Assembly: GCA_000517565.1 (NCBI GenBank)
Contig: CP007051.1
Coordinates: forward strand, 767,039 to 831,038
DNA: 64,000 nt
Origin: Desulfurella acetivorans A63
GTDB taxonomy: Bacteria; Campylobacterota_A; Desulfurellia; Desulfurellales; Desulfurellaceae
Reading direction: 5' to 3'
Numbering within the stretch: the first letter of the stretch is position 1; each line of letters begins with the position of its first letter. The notes under the pieces were generated by a model. The model was given only the letters and a program-made list of their open reading frames with translations, made no database searches and was not told the origin of the DNA. Below, piece by piece: positions 1 through 64,000 of this stretch. Position numbers and translations under genes: made by a program.

Positions 1-674
1 TCAAAAAAGCCTTTTTTGCCTTTAGGGTTAGCGTCTGTAAAGGCTCCACCTTCATACCCAAAAAGCTCTGTTTCAATTAGATTTTCTGGGATGCTTGCAC
101 AATTTACTTTTACGAAAGGATAATTTTTGCGTGGGCTTGCATCGTGAATGAATTTTGCTATAACCTCTTTTCCAACACCAGATTCACCTGTAATTAACAC
201 AGTGGAATCAACATTTGCAACCCTTAATGCAAAGTCTACAATATTTACCATCTGAGAGCTAAATGCAATAATCTGATTATTGTTATTTTGTTTGCTCTCA
301 TAATCAATGTCACCCATATAGTGTACTTCACTTAAATCATAAACTGTATTTACTACGTATTTCAAATTCCCACTTTGGTCAAAAAAAGGTTTGCCTCTAG
401 CTAAAAGTTTTCTATTTGTTTTTGTAATATAAGAAACCGCAGCAGGTTTTTTTGTTTTTATAACTAGTAGTGTTGCAGATGCTGTAAAGTACTTTTGTTT
501 TACTAACTCTTCAAGTGTTTTCCCCACAAGTTCTTTAGCTTTTATTAAAGACATTTCTTCAAATGCTTTGTTTACGTACAGTGTTTTGCCTTTTTCATCT
601 GTAAAATAAATTCCCACAGATAAATTATCCATTATTATATCTTTTCTTGTGCTATTTAAAATAATATCAATCAT
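1..674 (-). CDS. PAS domain sigma-54-dependent activator, N-terminal part (cut by window edge)
   Basis: The reading frame starts at ATG 674 and runs off the left edge, so only about 224 residues are visible. Residues 10-120 look like a PAS sensor domain (text around GIYFTDEKGKTLYVNKAFEE). The start of an AAA+ sigma-54 interaction domain follows: Walker A GESGVGKE near residue 170 and the region ELFGYEGGAFTDA near 210. Such proteins bind upstream activator sites and use ATP to remodel sigma-54 RNA polymerase. The loop that contacts sigma-54 is normally GAFTGA; here it reads GAFTDA. The Walker B motif and the DNA-binding domain lie outside the window. It is the last visible gene of a minus-strand operon, 18 bp after the MBL gene. 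Its ligand and targets cannot be told from the sequence. Confidence 0.9.
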   Translation of the reverse strand, partial: MIDIILNSTRKDIIMDNLSVGIYFTDEKGKTLYVNKAFEEMSLIKAKELVGKTLEELVKQKYFTASATLLVIKTKKPAAVSYITKTNRKLLARGKPFFDQSGNLKYVVNTVYDLSEVHYMGDIDYESKQNNNNQIIAFSSQMVNIVDFALRVANVDSTVLITGESGVGKEVIAKFIHDASPRKNYPFVKVNCASIPENLIETELFGYEGGAFTDANPKGKKGFF

Positions 675-692
675 TTACTTTAAATTTTTAGA

Positions 693-1562
693 TTAAAATT
701 CTACAATATCAGAGTTTCCTACATACAGTTTGCTTTGACTGCCAAATTTTGCACTGCCTCCGACTACATTTATGCCTTTTTTTATCATATGTTCGACAGC
801 AACCACACCTGTACAGTGATTTGCGGCAACTTTTTTTAAACCCCAGCTACCAAGTTTTTCTATTTCTTTAGCTTTTTGATCATTCCAATCTTCCAGTAGC
901 GAGATGTGTAAACCGCCATATAAACCATAAAGGTTATTTCCATAATTGTTTTTTACATATTCCATCATTGCGTTAACACCTGGATGACAGCAGCCAGTAA
1001 TTGTAACAAATCCTTTGTCTTTTAGATTGAATACTAAAATTTGTTCATTTTTTACACCCAGGATTATATCCATTTTGTAAACAAAAGAAGAAAGTTCATC
1101 GTTTTGAAATCTATCATCAACTTCTATTAGTTTACCTTTAAAATTGCTTTTTTCAATTATATCATAGCCTTTTGCGCTAAAACCAACAGGTATATACAAG
1201 TTAAAATCATTTCTAATTTTAGTTATACTGTTTAGACCCCAAAAATGATCCATGTGTTCGTGGCTTATAAAAACATCGTTTAATTTATCTTTTTTTAAAA
1301 GCTCAAGAACACCTTCCCTATCAAACACCCAGTCCATATATTTTTCTCTCCAGCCAACATCAAGTAGCGCGTAACCTTTTTGTTCGTTTTTTGTGTATTC
1401 TATCAAAGCACTGTAGCCACCTGCATTCTTATAATCCCAGTTAATCAAATATTGGTTTGTATTCATCCCGCCCGCTTTTTTAATATCGCTCATAAGCAAA
1501 TTTGTATCAAACCAGCTTGTTTCAGATAAGCATGTAACTTTTAAGCTATCTACGCTAAACAT
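693..1562 (-). CDS. MBL-fold metallohydrolase, dihydropterin phosphate synthase-like family
   Basis: 289 residues. The metal-binding signature HEHMDH sits near residue 100, and later blocks GCCHPG, GLYGGLH and NHCTG fit the COG1237-type metallo-beta-lactamase family. Archaeal members of that family make a methanopterin precursor (7,8-dihydropterin-6-methyl-4-(beta-D-ribofuranosyl)aminobenzene 5'-phosphate). In bacteria the substrate is generally unknown, so only a soluble metal-dependent hydrolase is claimed. The ATG at 1562 follows a good ribosome binding site (AGGGGG, five bases away). It lies 28 bp downstream of metG and 18 bp upstream of the sigma-54 activator gene, so it is probably cotranscribed with both. 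Confidence 0.82.
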   Translation of the reverse strand: MFSVDSLKVTCLSETSWFDTNLLMSDIKKAGGMNTNQYLINWDYKNAGGYSALIEYTKNEQKGYALLDVGWREKYMDWVFDREGVLELLKKDKLNDVFISHEHMDHFWGLNSITKIRNDFNLYIPVGFSAKGYDIIEKSNFKGKLIEVDDRFQNDELSSFVYKMDIILGVKNEQILVFNLKDKGFVTITGCCHPGVNAMMEYVKNNYGNNLYGLYGGLHISLLEDWNDQKAKEIEKLGSWGLKKVAANHCTGVVAVEHMIKKGINVVGGSAKFGSQSKLYVGNSDIVEF

Positions 1563-1590
1563 AAAAACCCCCTAAAAAAATATATAAGTG

Positions 1591-3447
1591 CTAGCTAATT
1601 TTACTTCCTGGCTTAATGTCACCGTCAACAGTTAATAATTTTAAAGTTTTTCCGTCTTTTGCAGCAAGCAACATGCCATTTGATTCTACATTCATTAATT
1701 TTGCCTTTTGCAAGTTTGCTACCACTATTATTGTTTTTCCAACTAAATCTTGTGGTTCAAAATATTCTTTTATGCCTGCAACTAAAGTTCTTGGTTCTTC
1801 TTCGCCAATGTCTATTTTAAGTTTCATTAATTTATTTGATTTTTCAATGGGTTTTGCTTCTAAGATTTTTGCAACCCTAAGGTCTATTTTTTTAAATTCA
1901 TCTATGCTAATTCGCTCCTGGATTTCTTGAAGTTTTTGCTCATATTCGTACCTTTTAAAAAGCATTTCCTTTTTTCCTATTTTTACAGTATCTGTTTTCC
2001 AGTTTAAGAAAAAGTCCATATCTTTAGTATTTATATCGCCGCTAAATCCCAATTGATTGTAGATTTTTTTTGCTGTATCTGGCATGAAAGGCAAAATTGC
2101 CCCACTAATAAATTTTATTGCACAAAATATATTAAACAAAACAATATCAAGTTCGTTTTTATCTTTAATTGTCCAGGGCTGTTTGTCTGTAATATATTTG
2201 TTTACAAATCTTACAAAGTTCATTATTGACTCAAGTGCTTCGTCAAATCTGAAAATATCAAAAGCAGTTTTTATGTTTTCAAATGTTGATTGGGCTAAAT
2301 TTTTTATTGTATTATCCACAGTTGCTTCTTTTACAATACCATTGTTGTATTTTTCTATCATTGTAAGAGATCTATTGATTAAATTTCCAAGGTCATTTAC
2401 AAGATCACTATTTATTTTTTCAACAAATTCTTTTTCGCTAAAATTACCATCCATACCAAACGGAACGGCTTTTAACAGATAATACCTATATGCATCACGT
2501 GGGTATTTTTCTATCATTTCGTTTGGGTCTACAACATTGCCAAGGGATTTGCTCATCTTTTTGCCATCAACTGTCCACCACCCATGCGCTACAATATGTT
2601 TTGGCAAAGGTAAATCAAGACTCATTAAAAACGCAGGCCAATACACAGCGTGAAATTTAAGTATGTCTTTTCCTACAAGATGAACATCGGCAGGCCAGAT
2701 TTCAAGAAAATTTTCATTTGGGTATCCAATGGCAGTTAAATAGTTAAATAGTGCATCAAACCATACATATATTGTGTGTTTTCTATCAAAAGGTACTTTT
2801 ATTCCCCAATCTAGATTTATACGCGTAACACTTAAGTCTTTTAGTCCGCTTTTAACAAAACTTACAATTTCATTATAACGAGACTTTGGCAAAACAAAAT
2901 CCGGGTTTTCTTCATAAAACTTAAGTAGCTTATCTTGATATTTTGATAATCTAAAAAAATAAGATTCTTCTTTGATTAATTCGAGTGGCCTATTGCAATC
3001 TGGACATGTATTGTTTGGTCCTGGTTGTGTGTGAAATGTTTCGCATGGTACACAGTAGTAGCCTTCATATTCGTCTTTGTAGATATCTCCATTTTTATAA
3101 ACTTCTTCAAATATTTGAGCAACGGCTGTTTTATGGTAGTCGTCTGTTGTTCTTATAAATTTTGTATTTGTTATGTCAAGTTTTTTCCATAAATTTTGAA
3201 ATCTCACCACAACTTCATCTGCTAATTGTTTTGGTGTTTTATTTAGCGCTTTAGCTGTATTTTCAATCTTTTTACCATGTTCGTCTGTACCTGTTAAAAA
3301 AAATACATTTTCTTTCATTAACCTGTGAAAACGAGCAATAGTGTCGGCTGCAATTGTAGTATATGAGTGACCAATATGTGGCACATCGTTAACATAATAG
3401 ATTGGTGTAGTTACATAGTAACTATTCTTCTTCTTCAATAATTTCAT
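1591..3447 (-). CDS. metG: Methionyl-tRNA synthetase
   Basis: Class I synthetase that charges tRNA-Met with methionine in the cytoplasm. The HIGH-type motif PHIGHS is near residue 24 and the KMSKS loop (KKMSKSLGN) near residue 300. A zinc knuckle with two CxxC pairs (CVPC...CPDC) lies in the connective domain. The last 100 residues (from about IDEFKKIDLRVAKILEAK) form a fused Trbp111-type tRNA-binding OB domain. I place the start at ATG 3447, preceded by AAGGAG at good spacing; an earlier in-frame codon would extend it further into the upstream gene. It overlaps the 3' end of the PSP1/RicT-like gene by 26 bp, which suggests translational coupling. Length of about 618 residues is normal for the family. 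Confidence 0.96.
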   Translation of the reverse strand: MKLLKKKNSYYVTTPIYYVNDVPHIGHSYTTIAADTIARFHRLMKENVFFLTGTDEHGKKIENTAKALNKTPKQLADEVVVRFQNLWKKLDITNTKFIRTTDDYHKTAVAQIFEEVYKNGDIYKDEYEGYYCVPCETFHTQPGPNNTCPDCNRPLELIKEESYFFRLSKYQDKLLKFYEENPDFVLPKSRYNEIVSFVKSGLKDLSVTRINLDWGIKVPFDRKHTIYVWFDALFNYLTAIGYPNENFLEIWPADVHLVGKDILKFHAVYWPAFLMSLDLPLPKHIVAHGWWTVDGKKMSKSLGNVVDPNEMIEKYPRDAYRYYLLKAVPFGMDGNFSEKEFVEKINSDLVNDLGNLINRSLTMIEKYNNGIVKEATVDNTIKNLAQSTFENIKTAFDIFRFDEALESIMNFVRFVNKYITDKQPWTIKDKNELDIVLFNIFCAIKFISGAILPFMPDTAKKIYNQLGFSGDINTKDMDFFLNWKTDTVKIGKKEMLFKRYEYEQKLQEIQERISIDEFKKIDLRVAKILEAKPIEKSNKLMKLKIDIGEEEPRTLVAGIKEYFEPQDLVGKTIIVVANLQKAKLMNVESNGMLLAAKDGKTLKLLTVDGDIKPGSKIS

Positions 3448-4255
3448 CTTCTTCTCCTTTTTCTTCTGCAATCTTTATTATACTTTTTATAGAATTTGCT
3501 TTTACCTCTATCATTTTATTTTCTTGATCTTTGATTGTTACAGTATTTTTTAAAGGATTTGCAAGTACAAGTTCACCTTCGCACTCTTCTGTTTTAACAA
3601 TTGAGCCTTTTGGTGGTAAATTTTTTAGAAAATCTGAATAAATATGCTCTTCATAATACAAACAACACAACAGTCTGCCGCATATACCAGAGATTTTTTT
3701 AACACTTATGCTTAAGTTCTGGTCTTTAGCCATTTTTATGGATACTGGCTCAAAGTTTTGCAAAAAACGCTTACAACAAACTATTTGCCCACACAAGCCG
3801 ATTCCGCCAACAAGTTTAGCTTCATCTCTTACACCAATTTGGCGCATTTCAATGCGTGTTTTAAAATAAGAAGCCAGTTTTTTTACCAAATGCCTGAAAT
3901 CCACCCTAGTTGGTGATGTAAAGTAAAATATAATTTTGCTATTATCTATTGTATATTCAACATCTACTAGTTTTATATCTAAATTAAGATTTTTCGCTTC
4001 TTGAGAACAGTATTTTTTGGCTTTTTGGGCTAAAACAAGATTTTCATTATACCTTTGGTAGTCAGCTTGCGTTGCAACTCTAACTATGCTTTTTAACTTA
4101 TCGTCTTTTTCATGAGAGATTTTGATAACTCTACCAAGGTTTAAACCTCTTTCCGATTCAGCAATTACAAAATCACCGACTTTTAGATCAAATTTTGAAT
4201 ATTTAAAGGGAATCATACTATTTGAATGTTTAAATACAACATAAGCTACACTCAT
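3422..4255 (-). CDS. PSP1-domain protein (RicT/YaaT-like)
   Basis: About 277 residues. The PSP1 C-terminal domain is recognisable from two cysteine motifs, CGQIVCC and CGRLLCC, around residues 150-195. Bacillus RicT (YaaT) has this domain and works in a complex affecting RNA processing and development. The role outside Bacillus is uncertain. The tail is very acidic (EEKGEEDEIIEEEE). A TTG at 4270 is in frame but forms part of the Shine-Dalgarno sequence (TTGGAGG); the real start is ATG 4255. That ATG overlaps the stop of holB as ATGA. The tmk-holB-ricT-metG order resembles the tmk-holB-yaaT neighbourhood of Firmicutes. Confidence 0.88.
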   Translation of the reverse strand: MSVAYVVFKHSNSMIPFKYSKFDLKVGDFVIAESERGLNLGRVIKISHEKDDKLKSIVRVATQADYQRYNENLVLAQKAKKYCSQEAKNLNLDIKLVDVEYTIDNSKIIFYFTSPTRVDFRHLVKKLASYFKTRIEMRQIGVRDEAKLVGGIGLCGQIVCCKRFLQNFEPVSIKMAKDQNLSISVKKISGICGRLLCCLYYEEHIYSDFLKNLPPKGSIVKTEECEGELVLANPLKNTVTIKDQENKMIEVKANSIKSIIKIAEEKGEEDEIIEEEE

Positions 4256-4854
4256 TTCTTTATCCTCCAAAGCTCAATACACATATTAGCTAAAAATAAA
4301 TCAATATTCAAATTATAGGTTCTTAAGTCTTTATATTGTCTAATTAGAAAAATTGAATTCTCTGGAAAATCATAAGATAATCTTTTTATAAAACTTTTTA
4401 TATATTTTAAAAAAAGTGGTTTATTTTGTTTACTTAAATTCCTAATATTTAACAATTCTTTTAAAAAATTACTTTTGTCTTTTTTTTCAAAAAACTCAAA
4501 TAATTTATCAATATTTTGATCTTCTATATTAAAATTGATAATTTGAGACCTTGAAATAAGAGTATCAATTATGTATTCTGTTTGGTAAAAAATAAAATAA
4601 TTTAGATTAATCGGTTCTTCTGTAAGTTTTAGTAAAGCGTTTTGTGATTCAATATTTGCTTTTCCAATTAAAAAGGCATATGGTTTTTCGCTAATTTCGT
4701 ATGATTTTATTTTAATTTGATTTACATCCTGCAGTTTTAAATCTTCAAATTCATACCATGTAGGTACATTTAAACTCTGACAAAAATCTCTTGCATCATC
4801 AAGAGTTGCATTTATTAGAGCAAATGTTGTAAATTTAGACAAATATTGTTTCAT
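4252..4854 (-). CDS. holB: Short DNA polymerase III delta-prime-like protein
   Basis: 200 residues. The segment around ESQNALLKLTEEP (about residue 75), followed by the SRSQ block, matches the clamp-loader delta-prime family, where NALLK(I/T)xEEP and SRCQ are conserved. Full-length HolB is about 310-330 residues and has an N-terminal AAA+ fold with a degenerate P-loop and zinc cysteines. Here that part is reduced and I see no Walker A and no zinc cysteines. Location between tmk and the ricT-like gene supports the assignment. The start overlaps tmk by 20 bp and no clear ribosome binding site is seen, so translation is probably coupled. Very AT-rich and lysine/asparagine-rich. Confidence 0.75.
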   Translation of the reverse strand: MKQYLSKFTTFALINATLDDARDFCQSLNVPTWYEFEDLKLQDVNQIKIKSYEISEKPYAFLIGKANIESQNALLKLTEEPINLNYFIFYQTEYIIDTLISRSQIINFNIEDQNIDKLFEFFEKKDKSNFLKELLNIRNLSKQNKPLFLKYIKSFIKRLSYDFPENSIFLIRQYKDLRTYNLNIDLFLANMCIELWRIKK

Positions 4855-5401
4855 AACATTTTATAACATTTTTAAAAACATTTTCTAGGCTATCTTGAGC
4901 ATTAATTGTAAAAAAATTGTATTTTTTTGCAAGATCCAAATAACCTTGTCTAACTTTTTCAAAAAAATCTAAATTTTTATTTTCTATTGCGTCAAGTTTT
5001 TTGCTTCTACTTAATGCTATATCTGGACTACAATCTAAATAAAATACAACATCGGGCAAAAAATTGTCTACGACAAATTCGTTAAGTTTAATAACAAAAT
5101 CAATATCAATCCCACCACCGTAACCTTGATATGCAACCGTTGAATAAAATGATCTGTCACTTACAATAAAGTCAACGTTTTGATTTTTTAGTTTTTCTAT
5201 GTGAATTGATCTATCAGCCAAAAATAAAAAAAGTAAGGTTTTGTTTGTTTGATTTTGTCTTATTAATGTTTCTATTTCTGTGGTATAAGGTTCTCTTGTA
5301 TAAAAAACGGTGTAATTTTTACTAGATAGGTATCGGACAAACATTTTAGATACAGTAGTTTTACCACTTCCATCTAGGCCTTCAAATACTATATATTTCA
5401 T
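4835..5401 (-). CDS. tmk: Thymidylate kinase
   Basis: Phosphorylates dTMP to dTDP with ATP in dTTP synthesis. The 188-residue protein begins with the P-loop GLDGSGKTT, has the TREP segment near residue 36, DRS near 82, and the YQGYGGG block near 94. Length is slightly short, as 200-215 residues is usual. It begins one base after the yhaM stop and overlaps holB at its 3' end, so it sits mid-operon. The start ATG at 5401 leads directly into the expected MKYIVFEGLDGSG opening. Confidence 0.95.
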   Translation of the reverse strand: MKYIVFEGLDGSGKTTVSKMFVRYLSSKNYTVFYTREPYTTEIETLIRQNQTNKTLLFLFLADRSIHIEKLKNQNVDFIVSDRSFYSTVAYQGYGGGIDIDFVIKLNEFVVDNFLPDVVFYLDCSPDIALSRSKKLDAIENKNLDFFEKVRQGYLDLAKKYNFFTINAQDSLENVFKNVIKCYETIFV

Positions 5402-5402
5402 A

Positions 5403-6368
5403 TTAAAATAGTGTTAATTCTTCGTTTTTGCTATTTTTGGGAATAAAGAAACTCCTACCTAATATTTTTATTGATTCGCTCCAATTTGTTTCATTTGGTT
5501 GCAGGTTTTGCAATGGTTCCATTTTTGAATCCATTGTATCAATTAAATGAAGCAATAGTGCTTCTTTTGTTTTTGGAATTTTAGGAGATCCATACTCATA
5601 TTCACCATGATGAGCCAATATGCAGTGCAAAATTTGAACTTCCTGCTCAAATGGAAGCTTTATCGTTTTTAATTTTTCTTTTACTAAATTGTAGCCAATT
5701 ACAATGTGACCAATAAGCCTGCCTTCGTTTGTATAGTTAAATGTAGATGCATCTATTTCATAAACTTTTCCAATATCATGTAAAAGTGCCCCACTCACCA
5801 ATATATCAACATCGATTGGCATATAAAACTTTGATACTTCTTTTGCAATTTTGGCAACTGAAACTGTATGCTCAATCAAACCACCAATATATGCATGATG
5901 CATACTTTTGGCAGCTGGAGCCTTTTTAAATTTTGAAAAAAATTCATCTTCGCCAAAAATACTGAGGAGTAATTTTTTAATTGCTTGATTTTGTAGACCA
6001 TTTATAATCGCAAATAGTTCTTTTGTTAAAATATCAATATCTTTTTTCGTTTTTGGTAGGAATTCATCTTTTAGTTTTTCATCTATATCTACCTTTTGTA
6101 TATCTTCTATTATAAGTTGCCAGTTATCTTTATAATAATTAGTTTTTGCTTTTAACTTTACAAAGTCACCTTCTTTAAAGTTTTCATGCAAATGGTATAA
6201 ATTTTTCCAAATCTTTGCTTCTATAACACCACTTTTATCCTTTAATTTTAATCCAATGTATTTATCCCCATTTCTAGCATCAAGAAAATGTTTTTCTAAC
6301 ACCATGAATAATTCACCGTTTATTTCTTGATGCTTTTTTTCTTTAATTTCCTTTATTATTTCAAACAA
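5403..6368 (-). CDS. 3'-5' exoribonuclease YhaM-like: OB fold plus HD domain
   Basis: 321 residues. Residues 1-100 look like a nucleic-acid-binding OB fold (KLKDKSGVIEAKIWKN). The remainder is an HD phosphohydrolase domain with the metal-binding run HHAYIGGLIEHT, LLHDIGK, LAHHGEYEYGSP and LIDTMDSK. This arrangement is that of YhaM, a Mn/Co-dependent 3'-5' exonuclease acting on RNA and single-stranded DNA in Gram-positive bacteria. The start appears to be TTG 6368, five bases after AGGAGGGG; no upstream ATG exists in frame before the SDR stop. Nine bases separate it from the SDR gene, so the two are likely cotranscribed. Confidence 0.87.
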   Translation of the reverse strand: MFEIIKEIKEKKHQEINGELFMVLEKHFLDARNGDKYIGLKLKDKSGVIEAKIWKNLYHLHENFKEGDFVKLKAKTNYYKDNWQLIIEDIQKVDIDEKLKDEFLPKTKKDIDILTKELFAIINGLQNQAIKKLLLSIFGEDEFFSKFKKAPAAKSMHHAYIGGLIEHTVSVAKIAKEVSKFYMPIDVDILVSGALLHDIGKVYEIDASTFNYTNEGRLIGHIVIGYNLVKEKLKTIKLPFEQEVQILHCILAHHGEYEYGSPKIPKTKEALLLHLIDTMDSKMEPLQNLQPNETNWSESIKILGRSFFIPKNSKNEELTLF

Positions 6369-6377
6369 ATACCCCTC

Positions 6378-7139
6378 CTATTTTTTATAGTCTCTATCGT
6401 TAAGCAATACACTTGCTTGTTGGGTTGGCATTATTATCACATCTTCAATGTTTACATGTTGAGGTCTTGTAGCAATAAAATATATAACATCAGCTATATC
6501 TTGTGCATAAAGTGGTTTAATATTTTCATACACTTTTTTTGCCTTTTCCTTGTCTCTAAACCTTACTTCGCTGAATTCTGTTTCTACCATTCCAGGATCA
6601 ACGCTCGAAACTCTTATATTTGTCCTTAAAAGGTCCATTCTTAAACTTTTTGTTAATGATTTTATAGCAGCTTTTGTTGCGCAATATACATTACCGCCAG
6701 GGTATGACTCATGCCCTGCTATAGAACCCAAATTTATTATGTGACCAAACCCTTGTTTTTTCATAATAGGTATAATAAGTTTTGTTATATATAAAACGCC
6801 TTTAATATTTGTGTCAATCATTTCATTCCAATCATCAATATTTCCTTGATCTAATGGCTCTAAACCGCGTGACAAACCTGCATTATTTACAAGGACATCT
6901 ATTGGAAAAAAATCCTCAGGTATAGAATCAACAAACTCAAAAATCTCATCTTTCTTTGACATGTCAGTTTTTTTGTAATACACTTTAACTTTATTTTTTT
7001 CTATAAGGTTTTTTGTTAATTCTTCTAGTCTATTTATTCTTCTTGCGTTTAATATTAAATTATACCCACCTTTTGCAAAAATTTCTGCACAAGCCTTTCC
7101 AATACCACTTGAAGCGCCTGTAATTAAAACACTGCCCAT
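6378..7139 (-). CDS. Short-chain dehydrogenase/reductase (YdfG-like)
   Basis: 253 residues with the classical SDR signature: cofactor motif TGASSGIGKA at residues 7-16, NNAG near 87, and catalytic Ser (LGSIAG near 137), Tyr and Lys (YCATK near 152-156). NARR after the second strand suggests NADP(H) preference. The overall pattern (NTDIKG-like, DPGMVETEFS, IADVIYFIATRPQHVNIED) resembles E. coli YdfG, which oxidises L-allo-threonine and serine and reduces malonic semialdehyde. The true substrate is not determined. It has a good ribosome binding site (TAGGAGGG) and is the first gene of the long minus-strand operon ending at the left edge. Confidence 0.85.
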   Translation of the reverse strand: MGSVLITGASSGIGKACAEIFAKGGYNLILNARRINRLEELTKNLIEKNKVKVYYKKTDMSKKDEIFEFVDSIPEDFFPIDVLVNNAGLSRGLEPLDQGNIDDWNEMIDTNIKGVLYITKLIIPIMKKQGFGHIINLGSIAGHESYPGGNVYCATKAAIKSLTKSLRMDLLRTNIRVSSVDPGMVETEFSEVRFRDKEKAKKVYENIKPLYAQDIADVIYFIATRPQHVNIEDVIIMPTQQASVLLNDRDYKK

Positions 7140-7164
7140 AACACACCCTCCTATCTAATTTTTT

Positions 7165-7193
7165 ATTATACTATAGCAAAGTGCTATATTCAA
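7165..7193 (-). promoter_or_regulatory. Promoter of the SDR-yhaM-tmk-metG operon with a palindromic operator candidate
   Basis: On the minus strand a -35 box TTGAAT (7193-7188) and a perfect -10 box TATAAT (7170-7165) are 17 bp apart. The spacer holds a perfect inverted repeat TATAGCA-AAG-TGCTATA (7172-7188). A repressor bound there would cover the promoter. The binding protein is unknown. Confidence 0.6.
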
Positions 7194-7199
7194 GGATAC

Positions 7200-7227
7200 T
7201 TGACAATTTTTGGTATTGCTTTATAAT
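7200..7227 (+). promoter_or_regulatory. Consensus promoter for htpX
   Basis: TTGACA (7200-7205) and TATAAT (7222-7227), both perfect consensus, 16 bp apart, 35 bp before the htpX ATG. It is divergent from the SDR promoter next to it. Confidence 0.7.
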
Positions 7228-7262
7228 CATTATTGAAAAATCATGAAATGGAGGTAAACATT

Positions 7263-8111
7263 ATGATAAATACAGTCAAAACAGCTCTTTTATTAGGCTT
7301 ATTGACTGTACTTTTTGTGATAATTGGAAATGCAGTTGGAGGTAAAAGTGGTGCTTTGATAGCCTTTGGCCTGGCTATTTTGATGAATTTTTTCAGTTAT
7401 TTTTTTTCAGATAAGATTGCGCTTTCTATGTACAATGCTCAAGAAGTTACAGAAAGCGAATATCCTGAGTTATTTAGGATAGTAAGAAGACTTGCTCAAA
7501 ATGCTGATATTCCGATGCCACGTATATATATAATACCTCAAGATGCACCAAACGCATTTGCAACTGGTAGGAATCCAAAGCATGCTGCAGTTGCTGTAAC
7601 AGTTGGTGCTCTCAAACTTTTAAATGAGAATGAGCTTATGGGTGTATTAGGGCATGAGCTTGGACATATAAAACACAGGGATATACTTATATCATCGATT
7701 GCAGCTACAATCGCTGGTGCTATAATGATCATTGCAGATATGATTAGATGGGCTGCAATGTTTGGAGGACTATCAAGGGATAGAGATTCTGACTCTAACC
7801 CGTTTGTTTTGATTGCTCTTGCAATATTTGCACCTTTAGCAGCTACTTTGATTCAGCTTGCTATATCAAGGGCAAGAGAGTACGAAGCTGACAGAGCTGG
7901 TGCAGAATTCAGTGGAAACCCGCTTTACCTTGCAAGTGCGTTAGAAAAACTTGATAATTATTCAAAACACATTCCGCTACAAGGAAATCCTGTAACAGAA
8001 AATCTTTTTATAGTAAATCCCTTCAGTGTAAAAGGAATTATGAATCTTTTTTCAACCCATCCACCTATTGAAGAAAGAATTGAAAGATTAAGAAGAATGG
8101 CTTTGGGTTAA
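7263..8111 (+). CDS. htpX: Membrane zinc metalloprotease HtpX
   Basis: 282 residues from ATG 7263, chosen because GGAGG lies at 7250-7254; an in-frame TTG at 7233 is upstream of that site. Two transmembrane segments lie near the N-terminus. The zinc-protease motif HELGH is near residue 128 ([15 protein letters not shown]), with a third ligand region in [15 protein letters not shown]. Two further hydrophobic segments surround residues 145-210. HtpX is an inner-membrane M48 protease that degrades misfolded membrane proteins. It converges with miaA, and the two 3' ends overlap by 24 bp. Confidence 0.95.
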
Positions 8112-8999
8112 AATAGATAAAATTGTATCAAAAGCATTTTTATAGTTAATCTGTATACTTTTATCTTTAAACTTTGAATTAAAAAATGTTTTTTGTCGTT
8201 TTGCGTATTGTTTTGTTTCTTTAATTATGCTTTGTATCATTTCATCTTTGTTTAGTTTACCATTTAGATAAAGTAATGCTTGTCTATAACCGATTGATTG
8301 CATGGGTTTTGTTTGAGAAAAGCCCATGCTAATAATATTTTGTGTTTCAATTATTAAATCATTTGCTATATTGATTGTTCTTTTAATAATTCTTTCTTCT
8401 AGTTCTACATCTGGTATCTGTAATGAAAATATCAAACAATCTTTAAAAAAGTCTTCTTTTTTTCTTGTATTAAAATATTTTGTTAAATTTGTTTTTGTTT
8501 GTAAAAAAACACTCAAAGCTCTATTTATTCTTTGTTTATCGTTTTTATTTATTTTTTGTGCCCATTTTGGATCAATGATTTTTAGCCATTGATACAGGTT
8601 AATAAAACTCTCTTGACTTATATCATTAAAAAAATCTTTAATTTTTGCATCAACTTGAGGTATTACATCCAGTGAATTTATTAAAGCATCAAAGTAAAAC
8701 AATGTACCTCCGCATAAAATTGGGACTTTTTTACGAGATTTTATTTCATTAATTAACTGTTTAGTTTGAATAGCAAATTCTTGTGCACTAAATTCTTCAT
8801 TTGGTTCTTTAATATCTATTAAATGATGTTTTATATCTTGTAAATAATTCTTTGGTGGTTTTGCAGAACCAATATCAAAGTACTTATAAATTTGTATGGA
8901 ATCAACTGAAATTATTTCACCTTCTAAAGTTTTTGCAAGTTTATATGCTAACTCTGACTTTCCAGTTGCTGTTTGACCCAAAATTACTATAGTTTTCAT
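8088..8999 (-). CDS. miaA: tRNA dimethylallyltransferase
   Basis: Adds a dimethylallyl group to N6 of A37 in tRNAs reading UNN codons. The 303-residue protein opens with the P-loop [24 protein letters not shown] follows (the family has DSxQxYxxxDIGTAKP), then HHLID and CGGTLFY, and the late GYRQ block. Length is normal. It overlaps the htpX 3' end convergently and probably has its own promoter just upstream. Confidence 0.95.
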
Positions 9000-9006
9000 T
9001 GCTCTT

Positions 9007-9034
9007 ATGTTACCAAAAATTGCAAGATTTTCAA
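9007..9034 (-). promoter_or_regulatory. Possible miaA promoter
   Basis: Minus-strand TTGAAA (9034-9029) and TAACAT (9012-9007), 16 bp apart, with the -10 box only about seven bases before the miaA ATG. This implies a very short or absent leader. A TTGACA (9045-9040) lies slightly further upstream without an obvious -10 match. Confidence 0.35.
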
Positions 9035-9163
9035 TATATTGTCAATAATTTTTACCAATAAAAATTATTGCTATAAAGTAAATTGTTAATTAAATGATAG
9101 AGTCCATATTAATACATTTTTTTTATCTCACTTATTATTTTAAAATATTTAAGTAAAAATTAT

Positions 9164-9192
9164 TTGACAAATTAAATTTTATTTGATATATT
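9164..9192 (+). promoter_or_regulatory. Promoter for the OFA-type transporter gene
   Basis: TTGACA (9164-9169) and TATATT (9187-9192), 17 bp apart, 40 bp before the start codon. The rest of 9000-9163 is AT-rich and I see no gene in it. Confidence 0.65.
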
Positions 9193-9231
9193 TCTTACAA
9201 ATAATTAATTTATTTGCAAGGAGGTCTTAGT

Positions 9232-10443
9232 ATGGCACAAGACTCTGTACAGGTAGGTGGTGGTAGATGGCTTTATGTTATACTTGGTTTAATTGTCAAT
9301 ATTATGCTAGGAGCTATTTACTCTTTTAGTTTGTTTAGAGTACCTCTTGAAAAGCTTTGGCATATTTCAGCAACTGAAAGCGGTTACCCATTTATGTTGT
9401 TTTTAGCAGTTTTTGCTGTAGCTATGCCCATTGGTGGTAACCTAATGCAAAAATGGGGACCAAGAAACACCATGATTTTAGGCAGTATACTTGTAGGAAT
9501 TGGTTGGATACTGGCAGGATTGTCCACAGGTATTGGCATGCTTTCCTTAATTTATGGTGTTATTGGAGGATTTGGTGTAGGTTTAGTTTATGGTTGTCCA
9601 ATTGCTGTTGCAGCCAAGTGGTTTCCAGATAAAGGTGGCTTGGCAATAGGATTGACTGTTGGCGGTTTTGGTCTTTCTGCTTTAATTATGGCTCCAATTA
9701 TTAAAACACTAATAGCTTCGGTGGGACCACTAAATACTTTTATGTATTTAGGTGTGGTATTTTTAATAATCAATATTTTGCTGTCACTCCCTTTTAAATT
9801 TCCTCCTGCTGATTTTAAAGTTGCTTCTGCTTCTACACCACAAGCTCAAGCCGCAACAGCAGCAAAAGATTACGATAGACCAGAAGCTATGAAACAACCA
9901 ACATTTTGGATTTTGTGGTTTTTATATATAATAGGCGCAATGGCTGGACTTATGGCAATTGGCATTGCAGCACCCGTTGGAAAAGAGCTTAAACTATCAA
10001 CAGGTTTAGCAGCTACAGCACTACAGGTATTTGCATTATTTAATTTTGCTGGAAGACCAACATTTGGATGGCTTACAGACAAACTAAAGCCAAAAAATGC
10101 TGCAGTTTTATCTTTTATAGTTATTGCTTTAGCTACAGGATTATTATATACTTCAAAAAGCATTGGAATGTACTTTGTGGCATTCTCCCTGCTATGGTTT
10201 ACTTTAGGCGGATGGCTTGCTATTGCACCTACTGCTACCAAGACATTTTTTGGAACAAAATACTATGGTAAAAATTATGGTGTTATATTTACAGCATATG
10301 GTATAGCAGCAATATTGGGAACGCTTTTATCTGGTAAAATTAAAGATATGACAGGATCATACTATTCAGTGTTTCCAATAGTAATGATAATAGCAATCGT
10401 AGGTATCATAGTCTCATTGGCCTTAAGACCTCCCAAGTCTTAA
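9232..10443 (+). CDS. MFS transporter, oxalate/formate antiporter (OFA) family
   Basis: 403 residues from ATG 9232, seven bases after AAGGAGG; a TTG at 9214 is in frame but upstream of that site. About 12 hydrophobic segments span the protein, with a central cytoplasmic loop of roughly residues 190-220. Features typical of the OFA family are LGAIYSFSLFRVPLE in helix 1, MQKWGPR after helix 2, and GFGVGLVYGCPIAVAAKWFPDKGGLAIG in helices 4-5. Family members move oxalate/formate, and many annotated ones probably carry other small carboxylates. It stands alone between its own promoter and a terminator. Substrate unknown. Confidence 0.85.
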   Translation: MAQDSVQVGGGRWLYVILGLIVNIMLGAIYSFSLFRVPLEKLWHISATESGYPFMLFLAVFAVAMPIGGNLMQKWGPRNTMILGSILVGIGWILAGLSTGIGMLSLIYGVIGGFGVGLVYGCPIAVAAKWFPDKGGLAIGLTVGGFGLSALIMAPIIKTLIASVGPLNTFMYLGVVFLIINILLSLPFKFPPADFKVASASTPQAQAATAAKDYDRPEAMKQPTFWILWFLYIIGAMAGLMAIGIAAPVGKELKLSTGLAATALQVFALFNFAGRPTFGWLTDKLKPKNAAVLSFIVIALATGLLYTSKSIGMYFVAFSLLWFTLGGWLAIAPTATKTFFGTKYYGKNYGVIFTAYGIAAILGTLLSGKIKDMTGSYYSVFPIVMIIAIVGIIVSLALRPPKS

Positions 10444-10447
10444 ACAT

Positions 10448-10476
10448 TAGAGGGGATTTCAGCCCCTCTAATTTAA
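10448..10476 (+). terminator. Rho-independent terminator after the OFA transporter gene
   Basis: A GC-rich stem TAGAGGGG / CCCCTCTA with a seven-base loop (ATTTCAG) is followed by AT-rich sequence starting ATTTAAT. It begins a few bases after the stop codon. Confidence 0.75.
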
Positions 10477-10479
10477 TAA

Positions 10480-10508
10480 TTGACATTTTTATTATAATTC
10501 GTTAAAAT
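10480..10508 (+). promoter_or_regulatory. Promoter for the amino acid ABC transporter operon
   Basis: TTGACA (10480-10485) and TAAAAT (10503-10508), 17 bp apart, 28 bp before the binding-protein ATG. Confidence 0.6.
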
Positions 10509-10536
10509 TTAAGTAGAAAATTAATAGGGGGTTTGT

Positions 10537-11295
10537 ATGTTGCGTAAGTTGTTTTTATTTCTAGTTTCCTTTGCATTTGTTTTTTCTTTTGGCTTGGCAA
10601 ATCTGGCGCAAGCTGAGCAGGTCGTAAAGGTTGGGGTAGATACTACTTTCCCACCATTTGAGATGGAAGAGCATGGTAAGGTTGTTGGTTTTGATGTGGA
10701 TTTAGTGAACGCCATTGCAAAAGCAGAAGGATTTAAAGTAGAATGGCACACAATGGATTTTCAGGGTTTAATTCCAGCTTTGCAAACTGGCACAATCCAG
10801 ATGGCAGTAGCTGGTATGACAATTACTCCACAGAGGGCGCAAGTTGTGTATTTTTCAAAACCTTATTATCATTCTGGACAATCAATATTGGTAAAAAAAG
10901 GTAGCCCTATCAAAGATTTGGCTGATTTAAAAGGTAAAACTGTAGCTACAAAACTGGGTACAACAGCTGATATAATGCTATCAAAAATGAAAGATATTAA
11001 AGTAGAGCGCTTTACAAATATTGATGATGCTTACAATCAATTGCAAAACGGTGGTGCTCAGGCAGTTGTATTTGATAACCCAGTTAATATTAACTATGCA
11101 AAAACTCATAAAAATGTACATACAGTTGGAAAATTATTGACAGGTGAAGATTACGGTATAGCTGTTAGCAAGCAAGACCCAAAATTACTTGAAAAGGTTA
11201 ATGCTGGACTTGAAAAAATTATTAAAAATGGCGTTTATTTAAAATTATATAGAAAATACTTTGGAGATGATAACGCAGGTTTAATAACACAATAG
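10537..11295 (+). CDS. glnH: Periplasmic substrate-binding protein of a polar amino acid (glutamine-type) ABC transporter
   Basis: 252 residues. The first 26 form a signal peptide ending in an AQA cleavage site. The mature part is a family 3 solute-binding protein: VKVGVDTTFPPFE opening, GFDVDLVNAIA, and the ligand-contacting stretch GMTITPQRAQ near residue 100. Length and text resemble GlnH and other bacterial glutamine/arginine binding proteins, but specificity cannot be read from the sequence. It is followed by a strong hairpin and then the permease and ATPase genes, a usual order for this transporter type. It has an AGGGGG ribosome binding site. Confidence 0.88.
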   Translation: MLRKLFLFLVSFAFVFSFGLANLAQAEQVVKVGVDTTFPPFEMEEHGKVVGFDVDLVNAIAKAEGFKVEWHTMDFQGLIPALQTGTIQMAVAGMTITPQRAQVVYFSKPYYHSGQSILVKKGSPIKDLADLKGKTVATKLGTTADIMLSKMKDIKVERFTNIDDAYNQLQNGGAQAVVFDNPVNINYAKTHKNVHTVGKLLTGEDYGIAVSKQDPKLLEKVNAGLEKIIKNGVYLKLYRKYFGDDNAGLITQ

Positions 11296-11300
11296 ATTAA

Positions 11301-11336
11301 AAAAGCCAGACATCTATTTGTCTGGCTTTTAATTTT
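11301..11336 (+). terminator. Intra-operon terminator/attenuator between binding protein and permease genes
   Basis: Perfect 12-bp stem AAAAGCCAGACA (11301-11312) / TGTCTGGCTTTT (11319-11330) with a six-base loop, followed by AATTTTTT. Partial readthrough would give more binding protein than membrane components. Confidence 0.75.
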
Positions 11337-11352
11337 TTGAAGGGATAAGTTA

Positions 11353-12030
11353 ATGGGTGGTTTTTTTAGTGTTATTTGGCAAAATTTACCGCAATTGCTC
11401 TATGGTGCAAAACTAACGCTCTTTTTTTCTGTAGTTGTGATAATAGTAGCAACAATACTAGGGCTTATCTTTGCATTATTTAAAATTTCACACAATCCTG
11501 TATTTAAAAAAACAGGTGAAGTATATGTCCATATTTTTAGAGGTTTGCCTTTACTTGTAGAAATTTTCTATATTTACTTTGCACTTCCAATGATATTACC
11601 ATTACACAAATGGTTTGATCCTTATTTTACACCGATTGCAGGTATACTGGCACTTTCTTTAAATGAAGGTGCATATATTACAGAAATTATAAGAGCAGGC
11701 ATTTTATCTATAGGAAAGGGTCAAACAGAAGCAGCCTATAGTATTGGTATGACAAAATACCAAACCATGAGATATATTATTCTGCCTCAAGCTTTTAAGC
11801 GTATGATTCCTCCTTTAGTTAATCAATTTATACAAACTATTAAAGATACTTCATTATTGTCTGTAATTTCTATATCAGAGCTAACAAGGCAGGGTCAAAT
11901 TATTATATCTACAACATTTGCATCGCTTCAAATCTGGACAGCAGTAGCCGTAATTTATTTAGCAATGATTTTTACATTAACTGGGATTTCTGGTTATCTA
12001 GAAAGGAGATTTAAAATTGATAAACGCTAA
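11353..12030 (+). CDS. glnP: Polar amino acid ABC transporter permease (GlnP-like)
   Basis: 225 residues with about five transmembrane helices. The family signature for the His/Glu/Gln permeases is near the N-terminus (TIxGxxxFALxxIS-like: [13 protein letters not shown], then [21 protein letters not shown]). The EAA loop that contacts the ATPase is [22 protein letters not shown] near residues 137-157. It probably forms a homodimer in the inner membrane. Its end overlaps the glnQ start by 14 bp. Confidence 0.9.
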
Positions 12031-12739
12031 GAATGTTAAAAAAAGTTTTGGAAAAAATTTGGTACTAAAAGGTGTGTCTTTATCAGTTAAGCCAAAAGAA
12101 GTTGTTGTTATAATGGGTGCATCTGGTTCTGGTAAAAGTACTTTTTTGAGATGTTTGAATGGATTGGAAAAAGTCTATAGCGGGGAAATTTATATTAACA
12201 ATGTCGAGATTACACACAACAAAACTAACTTAAATTTAGTAAGAAGAGAAGTTGGTATGGTTTTTCAGCATTTTAACTTATTTGCTCATCTATCTGTGCT
12301 TGATAATATTACAATTGGACCGGTTAAAGTGCTTGGAAAGTCTAAAGAAGAAGCCGAAAATATAGCCATGAATTTGCTAAAAAAAGTTGGTTTAGAAGAA
12401 AAAGCTAATAATTACCCGGATGAGTTGTCTGGGGGTCAACAACAGCGTGTTGCAATTGCCAGAGCTTTGGCAATGAACCCCATTGTAATGTTGTTTGATG
12501 AGCCTACAAGTGCTCTTGATCCTGAGATGGTAGGAGAAGTGCTTTCTGTTATGAGAAATTTAGCCAAAGAAGGCATGACAATGATTGTTGTAACTCACGA
12601 AATGGGATTTGCTCGTGAAGTTGGAGATCGAGTTGTTTTTATGGATGACGGTCAGATTGTGGAAGAAGGTTCTCCACAGGAAATTTTTACATACCCAAAA
12701 CAAGAACGCACTAAAGCTTTTATTAGCAAAATTCTCTAG
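12017..12739 (+). CDS. glnQ: Polar amino acid ABC transporter ATPase (GlnQ-like)
   Basis: 240 residues. Walker A GASGSGKS near residue 34, Q-loop VFQHFNLF near 83, signature LSGGQQQR near 137, Walker [15 protein letters not shown] near 157, and switch histidine VVTHE near 195. It energises the transporter encoded just upstream. The start is TTG 12017, eight bases after GGAG inside the end of glnP; there is no upstream ATG in frame at a plausible site. Confidence 0.93.
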
Positions 12740-13624
12740 ATGCAAAACACTAAAAAAGGTTATTTATACTTAGCAATTTGTATTGCATCCTGGGCGCTTA
12801 TACCAATTGCATCAAAAGAAATTTTAAGTAATCTGGATAATATTCAGATGCTTTTTTACTCAAGTGTAATATCTACATTTGTTCTTTTTTTATTTGTAAT
12901 TTTTCAAAAAAAAATTAAGCTTTTATTTTCATATAAACTTGAAGATTATTTCTATATGGCTTTGATTGGATTTATTGGAATTTATTTTAATTATCTCATG
13001 CTTTATAAAGCTTTTAGTATTGCAGATGCTGCTGTAGTTTTTATATTAAACTACACATGGCCAGTATTTTTGTTTATTTTTTCAATATTTGTATTTAAAG
13101 AAAAATTAACAATAAGAAAAATTTTTGCTATTTTAATAAGTTTTTTTGGTATAACTATTATTATAACAAAAGGAAATATAGCTAAAATTAACTTTGGGAA
13201 TATTGAAGGGGATTTTTTTGCAATACTTGCAGCTTTAAGTGCCGCAACATATTCTATTATAGGGAAGAAAAAAGATTTTGAAAAAACTACAAGTGTTTTT
13301 TTCTATTTTTTATTTGTTTTATTTTTTATTACACCAACATTATTTATACTATCTTCTTTTAAAATTCCTGATATAAAGAGCTTAATTTGGTTATTTATAA
13401 ATGGTACATTTATAAATGGTATTAGTTTTATATTTTGGTTTAAAGCTCTTGAGCATCTAAAAACGCATATTATATCAAATGCAATATACTTAACACCATT
13501 TTTATCTTTGATTTATTTAAATATCTTTTTGGGTCAAAAGATATTTATTTCGTCAGTGATTGGATTGATGTTTATTGCAAGCTCAATTATAATCGTGTCT
13601 ATAAAACCACATGCTCTTGATTAA
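12740..13624 (+). CDS. EamA/DMT family transporter
   Basis: 294 residues with about ten hydrophobic helices made of two EamA repeats (roughly residues 5-135 and 150-285). The repeats are marked by GFIGIYFNYLMLYKAF, AAVVFILNYTWPVF and FKEKLTIRKIFAILISFFGITIII. Members export or import small metabolites including amino acids; the substrate is not evident. The ATG begins directly after the glnQ stop with no visible ribosome binding site, so it is probably translated by coupling as the last gene of the transporter operon. Confidence 0.85.
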   Translation: MQNTKKGYLYLAICIASWALIPIASKEILSNLDNIQMLFYSSVISTFVLFLFVIFQKKIKLLFSYKLEDYFYMALIGFIGIYFNYLMLYKAFSIADAAVVFILNYTWPVFLFIFSIFVFKEKLTIRKIFAILISFFGITIIITKGNIAKINFGNIEGDFFAILAALSAATYSIIGKKKDFEKTTSVFFYFLFVLFFITPTLFILSSFKIPDIKSLIWLFINGTFINGISFIFWFKALEHLKTHIISNAIYLTPFLSLIYLNIFLGQKIFISSVIGLMFIASSIIIVSIKPHALD

Positions 13625-13644
13625 TTTGCAAAAGTGATTATAAT
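13617..13644 (+). promoter_or_regulatory. Promoter for the Bax-inhibitor-1 family gene
   Basis: TTGATT (13617-13622) and TATAAT (13639-13644), 16 bp apart, overlapping the 3' end of the EamA gene and 24 bp before the next ATG. Confidence 0.5.
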
Positions 13645-13667
13645 TTGAAAATAAAAGGAGGTAAGGA

Positions 13668-14372
13668 ATGCCAAACAGTATTTTAAGAACACAAGAACAA
13701 GCAATAAGCGCGTCAAGCTTTATAAGTAAAGTTTACTTATGGATGTTTTTCGGTCTTGGCTTAACTTTTTTGGTATCTTATGCAGTTTCTATTAACAAGC
13801 AAATTACGATGGCTATTGCAGCAAATCCTATATTATTTTGGGTATTAGTAATTGGGGAGCTGGGTTTAGTTTTTACAATTAGTGCCGGGATAAATAAACT
13901 CAATGCCCAGGTGGCAGCTTTTTTATTTATTCTATATAGTTTACTAAACGGTGTTACTTTGTCTTTTATTTTTTTAGCATATACGCAAACCGTGATTGCT
14001 TCAGCTTTTGGAACAAGCGCTTTAATGTTTTTAATAATGAGTTTATTTGGATTAACCACTAAGAAAGATTTAACTGGATTTGGGCATTTTTTGTTTATGG
14101 GTTTGATTGGCGTTATTATTGCAAGTGTCGTTAATATATTCTTAAAAAGTCCAATGATGTACTTTGTTATAAGTGTAATCGGTGTAATTGTGTTTGCGGG
14201 TCTTGCAGCCTATGATAATCAAAAATTAAAACAAATGAGTTATTCAATTGATGTAGAAGATAGCTCTGGTGTATTAAAAGGATCTGTAATTGGAGCACTT
14301 GCTTTATACCTTGATTTTATAAACCTATTTTTAATGCTTTTAAATTTGTTCGGAATGGGGAAAAGAGAATAA
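13668..14372 (+). CDS. Bax inhibitor-1/YccA family membrane protein
   Basis: 234 residues with seven predicted hydrophobic helices. Typical family text: SFISKVYLWMFFGLGLTFLVSYAV in helix 1, YSLLNGVTLSFIF around residues 85-97, and the C-terminal YDNQKLKQM with ALYLDFINLFLMLLNLFG. In E. coli YccA modulates FtsH; BsYetJ is a pH-sensitive calcium channel. The role here is unknown. The ribosome binding site AAAGGAGG is eight bases before the ATG. It appears to be a single-gene unit. Confidence 0.92.
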   Translation: MPNSILRTQEQAISASSFISKVYLWMFFGLGLTFLVSYAVSINKQITMAIAANPILFWVLVIGELGLVFTISAGINKLNAQVAAFLFILYSLLNGVTLSFIFLAYTQTVIASAFGTSALMFLIMSLFGLTTKKDLTGFGHFLFMGLIGVIIASVVNIFLKSPMMYFVISVIGVIVFAGLAAYDNQKLKQMSYSIDVEDSSGVLKGSVIGALALYLDFINLFLMLLNLFGMGKRE

Positions 14373-14425
14373 GTACTAAATTAGTATGAATTCGTAAGGT
14401 TGTTATTTTTTTGTTTTTTAAAATG

Positions 14426-14443
14426 TGATATATCAGATATCAG
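14426..14443. promoter_or_regulatory. Palindromic operator candidate at the gntR start
   Basis: TGATATATCA (14426-14435) is a perfect 10-bp palindrome and is followed by a second related copy, GATATCAG, which runs into the gntR start codon. GntR/FadR-type proteins bind short palindromes, so this is a plausible site for autoregulation of the cassette. No good -35/-10 pair could be assigned in 14373-14443. Confidence 0.35.
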
Positions 14444-15097
14444 ATGGAAATAAATTTAAAGTCATTACGAGAGCAGGTATATGAATATTTAAAAGATCAA
14501 ATAAACAAACAAAACTTAAAAGGTGGTGACTATATTGATATAAATGCTTTATCCAACAAGCTCAAAATAAGTAAAACACCTTTAAGAGATGCTCTTTTGC
14601 AGCTTGAAATGGAAGGTTTTGTTACGATTAAACCCAGAAAAGGTATATTAATAAACGAATTGAGCCTGGAAGAAATTAAATATTTTTATGAAATTATTGG
14701 AGCTTTAGAATGTTCTATAATACACAAGGTATGTAGTCATATTGATACCAATATAATTGAAAAACTAAAAGAATTCAACACAAAAATGCAAAAAGCAATA
14801 GATGATTCAGATTTTGACCTTTACTATAAAAACAATGTAGATTTTCATAATACTTACCTTTGTTTAAGTAAAAATCACCACGCGCTTAAGATAATTGATA
14901 ACTTGCGCCAAAGGCTTTACGATTTTCCAAGAAAAAAATATTATTTACCAGAATGGGAAAAAAGGTCTATAAAAGAACATGATATATTTATAGATCTATT
15001 GCAAAATGATTGTTTAAAAGCTGCATTATTTATCAAAGATGTACATTGGTCATTTGATGTTCAGAAAGAATTTATTATGGAGTATTATTTTAAATGA
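14444..15097 (+). CDS. GntR family regulator with FCD-type ligand domain
   Basis: 217 residues. Residues 1-70 are a GntR winged helix (LREQVYEYLKDQI, then INALSNKLKISKTPLRDALLQLEMEGFVTIKPRKG). The rest is an all-helical FCD-like ligand domain, with the metal-ligand-type histidines D/H in NVDFHNTYL and in later helices. Such regulators usually repress the catabolic genes next to them and are released by the substrate. Its stop overlaps the activase start as ATGA, so it is cotranscribed with the glycyl-radical genes it probably controls. No ribosome binding site is obvious before the ATG. Confidence 0.88.
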   Translation: MEINLKSLREQVYEYLKDQINKQNLKGGDYIDINALSNKLKISKTPLRDALLQLEMEGFVTIKPRKGILINELSLEEIKYFYEIIGALECSIIHKVCSHIDTNIIEKLKEFNTKMQKAIDDSDFDLYYKNNVDFHNTYLCLSKNHHALKIIDNLRQRLYDFPRKKYYLPEWEKRSIKEHDIFIDLLQNDCLKAALFIKDVHWSFDVQKEFIMEYYFK

Positions 15098-15990
15098 AAG
15101 GTTTAATTTTCGATATAAAAAAATATTCCATACACGATGGTGAAGGTATTAGAACAACTGTTTTTTTTAAAGGTTGCCCATTGAATTGTTTTTGGTGCCA
15201 TAATCCGGAAAGTCAAAGTTTTAAGACTCAAATTATTCATTATAGTGATAAATGCATTAATTGTAAAACCTGTGAAATTGTCTGTAAAAAACATGCTATT
15301 AAAGTAATTGACAAAAAAGTATATATTGATAATTTTTCTTGCGATTTATGTATTGATTGTACAAAGAGCTGTCCTACGGGTGCACTATCTTCAATTGGCA
15401 CGCTCTACAGTGTAGATGAAATATTAGATGAGATACTAAAAGACAAAATATTTTACACAAACGGTGGTGTTACAATTTCTGGTGGAGAACCTTTTCTGCA
15501 AATAAATTTTTTAATGGCTCTTCTTAAAAAACTTAAAGAAAACCATATACATATTGCAATAGATACATGTGGTTATACAAAATTTTCAAATATAAAAAAT
15601 GCGGCTGTTTATGCTGATCAATTTTTATATGATTTAAAAATAATGGATCCAGTTTTGCACATAAAATACACTGGTGTTTCCAATGAAATCATACTTGAAA
15701 ATTTAGAAAAGCTATCAAACATTGCAAGAGACAAAATTAATATAAGGCTTCCCATAATACCAACAATTAACGATAATCTTGATAATCTTTCACAAACAGC
15801 TAATTTTTTAAAAAAACTAAAAATATCAAAAATAGATATACTTGCCTATCATAATTTTATGGTTGATAAATACAAAAGACTCAACATGGACTTTAAACTA
15901 AAACACATCAAAAAGCCTAAAGATGAAGAAATTAACTCAATAGTAAATTTTTTTAGATCTCAAGATTTTACAGTTGAGGTAGGAGGCTAA
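15094..15990 (+). CDS. Glycyl-radical enzyme activating enzyme (radical SAM)
   Basis: 298 residues. The radical SAM cluster motif CxxxCxxC (GCPLNCFWCHNPES) is at about residues 29-37. An inserted ferredoxin-like segment with two CxxCxxC...C sets (CINCKTCEIVC, CDLCIDCTKSCPTG) spans about residues 53-95. ISGGEP (SAM-binding) is near 130. This two-extra-cluster layout is that of activases for non-PFL glycyl-radical enzymes. It uses SAM and a reduced cluster to abstract hydrogen from the glycine of its partner, which is encoded two bases downstream. By context it would be HypE if the partner is hydroxyproline dehydratase. Confidence 0.93.
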   Translation: MKGLIFDIKKYSIHDGEGIRTTVFFKGCPLNCFWCHNPESQSFKTQIIHYSDKCINCKTCEIVCKKHAIKVIDKKVYIDNFSCDLCIDCTKSCPTGALSSIGTLYSVDEILDEILKDKIFYTNGGVTISGGEPFLQINFLMALLKKLKENHIHIAIDTCGYTKFSNIKNAAVYADQFLYDLKIMDPVLHIKYTGVSNEIILENLEKLSNIARDKINIRLPIIPTINDNLDNLSQTANFLKKLKISKIDILAYHNFMVDKYKRLNMDFKLKHIKKPKDEEINSIVNFFRSQDFTVEVGG

Positions 15991-15992
15991 TT

Positions 15993-18398
15993 ATGCAAAT
16001 AAATTGTTCTATAGTTGATTTTAAAAAACCGAAAACATTAAGAGGCTGCACCACGCGTGTAAAAAATCTCTACAAACAAAGTATTCAGGCTCAAGAAAAA
16101 ATATCTGTAGAAAGGGCAATGCTTTTAACAGAGTTTTATAAAAATAATAATATTGATAGTATACCTTTAAAACGAGCTGCTGCATTTGATTATATATTGG
16201 AAAATAAAAAAGTAACAATATTTGAAGGAGAACTTATTGTTGGGGAAAGAGGTGAATTGCCAAAAGCAACACCAACTTACCCTGAAATAAATCTACATTC
16301 TTTAGAAGACTTAAAAATTTTAAATGAAAGAGAAAAAGTACCATATAAGGTGGATAAAGAAGTATTTGAGCTATACAAAGATGTAATAATTCCATATTGG
16401 AGTGGTAAAACCATAAGAGAAAAAATATTTTCAAACATGGATAAAGCATGGTTGAACGCATTTGAAGCTGGTATTTTTACAGAATTTATGGAACAAAGAG
16501 CGCCTGGACACACAGTTTTGGGTGATAGGATATATAAATTTGGTATGCTGGATATAATTGATCAGATAGATCAGATAATAATTGATTTAAAAAACGATTC
16601 AGATAGCTTAAGCAAAATTGAAGAGCTCCAAGCAATGAAAATTGCTGCAAAAGCAATAATCAAATTTGCCCGCAGGTATGCTGAACAAGCTTTGGAGCTT
16701 TCAAAAACCGAGCATGACCAAAAAAGAAAAGAAGAGTTATTAGAAATTGCAAGAATTTGTAATAAGGTTCCAGCCTATAAACCAGATAGTTTTTATGAAG
16801 CCCTTCAATATTACTGGTTTGTCCATCTGGGTGTTGTAATTGAGCTTAACGGTTGGGATTCGTTTAGTCCTGGTAAATTAGATATGCATTTGTATCCATT
16901 TTATAAAAAAGATATAGAAAATGGTAATCTAACAAAAGAAAAAGCTAAAGAGTTGTTAGAGTGTTTATGGATAAAATTCTATAATCATCCGGCTGTAGCA
17001 AAAGTTGGAGTAACAGCACAGGAAAGCGCAACATACACTGATTTTGCTCAAATAAATTTAGGGGGATTAGATGAAAAAGGCAACCCAAGCGTTAATGAGT
17101 TGTCTTATTTAATACTGGATGTAATTGAAGAAATGCGACTTGTACAACCAAATCCATCAATCCATGTAAGTAAAAAAACGCCAGATGAATTTATCAAAAG
17201 AGCCATAGATATAATAAAAACCGGTTTTGGACAACCTGCTATTTTTAATGCTGATGCTGTTGTTCAAGAATTGCTAAGGCAAGGTAAATCTATAGAAGAT
17301 GCAAGGCTTGGTGGTACAAGCGGTTGTGTGGAATCAGGTGCTTTTGGAAAAGAAAGTTATACTTTAACAGGTTATTTTAGTCTTCCAAAAGTTTTGGAAA
17401 TTACATTAAATAATGGTATAGATCCCTTAACAAACAAACAAATAGGTTTAAAAACAGGTGATTTTAAAGATTTTGAAACATTCAATGAATTATTTGATGC
17501 TTTTAAAAAACAACTAAAATACTTTATAGATGTGAAAATTAAAGGTAACCTTGTTATTGAGCAGATATATGCAAAATACTGCCCTGCCCCGTTTTTATCA
17601 ATTTTAATTGATGATTGCGTAAAAAATGGCAAAGACTTTAATGCAGGCGGCGCAAGGTACAATACCTGTTATATACAGGGTACTGGCATTGGTACAATTA
17701 CAGATAGTCTTTCAAGTATAAAGTATCTTGTATTTGAGAAAAAAACAATAAAGCCACAAGATTTACTTTCAATGCTAAAATCCAATTTTGAAGGTTTTGA
17801 AGTTCAAAGGCAAATTATGCTCAATAAAGTGCCAAAATATGGAAATGATGATGATTATGCAGATACTATTATGCAAGAAGTATTTGAAGAATTTTTTAAT
17901 AATATTGATGGTAAAGCAACATACAAAGGCGGGACATTTAGAATAAATATGCTTCCCACAACTGTACATGTTTATTTTGGATCAAAAATGCTTGCAACAC
18001 CTGATGGTAGACTAGCATATGAGCCGATTTCTGAAGGTATATCACCAGTGCAGGGTGCAGATAGAAAAGGACCAACTGCTGTTATAAAATCTGCATCAAA
18101 GATGGATCACATAAAAACTGGCGGAACACTGCTTAATATGAAATTTACGCCAGATTTGTTGAAAGACAAAAAAGGTACAGATGCATTAGTTAGTTTAATT
18201 AGAGCTTACTTTAAGCTAGATGGTCATCATGTGCAATTTAATGTTGTTGATGCGCATACTCTAAGGCAAGCCCAAAAAAAACCTCAAGATTACTCTGATT
18301 TGATAGTAAGGGTAGCAGGATACAGTGATTATTTTTGCCATTTAAATGAACAGTTGCAAAATGAAATCATAGCAAGGACAGAGCATAGTTTTAAATAA
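15993..18398 (+). CDS. hypD: Glycyl-radical enzyme, probably trans-4-hydroxy-L-proline dehydratase
   Basis: 801 residues. The active-site cysteine is in GTSGCVE (Cys about 445, Glu about 447) and the glycyl radical site is RVAGYSDYF (Gly about 776). A single Cys in GCVE rules out true pyruvate formate-lyase, which has Cys-Cys. Among GCVE enzymes the blocks GNPSVNELSYLILD, FNAGGARYNTCYIQGTGIGTITDS, NDDDYAD, the segment around MDHIKTGGTLLN, and the end IIARTEHSF match what I recall of HypD better than choline lyase CutC or glycerol dehydratase. HypD dehydrates trans-4-hydroxyproline to pyrroline-5-carboxylate. No proC is adjacent in the window. It has an AGGAGG site and lies in the gntR-activase operon. 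Confidence 0.75.
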   Translation: MQINCSIVDFKKPKTLRGCTTRVKNLYKQSIQAQEKISVERAMLLTEFYKNNNIDSIPLKRAAAFDYILENKKVTIFEGELIVGERGELPKATPTYPEINLHSLEDLKILNEREKVPYKVDKEVFELYKDVIIPYWSGKTIREKIFSNMDKAWLNAFEAGIFTEFMEQRAPGHTVLGDRIYKFGMLDIIDQIDQIIIDLKNDSDSLSKIEELQAMKIAAKAIIKFARRYAEQALELSKTEHDQKRKEELLEIARICNKVPAYKPDSFYEALQYYWFVHLGVVIELNGWDSFSPGKLDMHLYPFYKKDIENGNLTKEKAKELLECLWIKFYNHPAVAKVGVTAQESATYTDFAQINLGGLDEKGNPSVNELSYLILDVIEEMRLVQPNPSIHVSKKTPDEFIKRAIDIIKTGFGQPAIFNADAVVQELLRQGKSIEDARLGGTSGCVESGAFGKESYTLTGYFSLPKVLEITLNNGIDPLTNKQIGLKTGDFKDFETFNELFDAFKKQLKYFIDVKIKGNLVIEQIYAKYCPAPFLSILIDDCVKNGKDFNAGGARYNTCYIQGTGIGTITDSLSSIKYLVFEKKTIKPQDLLSMLKSNFEGFEVQRQIMLNKVPKYGNDDDYADTIMQEVFEEFFNNIDGKATYKGGTFRINMLPTTVHVYFGSKMLATPDGRLAYEPISEGISPVQGADRKGPTAVIKSASKMDHIKTGGTLLNMKFTPDLLKDKKGTDALVSLIRAYFKLDGHHVQFNVVDAHTLRQAQKKPQDYSDLIVRVAGYSDYFCHLNEQLQNEIIARTEHSFK

Positions 18399-19272
18399 TA
18401 ATAAAATAGTTTTAGCAAGTTTAATTGGTATAATAGGCGTAAGTTTTGCATCTATTTTTATAAAAGAATGTGCAAATGTCCCAAGTATTGTTTTATCAAT
18501 GTACAGACTTGATATTGCAGCTTTTATATTGCTTTTAATGAATTTTATAAACAAGAACAAATTATTTCCTTTATCCAGAAAAGAACTTTTATTGGGTTTT
18601 GCAAGCGGTGTTTTTTTGGCTTTGCATTTTTATTTTTGGATTGCTTCATTGAAATATACATCTATTGCAAGTTCTGTTGTGCTTGTTAGTACAAACCCAT
18701 TTTTTGTTGTAGTATTGTCTTTAATTCTAATGAAAGAAAAAATTTCGCCAAAGGTAGTAATTGCATTAATCGCATCTTTTGTTGGTACAGTTATTATAAC
18801 AGCAAGCGATGGCAATCTTTTAAGTGAAAAAATTGACAAAACAGCTTTATTTGGAGATATTTTAGCAATTATTGGTGCTTTTAGCGTAAGTTTTTACTTT
18901 ATTATTGGCTCCAAACTAAGAAAAAATATGGATACAAATAGATACGTTACTTTAGTATATACTTTTGCAGCAATTTTTATAACTATATTGGCTATATTTG
19001 CAAATGAGGATATCATACATTACTCAAGCAGAGATTTTTCTTTTATTTTTTTACTTGCTATTGTGCCGCAGCTTATTGGACATACGGCTTTTAACTGGGC
19101 TTTGAAGTATTTAAAAGCCACTGCTGTAGCAATTACAACTTTAGGTGAAATTATTGGCTCTACGATGCTAGCTTATATTTTTTTTCAACAAACAATTAAT
19201 TTGTGGCAATTTATTGGCATATTATTTATTATGAGTGCTATAGTTATATCATTTAGGTATGGAAAAGTTTAA
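18385..19272 (+). CDS. EamA/DMT transporter with no canonical start codon upstream of its first helix
   Basis: The first ATG in frame is 18499 (257 residues), but the frame is open back to a TAG at 18370. The extra codons encode a convincing first transmembrane helix (NKIVLASLIGIIGVSFASIF) and the RLxxA block expected for EamA proteins. No ATG, GTG or TTG lies in that stretch. ATA 18385, six bases after AAGGA and overlapping the hypD stop by 14 bp, is the best-placed candidate and would give 295 residues, normal for the family. Two EamA repeats are present, with ten helices in total. Transcribed after hypD, it may carry the substrate or product of that enzyme; this is inference. The stop at 19272 is firm and the start is not. 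Confidence 0.75.
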   Translation: MVLNNNKIVLASLIGIIGVSFASIFIKECANVPSIVLSMYRLDIAAFILLLMNFINKNKLFPLSRKELLLGFASGVFLALHFYFWIASLKYTSIASSVVLVSTNPFFVVVLSLILMKEKISPKVVIALIASFVGTVIITASDGNLLSEKIDKTALFGDILAIIGAFSVSFYFIIGSKLRKNMDTNRYVTLVYTFAAIFITILAIFANEDIIHYSSRDFSFIFLLAIVPQLIGHTAFNWALKYLKATAVAITTLGEIIGSTMLAYIFFQQTINLWQFIGILFIMSAIVISFRYGKV

Positions 19273-19309
19273 TTTGTTTTTTTCAAAAAAATACTTATAA
19301 TTATTTAAC

Positions 19310-19846
19310 ATGAAGCATTATTACGCTTTAACCGTTATTGGTAAAGATAAACCAGGTATTGTAAGCAGTGTGGCAAAGGTTTTATACGAGTGGGATTTTA
19401 ATATAGAGGATTCTTCGTCAACGCTTTTGAGGGATCAGTTTTCTATGATACTCATTGTGTCAACAGAAAAAGAAGTGGGTTTAATTGACCTTAAAAAAGC
19501 TTTTGCAAAAGCAAGAAAAGACTTACAACTCAGTATATCAGTTAGAAAGATTGAAGTTTTAGATGAACAAAAGCCACAAACCAAACATTATATGATATCA
19601 ATATACGGCAGCGATAAAAAAGGTATTGTTTATAAAACCACAAAGGCTTTAAGTGATTTAGATATAAATATTGTTGATTTAAAAACAAGGGTTTCTGGAG
19701 CAAAAAAAGATATATACATAATGATCTTGGAAGTTGAAGTGCCACCAAAAGTAAATATAGGCAAAATAAACGAGATTTTAGATGACATTGTAAAAGAAAT
19801 GGGTGTTGACTTTTCAATCAGACCTGTTGAGTCTTACAATATATGA
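19310..19846 (+). CDS. Tandem ACT-domain protein (GcvR-like)
   Basis: 178 residues made of two ACT domains, about 3-85 (YYALTVIGKDKPGIVSSVAKVLYEWDFNIEDSS) and 93-170 (YMISIYGSDKKGIVYKTTKALSDLDINI). Double-ACT proteins of this size include GcvR, which regulates glycine cleavage genes in E. coli. ACT domains bind amino acids, and glycine or serine is plausible but not shown. The stop TGA is followed directly by the def ATG, so the two are likely cotranscribed. Confidence 0.83.
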   Translation: MKHYYALTVIGKDKPGIVSSVAKVLYEWDFNIEDSSSTLLRDQFSMILIVSTEKEVGLIDLKKAFAKARKDLQLSISVRKIEVLDEQKPQTKHYMISIYGSDKKGIVYKTTKALSDLDINIVDLKTRVSGAKKDIYIMILEVEVPPKVNIGKINEILDDIVKEMGVDFSIRPVESYNI

Positions 19847-20329
19847 ATGATAGAAATCGTAAAGTTTCCAGATAAACTTTTAAAAAAACAATCGCTTTGT
19901 GTAGATACAATTAATAGTGAAGTGCTTTCTATTATAGATAAGCTCACATTTGTCCTTGATTTTTACAATCATTGTGTTGGCATTGCTGCTGTTCAGATTG
20001 GTCATCTAAAAAGAATTATTGCTATTGATGTATCAAAGACAAAAAATAAAAACCATGGTAGACTTATTATGATAAATCCTGTTGTTATAGAAAAAAGCAC
20101 AGATGAAATAGTTACAAAAGAAGGTTGTCTTAGCGTGCCAGATTATTTGGGATATGTTGCAAGGCCAAAGAAAATAACTGTGGAATATGTAGATTTAAAC
20201 GGAAAAAGACAGGTTTTGGAAGCAAAAAGGTTTGAAGCAGTTGTTATTCAACATGAGGTAGATCATTTAGATGGTATATTGTTTTTAGATAAAATTGTAT
20301 CTTCAAACCAATTAATCAAGAGGTTGTAA
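19847..20329 (+). CDS. def: Peptide deformylase
   Basis: Removes the formyl group from nascent proteins. 160 residues carry the three family motifs: GIAAVQIG near residue 44 (usual GLAAPQIG; the proline is replaced by valine), EGCLSVP near 91 with the metal-binding Cys, and QHEVDHLDG near 133 with two metal-binding His and catalytic Glu. It begins directly after the ACT gene, and uvrB starts one base after its stop. Confidence 0.95.
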   Translation: MIEIVKFPDKLLKKQSLCVDTINSEVLSIIDKLTFVLDFYNHCVGIAAVQIGHLKRIIAIDVSKTKNKNHGRLIMINPVVIEKSTDEIVTKEGCLSVPDYLGYVARPKKITVEYVDLNGKRQVLEAKRFEAVVIQHEVDHLDGILFLDKIVSSNQLIKRL

Positions 20330-20330
20330 A

Positions 20331-22307
20331 ATGATATATAAGCTTCACTCAGACTATAAACCCACAGGCGATCAGCCACATGCAATAAAAAATTTAAGCG
20401 AAAATATAAAAAAAGGCATTAAATTTCAAACATTAATTGGTGTAACGGGAAGTGGTAAAACTTTTACGATAGCAAATGTGATTAAAAATATTGATAAACC
20501 TGTACTTGTTATTTCACACAATAAAACTCTTGCAAGTCAGCTTTATACAGAATTTGCAAATTTTTTTCCAGAAAATGCAGTTGAATACTTTATCAGCTAT
20601 TACGATTATTATCAGCCAGAAGCATATGTACCAAGAACAGACACATATATAGCCAAAGACTCATCCATAAACGACGAAATAGATAGACTAAGGCAAAAAG
20701 CTACAATGAGTTTACTTACAAGAAAAGATGTTATTGTTGTTGCAAGTGTTTCTTGTATTTACGGTATAGGCGAAAAAGAAGACTATGAAGGTATGTCTTT
20801 TAAAATTAATGTAGGAGATAAACTAAACATAAGAAAATTTTTGGAAATTTTAGTTGAACTTTTGTATAAAAGAAACGATATTGATTTTGAAAGGGGTAAT
20901 TTTCGCGTAAGAGGAGATATTGTTGATGTTTACTTGTCATACTTTAAAAATATGGCGCTGAGAGTTGAGTTTTTTGACGATACAATTGAAAAAATATCAA
21001 TTTTTGACCCACTTACAGCCAGGTTAATTGAAAAAAAAGATTCTGCTGTAATTTTTCCAGCTAGCCATTATGTATCAACAAAGCAAAAAAGAGATATAGC
21101 CATTCACAGAATCAGGGAAGAGCTAAGAGAGCGTATTCAATACTTTAAATCTCAAAATAAACTTTTGGAAGCTCAGCGTATAGAAGAAAGGGTTAATTTT
21201 GATCTTGAAATGATTGAACAAACAGGTACATGCAGTGGTATTGAAAATTACTCTATCCATTTTTCAAATAGACTACCAGGTGAGCCTCCTATATCATTAA
21301 TTGATTATTTTAATAAAAACTTTTTACTCATAATAGATGAGTCTCATGTTACAATACCTCAGATAAAAGGTATGTATGAAGGCGATTATTCTAGAAAAAA
21401 AACACTTGTTGATTATGGTTTTAGACTTCCTAGTGCATTAGATAATAGACCGCTTAAGTTTGATGAATTTATGCAAAAGATAGACCAGGTAATATTTGTT
21501 TCTGCTACGCCTTCTGATTTTGAACTTGAGCTTTCAAGGCCGTACATTATAGAGCAAATTATACGCCCAACTGGTCTTATGGATCCAGAAATTATTGTAA
21601 AGCCAATGGATAATGCCATAGACGATTTATTTTCTGAAATTAAAAATAGTACAAAAGCAGGCTACAAAGTGCTAGTTACCACACTTACAAAAAAAATGGC
21701 AGAAGATGTTAGTGAATATTACAATAATTTAGGTCTTAGGGTAAAATATATGCATTCAGAAATCGATGCCATAGAGCGCGCTAAAATTATATGGGATTTA
21801 AGAAACAATAAATTTGATTGTTTGGTAGGTGTTAACTTGCTAAGGGAAGGCCTTGATATACCAGAAGTAAATTTAGTGGCAATATTAGATGCAGATAAAG
21901 AAGGTTTTTTAAGAAGCAAAACAAGTCTTATACAAACAGCAGGAAGAGCAGCCAGAAACGCTACATCCAAAGTAATTTTTTATGCTAATAATATTACAAA
22001 ATCTATGCAAGAAGCTATAAATGAAACATTAAGAAGAAGAAAGATTCAAGAAGACTATAATATTAAAAATAATATAACCCCAACCACAATAATAAAAAAT
22101 AAAAATAGCAAAGTTTTAGAGATGTGTGATTTAGATTATTTAGAAAATCCTCAAATTGACAATGTAAAAAAGAAAGATATACCAAAAATTATCAGCAAAC
22201 TTTATAGACAGATGAAAGAAGCATCCCAGAAAATGGAATTCGAAAAGGCAATTGAGTATAGAAACGAGATTGAAAGATTAAAGAAACTTGACATGGAGTT
22301 GGTTTAG
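20331..22307 (+). CDS. uvrB: Excinuclease ABC subunit B
   Basis: 658-residue nucleotide-excision-repair helicase that verifies damage handed over by UvrA and recruits UvrC. Walker A is GVTGSGKTF near residue 38. The beta-hairpin YYDYYQPEAYVP is near 90-101. Helicase motifs follow: IIDESH for Walker B, FVSATP, and GVNLLREGLDIPEV with QTAGRAARN. A C-terminal UVR motif (MKEASQKMEFEKAIEYRNEI) ends the protein. Length is typical. One base separates it from def. Confidence 0.98.
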   Translation: MIYKLHSDYKPTGDQPHAIKNLSENIKKGIKFQTLIGVTGSGKTFTIANVIKNIDKPVLVISHNKTLASQLYTEFANFFPENAVEYFISYYDYYQPEAYVPRTDTYIAKDSSINDEIDRLRQKATMSLLTRKDVIVVASVSCIYGIGEKEDYEGMSFKINVGDKLNIRKFLEILVELLYKRNDIDFERGNFRVRGDIVDVYLSYFKNMALRVEFFDDTIEKISIFDPLTARLIEKKDSAVIFPASHYVSTKQKRDIAIHRIREELRERIQYFKSQNKLLEAQRIEERVNFDLEMIEQTGTCSGIENYSIHFSNRLPGEPPISLIDYFNKNFLLIIDESHVTIPQIKGMYEGDYSRKKTLVDYGFRLPSALDNRPLKFDEFMQKIDQVIFVSATPSDFELELSRPYIIEQIIRPTGLMDPEIIVKPMDNAIDDLFSEIKNSTKAGYKVLVTTLTKKMAEDVSEYYNNLGLRVKYMHSEIDAIERAKIIWDLRNNKFDCLVGVNLLREGLDIPEVNLVAILDADKEGFLRSKTSLIQTAGRAARNATSKVIFYANNITKSMQEAINETLRRRKIQEDYNIKNNITPTTIIKNKNSKVLEMCDLDYLENPQIDNVKKKDIPKIISKLYRQMKEASQKMEFEKAIEYRNEIERLKKLDMELV

Positions 22308-22332
22308 GATACAATTAAAATCAGGAGGTATT

Positions 22333-23055
22333 ATGCTTAGATTAGAAAATATCAAATATTCTCGCAATTCGAAAGAAATAATAAAAGGTGTTACTATAAA
22401 TTTTGAAGATAATAAGATTACATCTATTATAGGAAGCAACGGTGTAGGAAAATCTACACTTGCCTATATTATCATGGGTTTATCAGATTATAAGCCAAAT
22501 GATGGCAAAATTTATTTAGATGATAAAGATATAACAGATTTCAGTATTACTGAGCGAGCCAGGTTGGGTATAAGTTTGCTGTGGCAGGAACCTGCCAGAT
22601 TTGAAGGTTTAACTGTAAAAGATTATTTGAGCCTGGGTGGAAAAATAAAACTTGATGTTATAAAAGATGCATTAAACCTTGTAAGGTTGAATCCAGATGT
22701 TTATCTGAGTCGTTATGTAGATAAAAAGCTATCTGGGGGCGAGAGAAAACGGGTTGAAATTGCAAGCTGTATTTTGTTAAAACCAAAGTTTTTAATTATG
22801 GACGAACCAGATTCTGGTATAGATTTAATGAGCCTTGATATGATAGTTGATATTATGAAGTATTTGAAAGATAATGGCACAGGTGTTATAGTTATAACTC
22901 ACAGAGAAGAGATTGCAACTCACAGTGATTATTCTTATCTAATTTGTGATGGCAAAGTTCTAAAAAGTGGTGTATGTAGCGATATTATTGATTATTATAG
23001 AAGTACATGTGATCTATGTGATAATGTCAATGCACCAAAGGAGAACCTAATATGA
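22333..23055 (+). CDS. sufC: Fe-S cluster assembly ATPase SufC
   Basis: 240-residue ABC ATPase. Walker A GSNGVGKST near residue 36, signature KLSGGERKR near 138, Walker B FLIMDEPDSGID near 160, and VITHRE near 195. The DEPDSGID form and LLWQEPARFEGLTV segment point to SufC rather than a transporter ATPase. The start is ATG 22333 after TCAGGAGG; an in-frame ATG at 22288 lies inside uvrB and before that site. The stop overlaps the sufB start (ATGA). No sufA, sufS, sufU or sufE is adjacent, so this is a minimal SufBC pair. Confidence 0.92.
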   Translation: MLRLENIKYSRNSKEIIKGVTINFEDNKITSIIGSNGVGKSTLAYIIMGLSDYKPNDGKIYLDDKDITDFSITERARLGISLLWQEPARFEGLTVKDYLSLGGKIKLDVIKDALNLVRLNPDVYLSRYVDKKLSGGERKRVEIASCILLKPKFLIMDEPDSGIDLMSLDMIVDIMKYLKDNGTGVIVITHREEIATHSDYSYLICDGKVLKSGVCSDIIDYYRSTCDLCDNVNAPKENLI

Positions 23056-24014
23056 TTGATATAGTAAAAGCGTATGAAGATGAATTTAATAAGCTAGTTG
23101 AGTTATATGAGAAAAACACAAACGATAATTCTTTAAAAAACAAAGGTGTAGCATCTATAATTGTTAGCGGAAATAAAGTCGTAGGCTTAAATACGCTTAA
23201 AGGAATAGATGTAAAATCTAAAACGCGTGGTGATGGTGTTGTAATAATTGATGTAGATATTCAGGATAATACAGTTATTCCAATACCAGTTCATCTATGC
23301 ACAGGTTTTCTTGAAAAAAAGGGAGAACAATTGTTGCAGTTTAATTATAATATTGGAGCCAATGTTAAAGTCAGGTTTAAATCACACTGTATTTTAACTA
23401 AAATCGAAAAATTACACCATAAAATGATATCGCAAATGTATATTGGCAAAAACTCATTTGTTACATACGAAGATGAGCATTTTCATGATGAAAATGGAGG
23501 AATATTTGTAGAGACTATAACATATGCAAAGCTGGATAAAAATGCATTTTTTCAAAGCAAATTTTATGCTACAAAAACCCGTATTGGCAGGATTAACGTG
23601 GTTATGGATTTCGACTTGGATGATTATGCCAAAGCTGATTTAGAAAGCAAAATTTATGGCAAAAAAGATGATAAAATAGATATCCAGGAGATTTTAAGAT
23701 TAAATGGACAGTACTCATCAGGTATTGCAAAATCATCCATATTTGCAACGGATTCTACTGAAGCAAATGTAATAAATGAAGCCTACGGCAACGGTGCTTA
23801 TTCTAAAGGCCACATTGAATGCAATGAGGTTGTAAAAGGCTCTAATGTTCTTGTATCAACAGTGCCTATTTTAAAAGTGGTAAATGAAAAATCTGAATTG
23901 ACGCACGAAGCAAGTGTTGGACGCATAAGGCAAGACCAGCTTGATATTTTGATGTCAAAAGGATTAGATGAGGAAGAAGCAGTTAATATAATTGTAAACG
24001 GTTTGATTAGCTAA
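23052..24014 (+). CDS. sufB: Short SufB/SufD-family scaffold protein
   Basis: 320 residues, shorter than the 420-495 usual for proteobacterial SufD and SufB. The C-terminal half has the SufBD core beta-helix pattern (IFATDSTEANVINEAYGNGAYSKGHIECNEVV), and the end matches SufB closely: HEASVGRI, QLDILMSKGLDEEEAVNIIV. The N-terminal region is shortened as in archaeal and anaerobe SufB-like proteins. With SufC it would build Fe-S clusters, and one protein may fill both B and D roles. It overlaps sufC and touches the next gene as TAATG. Confidence 0.88.
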   Translation: MIDIVKAYEDEFNKLVELYEKNTNDNSLKNKGVASIIVSGNKVVGLNTLKGIDVKSKTRGDGVVIIDVDIQDNTVIPIPVHLCTGFLEKKGEQLLQFNYNIGANVKVRFKSHCILTKIEKLHHKMISQMYIGKNSFVTYEDEHFHDENGGIFVETITYAKLDKNAFFQSKFYATKTRIGRINVVMDFDLDDYAKADLESKIYGKKDDKIDIQEILRLNGQYSSGIAKSSIFATDSTEANVINEAYGNGAYSKGHIECNEVVKGSNVLVSTVPILKVVNEKSELTHEASVGRIRQDQLDILMSKGLDEEEAVNIIVNGLIS

Positions 24015-25219
24015 TGATTTCTATTCTTTTGATTAGCATTATTGCACTTACTTTACTTGAAGCTATATTTGATGGAGCTGAGATCGGAATTTTATCTTTA
24101 AACCCAGAACATATAGATTCGAAATCAAAAATTTCTTCTATAATATTAAATTACACAAAAAATCCACAAAAATTATTATCTGCGGCATTGGTAGGTACAA
24201 ATGTTGCTTTAGTACTATCTTCTTACATTGGAGCTTATTTAAGTGAAAAAATTTTTAATAATTCATTTATTGCTATAATTTTTTTATGGCCTGTAGCGGT
24301 TATTTTTGGTCAGATTTTACCTAAGATACTATACCGTAATTACCCGATTTTTTTAACAAGAAAAACTATTCTTGTAGTGTATATTTTTAATTTAATATTT
24401 TATCCCATCATTACTTTGATGTTTTATTTATCCAATGTTTTGCAAAAAAGTTTTTCTGATAAATCAAAGCAAAGTACACCCACACGTGATGAAATTAAAA
24501 TGATTGTAAAAAGTAAGTATTTTAAACGCAACATTTCCGATTTAGAAGCCCAAATGATTAATCAGATTGTGGCATTTAAAGAAAAAAAAGCTCAAGAAAT
24601 AATGATTCCTTTAAAAAAAGTTTTCATGCTTGAAGAAAATCAAACTATTAGTGATTTGGCTTTAGCTAACAAAGATAATGACTATACGCGAATACCAATA
24701 TTTAGAGAAAGAGTTGATAATATTGTTGGTATTGTAAATGTGTATGATTTAGTTGATGCAAAACTAGATGAGCCACTAAAGAAATATGCACAAGAGCCAG
24801 TATATTTTCCCGAGCATACATTAGTTGAAAACATATTTTTAAAAATGAAGAAAGATGGCTTGAGAATGGTAGTTATAGTTGATGAGTATGGTAGTTGTAG
24901 TGGTATTATAACCATTGAAGATTGTCTAGAAGAAATTTTTGGAGAAATTGAAGATGAATACGATATAGCAGAACACAAGATTATAAATACAAAAGGTGGA
25001 TTTTTAGTTGATGCAGACATTGAAATTGAAAAAATAAATGAAATTTTGCCTATAAATATTGAAAAGATACCCGAATATGAAACATTAGGTGGTTTTTTGC
25101 TTTATAAATTTGGCTACATTCCTCAGAAAGGTGAAAAAATTATTCATAATAACTTTGTTTTTGAAGTTAAATCTCGAGATAATAAGAATATTAAAAAGGT
25201 GCTTATAAGAAATGCTTAA
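24014..25219 (+). CDS. CNNM/HlyC-CorC family membrane protein with CBS domains
   Basis: 401 residues. Residues 1-170 form a DUF21/CNNM membrane domain with about four hydrophobic segments. Two CBS domains follow (about 185-310; EIMIPLKKVFML, DNDYTRIPIFRERVDNIVGIV, VVIVDEYGSCSGIITIEDCLEEIFGEI). A CorC/HlyC C-terminal domain ends it (330-401; GGFLLYKFGYIPQKGEKI). Relatives are implicated in magnesium and cobalt efflux. The start overlaps the sufB stop by one base, and the end overlaps the following small gene by eight bases. Confidence 0.9.
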   Translation: MISILLISIIALTLLEAIFDGAEIGILSLNPEHIDSKSKISSIILNYTKNPQKLLSAALVGTNVALVLSSYIGAYLSEKIFNNSFIAIIFLWPVAVIFGQILPKILYRNYPIFLTRKTILVVYIFNLIFYPIITLMFYLSNVLQKSFSDKSKQSTPTRDEIKMIVKSKYFKRNISDLEAQMINQIVAFKEKKAQEIMIPLKKVFMLEENQTISDLALANKDNDYTRIPIFRERVDNIVGIVNVYDLVDAKLDEPLKKYAQEPVYFPEHTLVENIFLKMKKDGLRMVVIVDEYGSCSGIITIEDCLEEIFGEIEDEYDIAEHKIINTKGGFLVDADIEIEKINEILPINIEKIPEYETLGGFLLYKFGYIPQKGEKIIHNNFVFEVKSRDNKNIKKVLIRNA

Positions 25220-25436
25220 GTTATTTTTGCTTATTTTATTTGGTATTTATATTTACTATGTTATAAGAAAAAAAAGAAAAATAAAGCAAAATACAGCTGG
25301 TTCACAACTGGATGAACTGGTAAAATGTGAGAATTGTGGCATATACTTTTCAAAAAAGAAAGCAATTCGTTACAAAAATTTGTTTTTTTGCTCTAAAAAG
25401 TGTAAAAAACAGTATGAAGATAAGGTAGGGAGGTAA
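25212..25436 (+). CDS. Small membrane-anchored zinc-finger protein (PP0621-like)
   Basis: 74 residues. One N-terminal transmembrane segment (LFLLILFGIYIYYVI) is followed by a basic linker and a TRASH/MYND-like finger with cysteines in CENCGIYF and FFCSKKC. The size and order match the PP0621 family of unknown function. It overlaps the CNNM/CorC gene by eight bases and lies three bases before the transaldolase gene. Confidence 0.75.
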   Translation: MLKLFLLILFGIYIYYVIRKKRKIKQNTAGSQLDELVKCENCGIYFSKKKAIRYKNLFFCSKKCKKQYEDKVGR

Positions 25437-25439
25437 AAA

Positions 25440-26087
25440 ATGAAATTTTTTTTAGACACAGCAAATTTAGACAAAATTGTTTATTTTACAAGTTTGGGTT
25501 TAGTAGACGGTGTTACCACAAACCCATCTTTGATTGCAAAAGAAGGTAAAGAATTTTTACCAACAATTAAAGAAATTTTAAAAATTGTAAATGGTCCGGT
25601 TAGTGTGGAAGCCATAGGTTCCAGCTCTATTGAAATGATTAAAGAAGCAAGAGAGTTTTCTAAGTTAGCTAAAAATGTAGTTGTCAAAATACCATTTACA
25701 AAAGAAGGTATCAAAGCAACACAAATTTTAAGCAAAGAAAACATTAAAGTTAATATGACTTTGATTTTTAGTGCATCTCAAGCGTTAATTGCTGCCAAAT
25801 CTGGTGCAAGCTATGTAAGTCCGTTTATCGGAAGACTTGATGATATCTCTTTTGAAGGCATTGAGTTAATTGAGCAAATAAAAACTATTTTTGATAATTA
25901 CAATTTTAAAACTGAAATCATAGTTGCAAGCGTGCGAAGTCCCAAACATGTAGTTGAAGCAGCTGAAATTGGAGCAGATATTGCAACCATCCCACCAGAA
26001 GTTCTTGAATTAATGTTTGGACATCCTTTGACAGATGTTGGTATAAAAAAATTTATGAAGGATTGGGCAAATGCCTTTAGCACCTAA
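25440..26087 (+). CDS. tal: Transaldolase (short TalC/Fsa type)
   Basis: 215 residues, a short single-domain transaldolase opening [13 protein letters not shown]. The Schiff-base lysine is in [10 protein letters not shown] near residue 83. Later blocks are [31 protein letters not shown] and [25 protein letters not shown]. It transfers dihydroxyacetone units between sugar phosphates in the pentose phosphate pathway; some relatives act as fructose-6-phosphate aldolase. The ribosome binding site is GGGAGG. It overlaps rdgB by 17 bp. Confidence 0.94.
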
Positions 26088-26646
26088 AATAATCGTTGCA
26101 ACATCAAATGAACATAAATTAAAGGAAATAAAAGAAATTTTTAACGATTTTAATGTTGTTGGAATGTCAAAAGATTATATAGCTCCAGAAGAAACAGGAC
26201 ACACATTTTGTGAAAATGCTTTAATAAAAGCAAAAAGTATTGAACATTTAGGTGAGATTGTGTTAGCTGATGATTCTGGTATTGAGGTGCAGGCATTATT
26301 GGGTTTGCCTGGCATATTTTCTGCACGCTACTCTGGTGGAAATGATTATCAAAACAATCAAAAACTTCTTGAAGAGCTAAAACATCATGCAAACAGGAAA
26401 GCACGCTTTGTTTGCTGTATGGTAGCAATTGTTAATAAAAAAACAATTAGTGCAGAAGGTATACTTGAAGGTACTATTGCATTCGAACCAAAAGGCGAAA
26501 ATGGTTTTGGCTACGATCCAATTTTTATACCATCTGGATTTAATCAAACATTAGCAGAACTAGGAAGCGATATTAAAAATAAGATTTCTCATAGAAAAAA
26601 AGCGCTTGAACAAATAAGAAAAAAGATTATGGAAATTTTAAAATGA
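26071..26646 (+). CDS. rdgB: Non-canonical purine NTP pyrophosphatase (RdgB/HAM1)
   Basis: 191 residues. Hydrolyses dITP, XTP and similar deaminated nucleotides. Diagnostic stretches: [12 protein letters not shown] near residue 9, [15 protein letters not shown] near 44, [25 protein letters not shown] near 66-90, NGFGYDPIF near 148 and SHRKKAL near 175. It lies inside a chain of overlapping genes and overlaps both neighbours. Confidence 0.95.
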
Positions 26647-27158
26647 AAAAGGTATTAATTTTTGTTATTGGTTTTTTTATTTTAACAAATTTATCATTTG
26701 CAGATAATCCTATTGAAAGTGCAAAAAAAGAAAAAGTACCAATAAACATAACGGCTGATAAATTGATAGCTCAAGAAAATATTGGTTTGTATACATTTAT
26801 TGGCAATGTTGTGGCTAAAAGAAAAGATGCAACGCTTTATGCAGACAAGATGGATGTTTATAAAGACAAAAATACTGGCGATGTGTCAAAGATTGTATGT
26901 ATTGGCAATGTAGTTATAACACAACCAGATAAAATAGCAAAAGCAGACGAAGGAATTTATGAACTTAAAGACCAAAAAGTTACATTAATTGGCAATGCAT
27001 ACGTTAAAAGTGGAAAAAATGTAATAAAATCTAATATGATAGTTTATTATTTAGATAAAAAGTATGCGGTAGCGCAAGGCACAAAAAACGAGCGCGTTGA
27101 TGTAACAATTTACCCAAATGAGAAACAAACTTCAAACCAGACAAAGGAGCAAAGATAA
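26643..27158 (+). CDS. lptA: LptA/OstA-like periplasmic protein
   Basis: 171 residues with a signal peptide (residues 1-20, cut after FA). An OstA-like beta-jellyroll region follows: INITADKLIAQENIGLYTFIGNVVAKRKDATLYADKM and later IVCIGNVVITQPDKIAKADEGIYELKDQKVTLIGNAYVKSG. LptA carries lipopolysaccharide across the periplasm, which indicates an outer membrane with LPS. No lptC or lptB is next to it, so LptA is the best but not the only choice. It overlaps rdgB (ATGA); gltX starts directly after its stop. Confidence 0.8.
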   Translation: MKKVLIFVIGFFILTNLSFADNPIESAKKEKVPINITADKLIAQENIGLYTFIGNVVAKRKDATLYADKMDVYKDKNTGDVSKIVCIGNVVITQPDKIAKADEGIYELKDQKVTLIGNAYVKSGKNVIKSNMIVYYLDKKYAVAQGTKNERVDVTIYPNEKQTSNQTKEQR

Positions 27159-28535
27159 ATGGTAAGGCTTAGATTTGCCCCCTCGCCTACCGGACATTTG
27201 CATATTGGGGGCCTAAGAACAGCGCTTTATAATTATTTATACGCCAAAAAAAATAAAGGTGCATTTGTTTTGAGAATAGAAGATACAGATCTTGAGCGCT
27301 CAAGTCAGGTATATACTGAATCAATTCTCGAAGCCTTAAAGTGGTGTGGCCTAAATTGGGATGAAATATACTATCAAAGCCAGAGAACCCATATTTACCA
27401 ATCATATATAGACAGTATGCTAAAAAATGGCACAGCCTACAAGTGTTATTGCACAAAAGAAAAACTTGAAGAGTTAAAAAAAACACAGATGGAAAAAGGT
27501 GAAAACCCGCACTATGATGGATTTTGCAAAAATATTAAAGAAGATTTAAATAAACCTTATGTTGTAAGAATAAATTTGCCACAAAAAGATGTGAGTTTTG
27601 TTGATAGTGTGCATGGAGAGCTTAAGTTTTCTTACAAAGAATTTGACGATTTTATACTACAGCGTTCTGATGGCAGTTTTATGTATAATTTTACAAATGT
27701 AGTAGATGATATAGATATGAAAATCACTCATGTTATAAGAGGAGACGACCACATAACAAACACAGCCAAGCAATTGTATATATATGAAGTTTTAAGTGCT
27801 AAAGTTCCTCAATTTGCACACATACCGATGATTTTAGGACCAGATAAAAAAAGGCTTTCAAAAAGGCATGGCGCTCAAAGTGTGCTAGAGTATAAACAAA
27901 TGGGTTTTTTGCCTCAAAGTTTACTTAATTATCTGGCTCGTCTTGGATGGTCATCTGGTGATGAAGAAATCTTTAGTATGCAAAAATTACTTGAATTATT
28001 TGACTTAGAAGGGCTTAATAAATCACCAGCTGTGTTTGATCAAAAAAAGCTTTTATGGCTAAATGGTTACTATATAAGAAACACACAAGCAGAAGAATTA
28101 TTAAATTTGTCATATGATTTTCTTAGTCAGAACTGTAAATCACATGAAAAAAAGTATTTAGAAAAAGCAATTGAAGTTATGAAACCTCGTGTTGAAACTT
28201 TAGTTGAGCTTGCACAATCAATTGAGTTTTTCTGCACAAGACCGATTTTCTATGAAGAAAAAGGTATCAAAAAGTACACCAACCAAAACACAAAGCAGAT
28301 TTTACTTGACTTTATTGACAAAATCAAAAACATTGAATTTACGCATGATAATTTTCAAGCTCTAATAAACGATCTGGCATCAAAATACAATGAAAAAGTA
28401 GTTAATGTAGCTCAAGGAATAAGGATAGCTCTAAGTGGAAAAAGTGCAGGACCTGCCCTATTTGACATGATAGAGATTATGGGTATTGATGAATCCATTT
28501 ATAGAATAAAGCAGTTTTTGGAAAAATTAAGTTGA
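27159..28535 (+). CDS. gltX: Glutamyl-tRNA synthetase
   Basis: 458-residue class I synthetase. RFAPSPTGHLHIGGLRTAL is at residues 4-22, the HVIRGDDHITNT block near 190, and the KMSKS-equivalent LSKRHGA near 237. The C-terminal anticodon-binding part is complete. Many epsilon-type bacteria carry two GltX, of which one charges tRNA-Gln; which one this is cannot be told here. It has an AAGGAG site and overlaps the following glycosyltransferase start. Confidence 0.96.
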   Translation: MVRLRFAPSPTGHLHIGGLRTALYNYLYAKKNKGAFVLRIEDTDLERSSQVYTESILEALKWCGLNWDEIYYQSQRTHIYQSYIDSMLKNGTAYKCYCTKEKLEELKKTQMEKGENPHYDGFCKNIKEDLNKPYVVRINLPQKDVSFVDSVHGELKFSYKEFDDFILQRSDGSFMYNFTNVVDDIDMKITHVIRGDDHITNTAKQLYIYEVLSAKVPQFAHIPMILGPDKKRLSKRHGAQSVLEYKQMGFLPQSLLNYLARLGWSSGDEEIFSMQKLLELFDLEGLNKSPAVFDQKKLLWLNGYYIRNTQAEELLNLSYDFLSQNCKSHEKKYLEKAIEVMKPRVETLVELAQSIEFFCTRPIFYEEKGIKKYTNQNTKQILLDFIDKIKNIEFTHDNFQALINDLASKYNEKVVNVAQGIRIALSGKSAGPALFDMIEIMGIDESIYRIKQFLEKLS

Positions 28536-29609
28536 AGGTTGCTATTGTTTTAGGCTCAATTCCTTATGGTGGTATAGAAAATCTGGTTTATGATATAGCA
28601 CTTTACTCAAAAAGTTATAATGATTTGGAATTGAAAATTATAAATATTGCTGGTGTTGGTGAAAAACTTGGTGAGTTTTATGATGCAAAAATTGATGTTT
28701 TAAATATATGTAATTCCACGAAAGATTTAAAAGTTTACAAATTATCTACTTTAAAAAGGGTAAAAAGAGTTTTTAATCAATTAAAACCGGATATAGTTCA
28801 CACAATGAACTTTAGTGCTGATTATTTTTCTAAATTGGCTTTGATTGGCTCTAAAACACCAATTATAACACATATCTACAACACAAAAATAGAAGGACAC
28901 CTTCATAGAAGACTGATTAATAGATGGCTATCTTTCAGGACCAATCTTTATATATCCGTATCAAAAGCAGTGTACGATATGGTTGAAAAATTTCACAATA
29001 TATTTAAAAGAAAGCATATTGTTTTATATAATGCCATAAATCTAAATAATTTCAAATGGATTAAAAGGACATACCCAAAAAACCACTTTAATATTGTAAC
29101 AACAGCAAGGCTTATGCCACAAAAAAATTTAGATAATTTAATGAAAGCTTTTGCCAAAATTCACAAAGAATATAGCAACACCACGCTAACTATTGTAGGT
29201 GATGGAAAAAAAAAATAATTTAGAAAATCTCGCAAAATCTTTAAAAATAAATGTATTTTTTGCTGGCTACCAAAAAGATGTATCAATTTACCTGTATAAA
29301 GCAGATTTGTTTGTTTTACCATCAATTTACGAAGGTTTTGGAAATTCACACATAGAGGCAATTGCTACAGGTTTGCCTTCAATTGTTTCAAAAAATGTAC
29401 CTAGTATTGAAGTAACAAAAGATTGCACATTGATTTGCGATACTGATGTTGAAAGTATTTACAATAATATAAAAAATATTATATCAAATCCTGCTCTTTA
29501 CGAAAAACTGTCGGATAATACAAGAAGTGTTGCTGAACAATTTGACATAAAAGTCTATATTGAAAACCTCTACAATATTTACAAAAAGTTGTTATCCAGC
29601 ACTATATGA
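28532..29609 (+). pseudogene. Glycosyltransferase family 4, split by a frameshift in an A10 run
   Basis: Two adjoining frames make one GT4 protein. The first (28532-29218, TTG start) has GSIPYGGIENLVYDIA and IVTTARLMPQKNLDNLMKAF, and breaks off at TIVGDGKKK with a stop. The second frame continues NNLENLAKSLKINVFFAGY, LFVLPSIYEGFGNSHIEAIATGLPSIVS. The switch falls in a run of ten A at 29206-29215. Nine A would restore a 358-residue protein of normal length. It may be a real broken gene, a length-variable tract, or a sequencing error; slippage on A10 could also give some full-length protein. It follows gltX by a TTGA overlap. Likely role: sugar transfer to a surface glycan. Confidence 0.82.
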
Positions 29610-30366
29610 CAATATCTATGTAACTTATGGTTTTTAGTGTTTCAATTGATGGTTTTTCTTGTTTTAGTATGATTTTTATAGGTATTTTAACATAATCTTT
29701 AAGCTCTTTTTTGCAAGAATAAAGCAATTCATACGATTTTTTATCATAAACACATAAGTTTGCCCACGTAAACTCCATTTTTGTTATATCTATTTTTATT
29801 AACCCGATGGGTGTTTCACTGAAAATTGTCAGTGTTTGCCTTAGCTTTTTTTGTTTTGTAAGTTTTTTTCTAGATTTTACGTAAATGTTGAATCTTTTAG
29901 TTTCGATATAATAAGCTATTACAATAAATACATTTTCATTTATGTGTATATTATTGTTTAATAAAGCATTTGAAATGGTTTCAAACGATGTTTTGATGTA
30001 ATTGCCAAATGTTTTTTCATCAACATTTTCAAGTGTAGATTTTGCAATATCATCTAAAATTACTTTGTTAACTAAATTGTCCATTGTCTTTAAATTTAAG
30101 TTTTCTTTTGAATCAATGTTTAAAATTTTTAGCTCAACAAAAGGCTCCAGTTTGGTTACAAGCAATTTAAGAGTGCTATCTTTTTCTAAGTTTAGGTTTG
30201 AGAAAGCTTTTATATTATTACCTTTAATATTTACAGTAGTCTGGCTATTTTCTACATTAAGCACTTTGGCATTAACGACCTCGCCTATTGTAAGCAGTTC
30301 TTGTAAATTTTTCAAGTTTATTGAGTCAATCTGGAGTTTTATTTCAGAAATATCACCAAAATTCAT
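29602..30366 (-). CDS. Possible flagellar hook-length control-like (FliK-like) protein
   Basis: 254 residues, no signal peptide, no transmembrane segment. The N-terminal pattern (GEVVNAKVLNVENSQTTVNIKGNNIKAFSNLNLEKDSTLKLLVTK) resembles the repeated beta region of FliK-like proteins. The C-terminal half (TPIGLIKIDITKMEFTWANLCVYD) faintly resembles the Flg_hook domain. FliK measures hook length and switches export specificity. No other flagellar gene is clear nearby except a FliT-like small gene 2 kb away. The match is by pattern only, so unknown function remains possible. Convergent with the glycosyltransferase, with an eight-base overlap. Confidence 0.45.
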   Translation of the reverse strand: MNFGDISEIKLQIDSINLKNLQELLTIGEVVNAKVLNVENSQTTVNIKGNNIKAFSNLNLEKDSTLKLLVTKLEPFVELKILNIDSKENLNLKTMDNLVNKVILDDIAKSTLENVDEKTFGNYIKTSFETISNALLNNNIHINENVFIVIAYYIETKRFNIYVKSRKKLTKQKKLRQTLTIFSETPIGLIKIDITKMEFTWANLCVYDKKSYELLYSCKKELKDYVKIPIKIILKQEKPSIETLKTISYIDIVI

Positions 30367-30440
30367 TTAAAAAATTATATTAAAAAACTCCTTTTTAGCA
30401 AGTGAGATTATTAATAATTTGAAATTTTTTTGAAATTTTC

Positions 30441-30469
30441 TTGACAGATAGAATGTGATATTATAAAAA
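30441..30469 (+). promoter_or_regulatory. Possible promoter for the GT39 gene
   Basis: TTGACA (30441-30446) is followed by an AT-rich -10 region, TATAAA at 15 bp or TAAAAA at 17 bp. The start codon follows about 30 bases later with no Shine-Dalgarno sequence. The remainder of the 30367-30496 gap is AT-rich with no gene. Confidence 0.45.
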
Positions 30470-30496
30470 AATTGTAATTTTTTTTAAAGTTTTTTT

Positions 30497-32113
30497 ATGT
30501 TTAAAACTAATTTTAGTGATAAAAAAAGATATTTTACTTTAATTTTGACCTATATAGTGCTAATTGTGTTGTTTTCTTTTAGAGCACTTTCTGATGACAA
30601 TGAAGGCTTATATGCAAATATAGCATTAAATATGCTTAAAACCTCAAATTTTTTAGTTCCGCACCTTGATGGACTTGTATATTTAGAGCAACCCCCGCTA
30701 TTGTACTGGTTAAGTGCTTTATCATTAAAATTATTTGGTATATCAGAATTTTCTGTAAGATTGCCAGTTATAGTATCAGGAGTTTTATTAATCATTTTTT
30801 CTTATTTTTTTGTAAAGAAATTTTTGAATAGTTTTTTTGCATCTACTTTAGCAGTAGTAATTGTAAGCCAGATTTGTTTTGATACGTCGATAAGTATGCT
30901 TATGTTTGATATGTTGCTAACTTTATTTTTTAGTCTAGCGATGTTTAGCTTTTATATTGGCTATAAGCTTAATAATAAATACTACAGATTATTCTACATA
31001 TTTTTAGCTTTGGCAATTTTTACGAAAGGGTTTGTATCGTTAGTTTTAGCTTTTTTGATTTTAACTCCATTTATAGCAATAAAAAAAATAAAACCTAAAG
31101 ATCTTCATTTAATGTTTGGTTTTTTTGTTTTTTTGATATTGTCTATCTGGTTCGTTATTGTAAGTATTAAAATTCCGTCTTTTTTTTACTATTACTTTAT
31201 AAATAATCAGGTTTTGCGTTTTTTGGGTAAAATGTATCCAAATGATACTATTAAAGGTCCTGTTTATTTCTATGTTATTAGACTGCTTGGATGTGATTTT
31301 CCATGGTCGGTGCTTTCTTTTTTTGCAATCTATAAGCTGATTAAACTAAAACTTTACAAAGATGATTTTAATTTTTATATGTTGCTATGGTTTTTTGCAA
31401 TATTTATATTTTTTTCATTATCAAGCGGTAAAGCAAATTATTACCTTTTGCCAGCAATATTCCCTATAGCTTATTTTGCTACATATACAATTTTTAATGC
31501 TAATTTGAAACCAATTTATTATGTTTTATTGGTAGCTGGTTTTTTATTGTTAAGTGGCAGTATTTTGGCTAAACTTGGTTATATCAGATTTACAGATAAT
31601 GCCTATATTGAAAAACTGCCTTTAATTGAGTTATCATTTGCTATTTTTATAATATATTTTTTTGCTTTATACAAAAAGAATTTTTTAGTAGAAAGTATCG
31701 CTTTATCAAATATTGTTATTTTAATATCTATTTATTTGTATTTTTCATTAAATGTCAATAATTTTAGTTCAAAATATGCAAGTATCTGGTTAAAAGCTAA
31801 TATGAAACCAAATACTATTTTTGTTCAGTATGGACCATTTTGGCGTACTTCTTCAAGTATATTTTATCTAGGTAGGGATAGTATTTTATTGGACGATTTT
31901 GATGATGGCGATTTATACTACGGTATGACTCTTCTAAAAAATAAAAACGAAAAATTTATAGAAAAATCCGATTTAAAAAACTTACTTAAAAATCATAATG
32001 TTGCTATAATTGGTCAGAAAAAAAGACTTATAACATACTTAAATAAACAAAAATTTAATTATAAAATTAAATATTTTGGGAATAAATTTGTAATTATGTT
32101 AAATAAAACATAA
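30497..32113 (+). CDS. Glycosyltransferase family 39 (ArnT/PMT-like) membrane protein
   Basis: 538 residues with about 11-12 transmembrane helices. The first periplasmic loop carries the PMT_2 pattern: acidic pair in LSDDNEGLYANIALNML and LEQPPLLYWLSALSLKLFG with SVRLPV, where ArnT-type enzymes have DExRYA and PPLxYW. These enzymes transfer sugars from polyprenyl phosphate to lipid A, proteins or glycans on the outer face of the inner membrane. The acceptor is unknown. The last 100 residues are soluble and lysine-rich. It lies at the upstream edge of the surface-carbohydrate region. Confidence 0.85.
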   Translation: MFKTNFSDKKRYFTLILTYIVLIVLFSFRALSDDNEGLYANIALNMLKTSNFLVPHLDGLVYLEQPPLLYWLSALSLKLFGISEFSVRLPVIVSGVLLIIFSYFFVKKFLNSFFASTLAVVIVSQICFDTSISMLMFDMLLTLFFSLAMFSFYIGYKLNNKYYRLFYIFLALAIFTKGFVSLVLAFLILTPFIAIKKIKPKDLHLMFGFFVFLILSIWFVIVSIKIPSFFYYYFINNQVLRFLGKMYPNDTIKGPVYFYVIRLLGCDFPWSVLSFFAIYKLIKLKLYKDDFNFYMLLWFFAIFIFFSLSSGKANYYLLPAIFPIAYFATYTIFNANLKPIYYVLLVAGFLLLSGSILAKLGYIRFTDNAYIEKLPLIELSFAIFIIYFFALYKKNFLVESIALSNIVILISIYLYFSLNVNNFSSKYASIWLKANMKPNTIFVQYGPFWRTSSSIFYLGRDSILLDDFDDGDLYYGMTLLKNKNEKFIEKSDLKNLLKNHNVAIIGQKKRLITYLNKQKFNYKIKYFGNKFVIMLNKT

Positions 32114-32149
32114 AATACAATCAACCATAATTTAATTATTGTTTCTTAC

Positions 32150-32177
32150 TTGAAAATATACCAAATAAAGTTATAAT
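32150..32177 (+). promoter_or_regulatory. Promoter before the small coiled-coil gene
   Basis: TTGAAA (32150-32155) and TATAAT (32172-32177), 16 bp apart, 15 bp before the ATG at 32193. Confidence 0.5.
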
Positions 32178-32192
32178 AAATAAAGGTGTAAA

Positions 32193-32492
32193 ATGCAAAA
32201 GTTATTTAACTCTTTAAAAGATAATGGCACCAAAATTATTAATTTATTGAAGGAAAAAGAGTATAAAGGTGAAGAACTTTTAAGTGTATTAAACGAACGA
32301 AATAAACTTTTTGAAACTATATATAAAACAAAAATTACAAATCAATATTTAGATCAAATTAAAGAATTATTGGAACAAAACGCACAAATTGAATTTTTGG
32401 TTGAGCAAAAGAAAAAAGCTTTGCTAGAAGATTACATTAAATTTTACCAGAACTCAAAAAACATAATGAAATATTTAAAGCAAGGAGGTTGA
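32193..32492 (+). CDS. Small helical protein, possibly a FliT/FlgN-type chaperone
   Basis: 99 residues, predicted almost entirely alpha-helical and coiled-coil, rich in Lys and Glu. The pattern LLSVLNERNKLFETI in the first half and a helical C-terminus recall FliT/FlgN-type flagellar export chaperones, but no diagnostic residue is present. I do not recognise it with certainty. It has a promoter of its own and a start with a weak AAAGGTG site. It ends just before the isochorismatase-type gene. Confidence 0.5.
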   Translation: MQKLFNSLKDNGTKIINLLKEKEYKGEELLSVLNERNKLFETIYKTKITNQYLDQIKELLEQNAQIEFLVEQKKKALLEDYIKFYQNSKNIMKYLKQGG

Positions 32493-32494
32493 AG

Positions 32495-33049
32495 ATGAGC
32501 TTTTTAAGCAAGGAAAATTGCATTTTATGCGTAATTGACATGCAGGACAAACTTGCCAAAGTTATGAAGAATCTTGATGCTACAACTAAAAATATCTCGC
32601 TTTTGATAAAAGCTGCAAAAGAACTTGATGTGCCAATTTTTTACACAGAACAGTATCCAAAAGGATTAGGCGAAACGATAGAACCGCTAAAAAGCTTACT
32701 TTCTGATGTACAGCGTTTTGACAAGATGAGTTTTTCTGCCTTAGAAATCCCGGAAATTAAAACTTTTATAGTTGATTCAAGTAAAACAACAGTTGTATTG
32801 TGCGGCATTGAGTCTCATATATGCGTATTGTCAACAACCATAGATTTAATAGAAAAAGGCTACAATGTAGTAATTGCAAAAGATGCAGTAACTTCAAGAG
32901 AAGAAGAATTTTACAATACAGCTATTGCGTTTTATAATTCAATTGGTGCAAAAGTAATACCATCTGAATCTATTGTATTTTACTGGTTAAAATTTGCTGG
33001 CACTGAAAGTTTTAAAAAACTTCAAAAAGTAATTTTGGGTAAAGAATAA
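32495..33049 (+). CDS. Isochorismatase-family cysteine hydrolase
   Basis: 184 residues from ATG 32495, six bases after AAGGAGG; a TTG at 32489 is in frame but touches that site. The catalytic triad of the family is visible: Asp in CVIDMQDKL near residue 14, Lys in the DKMSFSAL region, and Cys in VVLCGIESHICVLSTTIDL near 112. Members include nicotinamidase, and ureidoacrylate and other amidases. The substrate is not predictable. Context (small helical gene upstream, NeuB-type gene downstream) does not help. Confidence 0.88.
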   Translation: MSFLSKENCILCVIDMQDKLAKVMKNLDATTKNISLLIKAAKELDVPIFYTEQYPKGLGETIEPLKSLLSDVQRFDKMSFSALEIPEIKTFIVDSSKTTVVLCGIESHICVLSTTIDLIEKGYNVVIAKDAVTSREEEFYNTAIAFYNSIGAKVIPSESIVFYWLKFAGTESFKKLQKVILGKE

Positions 33050-33088
33050 TTTTTGGTTTCTAAATTTAATTATATCGGAGATAAATGA

Positions 33089-33955
33089 ATGGTAGAATTT
33101 ATTGCAGAGGTGTCAAGCAACCACAACAATGACTTAAATCGATGCTATGATTTTATTGAGACAGCAGCAAAAATTGGTTGTAGTGGTGTTAAGTTTCAAC
33201 TTTTTAAAATTGACCAATTATTCGACAGAAAAGCACTGGAGTGTTTTGAAGAGCTAAGAAACAGGAAAAAATGGGAGCTAAATGAAAAGTATATACCAGA
33301 AATTGCTAAATGTTGTGCGGATAATAATATAAAATTTATATGCACACCTTTTTATCTTGATGCTGTAGATATTTTAGAGCCGTATGTGAATGCGTATAAA
33401 ATTGCTTCATATGAAATTTTGTGGCAGGACCTATTATCAAAATGCGCTAAAACAAAAAAGCCAATGATCATATCTACCGGTATGGCAACACTTGATGAGG
33501 TAAAATTTGCAGTGGAAACAGTATTTGATAATCAATGCACAGATCTAACAGTTTTGCACTGTACTTCAAATTACCCTACCCTGCCGCAGGATTGCAACTT
33601 AAGTGCAATACAAACAATGAGAGAGTCATTGCCTAAAAATATCAAATTTGGATGGTCTGATCACAGTGTTAATTTTGGCGTAATACATAGGGCTATACAT
33701 AAATATGATGTTTCAATGGTAGAGTTTCATATGGATTTAGACGGCAAAGGAAAAGAGTACCAAATGGGTCACTGCTATTTACCAAATCAGGTTGAGTCTC
33801 TTATAAAAAGTGTTAAAGATGCATTTTTAGCTGATGGTGATGGCAAAAAAGAACCGCAGGATAGTGAGTTTAAAGAACGTCTTTGGAGAGCAGATCCAAT
33901 AGATGGCTTAAGGCCTCTTAGAGGTATAAGGGATAGTTTATGCAAAAGACAATAG
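33089..33955 (+). CDS. NeuB-family N-acylneuraminate synthase-like protein without the SAF domain
   Basis: 288 residues. It matches the TIM-barrel part of Neu[17 protein letters not shown] opening, [44 protein letters not shown], and GWSDHSV. NeuB, PseI and LegI condense phosphoenolpyruvate with a six-carbon amino sugar to make nine-carbon nonulosonic acids. They normally have a C-terminal SAF/antifreeze domain of about 60 residues, which is absent. The product is therefore uncertain. It overlaps the SpsF-like gene by 16 bp, forming an operon with the next ten genes. The ribosome binding site is GGAG. Confidence 0.85.
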
Positions 33956-34752
33956 CTATAATTCAGGCACGCATGTCTTCAACAAGGCTTCCAGGCAAAG
34001 TTATGCTTGATTTAGCAGGAAAACCTGTAATCTGGCATGTTTACAATAGGGCTTTGCATTCTAAATATGTAAGCGAGGTTATCGTAGCAACATCCAAAGA
34101 CAAAAGCGACGATGAGCTTGTGGAGTTTTTGAAAGCAAATTCAATGAATTATTACAGAGGGAGCCTTGATAATGTGCTTGAGCGTTTTATGGATATAATT
34201 TATGATAAAAAACCAAAGTATGTAGCCAGAATAACTGCAGATTGTCCGCACATTTGTCCTGTTTGGATAGACAATCAAATAAGTGCGCTAAGTTTGTTTG
34301 ATGCAGATGTGATTTATTGTGAAAATCTAGGTTGTGCATTTGAAGGGGCTGGCGTTATTAAAGCTGATGTACTTGATTATATTTATAAAAATACAAATGA
34401 TGCTTTAAATAAAGAACATGTAGGTGCAATCTACATTACACAAAATCCCGATAAGCTTCGCATAGTAGAAGTTTGTCCAAAAGATTCTCTTATTTTGCAA
34501 AACTGCAGATTGACATTGGATGAAAAAGAAGACTATGAGCTATACAAAATAATATATGAAAAGCTATACACTCAAAAGCATTTTATGTATTTAGAAGATA
34601 TAGTTAATCTTTTAAAATCAAACCCTGAGTTTACAAACATTAACAAAAATATTCAACACAAGCCACTAAATATTGAACTACAAACTAAATACACAAACAT
34701 ATGGAAAAACGCAAAAAAAGTAGGAAAGTTTTTCTGGCAGGATAATCCTTAA
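33940..34752 (+). CDS. Cytidylyltransferase-family protein (SpsF/CMP-NulO synthetase-like)
   Basis: 270 residues with the nucleotidyltransferase opening [29 protein letters not shown], the nucleotide-binding (R/K)LPGK motif, and a metal/base region in [14 protein letters not shown]. Spore-coat protein SpsF is the nearest named relative. By position after a NeuB-like gene, it probably activates the product as a CMP sugar. Starts inside the end of the NeuB-like gene. Its exact substrate is unknown. Confidence 0.83.
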
Positions 34753-34779
34753 AAGAATACTTTTTGCTATATTATCTGT

Positions 34780-35790
34780 ATGAAAAATGTACTGTTTAGA
34801 TGCAATGCTTCAAGGGCTATTGGTTTTGGTCATTTGGTTAGATGCTTGGCACTTGCGTGTGAATTTAAAAAAAGAAACTGTCAAATTACTTTTGCTGTAA
34901 ATAAAAATCTCAAGGCAATAAAACTCATTCAAAAAGAACAATACGCAATAATTGAAAAAAATGGAAAAGACTGCAAACAATGGCTAATTGACGCAGTTGA
35001 AAAATCCCAAGCAGATATATTGGTTTTAGATATAAGAGATGGGCTTGATAAAGAGACTCTTATTGAAATAAAACAAAAGTTTAATATTAAAATAGTAAGC
35101 ATAGATGATCCTCAAGATAAAAGGCTTGTTTGCGATTATGTTTTTTATCCGCCTGTATTTCAGGTCAGGCATCTTAGCTGGGAAGGTTTTAAAGGTAAAC
35201 TTTATTCTGGGTTTGAGTGGGTGATTTTGCGCGATCAATTTTTGCAGTACAAAAATAAACCAAAACCATTAAACAAAAAGTTAAAGATATTTGTAGCAGC
35301 AGGTGCAAGCGATCCAAAATGCATAACGCCGTTAATTGCAAAGGCTCTCAATAATTTAAATGTTGAATTTGAAGCATTAATTGTTATTGGTGCACTGTTT
35401 TCTTGCAAAAAAAATTTGGATATGATTTTAAAAAAAGCAAATTACGATTATAAAGTCTTTCAAAATGTTGACAATGTGGCTGAAATAATGCATATGTGCG
35501 ATTTTGCAATTTGTTCTTTTGGCACAAGTGCTTACGAGCTAGCCTGTGTGGGTGTGCCTGCAATTTATTTGTGTATTAGCAAAGATCATAGTTTATCGGC
35601 TTCAATGCTTGAAAAAAGAGGTTTTGCGATAAATTTGGGAGAGTATGACAAGACAGACTTAGAAGAAATAACAAAAGCTGCTTTAAAATTGTCAAAAAAT
35701 GCCGATTTAAGATATAAGATGGCTCAAACTGCTAAAGACTGTATCGACGGACTTGGTGCTTTTCGCATCACAAAGGAGGTTTTGGGGTGA
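34780..35790 (+). CDS. PseG/SpsG-like nucleotide-sugar hydrolase or glycosyltransferase
   Basis: 336 residues with the GT-B-like opening RCNASRAIGFGHLVRCLALA (PseG has the same GxGHxxRCLxLA), IVSIDDPQDKRLVCDYVFYPP, and the C-terminal nucleotide-binding block CDFAICSFGTSAYELACVGVPAIYLCISKDH. PseG removes UDP from the pseudaminic acid precursor. The neighbourhood (NeuB-like and SpsF-like genes) fits nonulosonate synthesis. Its stop overlaps the next gene's GTG start. Confidence 0.83.
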   Translation: MKNVLFRCNASRAIGFGHLVRCLALACEFKKRNCQITFAVNKNLKAIKLIQKEQYAIIEKNGKDCKQWLIDAVEKSQADILVLDIRDGLDKETLIEIKQKFNIKIVSIDDPQDKRLVCDYVFYPPVFQVRHLSWEGFKGKLYSGFEWVILRDQFLQYKNKPKPLNKKLKIFVAAGASDPKCITPLIAKALNNLNVEFEALIVIGALFSCKKNLDMILKKANYDYKVFQNVDNVAEIMHMCDFAICSFGTSAYELACVGVPAIYLCISKDHSLSASMLEKRGFAINLGEYDKTDLEEITKAALKLSKNADLRYKMAQTAKDCIDGLGAFRITKEVLG

Positions 35791-36692
35791 GTGAAAAACA
35801 ATGGCAAAATCACTATGGAGAAGTATTGGACAGTGTTAATGATTTTGATGTAATTGATTGCAAAATTTGCGGATTTAAACATATTATACCTATACCAAGT
35901 CCTCAAGAATTGCAAGATATGTATAAAAGCAAATACTATCAAAATGTAGAGTTTTTTAATGAAAGATTTTTGGAAGATAAAGATTGGTATGATTTGGTAT
36001 TTAAAGACAGATATGATAGTTTTGAAAAAATATTGGGCTATAAAGGCAATATTTTTGATATCGGCTGCGGGGGCGGATATTTTTTGCTTTATGGTAAAAA
36101 ACGCGGATGGTCTACATTAGGTTTAGACCCATCAATTCAGTCTATCAATCATTGTAAATCAATTGGTCTGGATGTAATAGAAGGATTTTTTGACGAAAAT
36201 TTATCTGAAAAATTAGCCAATAAATTTGATGTGGTACATTTAAGTGAAGTATTAGAACACATACCAGACCCTGCAAACACTATTGCCTCTATAAAAAAGG
36301 TTTTAAAGCAAGGCGGTGTTGTATGTATTGTTGTACCAAACGATTATAATCCATTTCAACTTGCTTTAAAAAAAGCTTGTAATTTTTCTCCATGGTGGGT
36401 AGCACCACCGCATCATATTAATTATTTTGATTTTAATTCACTTGAAAAACTTTTAAGAGAACAAAGTTTTGATATTGTATTAAAAGAAACATCATTTCCG
36501 ATAGATATTTTCTTACTTATGGGAGATAATTATGTGGGAAATGACAGTTTAGGCAGATTATGCCATACAAAAAGAAAAAATTTTGAAAAAAATTTACAAA
36601 ACGCTGGGTTTAATAATTTAAAAAGGGATCTTTATAAATCTTTAGCACAATTGAATATTGGCAGAGAGGTAGTAATTTATGCAAGAAAGTAA
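35787..36692 (+). CDS. Class I SAM-dependent methyltransferase
   Basis: 301 residues starting at GTG 35787. A CxxC pair near residue 24 (DCKICGFKH) and a short N-terminal segment precede the Rossmann methyltransferase domain. SAM-binding motif I is IFDIGCGGGYFLLYG near 89-103, then LGLDPS, and VVHLSEVLEHIPDP near 150. Such CxxC-plus-methyltransferase proteins often act on nucleotide sugars. In this locus it could methylate a glycan or precursor. The acceptor is unknown. It overlaps both neighbours by a few bases. Confidence 0.85.
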   Translation: MSEKQWQNHYGEVLDSVNDFDVIDCKICGFKHIIPIPSPQELQDMYKSKYYQNVEFFNERFLEDKDWYDLVFKDRYDSFEKILGYKGNIFDIGCGGGYFLLYGKKRGWSTLGLDPSIQSINHCKSIGLDVIEGFFDENLSEKLANKFDVVHLSEVLEHIPDPANTIASIKKVLKQGGVVCIVVPNDYNPFQLALKKACNFSPWWVAPPHHINYFDFNSLEKLLREQSFDIVLKETSFPIDIFLLMGDNYVGNDSLGRLCHTKRKNFEKNLQNAGFNNLKRDLYKSLAQLNIGREVVIYARK

Positions 36693-38304
36693 CACACAAG
36701 ATTTAATTTTTTCATTTAAGCCTTTAATTTCTATTGTAGTGCCCACATGGAATACACCAGAACAGTTTTTGATTGAAATGATAGAATCTGTTTTAAATCA
36801 AAGCTACACAAATTTTGAGCTTTGTATAGCTGATGCAAGTGATCAAAGTCATGTAAAAAAGATTTTAGATAATTATGCAGACAAAGATAATCGTATTAAA
36901 ATTAAATATTTAAAGAAAAACAAAGGTATAGCGCAAAATACAAACGAAGCAATTTTTATTAGCAAAGGTGATTATATAGCTTTTTTAGATCATGATGATA
37001 TATTAGCCAAAAATGCTCTGTTTGAAGTAGTAAAAACTATAAATGAAAATCAAGGTGTTGATTTTATTTATTCAGACGATGATAGAGTAACTGAAGACGG
37101 GAAAAAGTTTTTTGATCCTAAATTTAAACCTGATTTAGCCCCAGATTTTTTAAGGAGTTGTAACTATGTATGCCATTTAAGTGTAATTAAAAAAAAGCTT
37201 TTAGATAAAATTGGATATTTGAAGGAAGATTTTGAAGGCTGTCAAGACTATGAGCTTATACTCAGGGTAACAGAAAAAGCAAAAAAGATAATACACATTC
37301 CAAAAATTCTCTACCATTGGAGAGTAAGTCAAAATTCAGTTTCTCGAAATCCTCAATCTAAAATTTATGCTTACGATTCTGCCAAAAAAGTTATAAAGGA
37401 GCATTTAAATAGATTAAATCTAGATGGTGATGTTTTAGATGGTAAAGTTTTAGGTTTGTATAAAATTAACTATAAAATAACAGATAGTCCAAAAATCTCT
37501 ATAATTATACCAAACAAAGACCACAAAGATGACTTAGAAAAATGCATTAAGTCAATTATTCAAAAGTCTACATATAAAAATTATGAGATTATAATAGTAG
37601 AAAATAATTCTATAGAACAATCTATTTTTGATTACTACAGATTTTTGGAAAAAACATATTCATTTATTAAAGTAATTGTATGGGATAAACCATTTAACTA
37701 TTCAAGTATAAATAATTATGCAGTGCGATTTGCACAAGGAGAGGTTTTACTTTTTCTAAATAATGATACAGAAGTAATTACACCAAACTGGATTGAAGAA
37801 ATGCTAATGTTTGCCCAAAGAGATGATGTAGGAGCAGTTGGTGCAAAACTGCTATATCCAAACAATACGATTCAACATGCAGGAGTAATAATTGGTATAA
37901 ACGGTATAGCAGAGCATTGCTTTAAGTATTCAAATTCAGATTACACAGGTTATTTTGCAAGATTAGCTACAGTGCAGAATTTATCAGCAGTAACCGGTGC
38001 ATGCTTGATGATGAGAAAAAAAGTTTTTAATGAAATTAAAGGGTTTGACGAAGGCTATCCAGAAGCTTTGAATGATATTGATTTATGTTTAAGTTTAAGA
38101 AAAAAAGGTTATTTAGTTGTATGGACGCCTCATGCAGTTTTGTATCACTATGAATCAAAATCAAGAGGTTTTGATACTGAAGAAGAATCCATAAAGCGTT
38201 ATAATAAAGAATTGTCACTTTTGTATATGGATGCACAGTATAACTTAAAACAAAAAAATAAAAATAGCTATGATTTTAAAATAACAAGAAAATTAATAAT
38301 TTAA
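36679..38304 (+). CDS. Double-domain family 2 glycosyltransferase
   Basis: 541 residues with two GT2 domains. The first spans about 13-230 (SIVVPTWNTPEQFLIEMIESVLNQSY; DHDD near 105; FIYSDDDRV). The second spans about 270-500 (ISIIIPNKDHKDDLEKCIKSII; LLFLNNDTEV near 358; VTGACLMMRKKVFNEIKGFDEGY near 440). Both have the DxD-type metal sites of inverting enzymes. It is related to the rhamnosyl/glycosyl transferases of polysaccharide and flagellar glycosylation loci. It overlaps the methyltransferase gene by 14 bp. Cytoplasmic, probably acting on lipid-linked glycan. Confidence 0.9.
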   Translation: MQESNTQDLIFSFKPLISIVVPTWNTPEQFLIEMIESVLNQSYTNFELCIADASDQSHVKKILDNYADKDNRIKIKYLKKNKGIAQNTNEAIFISKGDYIAFLDHDDILAKNALFEVVKTINENQGVDFIYSDDDRVTEDGKKFFDPKFKPDLAPDFLRSCNYVCHLSVIKKKLLDKIGYLKEDFEGCQDYELILRVTEKAKKIIHIPKILYHWRVSQNSVSRNPQSKIYAYDSAKKVIKEHLNRLNLDGDVLDGKVLGLYKINYKITDSPKISIIIPNKDHKDDLEKCIKSIIQKSTYKNYEIIIVENNSIEQSIFDYYRFLEKTYSFIKVIVWDKPFNYSSINNYAVRFAQGEVLLFLNNDTEVITPNWIEEMLMFAQRDDVGAVGAKLLYPNNTIQHAGVIIGINGIAEHCFKYSNSDYTGYFARLATVQNLSAVTGACLMMRKKVFNEIKGFDEGYPEALNDIDLCLSLRKKGYLVVWTPHAVLYHYESKSRGFDTEEESIKRYNKELSLLYMDAQYNLKQKNKNSYDFKITRKLII

Positions 38305-38326
38305 TTAGTTGTAAATGGAGGAAACA

Positions 38327-39466
38327 ATGTGGAAAGAAAAATTAGAAGAAATTATAGAGTTAGCGGAAGAAAATTCAGATTTAATTAGTTATAAAATTAG
38401 TGAGGAGTTTATAAAAAAATATGATAACTATGTAGTTTTTGGAGCTAGTGCTGGTGGTGCTAAAACAAAAGAATTTTTAGATAAATTAGGTAAAAATGTA
38501 GTATATTTTGTTGATAATGACATAAATAAAAAAGGAAAAGAATTTTTGGGCAAAATCGTGAAACATCCAAGTGAAATATTGTTTTTTGATAACAAAGTTA
38601 TAATAGCTTCAATGTGGTGGTATGATATAAAAAAACAACTTGAGGAACATTATGGTCTTTTAGGTAATATTGAATTTTTTCTTGCCCCATTCGTATTCAT
38701 AGAAAATGGTGATATGGAGTTAAAAAACACACAAAAAAAATTTTTTGATTTATTAAAATTAAATTTTTATAATTATTTACAAATATTCGATCTATTAGAA
38801 GACGATGCATCAAGAGTTTTATATTTTAGAGTTTTGAAAGGTAGAGTATTTTACGGTAAAAATTTAATTTGGCCTCCTATGCCAAAAGTTGAATATAATC
38901 AATATTTGCATCCAAAAGTAAAACCGGAAGATAATGATATTATAGTAGATGCAGGTGCCTATATTGGCGATACAATAGAAAAAATTATAAAGCAAAACAT
39001 AAACTATAAAAAAATTTACGCATTTGAGCCAGATAATCAAAACTACAGCAAACTTATCGAAAACACAAAAAAATACGATAATATATTTTGCAACAAATTC
39101 GGACTTTGGAAACAATCTGATCAATTACATTTTATAGCTGATGGAACAGATGAAAGTACGATAACTGACAATTTTAATGAAGCAAACCAAACAATAGATG
39201 TAGTAAGTTTGGATGAATTTTTTAAAGATAAAGAAAAGCCTACATTAATAAAGATGGATATAGAGGGTGCAGAGTTAGAAGCATTATATGGTACTAAAGA
39301 AATTATAACCAAATACAAACCAAAACTTCAAATTTGCATTTACCACAAAACAGAACATTTATGGCAAATTCCAATATTGCTCAAAGATTGGGTAAAAGAA
39401 TATAAACTCTATATTGGGCATCATAGTTTTGATTTTCGTGAGACTGTGCTTTATGTAAAGGTATAA
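38327..39466 (+). CDS. FkbM-family methyltransferase
   Basis: 379 residues from ATG 38327, five bases after GGAGG; an in-frame ATG at 38315 overlaps that site. Residues 30-110 resemble a nucleotide-binding domain (VVFGASAGGAKTKEFLDKLGKNVVYFVDND). From about 205 comes the FkbM methyltransferase domain: IIVDAGAYIGDTIEKI as SAM motif I, IYAFEPDNQNYSKL, and the IKMDIEGAELEALYG signature. FkbM enzymes methylate sugar or polyketide hydroxyls. Its position next to the ATP-grasp and IolB-like genes suggests glycan decoration. Confidence 0.88.
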   Translation: MWKEKLEEIIELAEENSDLISYKISEEFIKKYDNYVVFGASAGGAKTKEFLDKLGKNVVYFVDNDINKKGKEFLGKIVKHPSEILFFDNKVIIASMWWYDIKKQLEEHYGLLGNIEFFLAPFVFIENGDMELKNTQKKFFDLLKLNFYNYLQIFDLLEDDASRVLYFRVLKGRVFYGKNLIWPPMPKVEYNQYLHPKVKPEDNDIIVDAGAYIGDTIEKIIKQNINYKKIYAFEPDNQNYSKLIENTKKYDNIFCNKFGLWKQSDQLHFIADGTDESTITDNFNEANQTIDVVSLDEFFKDKEKPTLIKMDIEGAELEALYGTKEIITKYKPKLQICIYHKTEHLWQIPILLKDWVKEYKLYIGHHSFDFRETVLYVKV

Positions 39467-39467
39467 T

Positions 39468-40676
39468 ATGCGATCAATAATCATACTTGGTGCAGGCATT
39501 ATGCAGATACCTGCAATAAAAACAGCAAAAGAATTAGGTTTGTTTGTAATTGCAGTTGATAGGGATAAAAATGCAATTGGATTTGAATATTGCGACCTTG
39601 CTTTAGACATTGACACAAAAGATATAGATTCGCTTTTGAGATTTGCAGTTAATAATAAATATAAATATAATATTTCAGGCGTATTTGCAGCGGCTGACAA
39701 TGCAGTTAGTGCAGCAGCTATTAATGAACAACTAAACTTGATTGGCGTAAATAGTTTTTCGGCCAGGTATTCCAATAATAAAAGTTTAAGCAAGCAACTA
39801 TGGTTAAAAAATAATGTGCCAACTCCTTTAGCAAAAGAAGTAAAAACTATTGATGAAGCAAAAAATGCTATAGATAAAATTGGTTTACCATGCATGGTAA
39901 AAGCAGTTGACAGTTCTGCTTCAAGAGGGACACAAAAGCTGGAAAGAATCGAAGATTTAGAGGCTGCATTGTATGAGGCATTCATGCAGTCTACAACGCA
40001 TACCGCTCTCATAGAAGAGTATGTGGAAGGGGAAGAATACAGCGTAGAAACTGTCATTTATAATGGCAAACAATACAGGTTTGGTATTGCAAAAAGAGAA
40101 TACGATATGTTGCCTTTACCTATAGAAACAGGACATGTTAATCCTGCATTTTTACCAAAAAAAACAGAAGAAGAAATGTATGAAGTGGTAAAAAATGCTG
40201 CATTAGCATTAAAAATCAACAATGCGCCTGCAAAAGCTGATATGATCATTAGAAAAAAAGATAATAAGATTATGATATTAGAAATGGCAGCCAGGCTTTC
40301 TGGTGGTTTCCATTCACAATATACCACGCCTTTATCAAGTGGAATGGAACCTATAAAGTTTGTCATACAGTTGACAATTGGTGATATTCCAGATCCTGAA
40401 ACATATACTCCAAACAAAAAGCGTGTAAGCTTATGCAGGGCTATTTTTCCAAAACCTGGTTTGGTAAAAAAAATTGAAGGCGTGGAGGAAGCGCTAAAAA
40501 TTAAAAATGTTAATCAAATTTTTTTAACTATCAAAGAAGGCGAAACTATTTCTGAGTATAAAAATTGTGCTCATAGAGTTTGTTATGTAATAACAAGCGG
40601 TGATACTTATGAGCAAGCTAATTATGCATTTGAGTTAGCAAAAAAAACTATAAAGATTTATACATGGAGTTTTTGA
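39468..40676 (+). CDS. ATP-grasp domain ligase (CarB-like fold)
   Basis: 402 residues. An N-terminal pre-ATP-grasp Rossmann region (IILGAGIMQIPAIKTAKELGLFVIAVDRDKNAIGFE, residues 3-38) is followed by the ATP-grasp domain. That domain has PCMVKAVDSSASRGTQ near 142-158, IEEYVEGEEYSVETV near 184, and EMAARLSGGFHSQYTTPLSSG near 272. The relatives ligate a carboxylate to an amine, thiol or other nucleophile with ATP. Similar proteins occur in polysaccharide loci, where they may add amino acids to sugars. The substrate is unknown. Two bases separate it from the FkbM-family stop, and one base from the next ATG. Confidence 0.85.
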   Translation: MRSIIILGAGIMQIPAIKTAKELGLFVIAVDRDKNAIGFEYCDLALDIDTKDIDSLLRFAVNNKYKYNISGVFAAADNAVSAAAINEQLNLIGVNSFSARYSNNKSLSKQLWLKNNVPTPLAKEVKTIDEAKNAIDKIGLPCMVKAVDSSASRGTQKLERIEDLEAALYEAFMQSTTHTALIEEYVEGEEYSVETVIYNGKQYRFGIAKREYDMLPLPIETGHVNPAFLPKKTEEEMYEVVKNAALALKINNAPAKADMIIRKKDNKIMILEMAARLSGGFHSQYTTPLSSGMEPIKFVIQLTIGDIPDPETYTPNKKRVSLCRAIFPKPGLVKKIEGVEEALKIKNVNQIFLTIKEGETISEYKNCAHRVCYVITSGDTYEQANYAFELAKKTIKIYTWSF

Positions 40677-40677
40677 T

Positions 40678-41421
40678 ATGCAACTTAAAGTCAGGCAATC
40701 TTATGCAAGTGATGGGCCTGTAAAAAATATCTGGCTATCACATTTAAATTTTTCAAAACAAATTGAAATTTTTGAAACCAATTTTGAGGTAGCCATTGTT
40801 TTATTATCAGGAGAGTTAAGCGTTTTTTTTGAAAAGGAATTTATATTAAATAGAAAAAATGTTTTTGAAGAAAAAGCAAGCGCTATATACATTCCGAGAA
40901 ACACAAGAGTTTTGCTAAATCCAAAATCATTATGCGAAGTAGCAATTTGTAAAACAAAAATTGATAAAGACTCAAAATTTTCTGTGATCTATCCAGACCA
41001 GATAAAAGAACATATAAGAGGCAGCCTCGGCTATAGAAGAAAAGTATTTGATATTTTAGACGAAGACAGTCCTTCTGTAAAATTAGTTTTAGGTGAAACT
41101 ATAAATTTTAAAGGAGAGTGGTCAAGTTTTCCTCCACATAAACACGATCAAAATAGCAATTCTGAAGTAAAAATGGAAGAAGTATATTTATTTAAACTAA
41201 ACCCATCTGATGGTTTTGGTATGCAAAGAATTTACACAGAAGATAAATCGCTTGATAAATGCGTGGTGGTGGAAAATAACGATATTGTATTGATACCAAA
41301 AGGATACCACCCGGTTTGCTCCATGCCTGGATACGAGCTTTATTATTTATGGGTTTTGGTTGGAGATTCAAAAAAATTAATGCCAAATACGCAAAGTAAA
41401 TACAGATGGCTCTTAAAGTAA
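40678..41421 (+). CDS. KduI/IolB-family sugar-acid isomerase
   Basis: 247 residues, a double-cupin of the 5-deoxyglucuronate isomerase / 5-keto-4-deoxyuronate isomerase type. The diagnostic stretch is in the C-terminal half: GETINFKGEWSSFPPHKHDQ, EEVYLFKLNPSDGFGMQRIYT, and VLIPKGYHPVCSMPGYELYYLWV. These contain the metal-binding His, His, Glu and His. IolB acts in inositol breakdown, and KduI interconverts uronates and ketouronates. No iol genes are nearby. It overlaps the next, reductase-like gene by 16 bp, so the two products probably act in sequence. Confidence 0.87.
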   Translation: MQLKVRQSYASDGPVKNIWLSHLNFSKQIEIFETNFEVAIVLLSGELSVFFEKEFILNRKNVFEEKASAIYIPRNTRVLLNPKSLCEVAICKTKIDKDSKFSVIYPDQIKEHIRGSLGYRRKVFDILDEDSPSVKLVLGETINFKGEWSSFPPHKHDQNSNSEVKMEEVYLFKLNPSDGFGMQRIYTEDKSLDKCVVVENNDIVLIPKGYHPVCSMPGYELYYLWVLVGDSKKLMPNTQSKYRWLLK

Positions 41422-42500
41422 CTTTTTTACAATTTGGCACAGGTAAATTTATAAAAGGCTATTTTGATTGGATGCTATCAAAAACGGATATTAATTCAGA
41501 AGTTTTTGCAGTTTATTTTACGCCTAAAGTACAATATACTAACTTAAAAAATAATAAATGCATATTTAATGTTACACTAAAAGATATAAATTATACCCAA
41601 GCTGACAATGTAAGCGTGATAAAAGATCTTTTTTGGGCAAAAGATACAAAAGTTATATTTGAATTGGCAAACAGTATAGATTTTATTGTTTCAAATACAA
41701 CAGAAAAAGGTATTTTGGATAAACGAGGTTACCCTTTGCTTTTAACATCGTTTTTATACAAAAAATTTGAGCTTGATAATAATAAAATGCTTGTTATTAT
41801 ACCGTTAGAGCTTATTCCCAATAACGGAGAGTTTTTAAAACAAACAATTTTGAAAATAATTGATGAGAATTATAACGATAGTTTTAAATTTTGGGTGTTA
41901 AGGACATGTGAGTTTGTAAATACAATTGTTGATTGCATTGTAACAAAAGAAAGCAATTTAAATATAGAAAGAGAAAGGTATTATGCATTTTACGTAAGCA
42001 AGAATAGTTTATTAGAAAAAATATTTAACAATAAGGGTTTGAATGTTTATTTTACAAAAGATATAGACAAAATAGCCCAAATAAAGATAAAGGTATTAAA
42101 CGGTATACATACATTTCTGGTGCTAACAGCATATATGGAAGGTAAAAATACAGTTTATGAATGTTTTTTAGATAAACACTATATAAACTTGATTAATAAG
42201 ATATTTTATGATGAGATATTTCCTACTATAAACTATGATAAAAATTTTGTAGAAGATTTTTATTTGACTGTGATTAATAGATTTAAAAACCCATACATTG
42301 AGCATAATTTAAAAGATATTGCTTTGAATACTTATGAAAAATTTTATCAGCGTATCGCAACAACTATTGTGGATTATGAAAAATTATACAATCAAAAACC
42401 AAAAATACTTATGAAAGCGTTTGATAATCTAAAAAAGATGTATCCAGATAGGGTAAAAAGTTTCGAAAACTATATTGAGAATTTTAAACATGAAAATTAA
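41406..42500 (+). CDS. Mannitol dehydrogenase family protein (uronate reductase-like)
   Basis: 364 residues. The N-terminal Rossmann-like part has FLQFGTGKFIKGYFDWM (the family has GxGxFHRxH). FIVSNTTEKG near residue 92 and RTCEFVNTIVDCIV near 170 match tagaturonate/fructuronate reductase (UxaB/UxuB). The catalytic block is KIKVLNGIHTFL near 230-240 (the family has KxxxxNxxH). It would reduce a keto sugar acid with NADH. Named reductases are 480-500 residues, so this is a shortened version lacking part of the insert and C-terminus. Overlaps the isomerase-like gene and the hydrolase-like gene. Confidence 0.78.
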   Translation: MALKVTFLQFGTGKFIKGYFDWMLSKTDINSEVFAVYFTPKVQYTNLKNNKCIFNVTLKDINYTQADNVSVIKDLFWAKDTKVIFELANSIDFIVSNTTEKGILDKRGYPLLLTSFLYKKFELDNNKMLVIIPLELIPNNGEFLKQTILKIIDENYNDSFKFWVLRTCEFVNTIVDCIVTKESNLNIERERYYAFYVSKNSLLEKIFNNKGLNVYFTKDIDKIAQIKIKVLNGIHTFLVLTAYMEGKNTVYECFLDKHYINLINKIFYDEIFPTINYDKNFVEDFYLTVINRFKNPYIEHNLKDIALNTYEKFYQRIATTIVDYEKLYNQKPKILMKAFDNLKKMYPDRVKSFENYIENFKHEN

Positions 42501-44415
42501 TTCTTTAACAAAGATTAGCAATAAACCAAAATTTTACCTTATATTTCATTGTAATCTGGCGTTTTCATCAATTGATGAAGATCAGCTAAATGAAGTTATT
42601 GCTAAAAGCTATTTTCCATTGCTTGAAATAGTTAAGTCAACTAATACAAAAACCGGTATCGAGCTCAGTGGCTATACACTTGAAAAACTTTCTAAGCTTG
42701 CACCATTGTTTATAGATGAGCTAAAAATTCTTTCAAAAAGCGGTTTGGTTGAAGTTATTGCAAGTGGTTATCAGCAAATCATAGGTCCAATTGTGCCATA
42801 TAAAGTAAATGTAAAAAATCAAGAGCTTGGTTTGAAGGTTTATGAGAATTTTTTGGGAATCAAGCCTAGGGTTGCTTTTTTAAACGAACAGGTATTTTCA
42901 AAATCTATGGTAGATATCTATAAAGAATTCTATGATGCAATTTGTATGGAGTGGAACAACCCTTACTCTATCAACGCACATTACTGGCAAGAATCGTATG
43001 GTTTTGCACCTGCAATAGCAAAAGGGATAAAAACCCAAATACCTATTATCTGGACCAATTCTATCCTTTTTCAGCAATTTCAGCGTACAGCTACCTCTCA
43101 AAATACACTAGAAAATTATTTATCCATGATTGAGCGCTTTATAAAAAAAGGCTATCTTTGCTTGCCAATATATTCTTCAGATTTAGAAGTTTTTAATTTT
43201 AGGCCAGGACGTTTTAATACAGAAAACAATATCAATGCAAACGAATGGAAAAATATAGAAAAGATTTTTTTGGCTTTAAAAAATTACGGAGAATTTTTAC
43301 TGCCTTGTGAAGTCTTGCAATTTGCAAATAAAAAAATAGCTCTTGATTTGAGTAACCCTGTATATCCTATAATTGTTAAAAAACAGCCTAAATACTCATT
43401 AAGTAGATGGAGCGTAGCTGGTCTTGGTGGGCACTACATTAATACCTTATGTCATAATTGTTATGATAGTACGAAAAACAAAACTGACAATGAATCATGG
43501 AAGAATTTATTGAAATTTTGGGGAAGCGATTATAGAACACACACTACTTTAAATAAATGGCAGGCTGCGCTCAACTATTTGAATAAGTTTAATAACAATT
43601 TTAAAATAGAGATAAAAAATGCCACAGATTTTGATTTTGATAAAAATTCAGGGAAAATTTTATTAAAAGGCAAACAATACAGTGCTACATTCCTAACTAA
43701 AAAAGGTCTTGCGCTTGAAAGTTTATATAAAAATGAAAAAAAACTTTTATTTGGTAGCGTTAATCATGGGGAACTGGATTATATATCTCACGGTGCTGAT
43801 TACTATACAGGCACAACTACAATAGAATCATGCTACTTTGGCAGGATTGCAAATTTAAACGAAACTTCAAATATAGAAGTTAAAAAAACAGGTGAGGATA
43901 AATTTTTCATAAAAGGAATAAATTATTTATCTGACCTGGCGGTTGAAGAAAGAATATGGCTCGTTGATTTTGCTTTTAAGAAAGTATCAATTTATGATAC
44001 TCTAAAACTTTCAAAACCCACAAAAGCATCTATTAGAATGGCTACATTTACGCTTTTGCCTATTAAAAAAAATATTAAATTCTGGTATTCTTGCAAAAAC
44101 GGTGGTCGCTATAATGAAAAATTTTTTATAGAAAATAATATGCCTATTTTGCATCACCTGCCAGTATCAATATTGCAAAGCTCAAATGGCGGACTTGGGG
44201 TTACAGATGGTTATTTATCTTTTGGGATTAGAAATTCTTTAATAGTCAAGCTATTTATTGATAAAACTTTCGGAAGCCCGTTGGTGCTGCTTCAAAATAG
44301 TCCTGATCACGATAGGTATTTAACAAGGGTATTTTTTAGCGTACAAGAATTTGATGATACGCTGAAGCCTACAATAGTAGAATTTAAGGTAGGATATAGC
44401 ATTTTTTTTGATTAG
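42490..44415 (+). CDS. GH57/GH38-like glycoside hydrolase-related protein
   Basis: 641 residues starting at ATG 42490, which overlaps the reductase stop. Residues 10-260 follow the GH57 barrel pattern: FYLIFHCNLAFSSIDEDQ in place of the HFHQP strand, GIELSGYTLEKL, LSKSGLVEVIASGYQQIIGPIVP, and KPRVAFLNEQVFS with the expected catalytic Glu. DLEVFNFRPGRF carries the likely catalytic Asp. The C-terminal 300 residues are beta-rich (GWSVAGLGGHYINTL-like, DYISHGADYYTGTTTIES, ITVYD-type strands), as in GH57/GH38 galactose-mutarotase-like domains. No signal peptide. It may trim an intracellular glycan; the linkage is unknown. Confidence 0.78.
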   Translation: MKINSLTKISNKPKFYLIFHCNLAFSSIDEDQLNEVIAKSYFPLLEIVKSTNTKTGIELSGYTLEKLSKLAPLFIDELKILSKSGLVEVIASGYQQIIGPIVPYKVNVKNQELGLKVYENFLGIKPRVAFLNEQVFSKSMVDIYKEFYDAICMEWNNPYSINAHYWQESYGFAPAIAKGIKTQIPIIWTNSILFQQFQRTATSQNTLENYLSMIERFIKKGYLCLPIYSSDLEVFNFRPGRFNTENNINANEWKNIEKIFLALKNYGEFLLPCEVLQFANKKIALDLSNPVYPIIVKKQPKYSLSRWSVAGLGGHYINTLCHNCYDSTKNKTDNESWKNLLKFWGSDYRTHTTLNKWQAALNYLNKFNNNFKIEIKNATDFDFDKNSGKILLKGKQYSATFLTKKGLALESLYKNEKKLLFGSVNHGELDYISHGADYYTGTTTIESCYFGRIANLNETSNIEVKKTGEDKFFIKGINYLSDLAVEERIWLVDFAFKKVSIYDTLKLSKPTKASIRMATFTLLPIKKNIKFWYSCKNGGRYNEKFFIENNMPILHHLPVSILQSSNGGLGVTDGYLSFGIRNSLIVKLFIDKTFGSPLVLLQNSPDHDRYLTRVFFSVQEFDDTLKPTIVEFKVGYSIFFD

Positions 44416-44429
44416 ACAATAGATTCTTT

Positions 44430-44545
44430 TTTGCGCTTTCGTTCAGAATGATGGGTAGAGCTTTAGCAGTTGATGAGATTCTTCGGGCACATTCGTGCCC
44501 TTCAGAATGACAAAAAGGGATCTTCATCCTGAAGCGTTAGCGAAT
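44430..44545. repeat. Degenerate members of the CATTCTGA/GAAGAATC hairpin repeat family
   Basis: Intergenic sequence between the GH57-like gene and pyk. It holds a clear inverted unit with stem GGGCAC-ATTC-GTGCCC (about 44488-44503) flanked by GATTCTTC on the left and TTCAGAATGA on the right. A more decayed unit (CATCCTGAAGCG...) lies about 25 bp downstream. The family is the same as the array at 63345-63840. The element also lies between two converging transcription units, so it could serve as a bidirectional terminator. Confidence 0.75.
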
Positions 44546-44548
44546 GAT

Positions 44549-45952
44549 CTACTTCATCCTCACAATCTCAAGTGAATTGTTTGCATCAGGGTTTTTCTTT
44601 GACGGACCTCTAACCAAAACAAAAGAAGACACATGTTCTCCAATAAGTGATTTTATATAACTTTTCCAGTCCTGAGGCAATTCTTGTTCATATACAGGGT
44701 AGACACCATATGAAAATTCTAAGTTTTGCGCTACATTTTCATTGTGTGTTACGCCAAGTATCCAGATAGGCAACTTAAAGCGGCTCATACGCCTTGCAGT
44801 TGCTCCGCTTGTAGTTGGTGTAACAAGCAGGAGTGGATTTAGGTTTTTAACTGTGGTAAAAACATTTACTGCCATAGTATCTTCGAGTGTTGGCGATTTT
44901 GAAGATAGTACTTTAAATAAGGTTTCGTATATCGGGTAAAGATAACGTTTGTTTTCTACGCTTTGGGCAATTTTAGAAAGCATTAAGACAGATTCTGCTG
45001 GATATTTACCTACGGCTGATTCTTCTGATAGCATTACGCAATCTGTACCATCAAGTATTGCATTTGCTACATCTGTGCTTTCTGCCCTTGTTGGTCTTAT
45101 GTTGTTTGTCATAGACTCAAGCATCTGAGTAGCAGTAATTACGGGTTTTCCAAGTATGTTTGCTTTTTGTATGAGCTGCTTTTGCAATATTGCTATGGAT
45201 TCGATTGGTGTTTCAACACCTAAATCACCTCTAGCTACCATTATACCATTTGTTTCTTGTAGTATCTCATCTATATTTTCTATTGCTTTTAAGCGCTCAA
45301 TTTTTGCAATTATAAAGGGATTGTAAGAAATTTGTTCGCAATAGGCTTTTGCATCAAGTATATCTTGTTTGTTTTGCGCAAAAGATATGCTTATTGCATC
45401 TATTTTAACGCTTTTTGCAAAATCAAGGCATTTTCTTTCAAAATCACCTATAGCTTTTAAAGGTAGCTCCACTCCAGGCAGATTAATACCTTTGTGAGAT
45501 GATAATTTGCCACCAATCAAACAAATACATTTAACCTTTTGACCTTCTATACTTTCCACCCTAAGCTGCAAAAACCCATCATTTAAATAAATAATTGTTC
45601 CTGAGCTTAAATAACTTGCAAAGTTTTCTAAGTTTACTCCAATTTCGTTACCTTCAGGATTGCTGGATAATACTATTCTATCACCTTCTTTTAATTCAAT
45701 GGGTTCAATATCTTCAACCCTTATTTTTGGTCCTGGTAAATCACCTAAAATCACTATACGTTTGTTTAGTTTTTGGGCTGTTTTTCTTAGGTCTTCTATA
45801 ATTATTTTGTGTTCTTCAAAGCTACCATGTGCAAAGTTAATGCGTGCAATATTCATACCATTTTGCATCATTTTTTCCATGACTTCTCTGTTTTTTGATG
45901 CAGGACCTATTGTGCAAACTATTTTTGTCTTATTTGGAGGGAAAATCAACAT
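44549..45952 (-). CDS. pyk: Pyruvate kinase
   Basis: 467 residues. Final glycolytic step, PEP + ADP to pyruvate + ATP. Motifs: KIVCTIGPASKN near residue 9, MNIARINFAHG near 32, AKIERLKAIENIDEI near 216 with the catalytic Lys, GIMVARGDLGVE near 236, and ITATQMLESM near 270. Both the A and C domains are complete. Fourth base after the aldolase stop, so cotranscribed with it and gpmI. Part of a gluconeogenesis/glycolysis cluster rather than a linear pathway operon. Confidence 0.97.
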   Translation of the reverse strand: MLIFPPNKTKIVCTIGPASKNREVMEKMMQNGMNIARINFAHGSFEEHKIIIEDLRKTAQKLNKRIVILGDLPGPKIRVEDIEPIELKEGDRIVLSSNPEGNEIGVNLENFASYLSSGTIIYLNDGFLQLRVESIEGQKVKCICLIGGKLSSHKGINLPGVELPLKAIGDFERKCLDFAKSVKIDAISISFAQNKQDILDAKAYCEQISYNPFIIAKIERLKAIENIDEILQETNGIMVARGDLGVETPIESIAILQKQLIQKANILGKPVITATQMLESMTNNIRPTRAESTDVANAILDGTDCVMLSEESAVGKYPAESVLMLSKIAQSVENKRYLYPIYETLFKVLSSKSPTLEDTMAVNVFTTVKNLNPLLLVTPTTSGATARRMSRFKLPIWILGVTHNENVAQNLEFSYGVYPVYEQELPQDWKSYIKSLIGEHVSSFVLVRGPSKKNPDANNSLEIVRMK

Positions 45953-45955
45953 AAA

Positions 45956-46861
45956 CTAACCCTCTTGATAAATTTTATAGGCTTCTTCTACAGATTTATT
46001 TTCTATAAGTATTGCATAAATTGCATTTGCGAAGCTAATTGCTTCTTTTAGCGGTTTTTGATGAATGTTTCTGCCTGTTGCAGCACCCTGAACACCACTT
46101 ATGTGAACTTGATTGTATAATTCTTCTAAAAAAGCTTTTGGTTCTTTTGATGATCCACCGGCACACATTACACGTGTTCTACCTGCAGCTAAAACTGCTT
46201 CTTTAAAGGCTTCAAAAATATTTATACCTTCTTTTTTAGGAAAATTAACTTTCACAAAATCAGCACCCAGGCACGCGGCCAATCCGCAAGCACCTGCAAC
46301 CAAACGAGGGTCGTATTCGTCTGCAACACTTTTTCCCCTTGGATAAGACCAGATTATAGCAATCAAACCTAACTGATGAGCTTCAAATATAATATGAGCT
46401 GCTTCTTTTAGCATTATGTGTTCAAATTCACTGCCTGGATAAATCGTATAACCAACACCAACAATATTTAAACCAGATTGTTTTTTAAACCTATCAATTT
46501 GCTCGATATCAAGCATTGCTGTACTAAGCGGATCTTTTAAATCTTTTTTAACCAAATTTGTTTTTGAATTGATTTTTATTACATACGGTATTTTGGGATA
46601 ATCCACGCCGTATCTGGCTATAAGGCCAATTTGAGAAGCAAAAGCGCCAATTTTTGCATTTTGAGCAATTTTAAATAGATGTTCTGGTGAACTATCATCA
46701 ATTGGAATATTTGGTCCAAAAAAGTCGTCATTCAAGTGTTCTATTTTTTGATCTCCAGCAAATAATGCTAATCTGCCTGTTTCGTGCGTCATAATATTAA
46801 AGTTTCTAATGTAGCTTTGTCTTCGCTCATATGGAACATCAAGAGGAACCTTTACATCCAT
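45956..46861 (-). CDS. fba: Class I fructose-bisphosphate aldolase, archaeal-type (DhnA family)
   Basis: 301 residues of the DhnA-type TIM barrel: LFAGDQKIEHLNDDFFG near residue 33, VGVGYTIYPGSEFEH, IIWSYPRGKSV, LGADFVKVNFPKK with the likely Schiff-base Lys near 205, and MCAGGSSKEP. It splits or forms fructose 1,6-bisphosphate. It uses a lysine rather than zinc, unlike the class II enzyme common in bacteria. A role as bifunctional aldolase/phosphatase is less likely: those proteins have a different motif set. It is the middle gene of the gpmI-fba-pyk operon, with 9 bp before it and 3 bp after it. Confidence 0.92.
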   Translation of the reverse strand: MDVKVPLDVPYERRQSYIRNFNIMTHETGRLALFAGDQKIEHLNDDFFGPNIPIDDSSPEHLFKIAQNAKIGAFASQIGLIARYGVDYPKIPYVIKINSKTNLVKKDLKDPLSTAMLDIEQIDRFKKQSGLNIVGVGYTIYPGSEFEHIMLKEAAHIIFEAHQLGLIAIIWSYPRGKSVADEYDPRLVAGACGLAACLGADFVKVNFPKKEGINIFEAFKEAVLAAGRTRVMCAGGSSKEPKAFLEELYNQVHISGVQGAATGRNIHQKPLKEAISFANAIYAILIENKSVEEAYKIYQEG

Positions 46862-46870
46862 TTTTACCTC

Positions 46871-48382
46871 CTAAATATAGTAGGTTGGTTTTAGTAGCAA
46901 ACTTTTACCGCTCATTTCCGATGGTTTTTCCAAATTTAACAAATCCAAAACCGTGGGGGCAATATCACAAATTCCGCCTTGAGTTCTAAGGTTATACTTT
47001 TTGCCAATAATCAAAAAAGGTACTGGATAAATTGTGTGTTGGGTGTGAGGCTCTCCAGTTATTGGGTCAACCATTTCGTCGCAATTGCCATGATCAGCAG
47101 TAAGCAAAATATTATATCCTTCTTCTAAAGCAGCTTTTACCAGGCGGTTAAATTGTGTATCAAGTGTTTCAACAGCAATTATGCAAGCTTTTTGCACAGC
47201 CGTATGCCCTACCATATCCCCATTTGCAAAGTTTATTACAATAAAATCGTAATGCTTTTTTATAGCTTTAATTGTTTGATCTGCCACTTCGCATGCGCTC
47301 ATTTGGGGTGCTAAATCATACGTAGATACATTTGGTGATGGTACAATCACCCTATCTTCTTTATCAAAAGGCTCCTCTTTCCCGCCATTAAAAAAATAAG
47401 TAACATGAGCGTATTTTTCTTTTTCTGCACAGTGAAATTGCTTTAGACCAGCTTTACTTATGACTTCTGATAGTACATTTTTAGGAAAAATGGGTTTAAA
47501 AAGCACATCAAAATCAAATTTTTCATCGTATTCTACCATACAGTAAACTTTAAACACATTATTGCGCTTAAAGTATTTAAAATCACTGCTTCCGAAAGCA
47601 CTTACAATCTGACGCATCCTGTCTGCTCTAAAATCAAAAAACAATACTGCTTCATCTTTCTGAATTGGTGCAACACCTTCTATAAAAGTGGGTGTTATAA
47701 ACTCGTCTGTTTCTCCTCTTGCATAGGCTTGTTCTATAGCAATTCTAGCACTTTTTGCAGACATTCCTTCATGATTTACAATAGCTTTGTATGCTTTTTC
47801 TATTCTATCGTAGTTTTGTGCTCTATCCATAGCATAATATCTACCGCTTACCGTTGCAATTGTACCTTTTGATAGCTTATTAAATAATTTTTCTAAAATA
47901 TCTAAATAAATGGGCGCACTTGTTGGTGGCGTATCTCTGCCATCAGTTATCATATGTAAAACTGGCTCAATGTTGTTTTTTACAAGGAGTTTTATAAGGT
48001 AAATTATATGCTGTATATGGGAATGTACGCCTCCATCAGAAACCAGACCGATTAAATGCAACCGTTTATTTGAATTTTCTTTTATAATTTTTTGCCATGT
48101 GGGGTTTTCGTTAATAGTGCCGTCTTCAAAACTTTCTGTAATTCTAAGCAGATCTTGCTTAAGTATTCTACCTGATCCTAGGGTTAAATGACCCACTTCC
48201 GAATTGCCAAACTGACCATCTGGAAGACCACATGCAACACCAGAAGCTTCTATTACTGTATGTGGATTATTGGCAAAATAGTAATCTAAATTAGGCGTTT
48301 TTGCCAATGCAACAGCATTATAAGCCCTATTTGGGTTAACACCAAAACCATCAAATATAACCAATAAAACTCTATTCAACAC
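46871..48382 (-). CDS. gpmI: 2,3-bisphosphoglycerate-independent phosphoglycerate mutase
   Basis: 503 residues. Interconverts 3- and 2-phosphoglycerate with two manganese ions. Seen: IFDGFGVNP near residue 7, GLPDGQFGNSEVGHLTLGSGR with the phosphorylated Ser near 60, HMITDGRDTPP near 140, RYYAMDR near 185, and FANGDMVGHT plus LTADHGNCD near 410-440. The GTG at 48382 sits only three bases from GGAGG and the adjacent TTG at 48379 six bases; the latter is equally possible. First gene of the operon with the aldolase and pyruvate kinase genes. Confidence 0.97.
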   Translation of the reverse strand: MLNRVLLVIFDGFGVNPNRAYNAVALAKTPNLDYYFANNPHTVIEASGVACGLPDGQFGNSEVGHLTLGSGRILKQDLLRITESFEDGTINENPTWQKIIKENSNKRLHLIGLVSDGGVHSHIQHIIYLIKLLVKNNIEPVLHMITDGRDTPPTSAPIYLDILEKLFNKLSKGTIATVSGRYYAMDRAQNYDRIEKAYKAIVNHEGMSAKSARIAIEQAYARGETDEFITPTFIEGVAPIQKDEAVLFFDFRADRMRQIVSAFGSSDFKYFKRNNVFKVYCMVEYDEKFDFDVLFKPIFPKNVLSEVISKAGLKQFHCAEKEKYAHVTYFFNGGKEEPFDKEDRVIVPSPNVSTYDLAPQMSACEVADQTIKAIKKHYDFIVINFANGDMVGHTAVQKACIIAVETLDTQFNRLVKAALEEGYNILLTADHGNCDEMVDPITGEPHTQHTIYPVPFLIIGKKYNLRTQGGICDIAPTVLDLLNLEKPSEMSGKSLLLKPTYYI

Positions 48383-48410
48383 TATCCTCCAAATATTAAA
48401 TACTACATGT

Positions 48411-48438
48411 ATTATATATTTGAAAAGTTTAATTTCAA
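48411..48438 (-). promoter_or_regulatory. Promoter of the gpmI-fba-pyk operon
   Basis: Minus-strand TTGAAA (48438-48433) and TATAAT (48416-48411), 16 bp apart, about 28 bp before the gpmI start. Confidence 0.6.
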
Positions 48439-48463
48439 GTTTAATTTAATTTTTTTGATAAAC

Positions 48464-49414
48464 TTAATTTTTTTGATAAACTTTTTTTAGAAAAATCCTA
48501 TCAAACATTCTCAAAAGGCGGCTGTCTATTATATTTATTTTTTCAAGACTTTCTTTCAATAAGTACGGGTTTAACAAAAAATCAAGAAAAAACAATACTT
48601 CTGATGCTTTTATATAGGCAGTAAATGGGTCATTTAGAGCATAAGGAATCGTATTTTTTATAATATCGAATACTAATTTATCGCAATGATCTTGAATAAG
48701 ACTTGCTCTTTCAATAATTTTTGTTACATAGAAAACTACAATTTCTTCAATGGAGCTATGTTTTCTGTGTCCTGGTAAAATCGTATATTTTTCTAAAATT
48801 GGAAATTTTAGTAAAGTAGAACAATAGGCTTCATAATTATTGAACCTATCATTTTTATCATAGTCAACATCAAGCAATGGCGTTTGAAAAATATTATTTA
48901 GCAGGCAATCACCTGTTATTGCATAACCGTTAAATAAATAAACTGCATCACTTTTGGAGTGACCAGGGCAAAACATATAATTTAAGTCAATATCAAACTT
49001 TGATTCTTCTAAAATTTCATAATTTATGGGCAAAGGTACACTGTTTACAAAATTCAAAAGCATAATTTTTATTTTTTCAATGTAATCTGTACTAAAGCCA
49101 TACTTTAAAAGCAGCTTTTTAGAAATTTCTATCCTTGTTTGAAGATTTGTAAATTTAAGGTGATCCATTTTTGGCATAAAAATTCTAGCCTGTGAGTTTT
49201 TTGCAATAAAATTTTCAAGCCCATAGTGATCAGCGTGAGAGTGTGTAATAAATACGTATTTCAATCTGTTTAGATTGATGTTTTTTTTGATATAGTCAAG
49301 TGCAACAAATGTGTATGGTCCTGTGTCAAACATAATTGTATCGCCACTTAACTCACAGGTATAAAAATGCACAGGACCAACAGGATAAGGTGTATCAAGC
49401 GTGTGCCTATCCAT
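48464..49414 (-). CDS. MBL-fold hydrolase
   Basis: 316 residues, metallo-beta-lactamase fold: FITHSHADHYGLENF near residue 55-70 (HxHxDH), then FCPGHSKSDAVYLFNGYAITGDCLL near 150-175, and ILPGHRKHSS near 213. These supply the two metal sites, and helical C-terminal residues follow (240-316). Glyoxalase II-like and thioesterase-like members exist in such loci. Two bases separate it from the acyl-CoA dehydrogenase gene upstream, so a CoA-thioester hydrolase in fatty acid metabolism is an attractive guess without direct proof. Confidence 0.82.
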   Translation of the reverse strand: MDRHTLDTPYPVGPVHFYTCELSGDTIMFDTGPYTFVALDYIKKNINLNRLKYVFITHSHADHYGLENFIAKNSQARIFMPKMDHLKFTNLQTRIEISKKLLLKYGFSTDYIEKIKIMLLNFVNSVPLPINYEILEESKFDIDLNYMFCPGHSKSDAVYLFNGYAITGDCLLNNIFQTPLLDVDYDKNDRFNNYEAYCSTLLKFPILEKYTILPGHRKHSSIEEIVVFYVTKIIERASLIQDHCDKLVFDIIKNTIPYALNDPFTAYIKASEVLFFLDFLLNPYLLKESLEKINIIDSRLLRMFDRIFLKKVYQKN

Positions 49415-49416
49415 TT

Positions 49417-50646
49417 TTACTCAAATACCTTTTCTTCTATTTTGTCAGATGATTTGGCATCGTTTTCTATATCGCGTTTGATTCGCATTTTGTCCAATTC
49501 TTTATATAATTCGTGCTGGACTATTAAATCCATAATTTCGTTTGTGCCAGTCCAGATCATCATCAATCGTGTGTCTCTGAGGTATCTTTCGACAGGATAA
49601 ACATTAGTATAGCCAATGCCACCCATAATTTGCATCGCATTGTTTACAATCTCCCATGCTGCTTGTGTAGAAAATCGCTTTGCTTCGCTTACAAGTCTGC
49701 GTTGAATACTTGAGTCTTGTAATTCATCAACTGCTTTTGCTGCTGTATGCACAAGGGATCTTGCTGCATCAAGCAATGCGCTTGATTGAGCTATTTTAAA
49801 GCTTACCGCTTCAAAATTTTTTATTGGCTGACCAAAGGCTTTCCTATTTTTTGAGTAGGAAAGTGCAATTTCCAGGCTTGCTTTAGCAATACCCAACGCC
49901 CCCGCTGCAGTAGTTAAACGTTCTGGTATCATCATTTGATAGAATATTTTTGAGCCTTCGTTTTCTTTTCCAATTAGATTTTCTTCGCCAACAATCGCGT
50001 TTTTTAGTACAATTCTACCCGTACCAGCTCCTCTTGCGCCCATTAGCTCATATAGATTTTCTACACTAACTTGATTTTTGTCAACCAAAAATGCGCTCAT
50101 ATTTTGCTTGTAATCGTTTGAAAAATTGGTTTTAGCATAAATTAGAAAATAATCTGCGCCTTTTGCGCCTACAATAAATCTTTTCTGTCCATTTAAAATC
50201 CATTTGTTGCCGTCTTTTTTAGCTATGGTTGTTGCACCAAAAAAATCAGAACCACCTCTTGGTTCTGTTAGGCCTTCTGCACAAATTAAATCTCCTTTTA
50301 ATGTAGGTTTTAAATATTTTTCTTTCTGATAATTGCTCCCAAATTTTGAGATCGCCTCACCTACAATTGAAGGCATTACGCTAGCACACGACAAAGCAGC
50401 ACCAAGAATGCCGATTTCTTCAATTAAAACTACTTCTTCTTGCCAGCTTAAATTTCTGCCACCAAATTCTTTTTCAAACCTTATACCAAGTAAATTCAAA
50501 TCTCCAAGCTTTTTAATGGTTTGTCTTGGGTATTCTATTAAATCTGCGTCCATATCAATAAGCAATTGTTTGTCAACACTTTTTACAAACTCACTTGCTT
50601 CTTCAAAAATCTTTTTTTGATTTTCATTTAAAATTACATTGTACAT
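49417..50646 (-). CDS. Acyl-CoA dehydrogenase
   Basis: 409 residues with the standard three-part fold: helical N-domain (1-120), beta domain with LICAEGLTEPRGGSDFFGATT near 118-138 and FIVGAKGADYFL, then the C-terminal helical domain. That domain carries ERLTTAAGALGIAKASLEIALSY, RKAFGQPI and MQIMGGIGYTNVYPVERYLRDTRLMMIWTGTNEIM. The final block holds the FAD and dimer contact residues, and the expected catalytic base position is present in WTGTNEI. It introduces a double bond into acyl-CoA. A start at ATG 50646 is separated from the larger dehydrogenase by a terminator, so it may have weaker or independent expression. Confidence 0.93.
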   Translation of the reverse strand: MYNVILNENQKKIFEEASEFVKSVDKQLLIDMDADLIEYPRQTIKKLGDLNLLGIRFEKEFGGRNLSWQEEVVLIEEIGILGAALSCASVMPSIVGEAISKFGSNYQKEKYLKPTLKGDLICAEGLTEPRGGSDFFGATTIAKKDGNKWILNGQKRFIVGAKGADYFLIYAKTNFSNDYKQNMSAFLVDKNQVSVENLYELMGARGAGTGRIVLKNAIVGEENLIGKENEGSKIFYQMMIPERLTTAAGALGIAKASLEIALSYSKNRKAFGQPIKNFEAVSFKIAQSSALLDAARSLVHTAAKAVDELQDSSIQRRLVSEAKRFSTQAAWEIVNNAMQIMGGIGYTNVYPVERYLRDTRLMMIWTGTNEIMDLIVQHELYKELDKMRIKRDIENDAKSSDKIEEKVFE

Positions 50647-50654
50647 AGATCACC

Positions 50655-50684
50655 CAAAAAAAAAGGAGGCATTAAGCCTCCTTT
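50655..50684 (-). terminator. Rho-independent terminator after the fadB-fadA-fadE genes
   Basis: Perfect 9-bp stem AAAGGAGGC (50662-50670) / GCCTCCTTT (50676-50684) with a five-base loop. On the minus strand it is followed by a run of eight T. It lies between the two acyl-CoA dehydrogenase genes. Confidence 0.85.
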
Positions 50685-50688
50685 TAAA

Positions 50689-52449
50689 TTAAAATATGTA
50701 TTTTTCTTGATCTATTGCAGTATCTGCTAACAGTCTTTTAGCTTCAAGTAAGTCATTTGCATCATATTTTGTAAAACGCCTAATACCACTTAAAATGCTT
50801 TGTAATGCATCGCCTCCAATATAAAACGCAGCCTTTTTTGCAGCTATTTCAACATTGTTTGTGCACTCAAAAGCAACTGTTTTAACAACACTGTCATATA
50901 AAGGCAGTTTATTTGGGTTTACAATATCTTGTGCTTTATCTGCCCTTAAAACAGCACTTTCCAGAGCAAAAATGTTTATTGCAATATCAGCTAAAGCAAA
51001 AAGAACTTCTTCTTCTTTTTTAATACTATCCAAGTATTTTTGAACTGCCATACCACTTAAAGCTAGATACAAAGTTTTTAAATTTTTTATAAGATTTTTT
51101 TCAACGGAATATTTTTTTGTTTCATCAATTTCATCAAAAGACGGTGTTATTAGTGCTTCAAATGCCGCCATTGCACTCTGCTGCAATGGAAGCTCGTTTT
51201 TCATAGCTTTTTTTAGCATTATGCCAGGTACAAGTAGCCTGTTAATCTCATTTGTACCTTCAAAGATTCTGTTTATTCTTGCATCTCTATAGAATCTTTC
51301 TGCAGGGTAATCTTTTATAAATCCATAACCACCAAAAATTTGAACAGTTTCGTCTACAACAAAATCAAGTGCTTCACTACCGTAAATTTTTGATATCGAG
51401 CACTCTATACTGTATTCTTCGAGAGCTTTTTGTTTTTTTACATAATAATCTGGATCATCATGGTTTATTTTTTGAATTTCTTTGTCGTAGAGATCTGCAA
51501 GTCTGTAATTTAGTGCTTCGCCTGCATAAATTTTTGTAATCATATCTGCAATTTTTTCTTTTATTGCGCCGAATTTTGTAAGCGGAACTTTAAATTGTTT
51601 TCTCTGGTTTGCATACTTGATGGCTTCTTGGAGAGCCATTTTAGCGCCACCAACGGCTGCAACTGAAAGTAAAAATCTTCCTTCATCTAAAACACTAAAA
51701 GCTACTTTATAGCCTTTTCCAATCTCACCAAGTAGATTTTCAACAGGTACTTTTACATTATCAAACATCACAGGTGTGGTGGATGAACCCCTTATGCCCA
51801 TTTTGTCTTCTTCTCTGCCTATACTTACGCCTTCAAAGCTGCGTTCTACTAAAAATGCTGCATAATCTGTTTTATTAATTTTTGCAAAAACAGTAAATAA
51901 GTTTGCTATGCCTCCATTTGTAATATAGGTTTTTGAACCATTCAAAATGTAATACTTGCCATCTTCCGAAAGTGTTGCATAAGTAGTAATATTCATAGCA
52001 TCACTACCTGCATCTGGTTCAGTCAAACAATATGCTGCAATCCATTCGCCAGTTGCAAGTTTTTTAAGGTATTTGTCTTTTTGCGTTTTTGTACCAAAGT
52101 AGATTAACGGTAAGCTTCCAATGCCAACGTGCGCTGCAAATGCCACAGCAAAAGAGCCCGCAGCACCCATTTTATCAGCTATTGCAATTGTAGTTTTTGT
52201 ATCTAAATCGACTCCATCATACTCTTCTGGTGCATAGATTCCCAAAAAACCTAGCTCGGCAGCTTTTGCAAGGTATGATTTTAGCAAATCCAGGTTATGT
52301 TTATCTATTTCATCAATATTTGGTAATATTTCATTTGTAACAAATGCTTCTGCAGTTTCTGCCATTTGTTTTTGCTCTTGAGTAATTTCCTCTGGTATAG
52401 TTATTTCATTTTTATCAGTTTCTTTAATAATAAATTCTCCACCTTTCAT
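50689..52449 (-). CDS. fadE: Large acyl-CoA dehydrogenase with C-terminal extension
   Basis: 586 residues. The acyl-CoA dehydrogenase core occupies about 20-400: AAYCLTEPDAGSDAMNITT near 150, YILNGSKTYITNGG, EDKMGIRGSSTTPVMFDNV, LDEGRFLLSVAAVGGAKMAL, QRKQFKVPLTKFGAI, QIFGGYGFIKDYPAERFYRDARINRIFEGTNEINR. A C-terminal helical extension of about 170 residues resembles VLCAD/ACAD9 and the Bacillus FadE. It therefore probably takes long-chain acyl-CoA. It starts at ATG 52449 with AGGAGG. Directly downstream of fadA (17 bp), the third gene of the beta-oxidation operon. Confidence 0.94.
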   Translation of the reverse strand: MKGGEFIIKETDKNEITIPEEITQEQKQMAETAEAFVTNEILPNIDEIDKHNLDLLKSYLAKAAELGFLGIYAPEEYDGVDLDTKTTIAIADKMGAAGSFAVAFAAHVGIGSLPLIYFGTKTQKDKYLKKLATGEWIAAYCLTEPDAGSDAMNITTYATLSEDGKYYILNGSKTYITNGGIANLFTVFAKINKTDYAAFLVERSFEGVSIGREEDKMGIRGSSTTPVMFDNVKVPVENLLGEIGKGYKVAFSVLDEGRFLLSVAAVGGAKMALQEAIKYANQRKQFKVPLTKFGAIKEKIADMITKIYAGEALNYRLADLYDKEIQKINHDDPDYYVKKQKALEEYSIECSISKIYGSEALDFVVDETVQIFGGYGFIKDYPAERFYRDARINRIFEGTNEINRLLVPGIMLKKAMKNELPLQQSAMAAFEALITPSFDEIDETKKYSVEKNLIKNLKTLYLALSGMAVQKYLDSIKKEEEVLFALADIAINIFALESAVLRADKAQDIVNPNKLPLYDSVVKTVAFECTNNVEIAAKKAAFYIGGDALQSILSGIRRFTKYDANDLLEAKRLLADTAIDQEKYIF

Positions 52450-52466
52450 GATAACCTCCTAAAAAT

Positions 52467-53636
52467 TTATACTTTTTCAAAAATTCCAGCAGCGCCCATA
52501 CCGCCACCAATGCACATAGACACTAAACCGTATTTAACATTATTTCTTCTTTTCATTTCATGCAAAAGTGTTGTTGTAAGTTTTGCACCGGTGCAGCCAA
52601 GTGGGTGACCAAGCGCTATAGCACCACCATTAACATTAACAATAGATTCATCAAGTCCAAGTTTTCTTATGCAATATATCGATTGCGATGCAAAAGCTTC
52701 ATTTAGCTCTATTAATCCTATATCGTTTAAAGATAAACCAGTAAGCTTTAAAACTTCGGGTATGGCAGCAGTTGGACCAATACCCATAATTTCAGGTGGT
52801 ACACCTTTAACAGCAAAACCCACAAATCTTGCCATTGGTGCTTTGTTTATTTTCTTTAAAAAGTCTTCTGATACAACAAACACTGCTGCAGCACCATCTG
52901 TCATTTGGGAAGCATTACCAGCTGTTACAGTACCATTTACTTTAAAGGCAGGCTTTAATTTTTGTAAAGCCTCAAGTGTAGTGTCAGCTCTTACACCATC
53001 ATCTATATCCACGATTTCTTTTTCTTTTTTAACCTTGCCATCGACTATAGAAACCTTTTCTATTTCAACAGGTATAATTTCTTCTTTAAACTTCTCCAAT
53101 GCAGCTACTGCTTTCATCTGACTATTGTAACCAAAAACATCCTGGTCTTCCCTTGTTATGTTAAATTTTTCTGCTACAAGTTCTGCAGTTATACCCATTG
53201 CAGCATATGTTTGAGGCCATGTTTCAACTAAAGCCGGGTTTGCGCTGTATTTATTGCCGCCCATTGGAACCATTGTCATACTTTCAACACCGCCTGCTAT
53301 AATGCAGTCTGCAAAACCAGCCATAATACGCTCTGCAGCAGTTGCTATTGCCTGCAAACCAGAAGAACAAAATCTATTTACAGTTTGAGCAGGTATCTCA
53401 TAAGAAAGCCCAGCTTTGTGAGAAGCAATACGTGCTACATTCATGCCCTGCTCTGCTTCTGGAAATGCGCATCCCAAAATCACATCTTGAATATATGCTT
53501 CTTCAATGCCTGTTCTATCAATAAGACCTCTTATGGCTGCTGCAGCCAGATCATCAGGCCTTGTATCTTTGAATTTACCTTTTTTTGCTTTGCACCCTGC
53601 TGTCCTGTACGCAGCTAAAATATATGCACTTTTCAT
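52467..53636 (-). CDS. fadA: Acetyl-CoA C-acyltransferase (thiolase)
   Basis: 389 residues. Cleaves 3-ketoacyl-CoA with CoA to acetyl-CoA and a shortened acyl-CoA. Nucleophile Cys in NRFCSSGLQAIA near residue 89, the GGVESMTMVPM block near 118, LNEAFASQ near 340, and GHPLGCTGAKL near 370 with catalytic His and the second Cys near the end. Forms the degradative pair with the FadB-type protein encoded 12 bp upstream. The ribosome binding site is AAGGAGG. Confidence 0.95.
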   Translation of the reverse strand: MKSAYILAAYRTAGCKAKKGKFKDTRPDDLAAAAIRGLIDRTGIEEAYIQDVILGCAFPEAEQGMNVARIASHKAGLSYEIPAQTVNRFCSSGLQAIATAAERIMAGFADCIIAGGVESMTMVPMGGNKYSANPALVETWPQTYAAMGITAELVAEKFNITREDQDVFGYNSQMKAVAALEKFKEEIIPVEIEKVSIVDGKVKKEKEIVDIDDGVRADTTLEALQKLKPAFKVNGTVTAGNASQMTDGAAAVFVVSEDFLKKINKAPMARFVGFAVKGVPPEIMGIGPTAAIPEVLKLTGLSLNDIGLIELNEAFASQSIYCIRKLGLDESIVNVNGGAIALGHPLGCTGAKLTTTLLHEMKRRNNVKYGLVSMCIGGGMGAAGIFEKV

Positions 53637-53648
53637 GTTTTTTCCTCC

Positions 53649-55985
53649 TTAATTCCTTAATGGTTTACCGGTTTTTAGCATATGTTGTATACGCTCCAGT
53701 GTTTTTTTATTACCGCAAGCTTTCAAAAATGCTTCGCGTTCTAAATCAAGTAAATATTCTTCAGTAATCAATGTGCCTGCTGGCACATCACCGCCTGTCA
53801 TTACATTTGCAATAAGCCCACCAAGGTACTCTTCATATTCAGTTATATAGCCTCCCATTTTCATGTTCCACAATTGTGCCTTGATGCTTGCAGCTACGCT
53901 TCTTCCTGGTGCGCTTAAATTTTCTTTGGGTTTTTGTGGTCTATAGTTTGTGGATAATGCTATAACTTTTTGTTTTGCATCATAAATCAAATTATCAATG
54001 TTCATTGTTATGGAATCGCCACGTCGTAAATAACCTAATTGGAATAACTCATCTGCACTCATAGAAACTTTTGCCATTGCAATATTCTGGAAAGCTTTGA
54101 ATACAAATGCAGAAACATCAGCATTGTATAAATTTGCTTCTTCAATTGACCTTAGCGCCATTTCTTTTGTACCACCACCACCTGGTATCAATCCAACGCC
54201 TACTTCTACAAGACCCATGTATGTTTCTGCGTGTGCTACTATGGCATCAGAGTGAAGACTGATCTCGCAACCGCCACCCAATGTTAAATTAAATGGCGCA
54301 GCAACAACCGGCACTTTTGCATATTTGATACTCATGGAAGCCTTTTGGAATGTTTTTACAGCTTGTGAGATTTGTGCAAAATCGCCTTCTGCTATCAAAC
54401 TTGCAATTAGCATTAAGTTAGCACCAGCTGAAAACAATTTACCTTGATTTGCAATAACAAGACCTATACCGTCGCTTTGAGCTCTTACAAGTGATTTGTT
54501 TATCATTGTAATAATTTCTGCACCAATTGCGTTCATTTTTGTATGAAATTCAAGGCAAAATACACCATCGCCTAAATCAATTAAACTTGCGCCAGAATTT
54601 TTTTCTACGACTTTGTTTGCTGATTTGAGCAATTCAAGACTGATCTGTGTTTTTGGCAATTCTAATTCTTTGTAAGTTTTTCCTATGCAATCATAATAAT
54701 ATTTTTTGCCATTTTCAATTTTATATATTCGATCTATACCTTTCAACCACTCAGGAAATTTTACAGATTCTTTTTCGCATCTGTCAACAAAATATTTAAT
54801 TCCAATTGCATCAAGCATCTCAAATGGTCCAAGCTCCCAGTTGAATCCCCATTTCATGGCATTATCGATATTAACTACATCATCGGCAATTTCTGGTATA
54901 CGTTTGGCTGCATAAATAATTGTATCGCGTATGTTTTTCCATGCATATTGAGCTGCCTTATCATTAGATGATATAAGTGTTTTTAAAGCTTGTGCTTTAT
55001 CATCAATTTGTTTTGTCATTTCTATTGATGCAAATTTTGGTTTTTGAGATAAAACGTATTCCTTTTTATTGTAATCAAAATAATAAGTTACATTTTTGCC
55101 GTCTACCTTTTCTTTTTTATAAAAGCCTTGTTTTGTTTTATTGCCAAGCAGTTTTTTTTCAACCATGTAATTTAAAAACTCTGGCACCCTGAAAATTTCT
55201 CTTTCATCGTCATCTTTTAGCAATTCATAAGTATTGTTTGCAACATGCACCATTGTATCTGTACCAACTAAATCAGATGTTCTAAATGCAGCACTTTTTG
55301 CCCTTGCGGTGGCTGGTCCTGCTATTGCATCAACTTCTTCAACAGTTAATCCCATATCAAGCATGTGCTTTATTCCATTAAATATGGAATATACACCAAT
55401 CCTGTTGGCAACAAAATTTGGTGTGTCTTTAGCATAAACTATACCTTTACCAAGCCTGTGTGAAATAAATTCCGCCATTTCTTTTACAATTTTAGGATCA
55501 GTATACTTTGATGGTACAATTTCCAAAAGCCTCATGTATCTTGGTGGATTAAAAAAATGTGTAATTAAAAAATTCTTTCTTAAATTTTCTGGTAATGTCT
55601 CTGCCATTTCATTTATTGAAAGGCCACTTGTATTGCTCGAAAAAACATTATTTGGATTTAAATGTGGTGCAAGTTGATTCAAGAGAGATTTTTTAATATC
55701 CATCCTTTCGACTACTACTTCTATAACCCAATCATAATCCTTAACTTTTGGTATATCATCTCTAAAGTTACCCACTTTTATGAAAGATGAATAATCTGGC
55801 AAATAAAAAGCAGCAGGCTTTGTTTTTAAAGCAGCATCCAAGCCGGCTTTGGCAATTTTATTTGGGTCATCGTCGCTAGGTAAGTCTAAAAGTAAAACTT
55901 CAATACCGGCATTTGCCAGATGTGCTGCAATCGTAGAACCCATAACTCCTGCGCCAAGGACGGCGACTTTGTTAATTTCTCTCAT
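53649..55985 (-). CDS. fadB: Bifunctional 3-hydroxyacyl-CoA dehydrogenase / enoyl-CoA hydratase (FadN type)
   Basis: 778 residues. Domain order is dehydrogenase first, as in Bacillus FadN rather than E. coli FadB. The NAD-binding motif is VAVLGAGVMGSTIAAHLANAG at 8-28. The catalytic region is HFFNPPRYMRLLEIVPSKYT near 155. PNFVANRIG follows near 207, and a second dehydrogenase C-domain ends near 430. The hydratase domain spans about 480-680: FHTKMNAIGAEI, LGGGCEISLHSDAIVAHAETYMGLVEVGVGLIPGGGGTKEM. It does the hydration and oxidation steps of beta-oxidation. It is preceded by a mini-ORF that overlaps its start. Confidence 0.95.
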   Translation of the reverse strand: MREINKVAVLGAGVMGSTIAAHLANAGIEVLLLDLPSDDDPNKIAKAGLDAALKTKPAAFYLPDYSSFIKVGNFRDDIPKVKDYDWVIEVVVERMDIKKSLLNQLAPHLNPNNVFSSNTSGLSINEMAETLPENLRKNFLITHFFNPPRYMRLLEIVPSKYTDPKIVKEMAEFISHRLGKGIVYAKDTPNFVANRIGVYSIFNGIKHMLDMGLTVEEVDAIAGPATARAKSAAFRTSDLVGTDTMVHVANNTYELLKDDDEREIFRVPEFLNYMVEKKLLGNKTKQGFYKKEKVDGKNVTYYFDYNKKEYVLSQKPKFASIEMTKQIDDKAQALKTLISSNDKAAQYAWKNIRDTIIYAAKRIPEIADDVVNIDNAMKWGFNWELGPFEMLDAIGIKYFVDRCEKESVKFPEWLKGIDRIYKIENGKKYYYDCIGKTYKELELPKTQISLELLKSANKVVEKNSGASLIDLGDGVFCLEFHTKMNAIGAEIITMINKSLVRAQSDGIGLVIANQGKLFSAGANLMLIASLIAEGDFAQISQAVKTFQKASMSIKYAKVPVVAAPFNLTLGGGCEISLHSDAIVAHAETYMGLVEVGVGLIPGGGGTKEMALRSIEEANLYNADVSAFVFKAFQNIAMAKVSMSADELFQLGYLRRGDSITMNIDNLIYDAKQKVIALSTNYRPQKPKENLSAPGRSVAASIKAQLWNMKMGGYITEYEEYLGGLIANVMTGGDVPAGTLITEEYLLDLEREAFLKACGNKKTLERIQHMLKTGKPLRN

Positions 55986-56017
55986 CCCAAAAACCTCCTT
56001 TTGTCAAACATTATCAT
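55982..56017 (-). CDS. Leader mini-ORF before fadB with duplicated Shine-Dalgarno site
   Basis: An 11-codon frame (MIMFDKRRFLG) lies in the 42-bp gap between fadD and fadB. It has its own AAAAGGAGG upstream, and the same AAAAGGAGG is repeated inside it as the fadB site. Its TGA stop overlaps the fadB ATG (ATGA). It could couple fadB translation to fadD or set its rate. No direct sign that the peptide matters. Confidence 0.35.
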   Translation of the reverse strand: MIMFDKRRFLG

Positions 56018-56027
56018 AAACCTCCTT

Positions 56028-57863
56028 TTAGCAACTAAAGCAATTGCCCTCTTCTGTGTACAAGCATTCAATTTTATCCATGTATTTTTTATATATTATT
56101 CTTCGCTTTAATTTCAAAGTTGGTGTTAATTCACCGCCTTCAATACTAAAATCGTGGTGTAGAATTGAAAACTTTTTTATAGTTTCGTATCTTGCCAATG
56201 TTTTGTTTACCGATTCAATTTCAGCTTTAAATAGATCAAGTATTTTTTGATTTTTTGAAAGGTCTGCTATATCAAAATAATGCAGATGATTTTCTTTTGC
56301 AAACTCTAAGACTCGCTCAATATTCATTGTAACTAAAGCTACCAGGTACGGTTTTCTATCACCATAGACATATGCATTTGAAATGTACTTGGATAACTTA
56401 AGTGCATTTTCAATAGGAGCTGGCGCAATATTTTTACCGCCTGCTGTAACTATAAGCTCTTTTTTTCTATCTGTAATATAAATAAAGCCTTCTTCATCAA
56501 TTTTGCCAATATCGCCAGTTTTAAAGAATCCTTCTTCATCAAAAGCTTCTTTATTTAAATCAGGGGCTTTGTAGTAGCCTTTTGTAATTTGTGGCCCTTT
56601 AAATAATAACTCACCGTCTGATGCCACTTTTATTTGTGTATCATCTATCAAAGTACCAACAGAACCAAATTTCATTTTTTCAAAAGAATTAACGCATAAT
56701 ACTGGTGAGGTTTCTGTTAAACCAAATCCTTCTAACACTTTAATACCCAAACCCCAAAAGAATTTGTTAACTTCTATTTCAAGTGGTGCACCACCAGAAA
56801 CAAATGTTTTGAAGTTAACAAGTCCTAATTTTTCTCTGACTTTTGAAAATACAAGTTTATCAAAAATCTTATATTTAAATTCCAAATTAGAAGTGAGGTT
56901 TTTGTTTACATATTTTGCATCTATATACTGTTTAGCTATAGTTAATGCTGCATGGAAAAGGTTTTTTTTGAAATTACTGGCATGGTGGACGCTATCTAAA
57001 ATTTTGGAATATATTTTTTCTAAAAGTCTTGGTACCGTAACTATTATTGTGGGTTTAAACTCCAAAATATTATCGGCAATTTTTTCTATACTTTCTGCAA
57101 ATGCAATTTGTGAGCCATATGCAAGCGGTAAGTAATAGCTATCTGCTCTACCCAAAATATGGCTGAAAGGTAAAAAAGTAAGAAATATGTCATTTGAATC
57201 AATTAAATTATTTGCTTTTTTATTAATATAATAGATATTAGATATGAGATTTTTATGCGTTAACTCAACACCTTTTGGCTCAGCAGTTGTGCCTGACGTA
57301 TATATAATTGTAAAAGTATCTTCAATATCTATACTATCGATATAAGATTCTATTTCTTTTTGTTCATTTTGAATGAGCGGTTCTGAAATTTCTGAAACTT
57401 GATAAAAAGTAATAAGAGGTAGTTTTTTATCACCCAAAAATCTATCATGAGCTATGACAAATTCTATACTTGGAATCTGGTCTTTTACTTCAAGTAATTT
57501 CAAATATTGAGTTTTATCAGAAACAAAAATAGCCTTTGCTTCTGAATGGTTGATAATGTAAGCAATTTGCTCTGGTGTACTGGTAGGATATATCGGTACT
57601 ACAATAGCACCAATATTCATAATACCAAAATCTGCCAAAGACCACATAGGTCTTGTTTCTGATAATATAGCTACTTTATCTTTTGGATTAATTCCTAATT
57701 TTTTTAGTCCTCTTGACATCATTAAAGTAAACTTGTAAAAATCTTCATAAGTAAATTTTGTTATACCGCCGCCTTTTTTGTATGCTATTGCAATCTTGTC
57801 TTTGAAAACAATAGCATTTTGTTTTAGCATATCTGGCAACGATTTGTATGGCCAGTTTTCCAT
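56028..57863 (-). CDS. fadD: Long-chain acyl-CoA synthetase
   Basis: 611 residues. Uses ATP to join CoA to a long-chain fatty acid. AMP-binding signature: IIYTSGTTAEPKGVELTHKN near residue 190, LPFSHILGRADS near 235, GLTETSPVL near 390, and GFFKTGDIGKIDEEGFIYITDRKKELIVTAGGKNIAPAPIE near 450-490. The C-terminal Lys region TPTLKLKRRIIYKKY is present. It belongs to the AMP-ligase subgroup called FadD15/long-chain. A promoter in the spacer to fadL drives it, and fadB follows 42 bp downstream. Confidence 0.94.
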   Translation of the reverse strand: MENWPYKSLPDMLKQNAIVFKDKIAIAYKKGGGITKFTYEDFYKFTLMMSRGLKKLGINPKDKVAILSETRPMWSLADFGIMNIGAIVVPIYPTSTPEQIAYIINHSEAKAIFVSDKTQYLKLLEVKDQIPSIEFVIAHDRFLGDKKLPLITFYQVSEISEPLIQNEQKEIESYIDSIDIEDTFTIIYTSGTTAEPKGVELTHKNLISNIYYINKKANNLIDSNDIFLTFLPFSHILGRADSYYLPLAYGSQIAFAESIEKIADNILEFKPTIIVTVPRLLEKIYSKILDSVHHASNFKKNLFHAALTIAKQYIDAKYVNKNLTSNLEFKYKIFDKLVFSKVREKLGLVNFKTFVSGGAPLEIEVNKFFWGLGIKVLEGFGLTETSPVLCVNSFEKMKFGSVGTLIDDTQIKVASDGELLFKGPQITKGYYKAPDLNKEAFDEEGFFKTGDIGKIDEEGFIYITDRKKELIVTAGGKNIAPAPIENALKLSKYISNAYVYGDRKPYLVALVTMNIERVLEFAKENHLHYFDIADLSKNQKILDLFKAEIESVNKTLARYETIKKFSILHHDFSIEGGELTPTLKLKRRIIYKKYMDKIECLYTEEGNCFSC

Positions 57864-57893
57864 AAATTCCCCCTGCTAAATTTTATTAAATAA

Positions 57894-57922
57894 AATATAT
57901 CAATCTTTTACGTAAATGTCAA
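57894..57922 (-). promoter_or_regulatory. Promoter of fadD
   Basis: Minus-strand TTGACA (57922-57917) and TATATT (57899-57894), 17 bp apart, about 30 bp before the fadD ATG. It is back to back with the fadL promoter. Confidence 0.65.
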
Positions 57923-57968
57923 GTATAATTTTTAAGTTACGGTTAAATTTAAGATAATTAAGTTACTA

Positions 57969-57997
57969 TTGACTTTTATTAAATTTTTTTGTATAAG
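57969..57997 (+). promoter_or_regulatory. Promoter of fadL
   Basis: TTGACT (57969-57974) and TATAAG (57992-57997), 17 bp apart, 32 bp before the fadL ATG. A direct repeat TAAGTTAC (57933-57940 and 57959-57966) lies just upstream, between the two divergent promoters, and could be a regulator site. Confidence 0.6.
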
Positions 57998-58029
57998 GTT
58001 AATTAAAATTTTGTTTAATAGGGGGTTTT

Positions 58030-59424
58030 ATGAAAAAGTTGTCTAAAGTTGCTATACTTGCAAGTCTAGGGTTGATACTGTCTGTAAAGGCATTTGCTGG
58101 TAATGTTGACACGTACGGTATTGGAGCAAAAGCTACTTCGTTGGGTGGTGCATATGCTGCCTGGGCAAATGATCCATTTGCTCTATACTATAACCCAGCT
58201 GGTCTTGCCCAAATTAATAAGCCCGAAGTGACACTTGGTTTTGAAAATGTAAAACCGTTTTTAACTGTAAACAGCTTGAGTGTAGAACCTCTTGGTGTAT
58301 ACCCAACGCCAAATCCATATTCTCCAATTGGAGTAAGTCCCGGTGGTACTTCTTTTGGCTCTTTTACGGACAACTCTGCTACAATGACTATACCAAACTT
58401 TGGCATTGCTTTGCCTGTCAGTAAAAAATTGACACTGGGCTTTGGTGTATATGTGCCTTTTGGATTATCGATTAGTTGGACAAATAGCCCTTTAAATCCC
58501 CTTTCTTACAACTCTTATAAATCCTGGTACTACAGGGAAGTTTTTGCTTTTGGCGCAGGTTATAAAATTACAGATAATTTATTTATAGGAGGTGCAATAA
58601 ACATAGGTACAACGCAAAGTGGCGTTCAAAGATATGCGTTTGGTGTACCGCTTTTAACTGCAAAAGAAAGTCAACAAACTCATTTACCTTTAACAAGCAA
58701 TGCAGCAGTAAAAACAAATTTAGCCGATTATCACAATTTTTCCTGGAATTTAGGTATTATGTATAAACCTGTAGAATGGTTAACGCTTGGTGCTACATAC
58801 AGAAGCATGACTCACACGCATTTAACTGGTACTGCGCAAGTACAATACACAAATCCTTTAACAGCAAGCATAGCAAATCAGCAACTTAGTGCTTCCACTG
58901 ATGTAGATGCGCCAGATCAGTTTCAGCTTGGTGTTAATATAAAACCATCTGATAAACTGCGATTTGAAGTGGATTGGCTTTGGACTAGATGGAGCGTTGT
59001 AGGAGGATATACAGTTTACTTTAGCCAGCCATTATTCGGAATAAAATCAAGTGAGTATTTCCCAAGAGACTGGAAAGATACAAACACAATAAAATTCGGT
59101 ATTGAGTATAAACCAATCGAAATGCTTGCTTTGCGTGGAGGTTTTTACTATGACCCCACACCTATTCCTTCTTCTACATTCGATGCCCAGTGGCCTGATG
59201 CAAACAAGTACATGTTTACAGGCGGTGTTGGATTAAACTTTAAACGTTGGAAGATTGATACGGATGTATTTTATTCAACAACCGCAGGAAACACAAATAT
59301 ATCTAATTCTAAAAACTTAAATGCTACATATGGCATACCTGGAGTATTGCCACAGCAATCAACTGATGTTAATGCTAAAGCTCACATTTGGGGTTACGGT
59401 TTAAACGTTACATATGTGTTTTAA
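58030..59424 (+). CDS. fadL: FadL/OmpP1-type outer membrane fatty acid transporter
   Basis: 464 residues. A signal peptide (1-23, ends AFA) is followed by the conserved N-terminal hatch NVDTYGIGAKATSLGGAYAAWANDPFALYYNPAGLAQ, which FadL uses to pass long-chain fatty acids. The rest is an alternating-polarity beta-barrel (GFGVYVPFG, WLTLGATYRSMTHTHLTG, FGIEYKPIEMLALRGGFYYDP), ending in an aromatic residue (TYVF) as outer-membrane barrels do. It is divergent from fadD, so fatty acid uptake and activation are probably coregulated. Confidence 0.93.
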   Translation: MKKLSKVAILASLGLILSVKAFAGNVDTYGIGAKATSLGGAYAAWANDPFALYYNPAGLAQINKPEVTLGFENVKPFLTVNSLSVEPLGVYPTPNPYSPIGVSPGGTSFGSFTDNSATMTIPNFGIALPVSKKLTLGFGVYVPFGLSISWTNSPLNPLSYNSYKSWYYREVFAFGAGYKITDNLFIGGAINIGTTQSGVQRYAFGVPLLTAKESQQTHLPLTSNAAVKTNLADYHNFSWNLGIMYKPVEWLTLGATYRSMTHTHLTGTAQVQYTNPLTASIANQQLSASTDVDAPDQFQLGVNIKPSDKLRFEVDWLWTRWSVVGGYTVYFSQPLFGIKSSEYFPRDWKDTNTIKFGIEYKPIEMLALRGGFYYDPTPIPSSTFDAQWPDANKYMFTGGVGLNFKRWKIDTDVFYSTTAGNTNISNSKNLNATYGIPGVLPQQSTDVNAKAHIWGYGLNVTYVF

Positions 59425-59429
59425 GCTAT

Positions 59430-59461
59430 AAAAGGTCGGGCTTACAAGCCCACCTTTTTTG
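59430..59461 (+). terminator. Rho-independent terminator after fadL
   Basis: A stem AAAGGT(C)GGGCTT / AGCCC(A)CCTTT with a short ACA loop and one mismatch is followed by T6. It lies six bases after the fadL stop. Confidence 0.7.
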
Positions 59462-59475
59462 AGGGAGTTAATAAT

Positions 59476-59958
59476 ATGCAAAAAGAAGAAATAAGAGCTA
59501 AAACAAATCAGTATGTGGAAGAAGAAGGCTTTATTTTGCCAAAGAATGTATTTAGGGATTTTTTTTCGCAACTGATTAAATTAGCTGGTTTTGGTCTTGG
59601 GGGTATGTTTGTTTTAAGTGGGAAAAAGGCAGGCAAAAAAGCAGCAAGTCATATAAAAGAGATTCTTGGTGAAAACTTGAGTTTAGAAGATGTAAAAGAA
59701 TGCATAATTTCTTATTTTGAAGAATCAAAACAATGTAAAATGGTAGTATTCAATATATCTGAAAACTCTGTAAACTTTAAAGCTCAACACTCTGTTTTTG
59801 CAGAAGGCATAGAAAGTAAAAAACCTACCTGTTTACCACTTGGCGGCACTATAGCTGGTATGCTAGAAGAATTTTTGGGTGGAAGCTGGGAACCAAAAGA
59901 AACTCAGTGTATAGCACAAGGTTTTAGTGAGTGCATATTTGAAGTAAAACGCAAATAA
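59476..59958 (+). CDS. V4R (4-vinyl reductase) domain protein
   Basis: 160 residues. A V4R domain covers most of it: GGMFVLSGKKAGKKAASHIKEIL, then VFNISENSVNFKAQHSVFAEG, PTCLPLGGTIAGMLEEFLGG, and the paired cysteines in ETQCIAQGFSECIFEV. V4R domains bind hydrophobic ligands or act in bacteriochlorophyll-related and aromatic-degradation regulators, and stand alone in many anaerobes. It follows fadL after a terminator and could sense a fatty or aromatic CoA derivative. No promoter of its own is obvious. Function not known. Confidence 0.78.
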   Translation: MQKEEIRAKTNQYVEEEGFILPKNVFRDFFSQLIKLAGFGLGGMFVLSGKKAGKKAASHIKEILGENLSLEDVKECIISYFEESKQCKMVVFNISENSVNFKAQHSVFAEGIESKKPTCLPLGGTIAGMLEEFLGGSWEPKETQCIAQGFSECIFEVKRK

Positions 59959-60103
59959 TTAAATCTAAAAGGTTTTTTTATTGTGATTTTAGTAAATAAT
60001 TATTTCTATTTTAAAACAGGTTTAATATCAAAATTTAACTTTAACGTTATAGATAAAAAAGATTTTGGTGAATTTTTTAAATTGCAAAAGAAAGGGGGTT
60101 TTT

Positions 60104-60883
60104 GTGTCAATTTGGTTAAGGCATTATGGTAATGTGCCAAAAAGCCTGAATTATCCACAAATAAGTTTGTATGAGTCTATCAGACAGTCCTGTTTAAAAT
60201 ATGAAGACCAGATTGCTTTTACCTATTTTGGCAATACTATAACTTACGTTAAATTGCTTTACTACTAGGTGCTATAGCAAGCTTTATTCATCCTTTATCC
60301 AGTGAAGAAGAAATAGCAAATTATTTAAATATCAGTAATTCTGAGTTTGCTATAACACTTGATTTATTTGTAAATAAAGTGTTATCTATAAAAGATAAAA
60401 CGCCGTTAAAAAACATTATGCAAACAAGTATTTCTACATTTATGCCGTTTTTTTAAAAGCCGCCTACAATGTTTTCAAAAGACCCAAAAAATTGTAGATT
60501 TAACTTTTGAAAGTGCAATTAAACACTCAAATATTTTAATTGATATAAAACCACAACAAAAAGCTTTTGATACGGCAGTTATTTTGTATAGCGGAGGTAC
60601 AACAGGAAAACCAAAAGGTATTGAGTTATCAAATTTCAATTTGATTGCAAATGGAACTCAAATAAGCGCCTGGGCAAATTTAAATCAAGAAGATAAAATT
60701 TTAGCGATACTGCCTATTTTTCACGGTTTTGGTCAATACGATATTGCGCGTATAATTCAAAAGAAAGGCATCCCTACCCTTTTTATTGAAGCCGATATGA
60801 CAGATGAGCGCAAATTTGCACAGGCTCAGGTGGAAAACCGTATTGATTCATTTATGGAAGTTTTGAGTCAAATAAAGGGCTAA
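60104..60883 (+). pseudogene. Decayed long-chain acyl-CoA ligase fused to the tail of a 2-hydroxyacyl-CoA dehydratase subunit
   Basis: A GTG start (60104) with AAAGGGGG opens an acyl-CoA ligase N-terminus (SIWLRHYGNVPKSLNYPQISLY). A gap and stop come at ITYVKLL, then the frame changes to LLGAIASFIHPLSSEEEIANYL. Further breaks at a T7 run (about 60448) and an A run (about 60486) lead into ILYSGGTTGKPKGIELSNFNLIANG and LPIFHGFG. The text then becomes QYDIARIIQKKGIPTLFIEADMTDERKF, AQAQVENRIDSFMEVL, which is the C-terminus of an HgdB/BcrB-type dehydratase subunit. This looks like a deletion joining two neighbouring genes. Not expected to give an active ligase. Confidence 0.82.
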
Positions 60884-60887
60884 AAAA

Positions 60888-61655
60888 ATGTTTATAGGCA
60901 TAGATATAGGTTCAACAACAGCAAAAATAGTACTTATGGATCAAAACAAAAACATAATTGATAAATTAATTGCAAATGTAGGCTACAGCTCAAAGCAGGT
61001 TGCAACAAATATATACAAAGAAATTCTGTCAAGAAACAACATAAGTGAATCCGATATCAAAAATATTGTTTCCTGCGGGTACGGTAGAGAAAGCATTGAT
61101 TTTGCAAGAAAAACTGCTTCAGAAATCATATGCCATGCAAAAGGTGTTAAGTTTTTGATTTACGATGTAAGTACGCTCATAGATATTGGCGGTCAGGACA
61201 GCAAAGTTATAATTTTAAATGAAAGTGGAAATGTTGTAAATTTTGTTATGAATGACAAATGTGCAGCAGGCACTGGCAGGTTTTTAGATGTCATGGCAAA
61301 AGCTTTGGAAACAGATATAAATGAGTTTGGAAATCTTGCTTTAAAAACTACTTCTCCTTCAAAAATAAGCAGTATTTGCACGGTATTTGCAGAATCTGAA
61401 GTTATATCATTGGTAGCAAAAGGTGAAGACAGAAACAATATTATCGCTGGCCTTTGTCAATCTATTGCAAGCCGTATATCAAGCATGTACAAAAGAGCTG
61501 GTGGCAAGCCAAAAGTTATATTAACAGGAGGCGTTGCCAAAAATATTGGACTTTTAAAAGCTTTAGAAAAGATTTTGGATACACCAATAGCCACGCATGA
61601 GTTATCCAGTTTTACTGGAGCTATTGGGGCTTGTCTTATTGGAATGCAAAATTAA
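60888..61655 (+). CDS. 2-hydroxyacyl-CoA dehydratase activase (HgdC/BcrA-type ATPase)
   Basis: 255 residues of the acetate-and-sugar-kinase/actin fold: GIDIGSTTAKIVLMD at 4-18, IVSCGYGRESID, IDIGGQDSKVI near 100, FVMNDKCAAGTGRFLDVMAKALE near 120 with cluster-binding Cys, SSICTVFAESEVISLVAKGE with the second Cys near 160, and ILTGGVAKN near 205. The activase binds one [4Fe-4S] between two subunits and drives electrons into its dehydratase with ATP. Its usual partner genes (HgdA/HgdB-like) are missing; only the chimeric tail just upstream remains. It starts four bases after that fragment. It could serve a dehydratase elsewhere or be a relic. Confidence 0.9.
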   Translation: MFIGIDIGSTTAKIVLMDQNKNIIDKLIANVGYSSKQVATNIYKEILSRNNISESDIKNIVSCGYGRESIDFARKTASEIICHAKGVKFLIYDVSTLIDIGGQDSKVIILNESGNVVNFVMNDKCAAGTGRFLDVMAKALETDINEFGNLALKTTSPSKISSICTVFAESEVISLVAKGEDRNNIIAGLCQSIASRISSMYKRAGGKPKVILTGGVAKNIGLLKALEKILDTPIATHELSSFTGAIGACLIGMQN

Positions 61656-61665
61656 TTTTATAATA

Positions 61666-61693
61666 TTGACATATATATAACATTTGTTATACT
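61666..61693 (+). promoter_or_regulatory. Promoter before the uncharacterised gene at 61717
   Basis: TTGACA (61666-61671) and TATACT (61688-61693), 16 bp apart. The start codon follows 23 bp downstream. Confidence 0.55.
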
Positions 61694-61716
61694 ACATAAA
61701 AAACGGTGAAAATAAA

Positions 61717-62709
61717 ATGCAAAAAGTATTGTTTTTTATGGATAATATACCACTAAAACAGTATTTAAAAGCTGTATTTGAGTCAAATTTTGTTGTCGAA
61801 GAAAGTTTTGATATAAAACGCATTCTTGAGCAAAATACGATTCTCGATTATAAAGCAATTATTGTAGGAAAAAATTTTGGCATTTTAACAAAAGCAAAAT
61901 TATGCGAGGCAATTGCTGATTTTGCGCAAAACAACAACCATAAGATTCTTATTTTTATGCTAAAGGCACCAAATGAGAAACTGCCAAAGCGCTGCAAGGA
62001 TATTTTTATTGTAAATATGCCAAATACGCATGAAAAACTCTCAAAAATATTAAAAGAAAATCAAATCCAGACATTTGAGCAAAAACAACTAAAAGATATG
62101 ACCCAAACTGGTGAGATGAAAGAATTGGATCTTTATAAATTTTTTCATTACATTAAAGATAATCAAAAAGTCACTGCTTTGGTTTATGATAAAAAACTAG
62201 AATTTTTGACTTCAAACGGCAAAATTTTTATATTAAGAAACGATTTTGAAGATTTTAAAGATTTTTTTCTAAACACAAAAGTAAAAGCTGCCTATCATGA
62301 ATTTAATACATTTAATTTTGCTGAGCGTATATCTATAGAAAAATTTAAACAGATAAGCATAAGAGAGTTTATAAAACAAGGCCTGGAAAATATTTTAGAC
62401 GAAAAACACTTATATAAGCTATTGCCTGAAAATAAAACAAAAATATCGGTAAAGGCAAATCTATATATATTAAAAGATTTATTGCCCAAAGACTCTCAAA
62501 TAAATATAAACTGGCTTCACAAACACACAGACCTCACAATAGAAGATGTATTAAAAAAATTTGATTATATAAAATCCTTGCGTGATATTGTTATAATGTA
62601 TTTTGCAAAAGCAATTGATTTGCTTGATCCTGCAAATGACAGCAATTTTGATTTGACTTTGACATCTAATCTGCTAAGCCAGATAAAAAATAAAATTCAA
62701 AGCTTATAA
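61717..62709 (+). CDS. Uncharacterised protein with receiver-like N-terminus and possible DUF4388-like region
   Basis: 330 residues from ATG 61717; an earlier in-frame ATG at 61684 overlaps the promoter. Residues 1-115 resemble a response-regulator receiver fold without the phosphorylated aspartate context (VLFFMDNIPLKQYLKAVFESNF; AIIVGKNFGILTKAKLCEAIADF; ILIFMLK). Residues 130-200 (GEMKELDLYKFFHYIKDNQKVTALVYDKKLEFLTSNGKIFILR) have the pattern of DUF4388/PatA-type domains. The last 100 residues are helical. No transmembrane segment. It may take part in signalling for surface behaviour; the pilin gene is next door but on the other strand. Function unknown. Confidence 0.7.
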   Translation: MQKVLFFMDNIPLKQYLKAVFESNFVVEESFDIKRILEQNTILDYKAIIVGKNFGILTKAKLCEAIADFAQNNNHKILIFMLKAPNEKLPKRCKDIFIVNMPNTHEKLSKILKENQIQTFEQKQLKDMTQTGEMKELDLYKFFHYIKDNQKVTALVYDKKLEFLTSNGKIFILRNDFEDFKDFFLNTKVKAAYHEFNTFNFAERISIEKFKQISIREFIKQGLENILDEKHLYKLLPENKTKISVKANLYILKDLLPKDSQININWLHKHTDLTIEDVLKKFDYIKSLRDIVIMYFAKAIDLLDPANDSNFDLTLTSNLLSQIKNKIQSL

Positions 62710-62739
62710 ACTATAAAAACTTAAATTGCAAGGAAAATA

Positions 62740-62770
62740 CCAAAGCCTGCCTCAATGAAGCAGACTTTGG
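62740..62770 (-). terminator. Terminator of the pilin gene
   Basis: On the minus strand CCAAAGTCTGC and GCAGGCTTTGG pair with only one G-U pair around a nine-base loop, followed by TATTTTCCTT. It starts nine bases after the pilin stop codon. On the plus strand the same stem has a mismatch, so it favours the minus strand, though it also faces the end of the gene at 62709. Confidence 0.6.
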
Positions 62771-62778
62771 TTTAGGTA

Positions 62779-63252
62779 TTAGAAGCCGGAGTATTGTCCG
62801 GAGCAGGAGTCGTAGAAAACAGGAGTATTTGAAGAGCCAGGACCGCTTGCAATTTGGCTATTAGTGCCTTTTACGGTATAGCCATAGGCACCAGCGTTTG
62901 CTGTATTCGAACCGCAAGCTGCATAACTAAATTCTATGGTGTTACCTTTTGAAATATTAACTGCACCAGTAGATGTATTAGTTCCATCTGACAAATTGCA
63001 GGGTGAATTACTGCAGTCCGTTGTGGTTGGTAGATGCCCATATTGAGCATTAAATGCCTCTATTGCCGTTACAGCATTTTTTACATCGCTTCTTACTGAA
63101 TCCAGATAAGCGCCCTGTTTGTACTTTAAAAACTGCGGTATAGCAATAGCAGCCAGAATAGCTATGATTGCGATAACAATCAATAGCTCAATCAAAGTGA
63201 AACCCGCTTGCTTTTGCAAGCCCCTTTTTAGTGCCACATCGTGTTTTAACAC
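62779..63252 (-). CDS. pilA: Type IV pilin (PilA-like major pilin)
   Basis: 157 residues from GTG 63252, six bases after AGGAGG. The leader MLKHDVALKRGLQKQAG ends in Gly and is cut before FTLIELLIVIAIIAILAAIAIPQF, the class III signal and N-terminal helix of type IVa pilins (Glu5 present). Globular domain 45-157 has cysteines in TTDCSNSPCN, AACGSN and YDSCSG that could form disulfides. It forms filaments for adhesion, twitching or uptake. A monocistronic unit between a promoter and a terminator, with no other pilus genes in the window. Confidence 0.93.
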   Translation of the reverse strand: MLKHDVALKRGLQKQAGFTLIELLIVIAIIAILAAIAIPQFLKYKQGAYLDSVRSDVKNAVTAIEAFNAQYGHLPTTTDCSNSPCNLSDGTNTSTGAVNISKGNTIEFSYAACGSNTANAGAYGYTVKGTNSQIASGPGSSNTPVFYDSCSGQYSGF

Positions 63253-63284
63253 GACACACCTCCTAAATATAAAAATATATAATA

Positions 63285-63313
63285 AACTTACAATCAAAAT
63301 TACACAATGTCAA
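63285..63313 (-). promoter_or_regulatory. Possible sigma-70-type promoter of the pilin gene
   Basis: Minus-strand TTGACA (63313-63308) and TAAGTT (63290-63285), 17 bp apart; a TATTAT lies a few bases further downstream. No sigma-54 GG-N10-GC pattern was found upstream of this gene, though many pilin genes use one. Confidence 0.45.
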
Positions 63314-63344
63314 GGAAAAAATTAATTTTTTAAAAATTTTTTTG

Positions 63345-63840
63345 TCATTCTGAGGGCAACGCCCGAAGAATCTCATAAGTAGATCCTTCGCTTACGCTCA
63401 GGATGACAACAGGGGCGCTTCAGGATGACTGACTCTACCGTCATTCTGAGCGTAGCGAAGAATCCCACCACTTGACACCCCTTTTGTCATTCTGAGCACA
63501 CGAAAGTGTGCGAAGAATCCCACTACTTTAATAATGGCACAAAGTAGATCCTTCGCTGACGCTCAGGATGACTGACTTCGCTTACACTCAGGATGACAAC
63601 AGGGGCGCCTCAGGATGACTGACTCTACCGTCATTCTGAGCGTAGCGAAGAATCCCACCACTTGACACCCCTTTTGTCATTCTGAGCACACGAAAGTGTG
63701 CGAAGAATCTCACTACTTTATAATGGCACAAAGTAGATCCTTCGCTGACGCTCAGGATGACTGACTTCGCTGACGCTCAGGATGACAACAGGGGCGTTTA
63801 GGATGACTGACTTCGCTGACGCTTCAGAATGACAAAAAAC
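63345..63840. repeat. Hairpin-repeat array, about 190-bp tandem period
   Basis: Many copies, in both orientations, of a unit with conserved outer parts (TCATTCTGA ... GAAGAATC) around a variable inner stem. Examples: GGGC-AAC-GCCC at 63345-63372, GCACAC-GAAA-GTGTGC at 63487-63520 and again about 190 bp later, and GC-GTA-GC forms. Some units carry ATCCT/AGGAT instead of ATTCT/AGAAT, a paired change. The segments beginning near 63411 and 63601 are almost identical, and a third partial copy begins near 63790. No coding sequence is seen in this gap between the pilin promoter and the gene at 63909. Confidence 0.9.
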
Positions 63841-63908
63841 ACTTTACATTAACAAAAAAAAAATTACAATGACAAAAAAAGGACGCATCAGCATGACAGG
63901 ATGTAATT

Positions 63909-64000
63909 ATGGAAAAAATCACTAAAACAAAACTTGATCAATTTTTTTATCTTTTGCTTGCTGTATCAACATTTATTTTAACACATGCCTATAATGGCAT
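63909..64000 (+). CDS. Start of a membrane protein, cut by the right edge
   Basis: ATG 63909 opens a frame that stays open for 30 codons to the edge. After a short basic cytoplasmic start (MEKITKTKLD) comes a hydrophobic segment (QFFYLLLAVSTFILTHAYN). The pattern recalls the first helix of O-antigen ligase/polymerase-type proteins, but too little is visible to say. No ribosome binding site is clear. Confidence 0.5.
   Translation, partial: MEKITKTKLDQFFYLLLAVSTFILTHAYNG

Follow-up and report, generated by a model that had tools for sequence, protein, structure and literature searches.

A uronate isomerase/reductase-type gene pair in a pseudaminic-type nonulosonic acid operon of Desulfurella acetivorans, possibly supplying an acid substituent

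The canonical pathway to pseudaminic acid (Pse), described in Campylobacter and Helicobacter, relies on PseB-C-H-G-I-F. In Bacillus subtilis, the sps genes (spsE-spsF-spsG) serve legionaminic acid synthesis, using the acetyltransferase SpsD, and an ATP-grasp enzyme is unmentioned in the description of this system (PMC7439481). In Shewanella, sfmABCDE, which encode a short NeuB, a thiamine pyrophosphate (TPP) enzyme, a short-chain dehydrogenase/reductase (SDR), a methyltransferase, and an ATP-grasp protein, are required for the flagellin glycan. This glycan is composed of mono-N-acetyl Pse and a nitrogen-free C9H16O7 unit bearing 0-2 methyls (236-264 Da), and the Shewanella species of that study was reported without a clear PseH (PMC3765264). 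By formula calculation, the C9H16O7 unit fits an acyl group derived from C9H18O8. Hexuronate catabolism, finally, proceeds by isomerization of a uronate (KduI or UxaC), then NADH-dependent reduction of the ketouronate (UxaB); KduI aids the conversion of both galacturonate and glucuronate (PMC3578941).

The locus described here belongs to the sulfur bacterium Desulfurella acetivorans A63 and lies in a 64,000-nucleotide stretch of contig CP007051.1, referred to as the window. Its 10-gene operon covers positions 33089-44415, on the + strand. It begins with a short, PseI/SfmA-like NeuB-family synthase of 288 aa, lacking the SAF domain (33089..33955; PF03102, 1.7e-56; short of the equivalog cut-offs for NeuB and PseI), a SpsF-type cytidylyltransferase, probably for CMP activation (33940..34752; PF02348, 1.3e-27), and a PseG/SpsG-type UDP-sugar hydrolase (34780..35790; TIGR03590, 154.9 bits for a cut-off of 153.55). 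These are followed by a SAM-dependent methyltransferase (35787..36692; PF13489, 1.1e-25), a glycosyltransferase with two GT2 domains (36679..38304; PF00535, 1.6e-48, in two stretches), a FkbM-type methyltransferase (38315..39466; PF05050, 2.1e-15; TIGR01444 above cut-off), and an ATP-grasp carboxylate-amine ligase with a LAL_C2 domain (39468..40676; PF13535, PF18603). The 3' end is made up of three genes, encoding an IolB/KduI-family isomerase of 247 aa (40678..41421), a short UxaB-like, NAD-dependent reductase of 364 aa (41406..42500), and a GH57-like protein of 641 aa (open reading frame 42475..44415, with a likelier ATG start at 42490). The original prediction, which started from these three overlapping genes at 40678-44415 as the continuation of an ATP-grasp/FkbM/GT2/NeuB-type operon, was borne out on both counts: the three frames are intact, overlapping, and on the + strand, and the genes named are present upstream. 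Scans for promoters and terminators returned matches at chance level. A glycan other than the one favored below could account for the GT2 and FkbM genes.

A second Desulfurella species has the entire operon in synteny, at 63-82% identity, with dN/dS values of 0.14 for IolB, 0.15 for the reductase, and 0.11 for the GH57-like gene. The association of the three genes is, thus, more than chance.

Compared with the canonical Pse pathway, the D. acetivorans genome holds PseB (536 bits, cut-off 408), PseC (441 bits, cut-off 423.5), and PseG above their cut-offs. It differs by its NeuB, which scores 166.8 on the PseI profile (cut-off 340) with no SAF match, by the additional ATP-grasp, IolB, UxaB-like, and GH57-like genes, and by the lack of a convincing PseH, the only match in the genome being one of 20.5 bits inside a 773-aa frame, against a cut-off of 93.1. 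The resemblance to Shewanella oneidensis, compared by description (PMC3765264), extends to the short NeuB (290 aa there), the SAM methyltransferase, the ATP-grasp_4 ligase, PseB and PseC genes outside the operon, Maf, and the missing clear PseH. However, the TPP enzyme and SDR of sfm are absent from the D. acetivorans operon, where IolB and the UxaB-like reductase are found instead, and the GH57-like, SpsF, and PseG genes of the operon are not described in Shewanella. With B. subtilis sps, the operon shares adjacent NeuB-, cytidylyltransferase-, and UDP-sugar-hydrolase-type genes, whereas IolB, UxaB-like, and GH57-like genes do not belong to the pathway described there. The assignment of the operon to a pseudaminic-type nonulosonic acid (NulO) pathway is well supported, which gives a more specific content to the glycan locus originally predicted.

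The NulO is probably destined for flagellin in D. acetivorans. A single NeuB homologue and a single Maf are encoded in the genome, which leaves the operon NeuB as the sole candidate for a NulO synthase serving Maf. In two genomes of the Hippea group (G003 and G016), genes for PseB, PseC, flagellin, and Maf come after the cluster. In D. acetivorans itself, the operon adjoins none of flagellin, Maf, PseB, or PseC. Together with the double GT2 and FkbM genes, and with the open reading frames for a mannosyl/arabinosyl-transferase-like membrane protein and GT4 enzymes just upstream (28532-32113), this would suit a NulO-containing polysaccharide or lipid-linked glycan, in which IolB and UxaB supply a decorating hexonate or ketose. 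Such a destination is nevertheless unlikely, considering that the sole NeuB of a Maf-encoding genome sits in this operon and that the Hippea clusters adjoin flagellin and Maf.

The isomerase matches the Pfam KduI/IolB family (PF04962, 2.7e-68) and TIGR04378, the NCBIfam 5-deoxyglucuronate isomerase, with 215.1 bits for a cut-off of 205; its counterpart in the second species scores 217. Alignment to 2qjv shows that the HxH/E/H metal site is kept (H154/H156, E167 or E168, H211), in agreement with the isomerase type predicted. The TIGR04378 score barely exceeds its cut-off, and 5-deoxyglucuronate isomerase activity would yield a different acid from the one proposed below. No iol gene accompanies it in the operon and its flanks.

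The reductase contains Mannitol_dh (PF01232) and Mannitol_dh_C (PF08125) domains. Its best NCBIfam subfamily is the tagaturonate reductase PRK03643 (NF002969), at 211.6 bits, below the cut-off of 359, while a canonical UxaB member scores 713.9. UxaB reduces tagaturonate. Since the match spans positions 17-404 of the 482 in the profile, the enzyme is short at its C-terminus, in line with the shortened tagaturonate/fructuronate-reductase-like enzyme predicted; Mannitol_dh_C is accordingly matched over only 1-114 of its 190 positions, and over 1-108 in the second species. The K/N/H catalytic triad (K227/N232/H235) is kept in alignments with 4im7, 1lj8, and the canonical proteins L069-L071. The single-sequence AlphaFold model is unusable (pLDDT 33), and this residue assignment, therefore, comes from sequence alignment only.

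The order of uronate isomerization and ketouronate reduction is that of hexuronate catabolism. Nevertheless, profile searches confirmed that dehydratase, KDG kinase, and inositol genes are lacking in the operon, its context is biosynthetic, and the reductase is devoid of much of the C-terminal domain. That IolB and UxaB are stray catabolic genes, for inositol or hexuronate, with no part in the glycan, is, despite the TIGR04378 score, the most improbable of the readings considered: the missing catabolic partners, the truncated reductase well under the UxaB cut-off, and the retention of overlapping genes within a glycan operon by two species, under purifying selection, all argue against it. No gene for a source of free uronate was identified. 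This, and the loss of the C-terminal region of the reductase, which could open the active site, would fit enzymes acting on an acid or amino sugar already carried by a glycan precursor or nucleotide. Known members of both families, however, use small free acids, and we regard such a bound substrate as very improbable.

The original prediction that the pair makes a sugar acid attached by the ATP-grasp ligase stays the best reading, given the conserved catalytic residues, the shared operon, and the lack of any sign of catabolism. In this tentative proposal, to which we give somewhat less than even confidence, IolB and UxaB make a hexonic-type acid, which the ATP-grasp ligase couples to the free amine of a pseudaminic-type sugar, likely that of flagellin. 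PseB and PseC, encoded elsewhere, would form UDP-4-amino-4,6-dideoxy-AltNAc, whose new amine would have no convincing PseH to acetylate it. IolB would turn a uronic acid, or a deoxyuronic one, into the corresponding ketose, and the UxaB-like enzyme would reduce this ketose to a hexonic acid of the altronate or mannonate type, or a deoxy form. The ligase would then join the carboxylate of this acid to the free amine, with possible O-methylation of the hexonic acid by the methyltransferase, before PseG, the short NeuB, and SpsF lead to the CMP-NulO. The substrates, the acid product, the amide coupling, flagellin as the target in D. acetivorans, and any GH57 role, such as the release originally suggested, are inferred. 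In other clusters, the acid would be made by a TPP enzyme and SDR, or by a Gfo/Idh oxidoreductase.

The GH57-like protein matches PF03065 with 48.6 bits (cut-off 21.2), the match being confined to the N-terminal half. Its structure model is confident (pLDDT 86) and resembles GH57 4-alpha-glucanotransferase and GH38 alpha-mannosidases; the best E-value is obtained with GH57 1k1x, yet the TM-scores are larger with GH38 mannosidases. The counterparts of E123 and D214, the catalytic pair of 1k1w, are E133 and D231, which are invariant in 16 sequences. By profile score and catalytic residues, the protein is GH57-like, as predicted. This gene recurs in 19 loci of a scan of genome contigs, occurs in several phyla without IolB or UxaB, and marks a broader cluster. 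Convincing PseH is missing in 10 of the 11 GH57-bearing genomes of the phylum. A mutual exclusion between PseH and GH57 was considered and is weak: G014 has both, and several GH57-free genomes also lack PseH.

The three genes had also been expected to form a unit, and this part of the prediction did not hold: the IolB, UxaB, and GH57 trio is not the natural unit, and a scan of genome contigs with the reductase as query returned nothing. Outside the genus, no short UxaB was found among 386 diverse genomes, where the hits were either UxaB-type proteins of the canonical kind or other members of the mannitol-dehydrogenase family, and tblastn over all fetched loci detected IolB only in the two Desulfurella species. 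Of the three species that make up the genus, only two yielded the IolB-UxaB pair, and its glycan-sugar role is known only from these two. A literature search found no papers dealing with IolB or tagaturonate reductase in loci of this kind. In the third species (G002), a different ATP-grasp gene directly precedes a 97% identical GH57 gene. The D. acetivorans ATP-grasp is not, by tree, of the type preceding GH57 in relatives; the two cassettes, thus, need not feed the same step.

Operon content at the same position differs between species. Beside the ATP-grasp and GH57 genes, the relatives carry TktN, TktC, and SDR, a DXS- or ALS-like TPP enzyme with SDR, or Gfo/Idh; a TPP enzyme (transketolase, DXS- or ALS-like) with SDR, or a Gfo/Idh oxidoreductase, occupies there the position of IolB-UxaB, which, therefore, probably builds an unusual side group of the sugar. 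Short NeuB homologues (284-308 aa, 51-66% identity) accompany these quite different cassettes. Varying cassettes beside a NeuB without SAF domain, below the PseI and NeuB cut-offs, might mean that IolB and UxaB make the sugar that the short NeuB condenses with phosphoenolpyruvate; the product would then be a non-canonical ulosonic acid and not an N-acylated Pse. This is quite improbable, as the same short NeuB goes with unlike cassettes, PseG above cut-off and the presence of PseB and PseC make a Pse-type substrate available, and the acceptor would have to be an aldose, which a hexonate is not.

With N-acylation of a pseudaminic-type sugar as the preferred reading, a broader and more doubtful one would define a cross-phylum family of NulO clusters, in which operon-made acids, attached by ATP-grasp ligases, replace the PseH acetyl, and exchange of acid-making cassettes (transketolase/DXS/ALS-type with SDR, Gfo/Idh, or IolB with UxaB) diversifies the flagellar sugar. 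Flagellar NulOs can bear substituents of unknown origin, and the 236-264 Da group of Shewanella (2013) had no stated pathway. The clusters suggest a rule, an ATP-grasp ligase with an exchangeable acid-making cassette replacing PseH, and it predicts measurable masses. They also show, across several phyla, a GH57/GH38-superfamily protein as a component of such loci, and they put two uronate-type enzymes into a biosynthetic context. Should the broader reading hold, IolB-UxaB would represent a uronate isomerase/reductase pair put to biosynthetic use.

The operon under study comprises ten genes on the + strand (33089-44415), with adjacent genes overlapping or lying at most 28 bases apart. According to domain scans, they encode, in order, a short NeuB, an SpsF-type cytidylyltransferase, PseG (above its family cut-off), a SAM methyltransferase, a double GT2, FkbM, an ATP-grasp with LAL_C2, IolB, a short UxaB-like reductase, and a GH57-like protein. 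The last three, which the original prediction took as a possible new sugar-acid pathway, were found at their predicted positions (40678-41421, 41406-42500, and 42490-44415), overlapping one another. On the 3' side lie unrelated genes on the opposite strand, read from the sequence as pyruvate kinase, aldolase, and phosphoglycerate mutase.

Elsewhere in the window, a trans-4-hydroxy-L-proline dehydratase (1243 bits, above the cut-off of 1100) and, beside it, a radical SAM activase (379 bits, below the cut-off of 425) occupy 15094-18398 and, with a nearby apparent amino-acid ABC transporter (10537-12739) and GntR-like regulator, likely form a hydroxyproline-use locus. At 28532-29609, a GT4-type glycosyltransferase is seemingly divided between the ORFs 28532-29218 and 29199-29609, which overlap and lie in different frames; a frameshift or sequencing error may be the cause. 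At 60584-61655, an acyl-CoA ligase-like fragment precedes a BcrAD/BadFG-type ATPase.

The window's genome encodes the pseudaminic acid pathway proteins PseB, PseC, and PseG, all above family cut-offs, as well as one NeuB and one Maf, and contains no convincing match for PseH. Two Hippea-group genomes (G003 and G016) have genes for PseB, PseC, flagellin, and Maf placed after the cluster. We consider with reasonable confidence that the pathway context is nonulosonic acid (NulO), probably flagellar.

Alignments indicate that the isomerase and reductase have kept their catalytic residues: IolB retains the HxH, E, and H positions of the solved IolB-like protein 2qjv, and the reductase retains K227-N232-H235 of the mannitol-dehydrogenase family and shares an SNTTE-GI stretch with canonical tagaturonate reductases. 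The reductase is devoid of much of its C-terminal domain, scores below the UxaB family cut-off, and is likewise truncated in the sister species, a second member of the genus with a syntenic operon. The GH57-like protein retains the residues that correspond to the catalytic Glu/Asp pair of 4-alpha-glucanotransferase 1k1w, and these are invariant across 16 divergent sequences; its structural model (pLDDT 86, pTM 0.88) matches GH57 and GH38 enzymes. Between the two species, dN/dS is 0.14 for IolB, 0.15 for the reductase, and 0.11 for the GH57-like protein, against 0.09 for the neighbouring pyruvate kinase, these values being rough, with synonymous sites near saturation.

The GH57-like protein served as a marker for tracing related clusters. 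Within the phylum, 11 of 25 genomes carry it, as do contigs titled Desulfospira, deltaproteobacteria, SAR86, Euryarchaeota, Cyanobacteria, Falkowbacteria, Neomarinimicrobiota, and Anaerolineae. Most of the copies lie in clusters that include some of the short NeuB, PseG/SpsF-type, methyltransferase, and ATP-grasp genes. Cyanobacterial copies (Roseofilum and a relative; L044, L046, L047) have no NulO genes nearby, so the protein also occurs outside NulO clusters. The proposed trio did not recur outside the genus, where no GH57-marked cluster contained an IolB or UxaB-like gene. As clusters have the GH57-like protein whether or not they contain IolB-UxaB, it is not specific to the acid proposed for that pair. 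The relatives' genes adjoining ATP-grasp/GH57 encode a split transketolase and SDR, a DXS-like or acetolactate-synthase-like TPP enzyme and SDR, or a Gfo/Idh oxidoreductase; in some clusters (e.g., L038, L123), the portion read contains none of them. In two of the order's clusters, a Gfo/Idh/MocA oxidoreductase (L029:9118-10353 and L030:8401-9627) replaces the TPP-SDR pair, the L030 copy being weakly IolG-like (51.5 bits, cut-off 355).

In G002, a third species of the genus, the operon start, from NeuB into GT2, and the GH57 end show 96.5% and 97.5% DNA identity, respectively. The ATP-grasp that directly precedes GH57 in G002 is a different one, with 48% identity to that of Hippea, and groups in the tree with the ATP-grasps found next to GH57 in the relatives. 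The window's ATP-grasp falls into a second type, positioned in several other clusters upstream of the one adjoining GH57. Searches of the G002 genome, whose assembly is broken inside the operon region, found no IolB or UxaB; the genome's sole transketolase-N gene is a separate copy that the other species also have. By sequence comparison, this pattern is consistent with exchange of a middle segment between conserved ends. Both ATP-grasp types occur together in several NulO-type clusters (L028, L049, L051, L053), which might reflect two separate acylations of a diamino sugar.

Sfm-like flagellin modification is already known, as are the enzyme families; in the open-licence papers searched, we found no description of the IolB-UxaB cassette, the GH57-like component, or a between-species cassette difference at one locus. 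Shewanella sfmABCDE encodes a short NeuB, a TPP enzyme, an SDR, a methyltransferase, and an ATP-grasp, and sfm gene loss shifts flagellin mass (PMC3765264). The flagellin glycan there combines a mono-N-acetyl pseudaminic-type sugar with a group of 236-264 Da that contains no nitrogen (PMC3765264); from the published ion formulas, we computed this group as C9H16O7 plus methyls. In our interpretation, which is not that of the published study, C9H16O7 would be the increment from an amide-linked saturated hexahydroxy C9 acid; the group may instead be an O-linked unit of identical formula. KduI facilitates conversion of galacturonate and glucuronate in E. coli (PMC3578941). In the mechanism proposed for the window's operon, a uronate would be isomerised by the IolB/KduI-type enzyme and reduced by the UxaB-type enzyme to a hexonic acid, which the ATP-grasp ligase would join to the amine otherwise acetylated by PseH. 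We propose only tentatively that the IolB-UxaB acid is handed to this coupling step.
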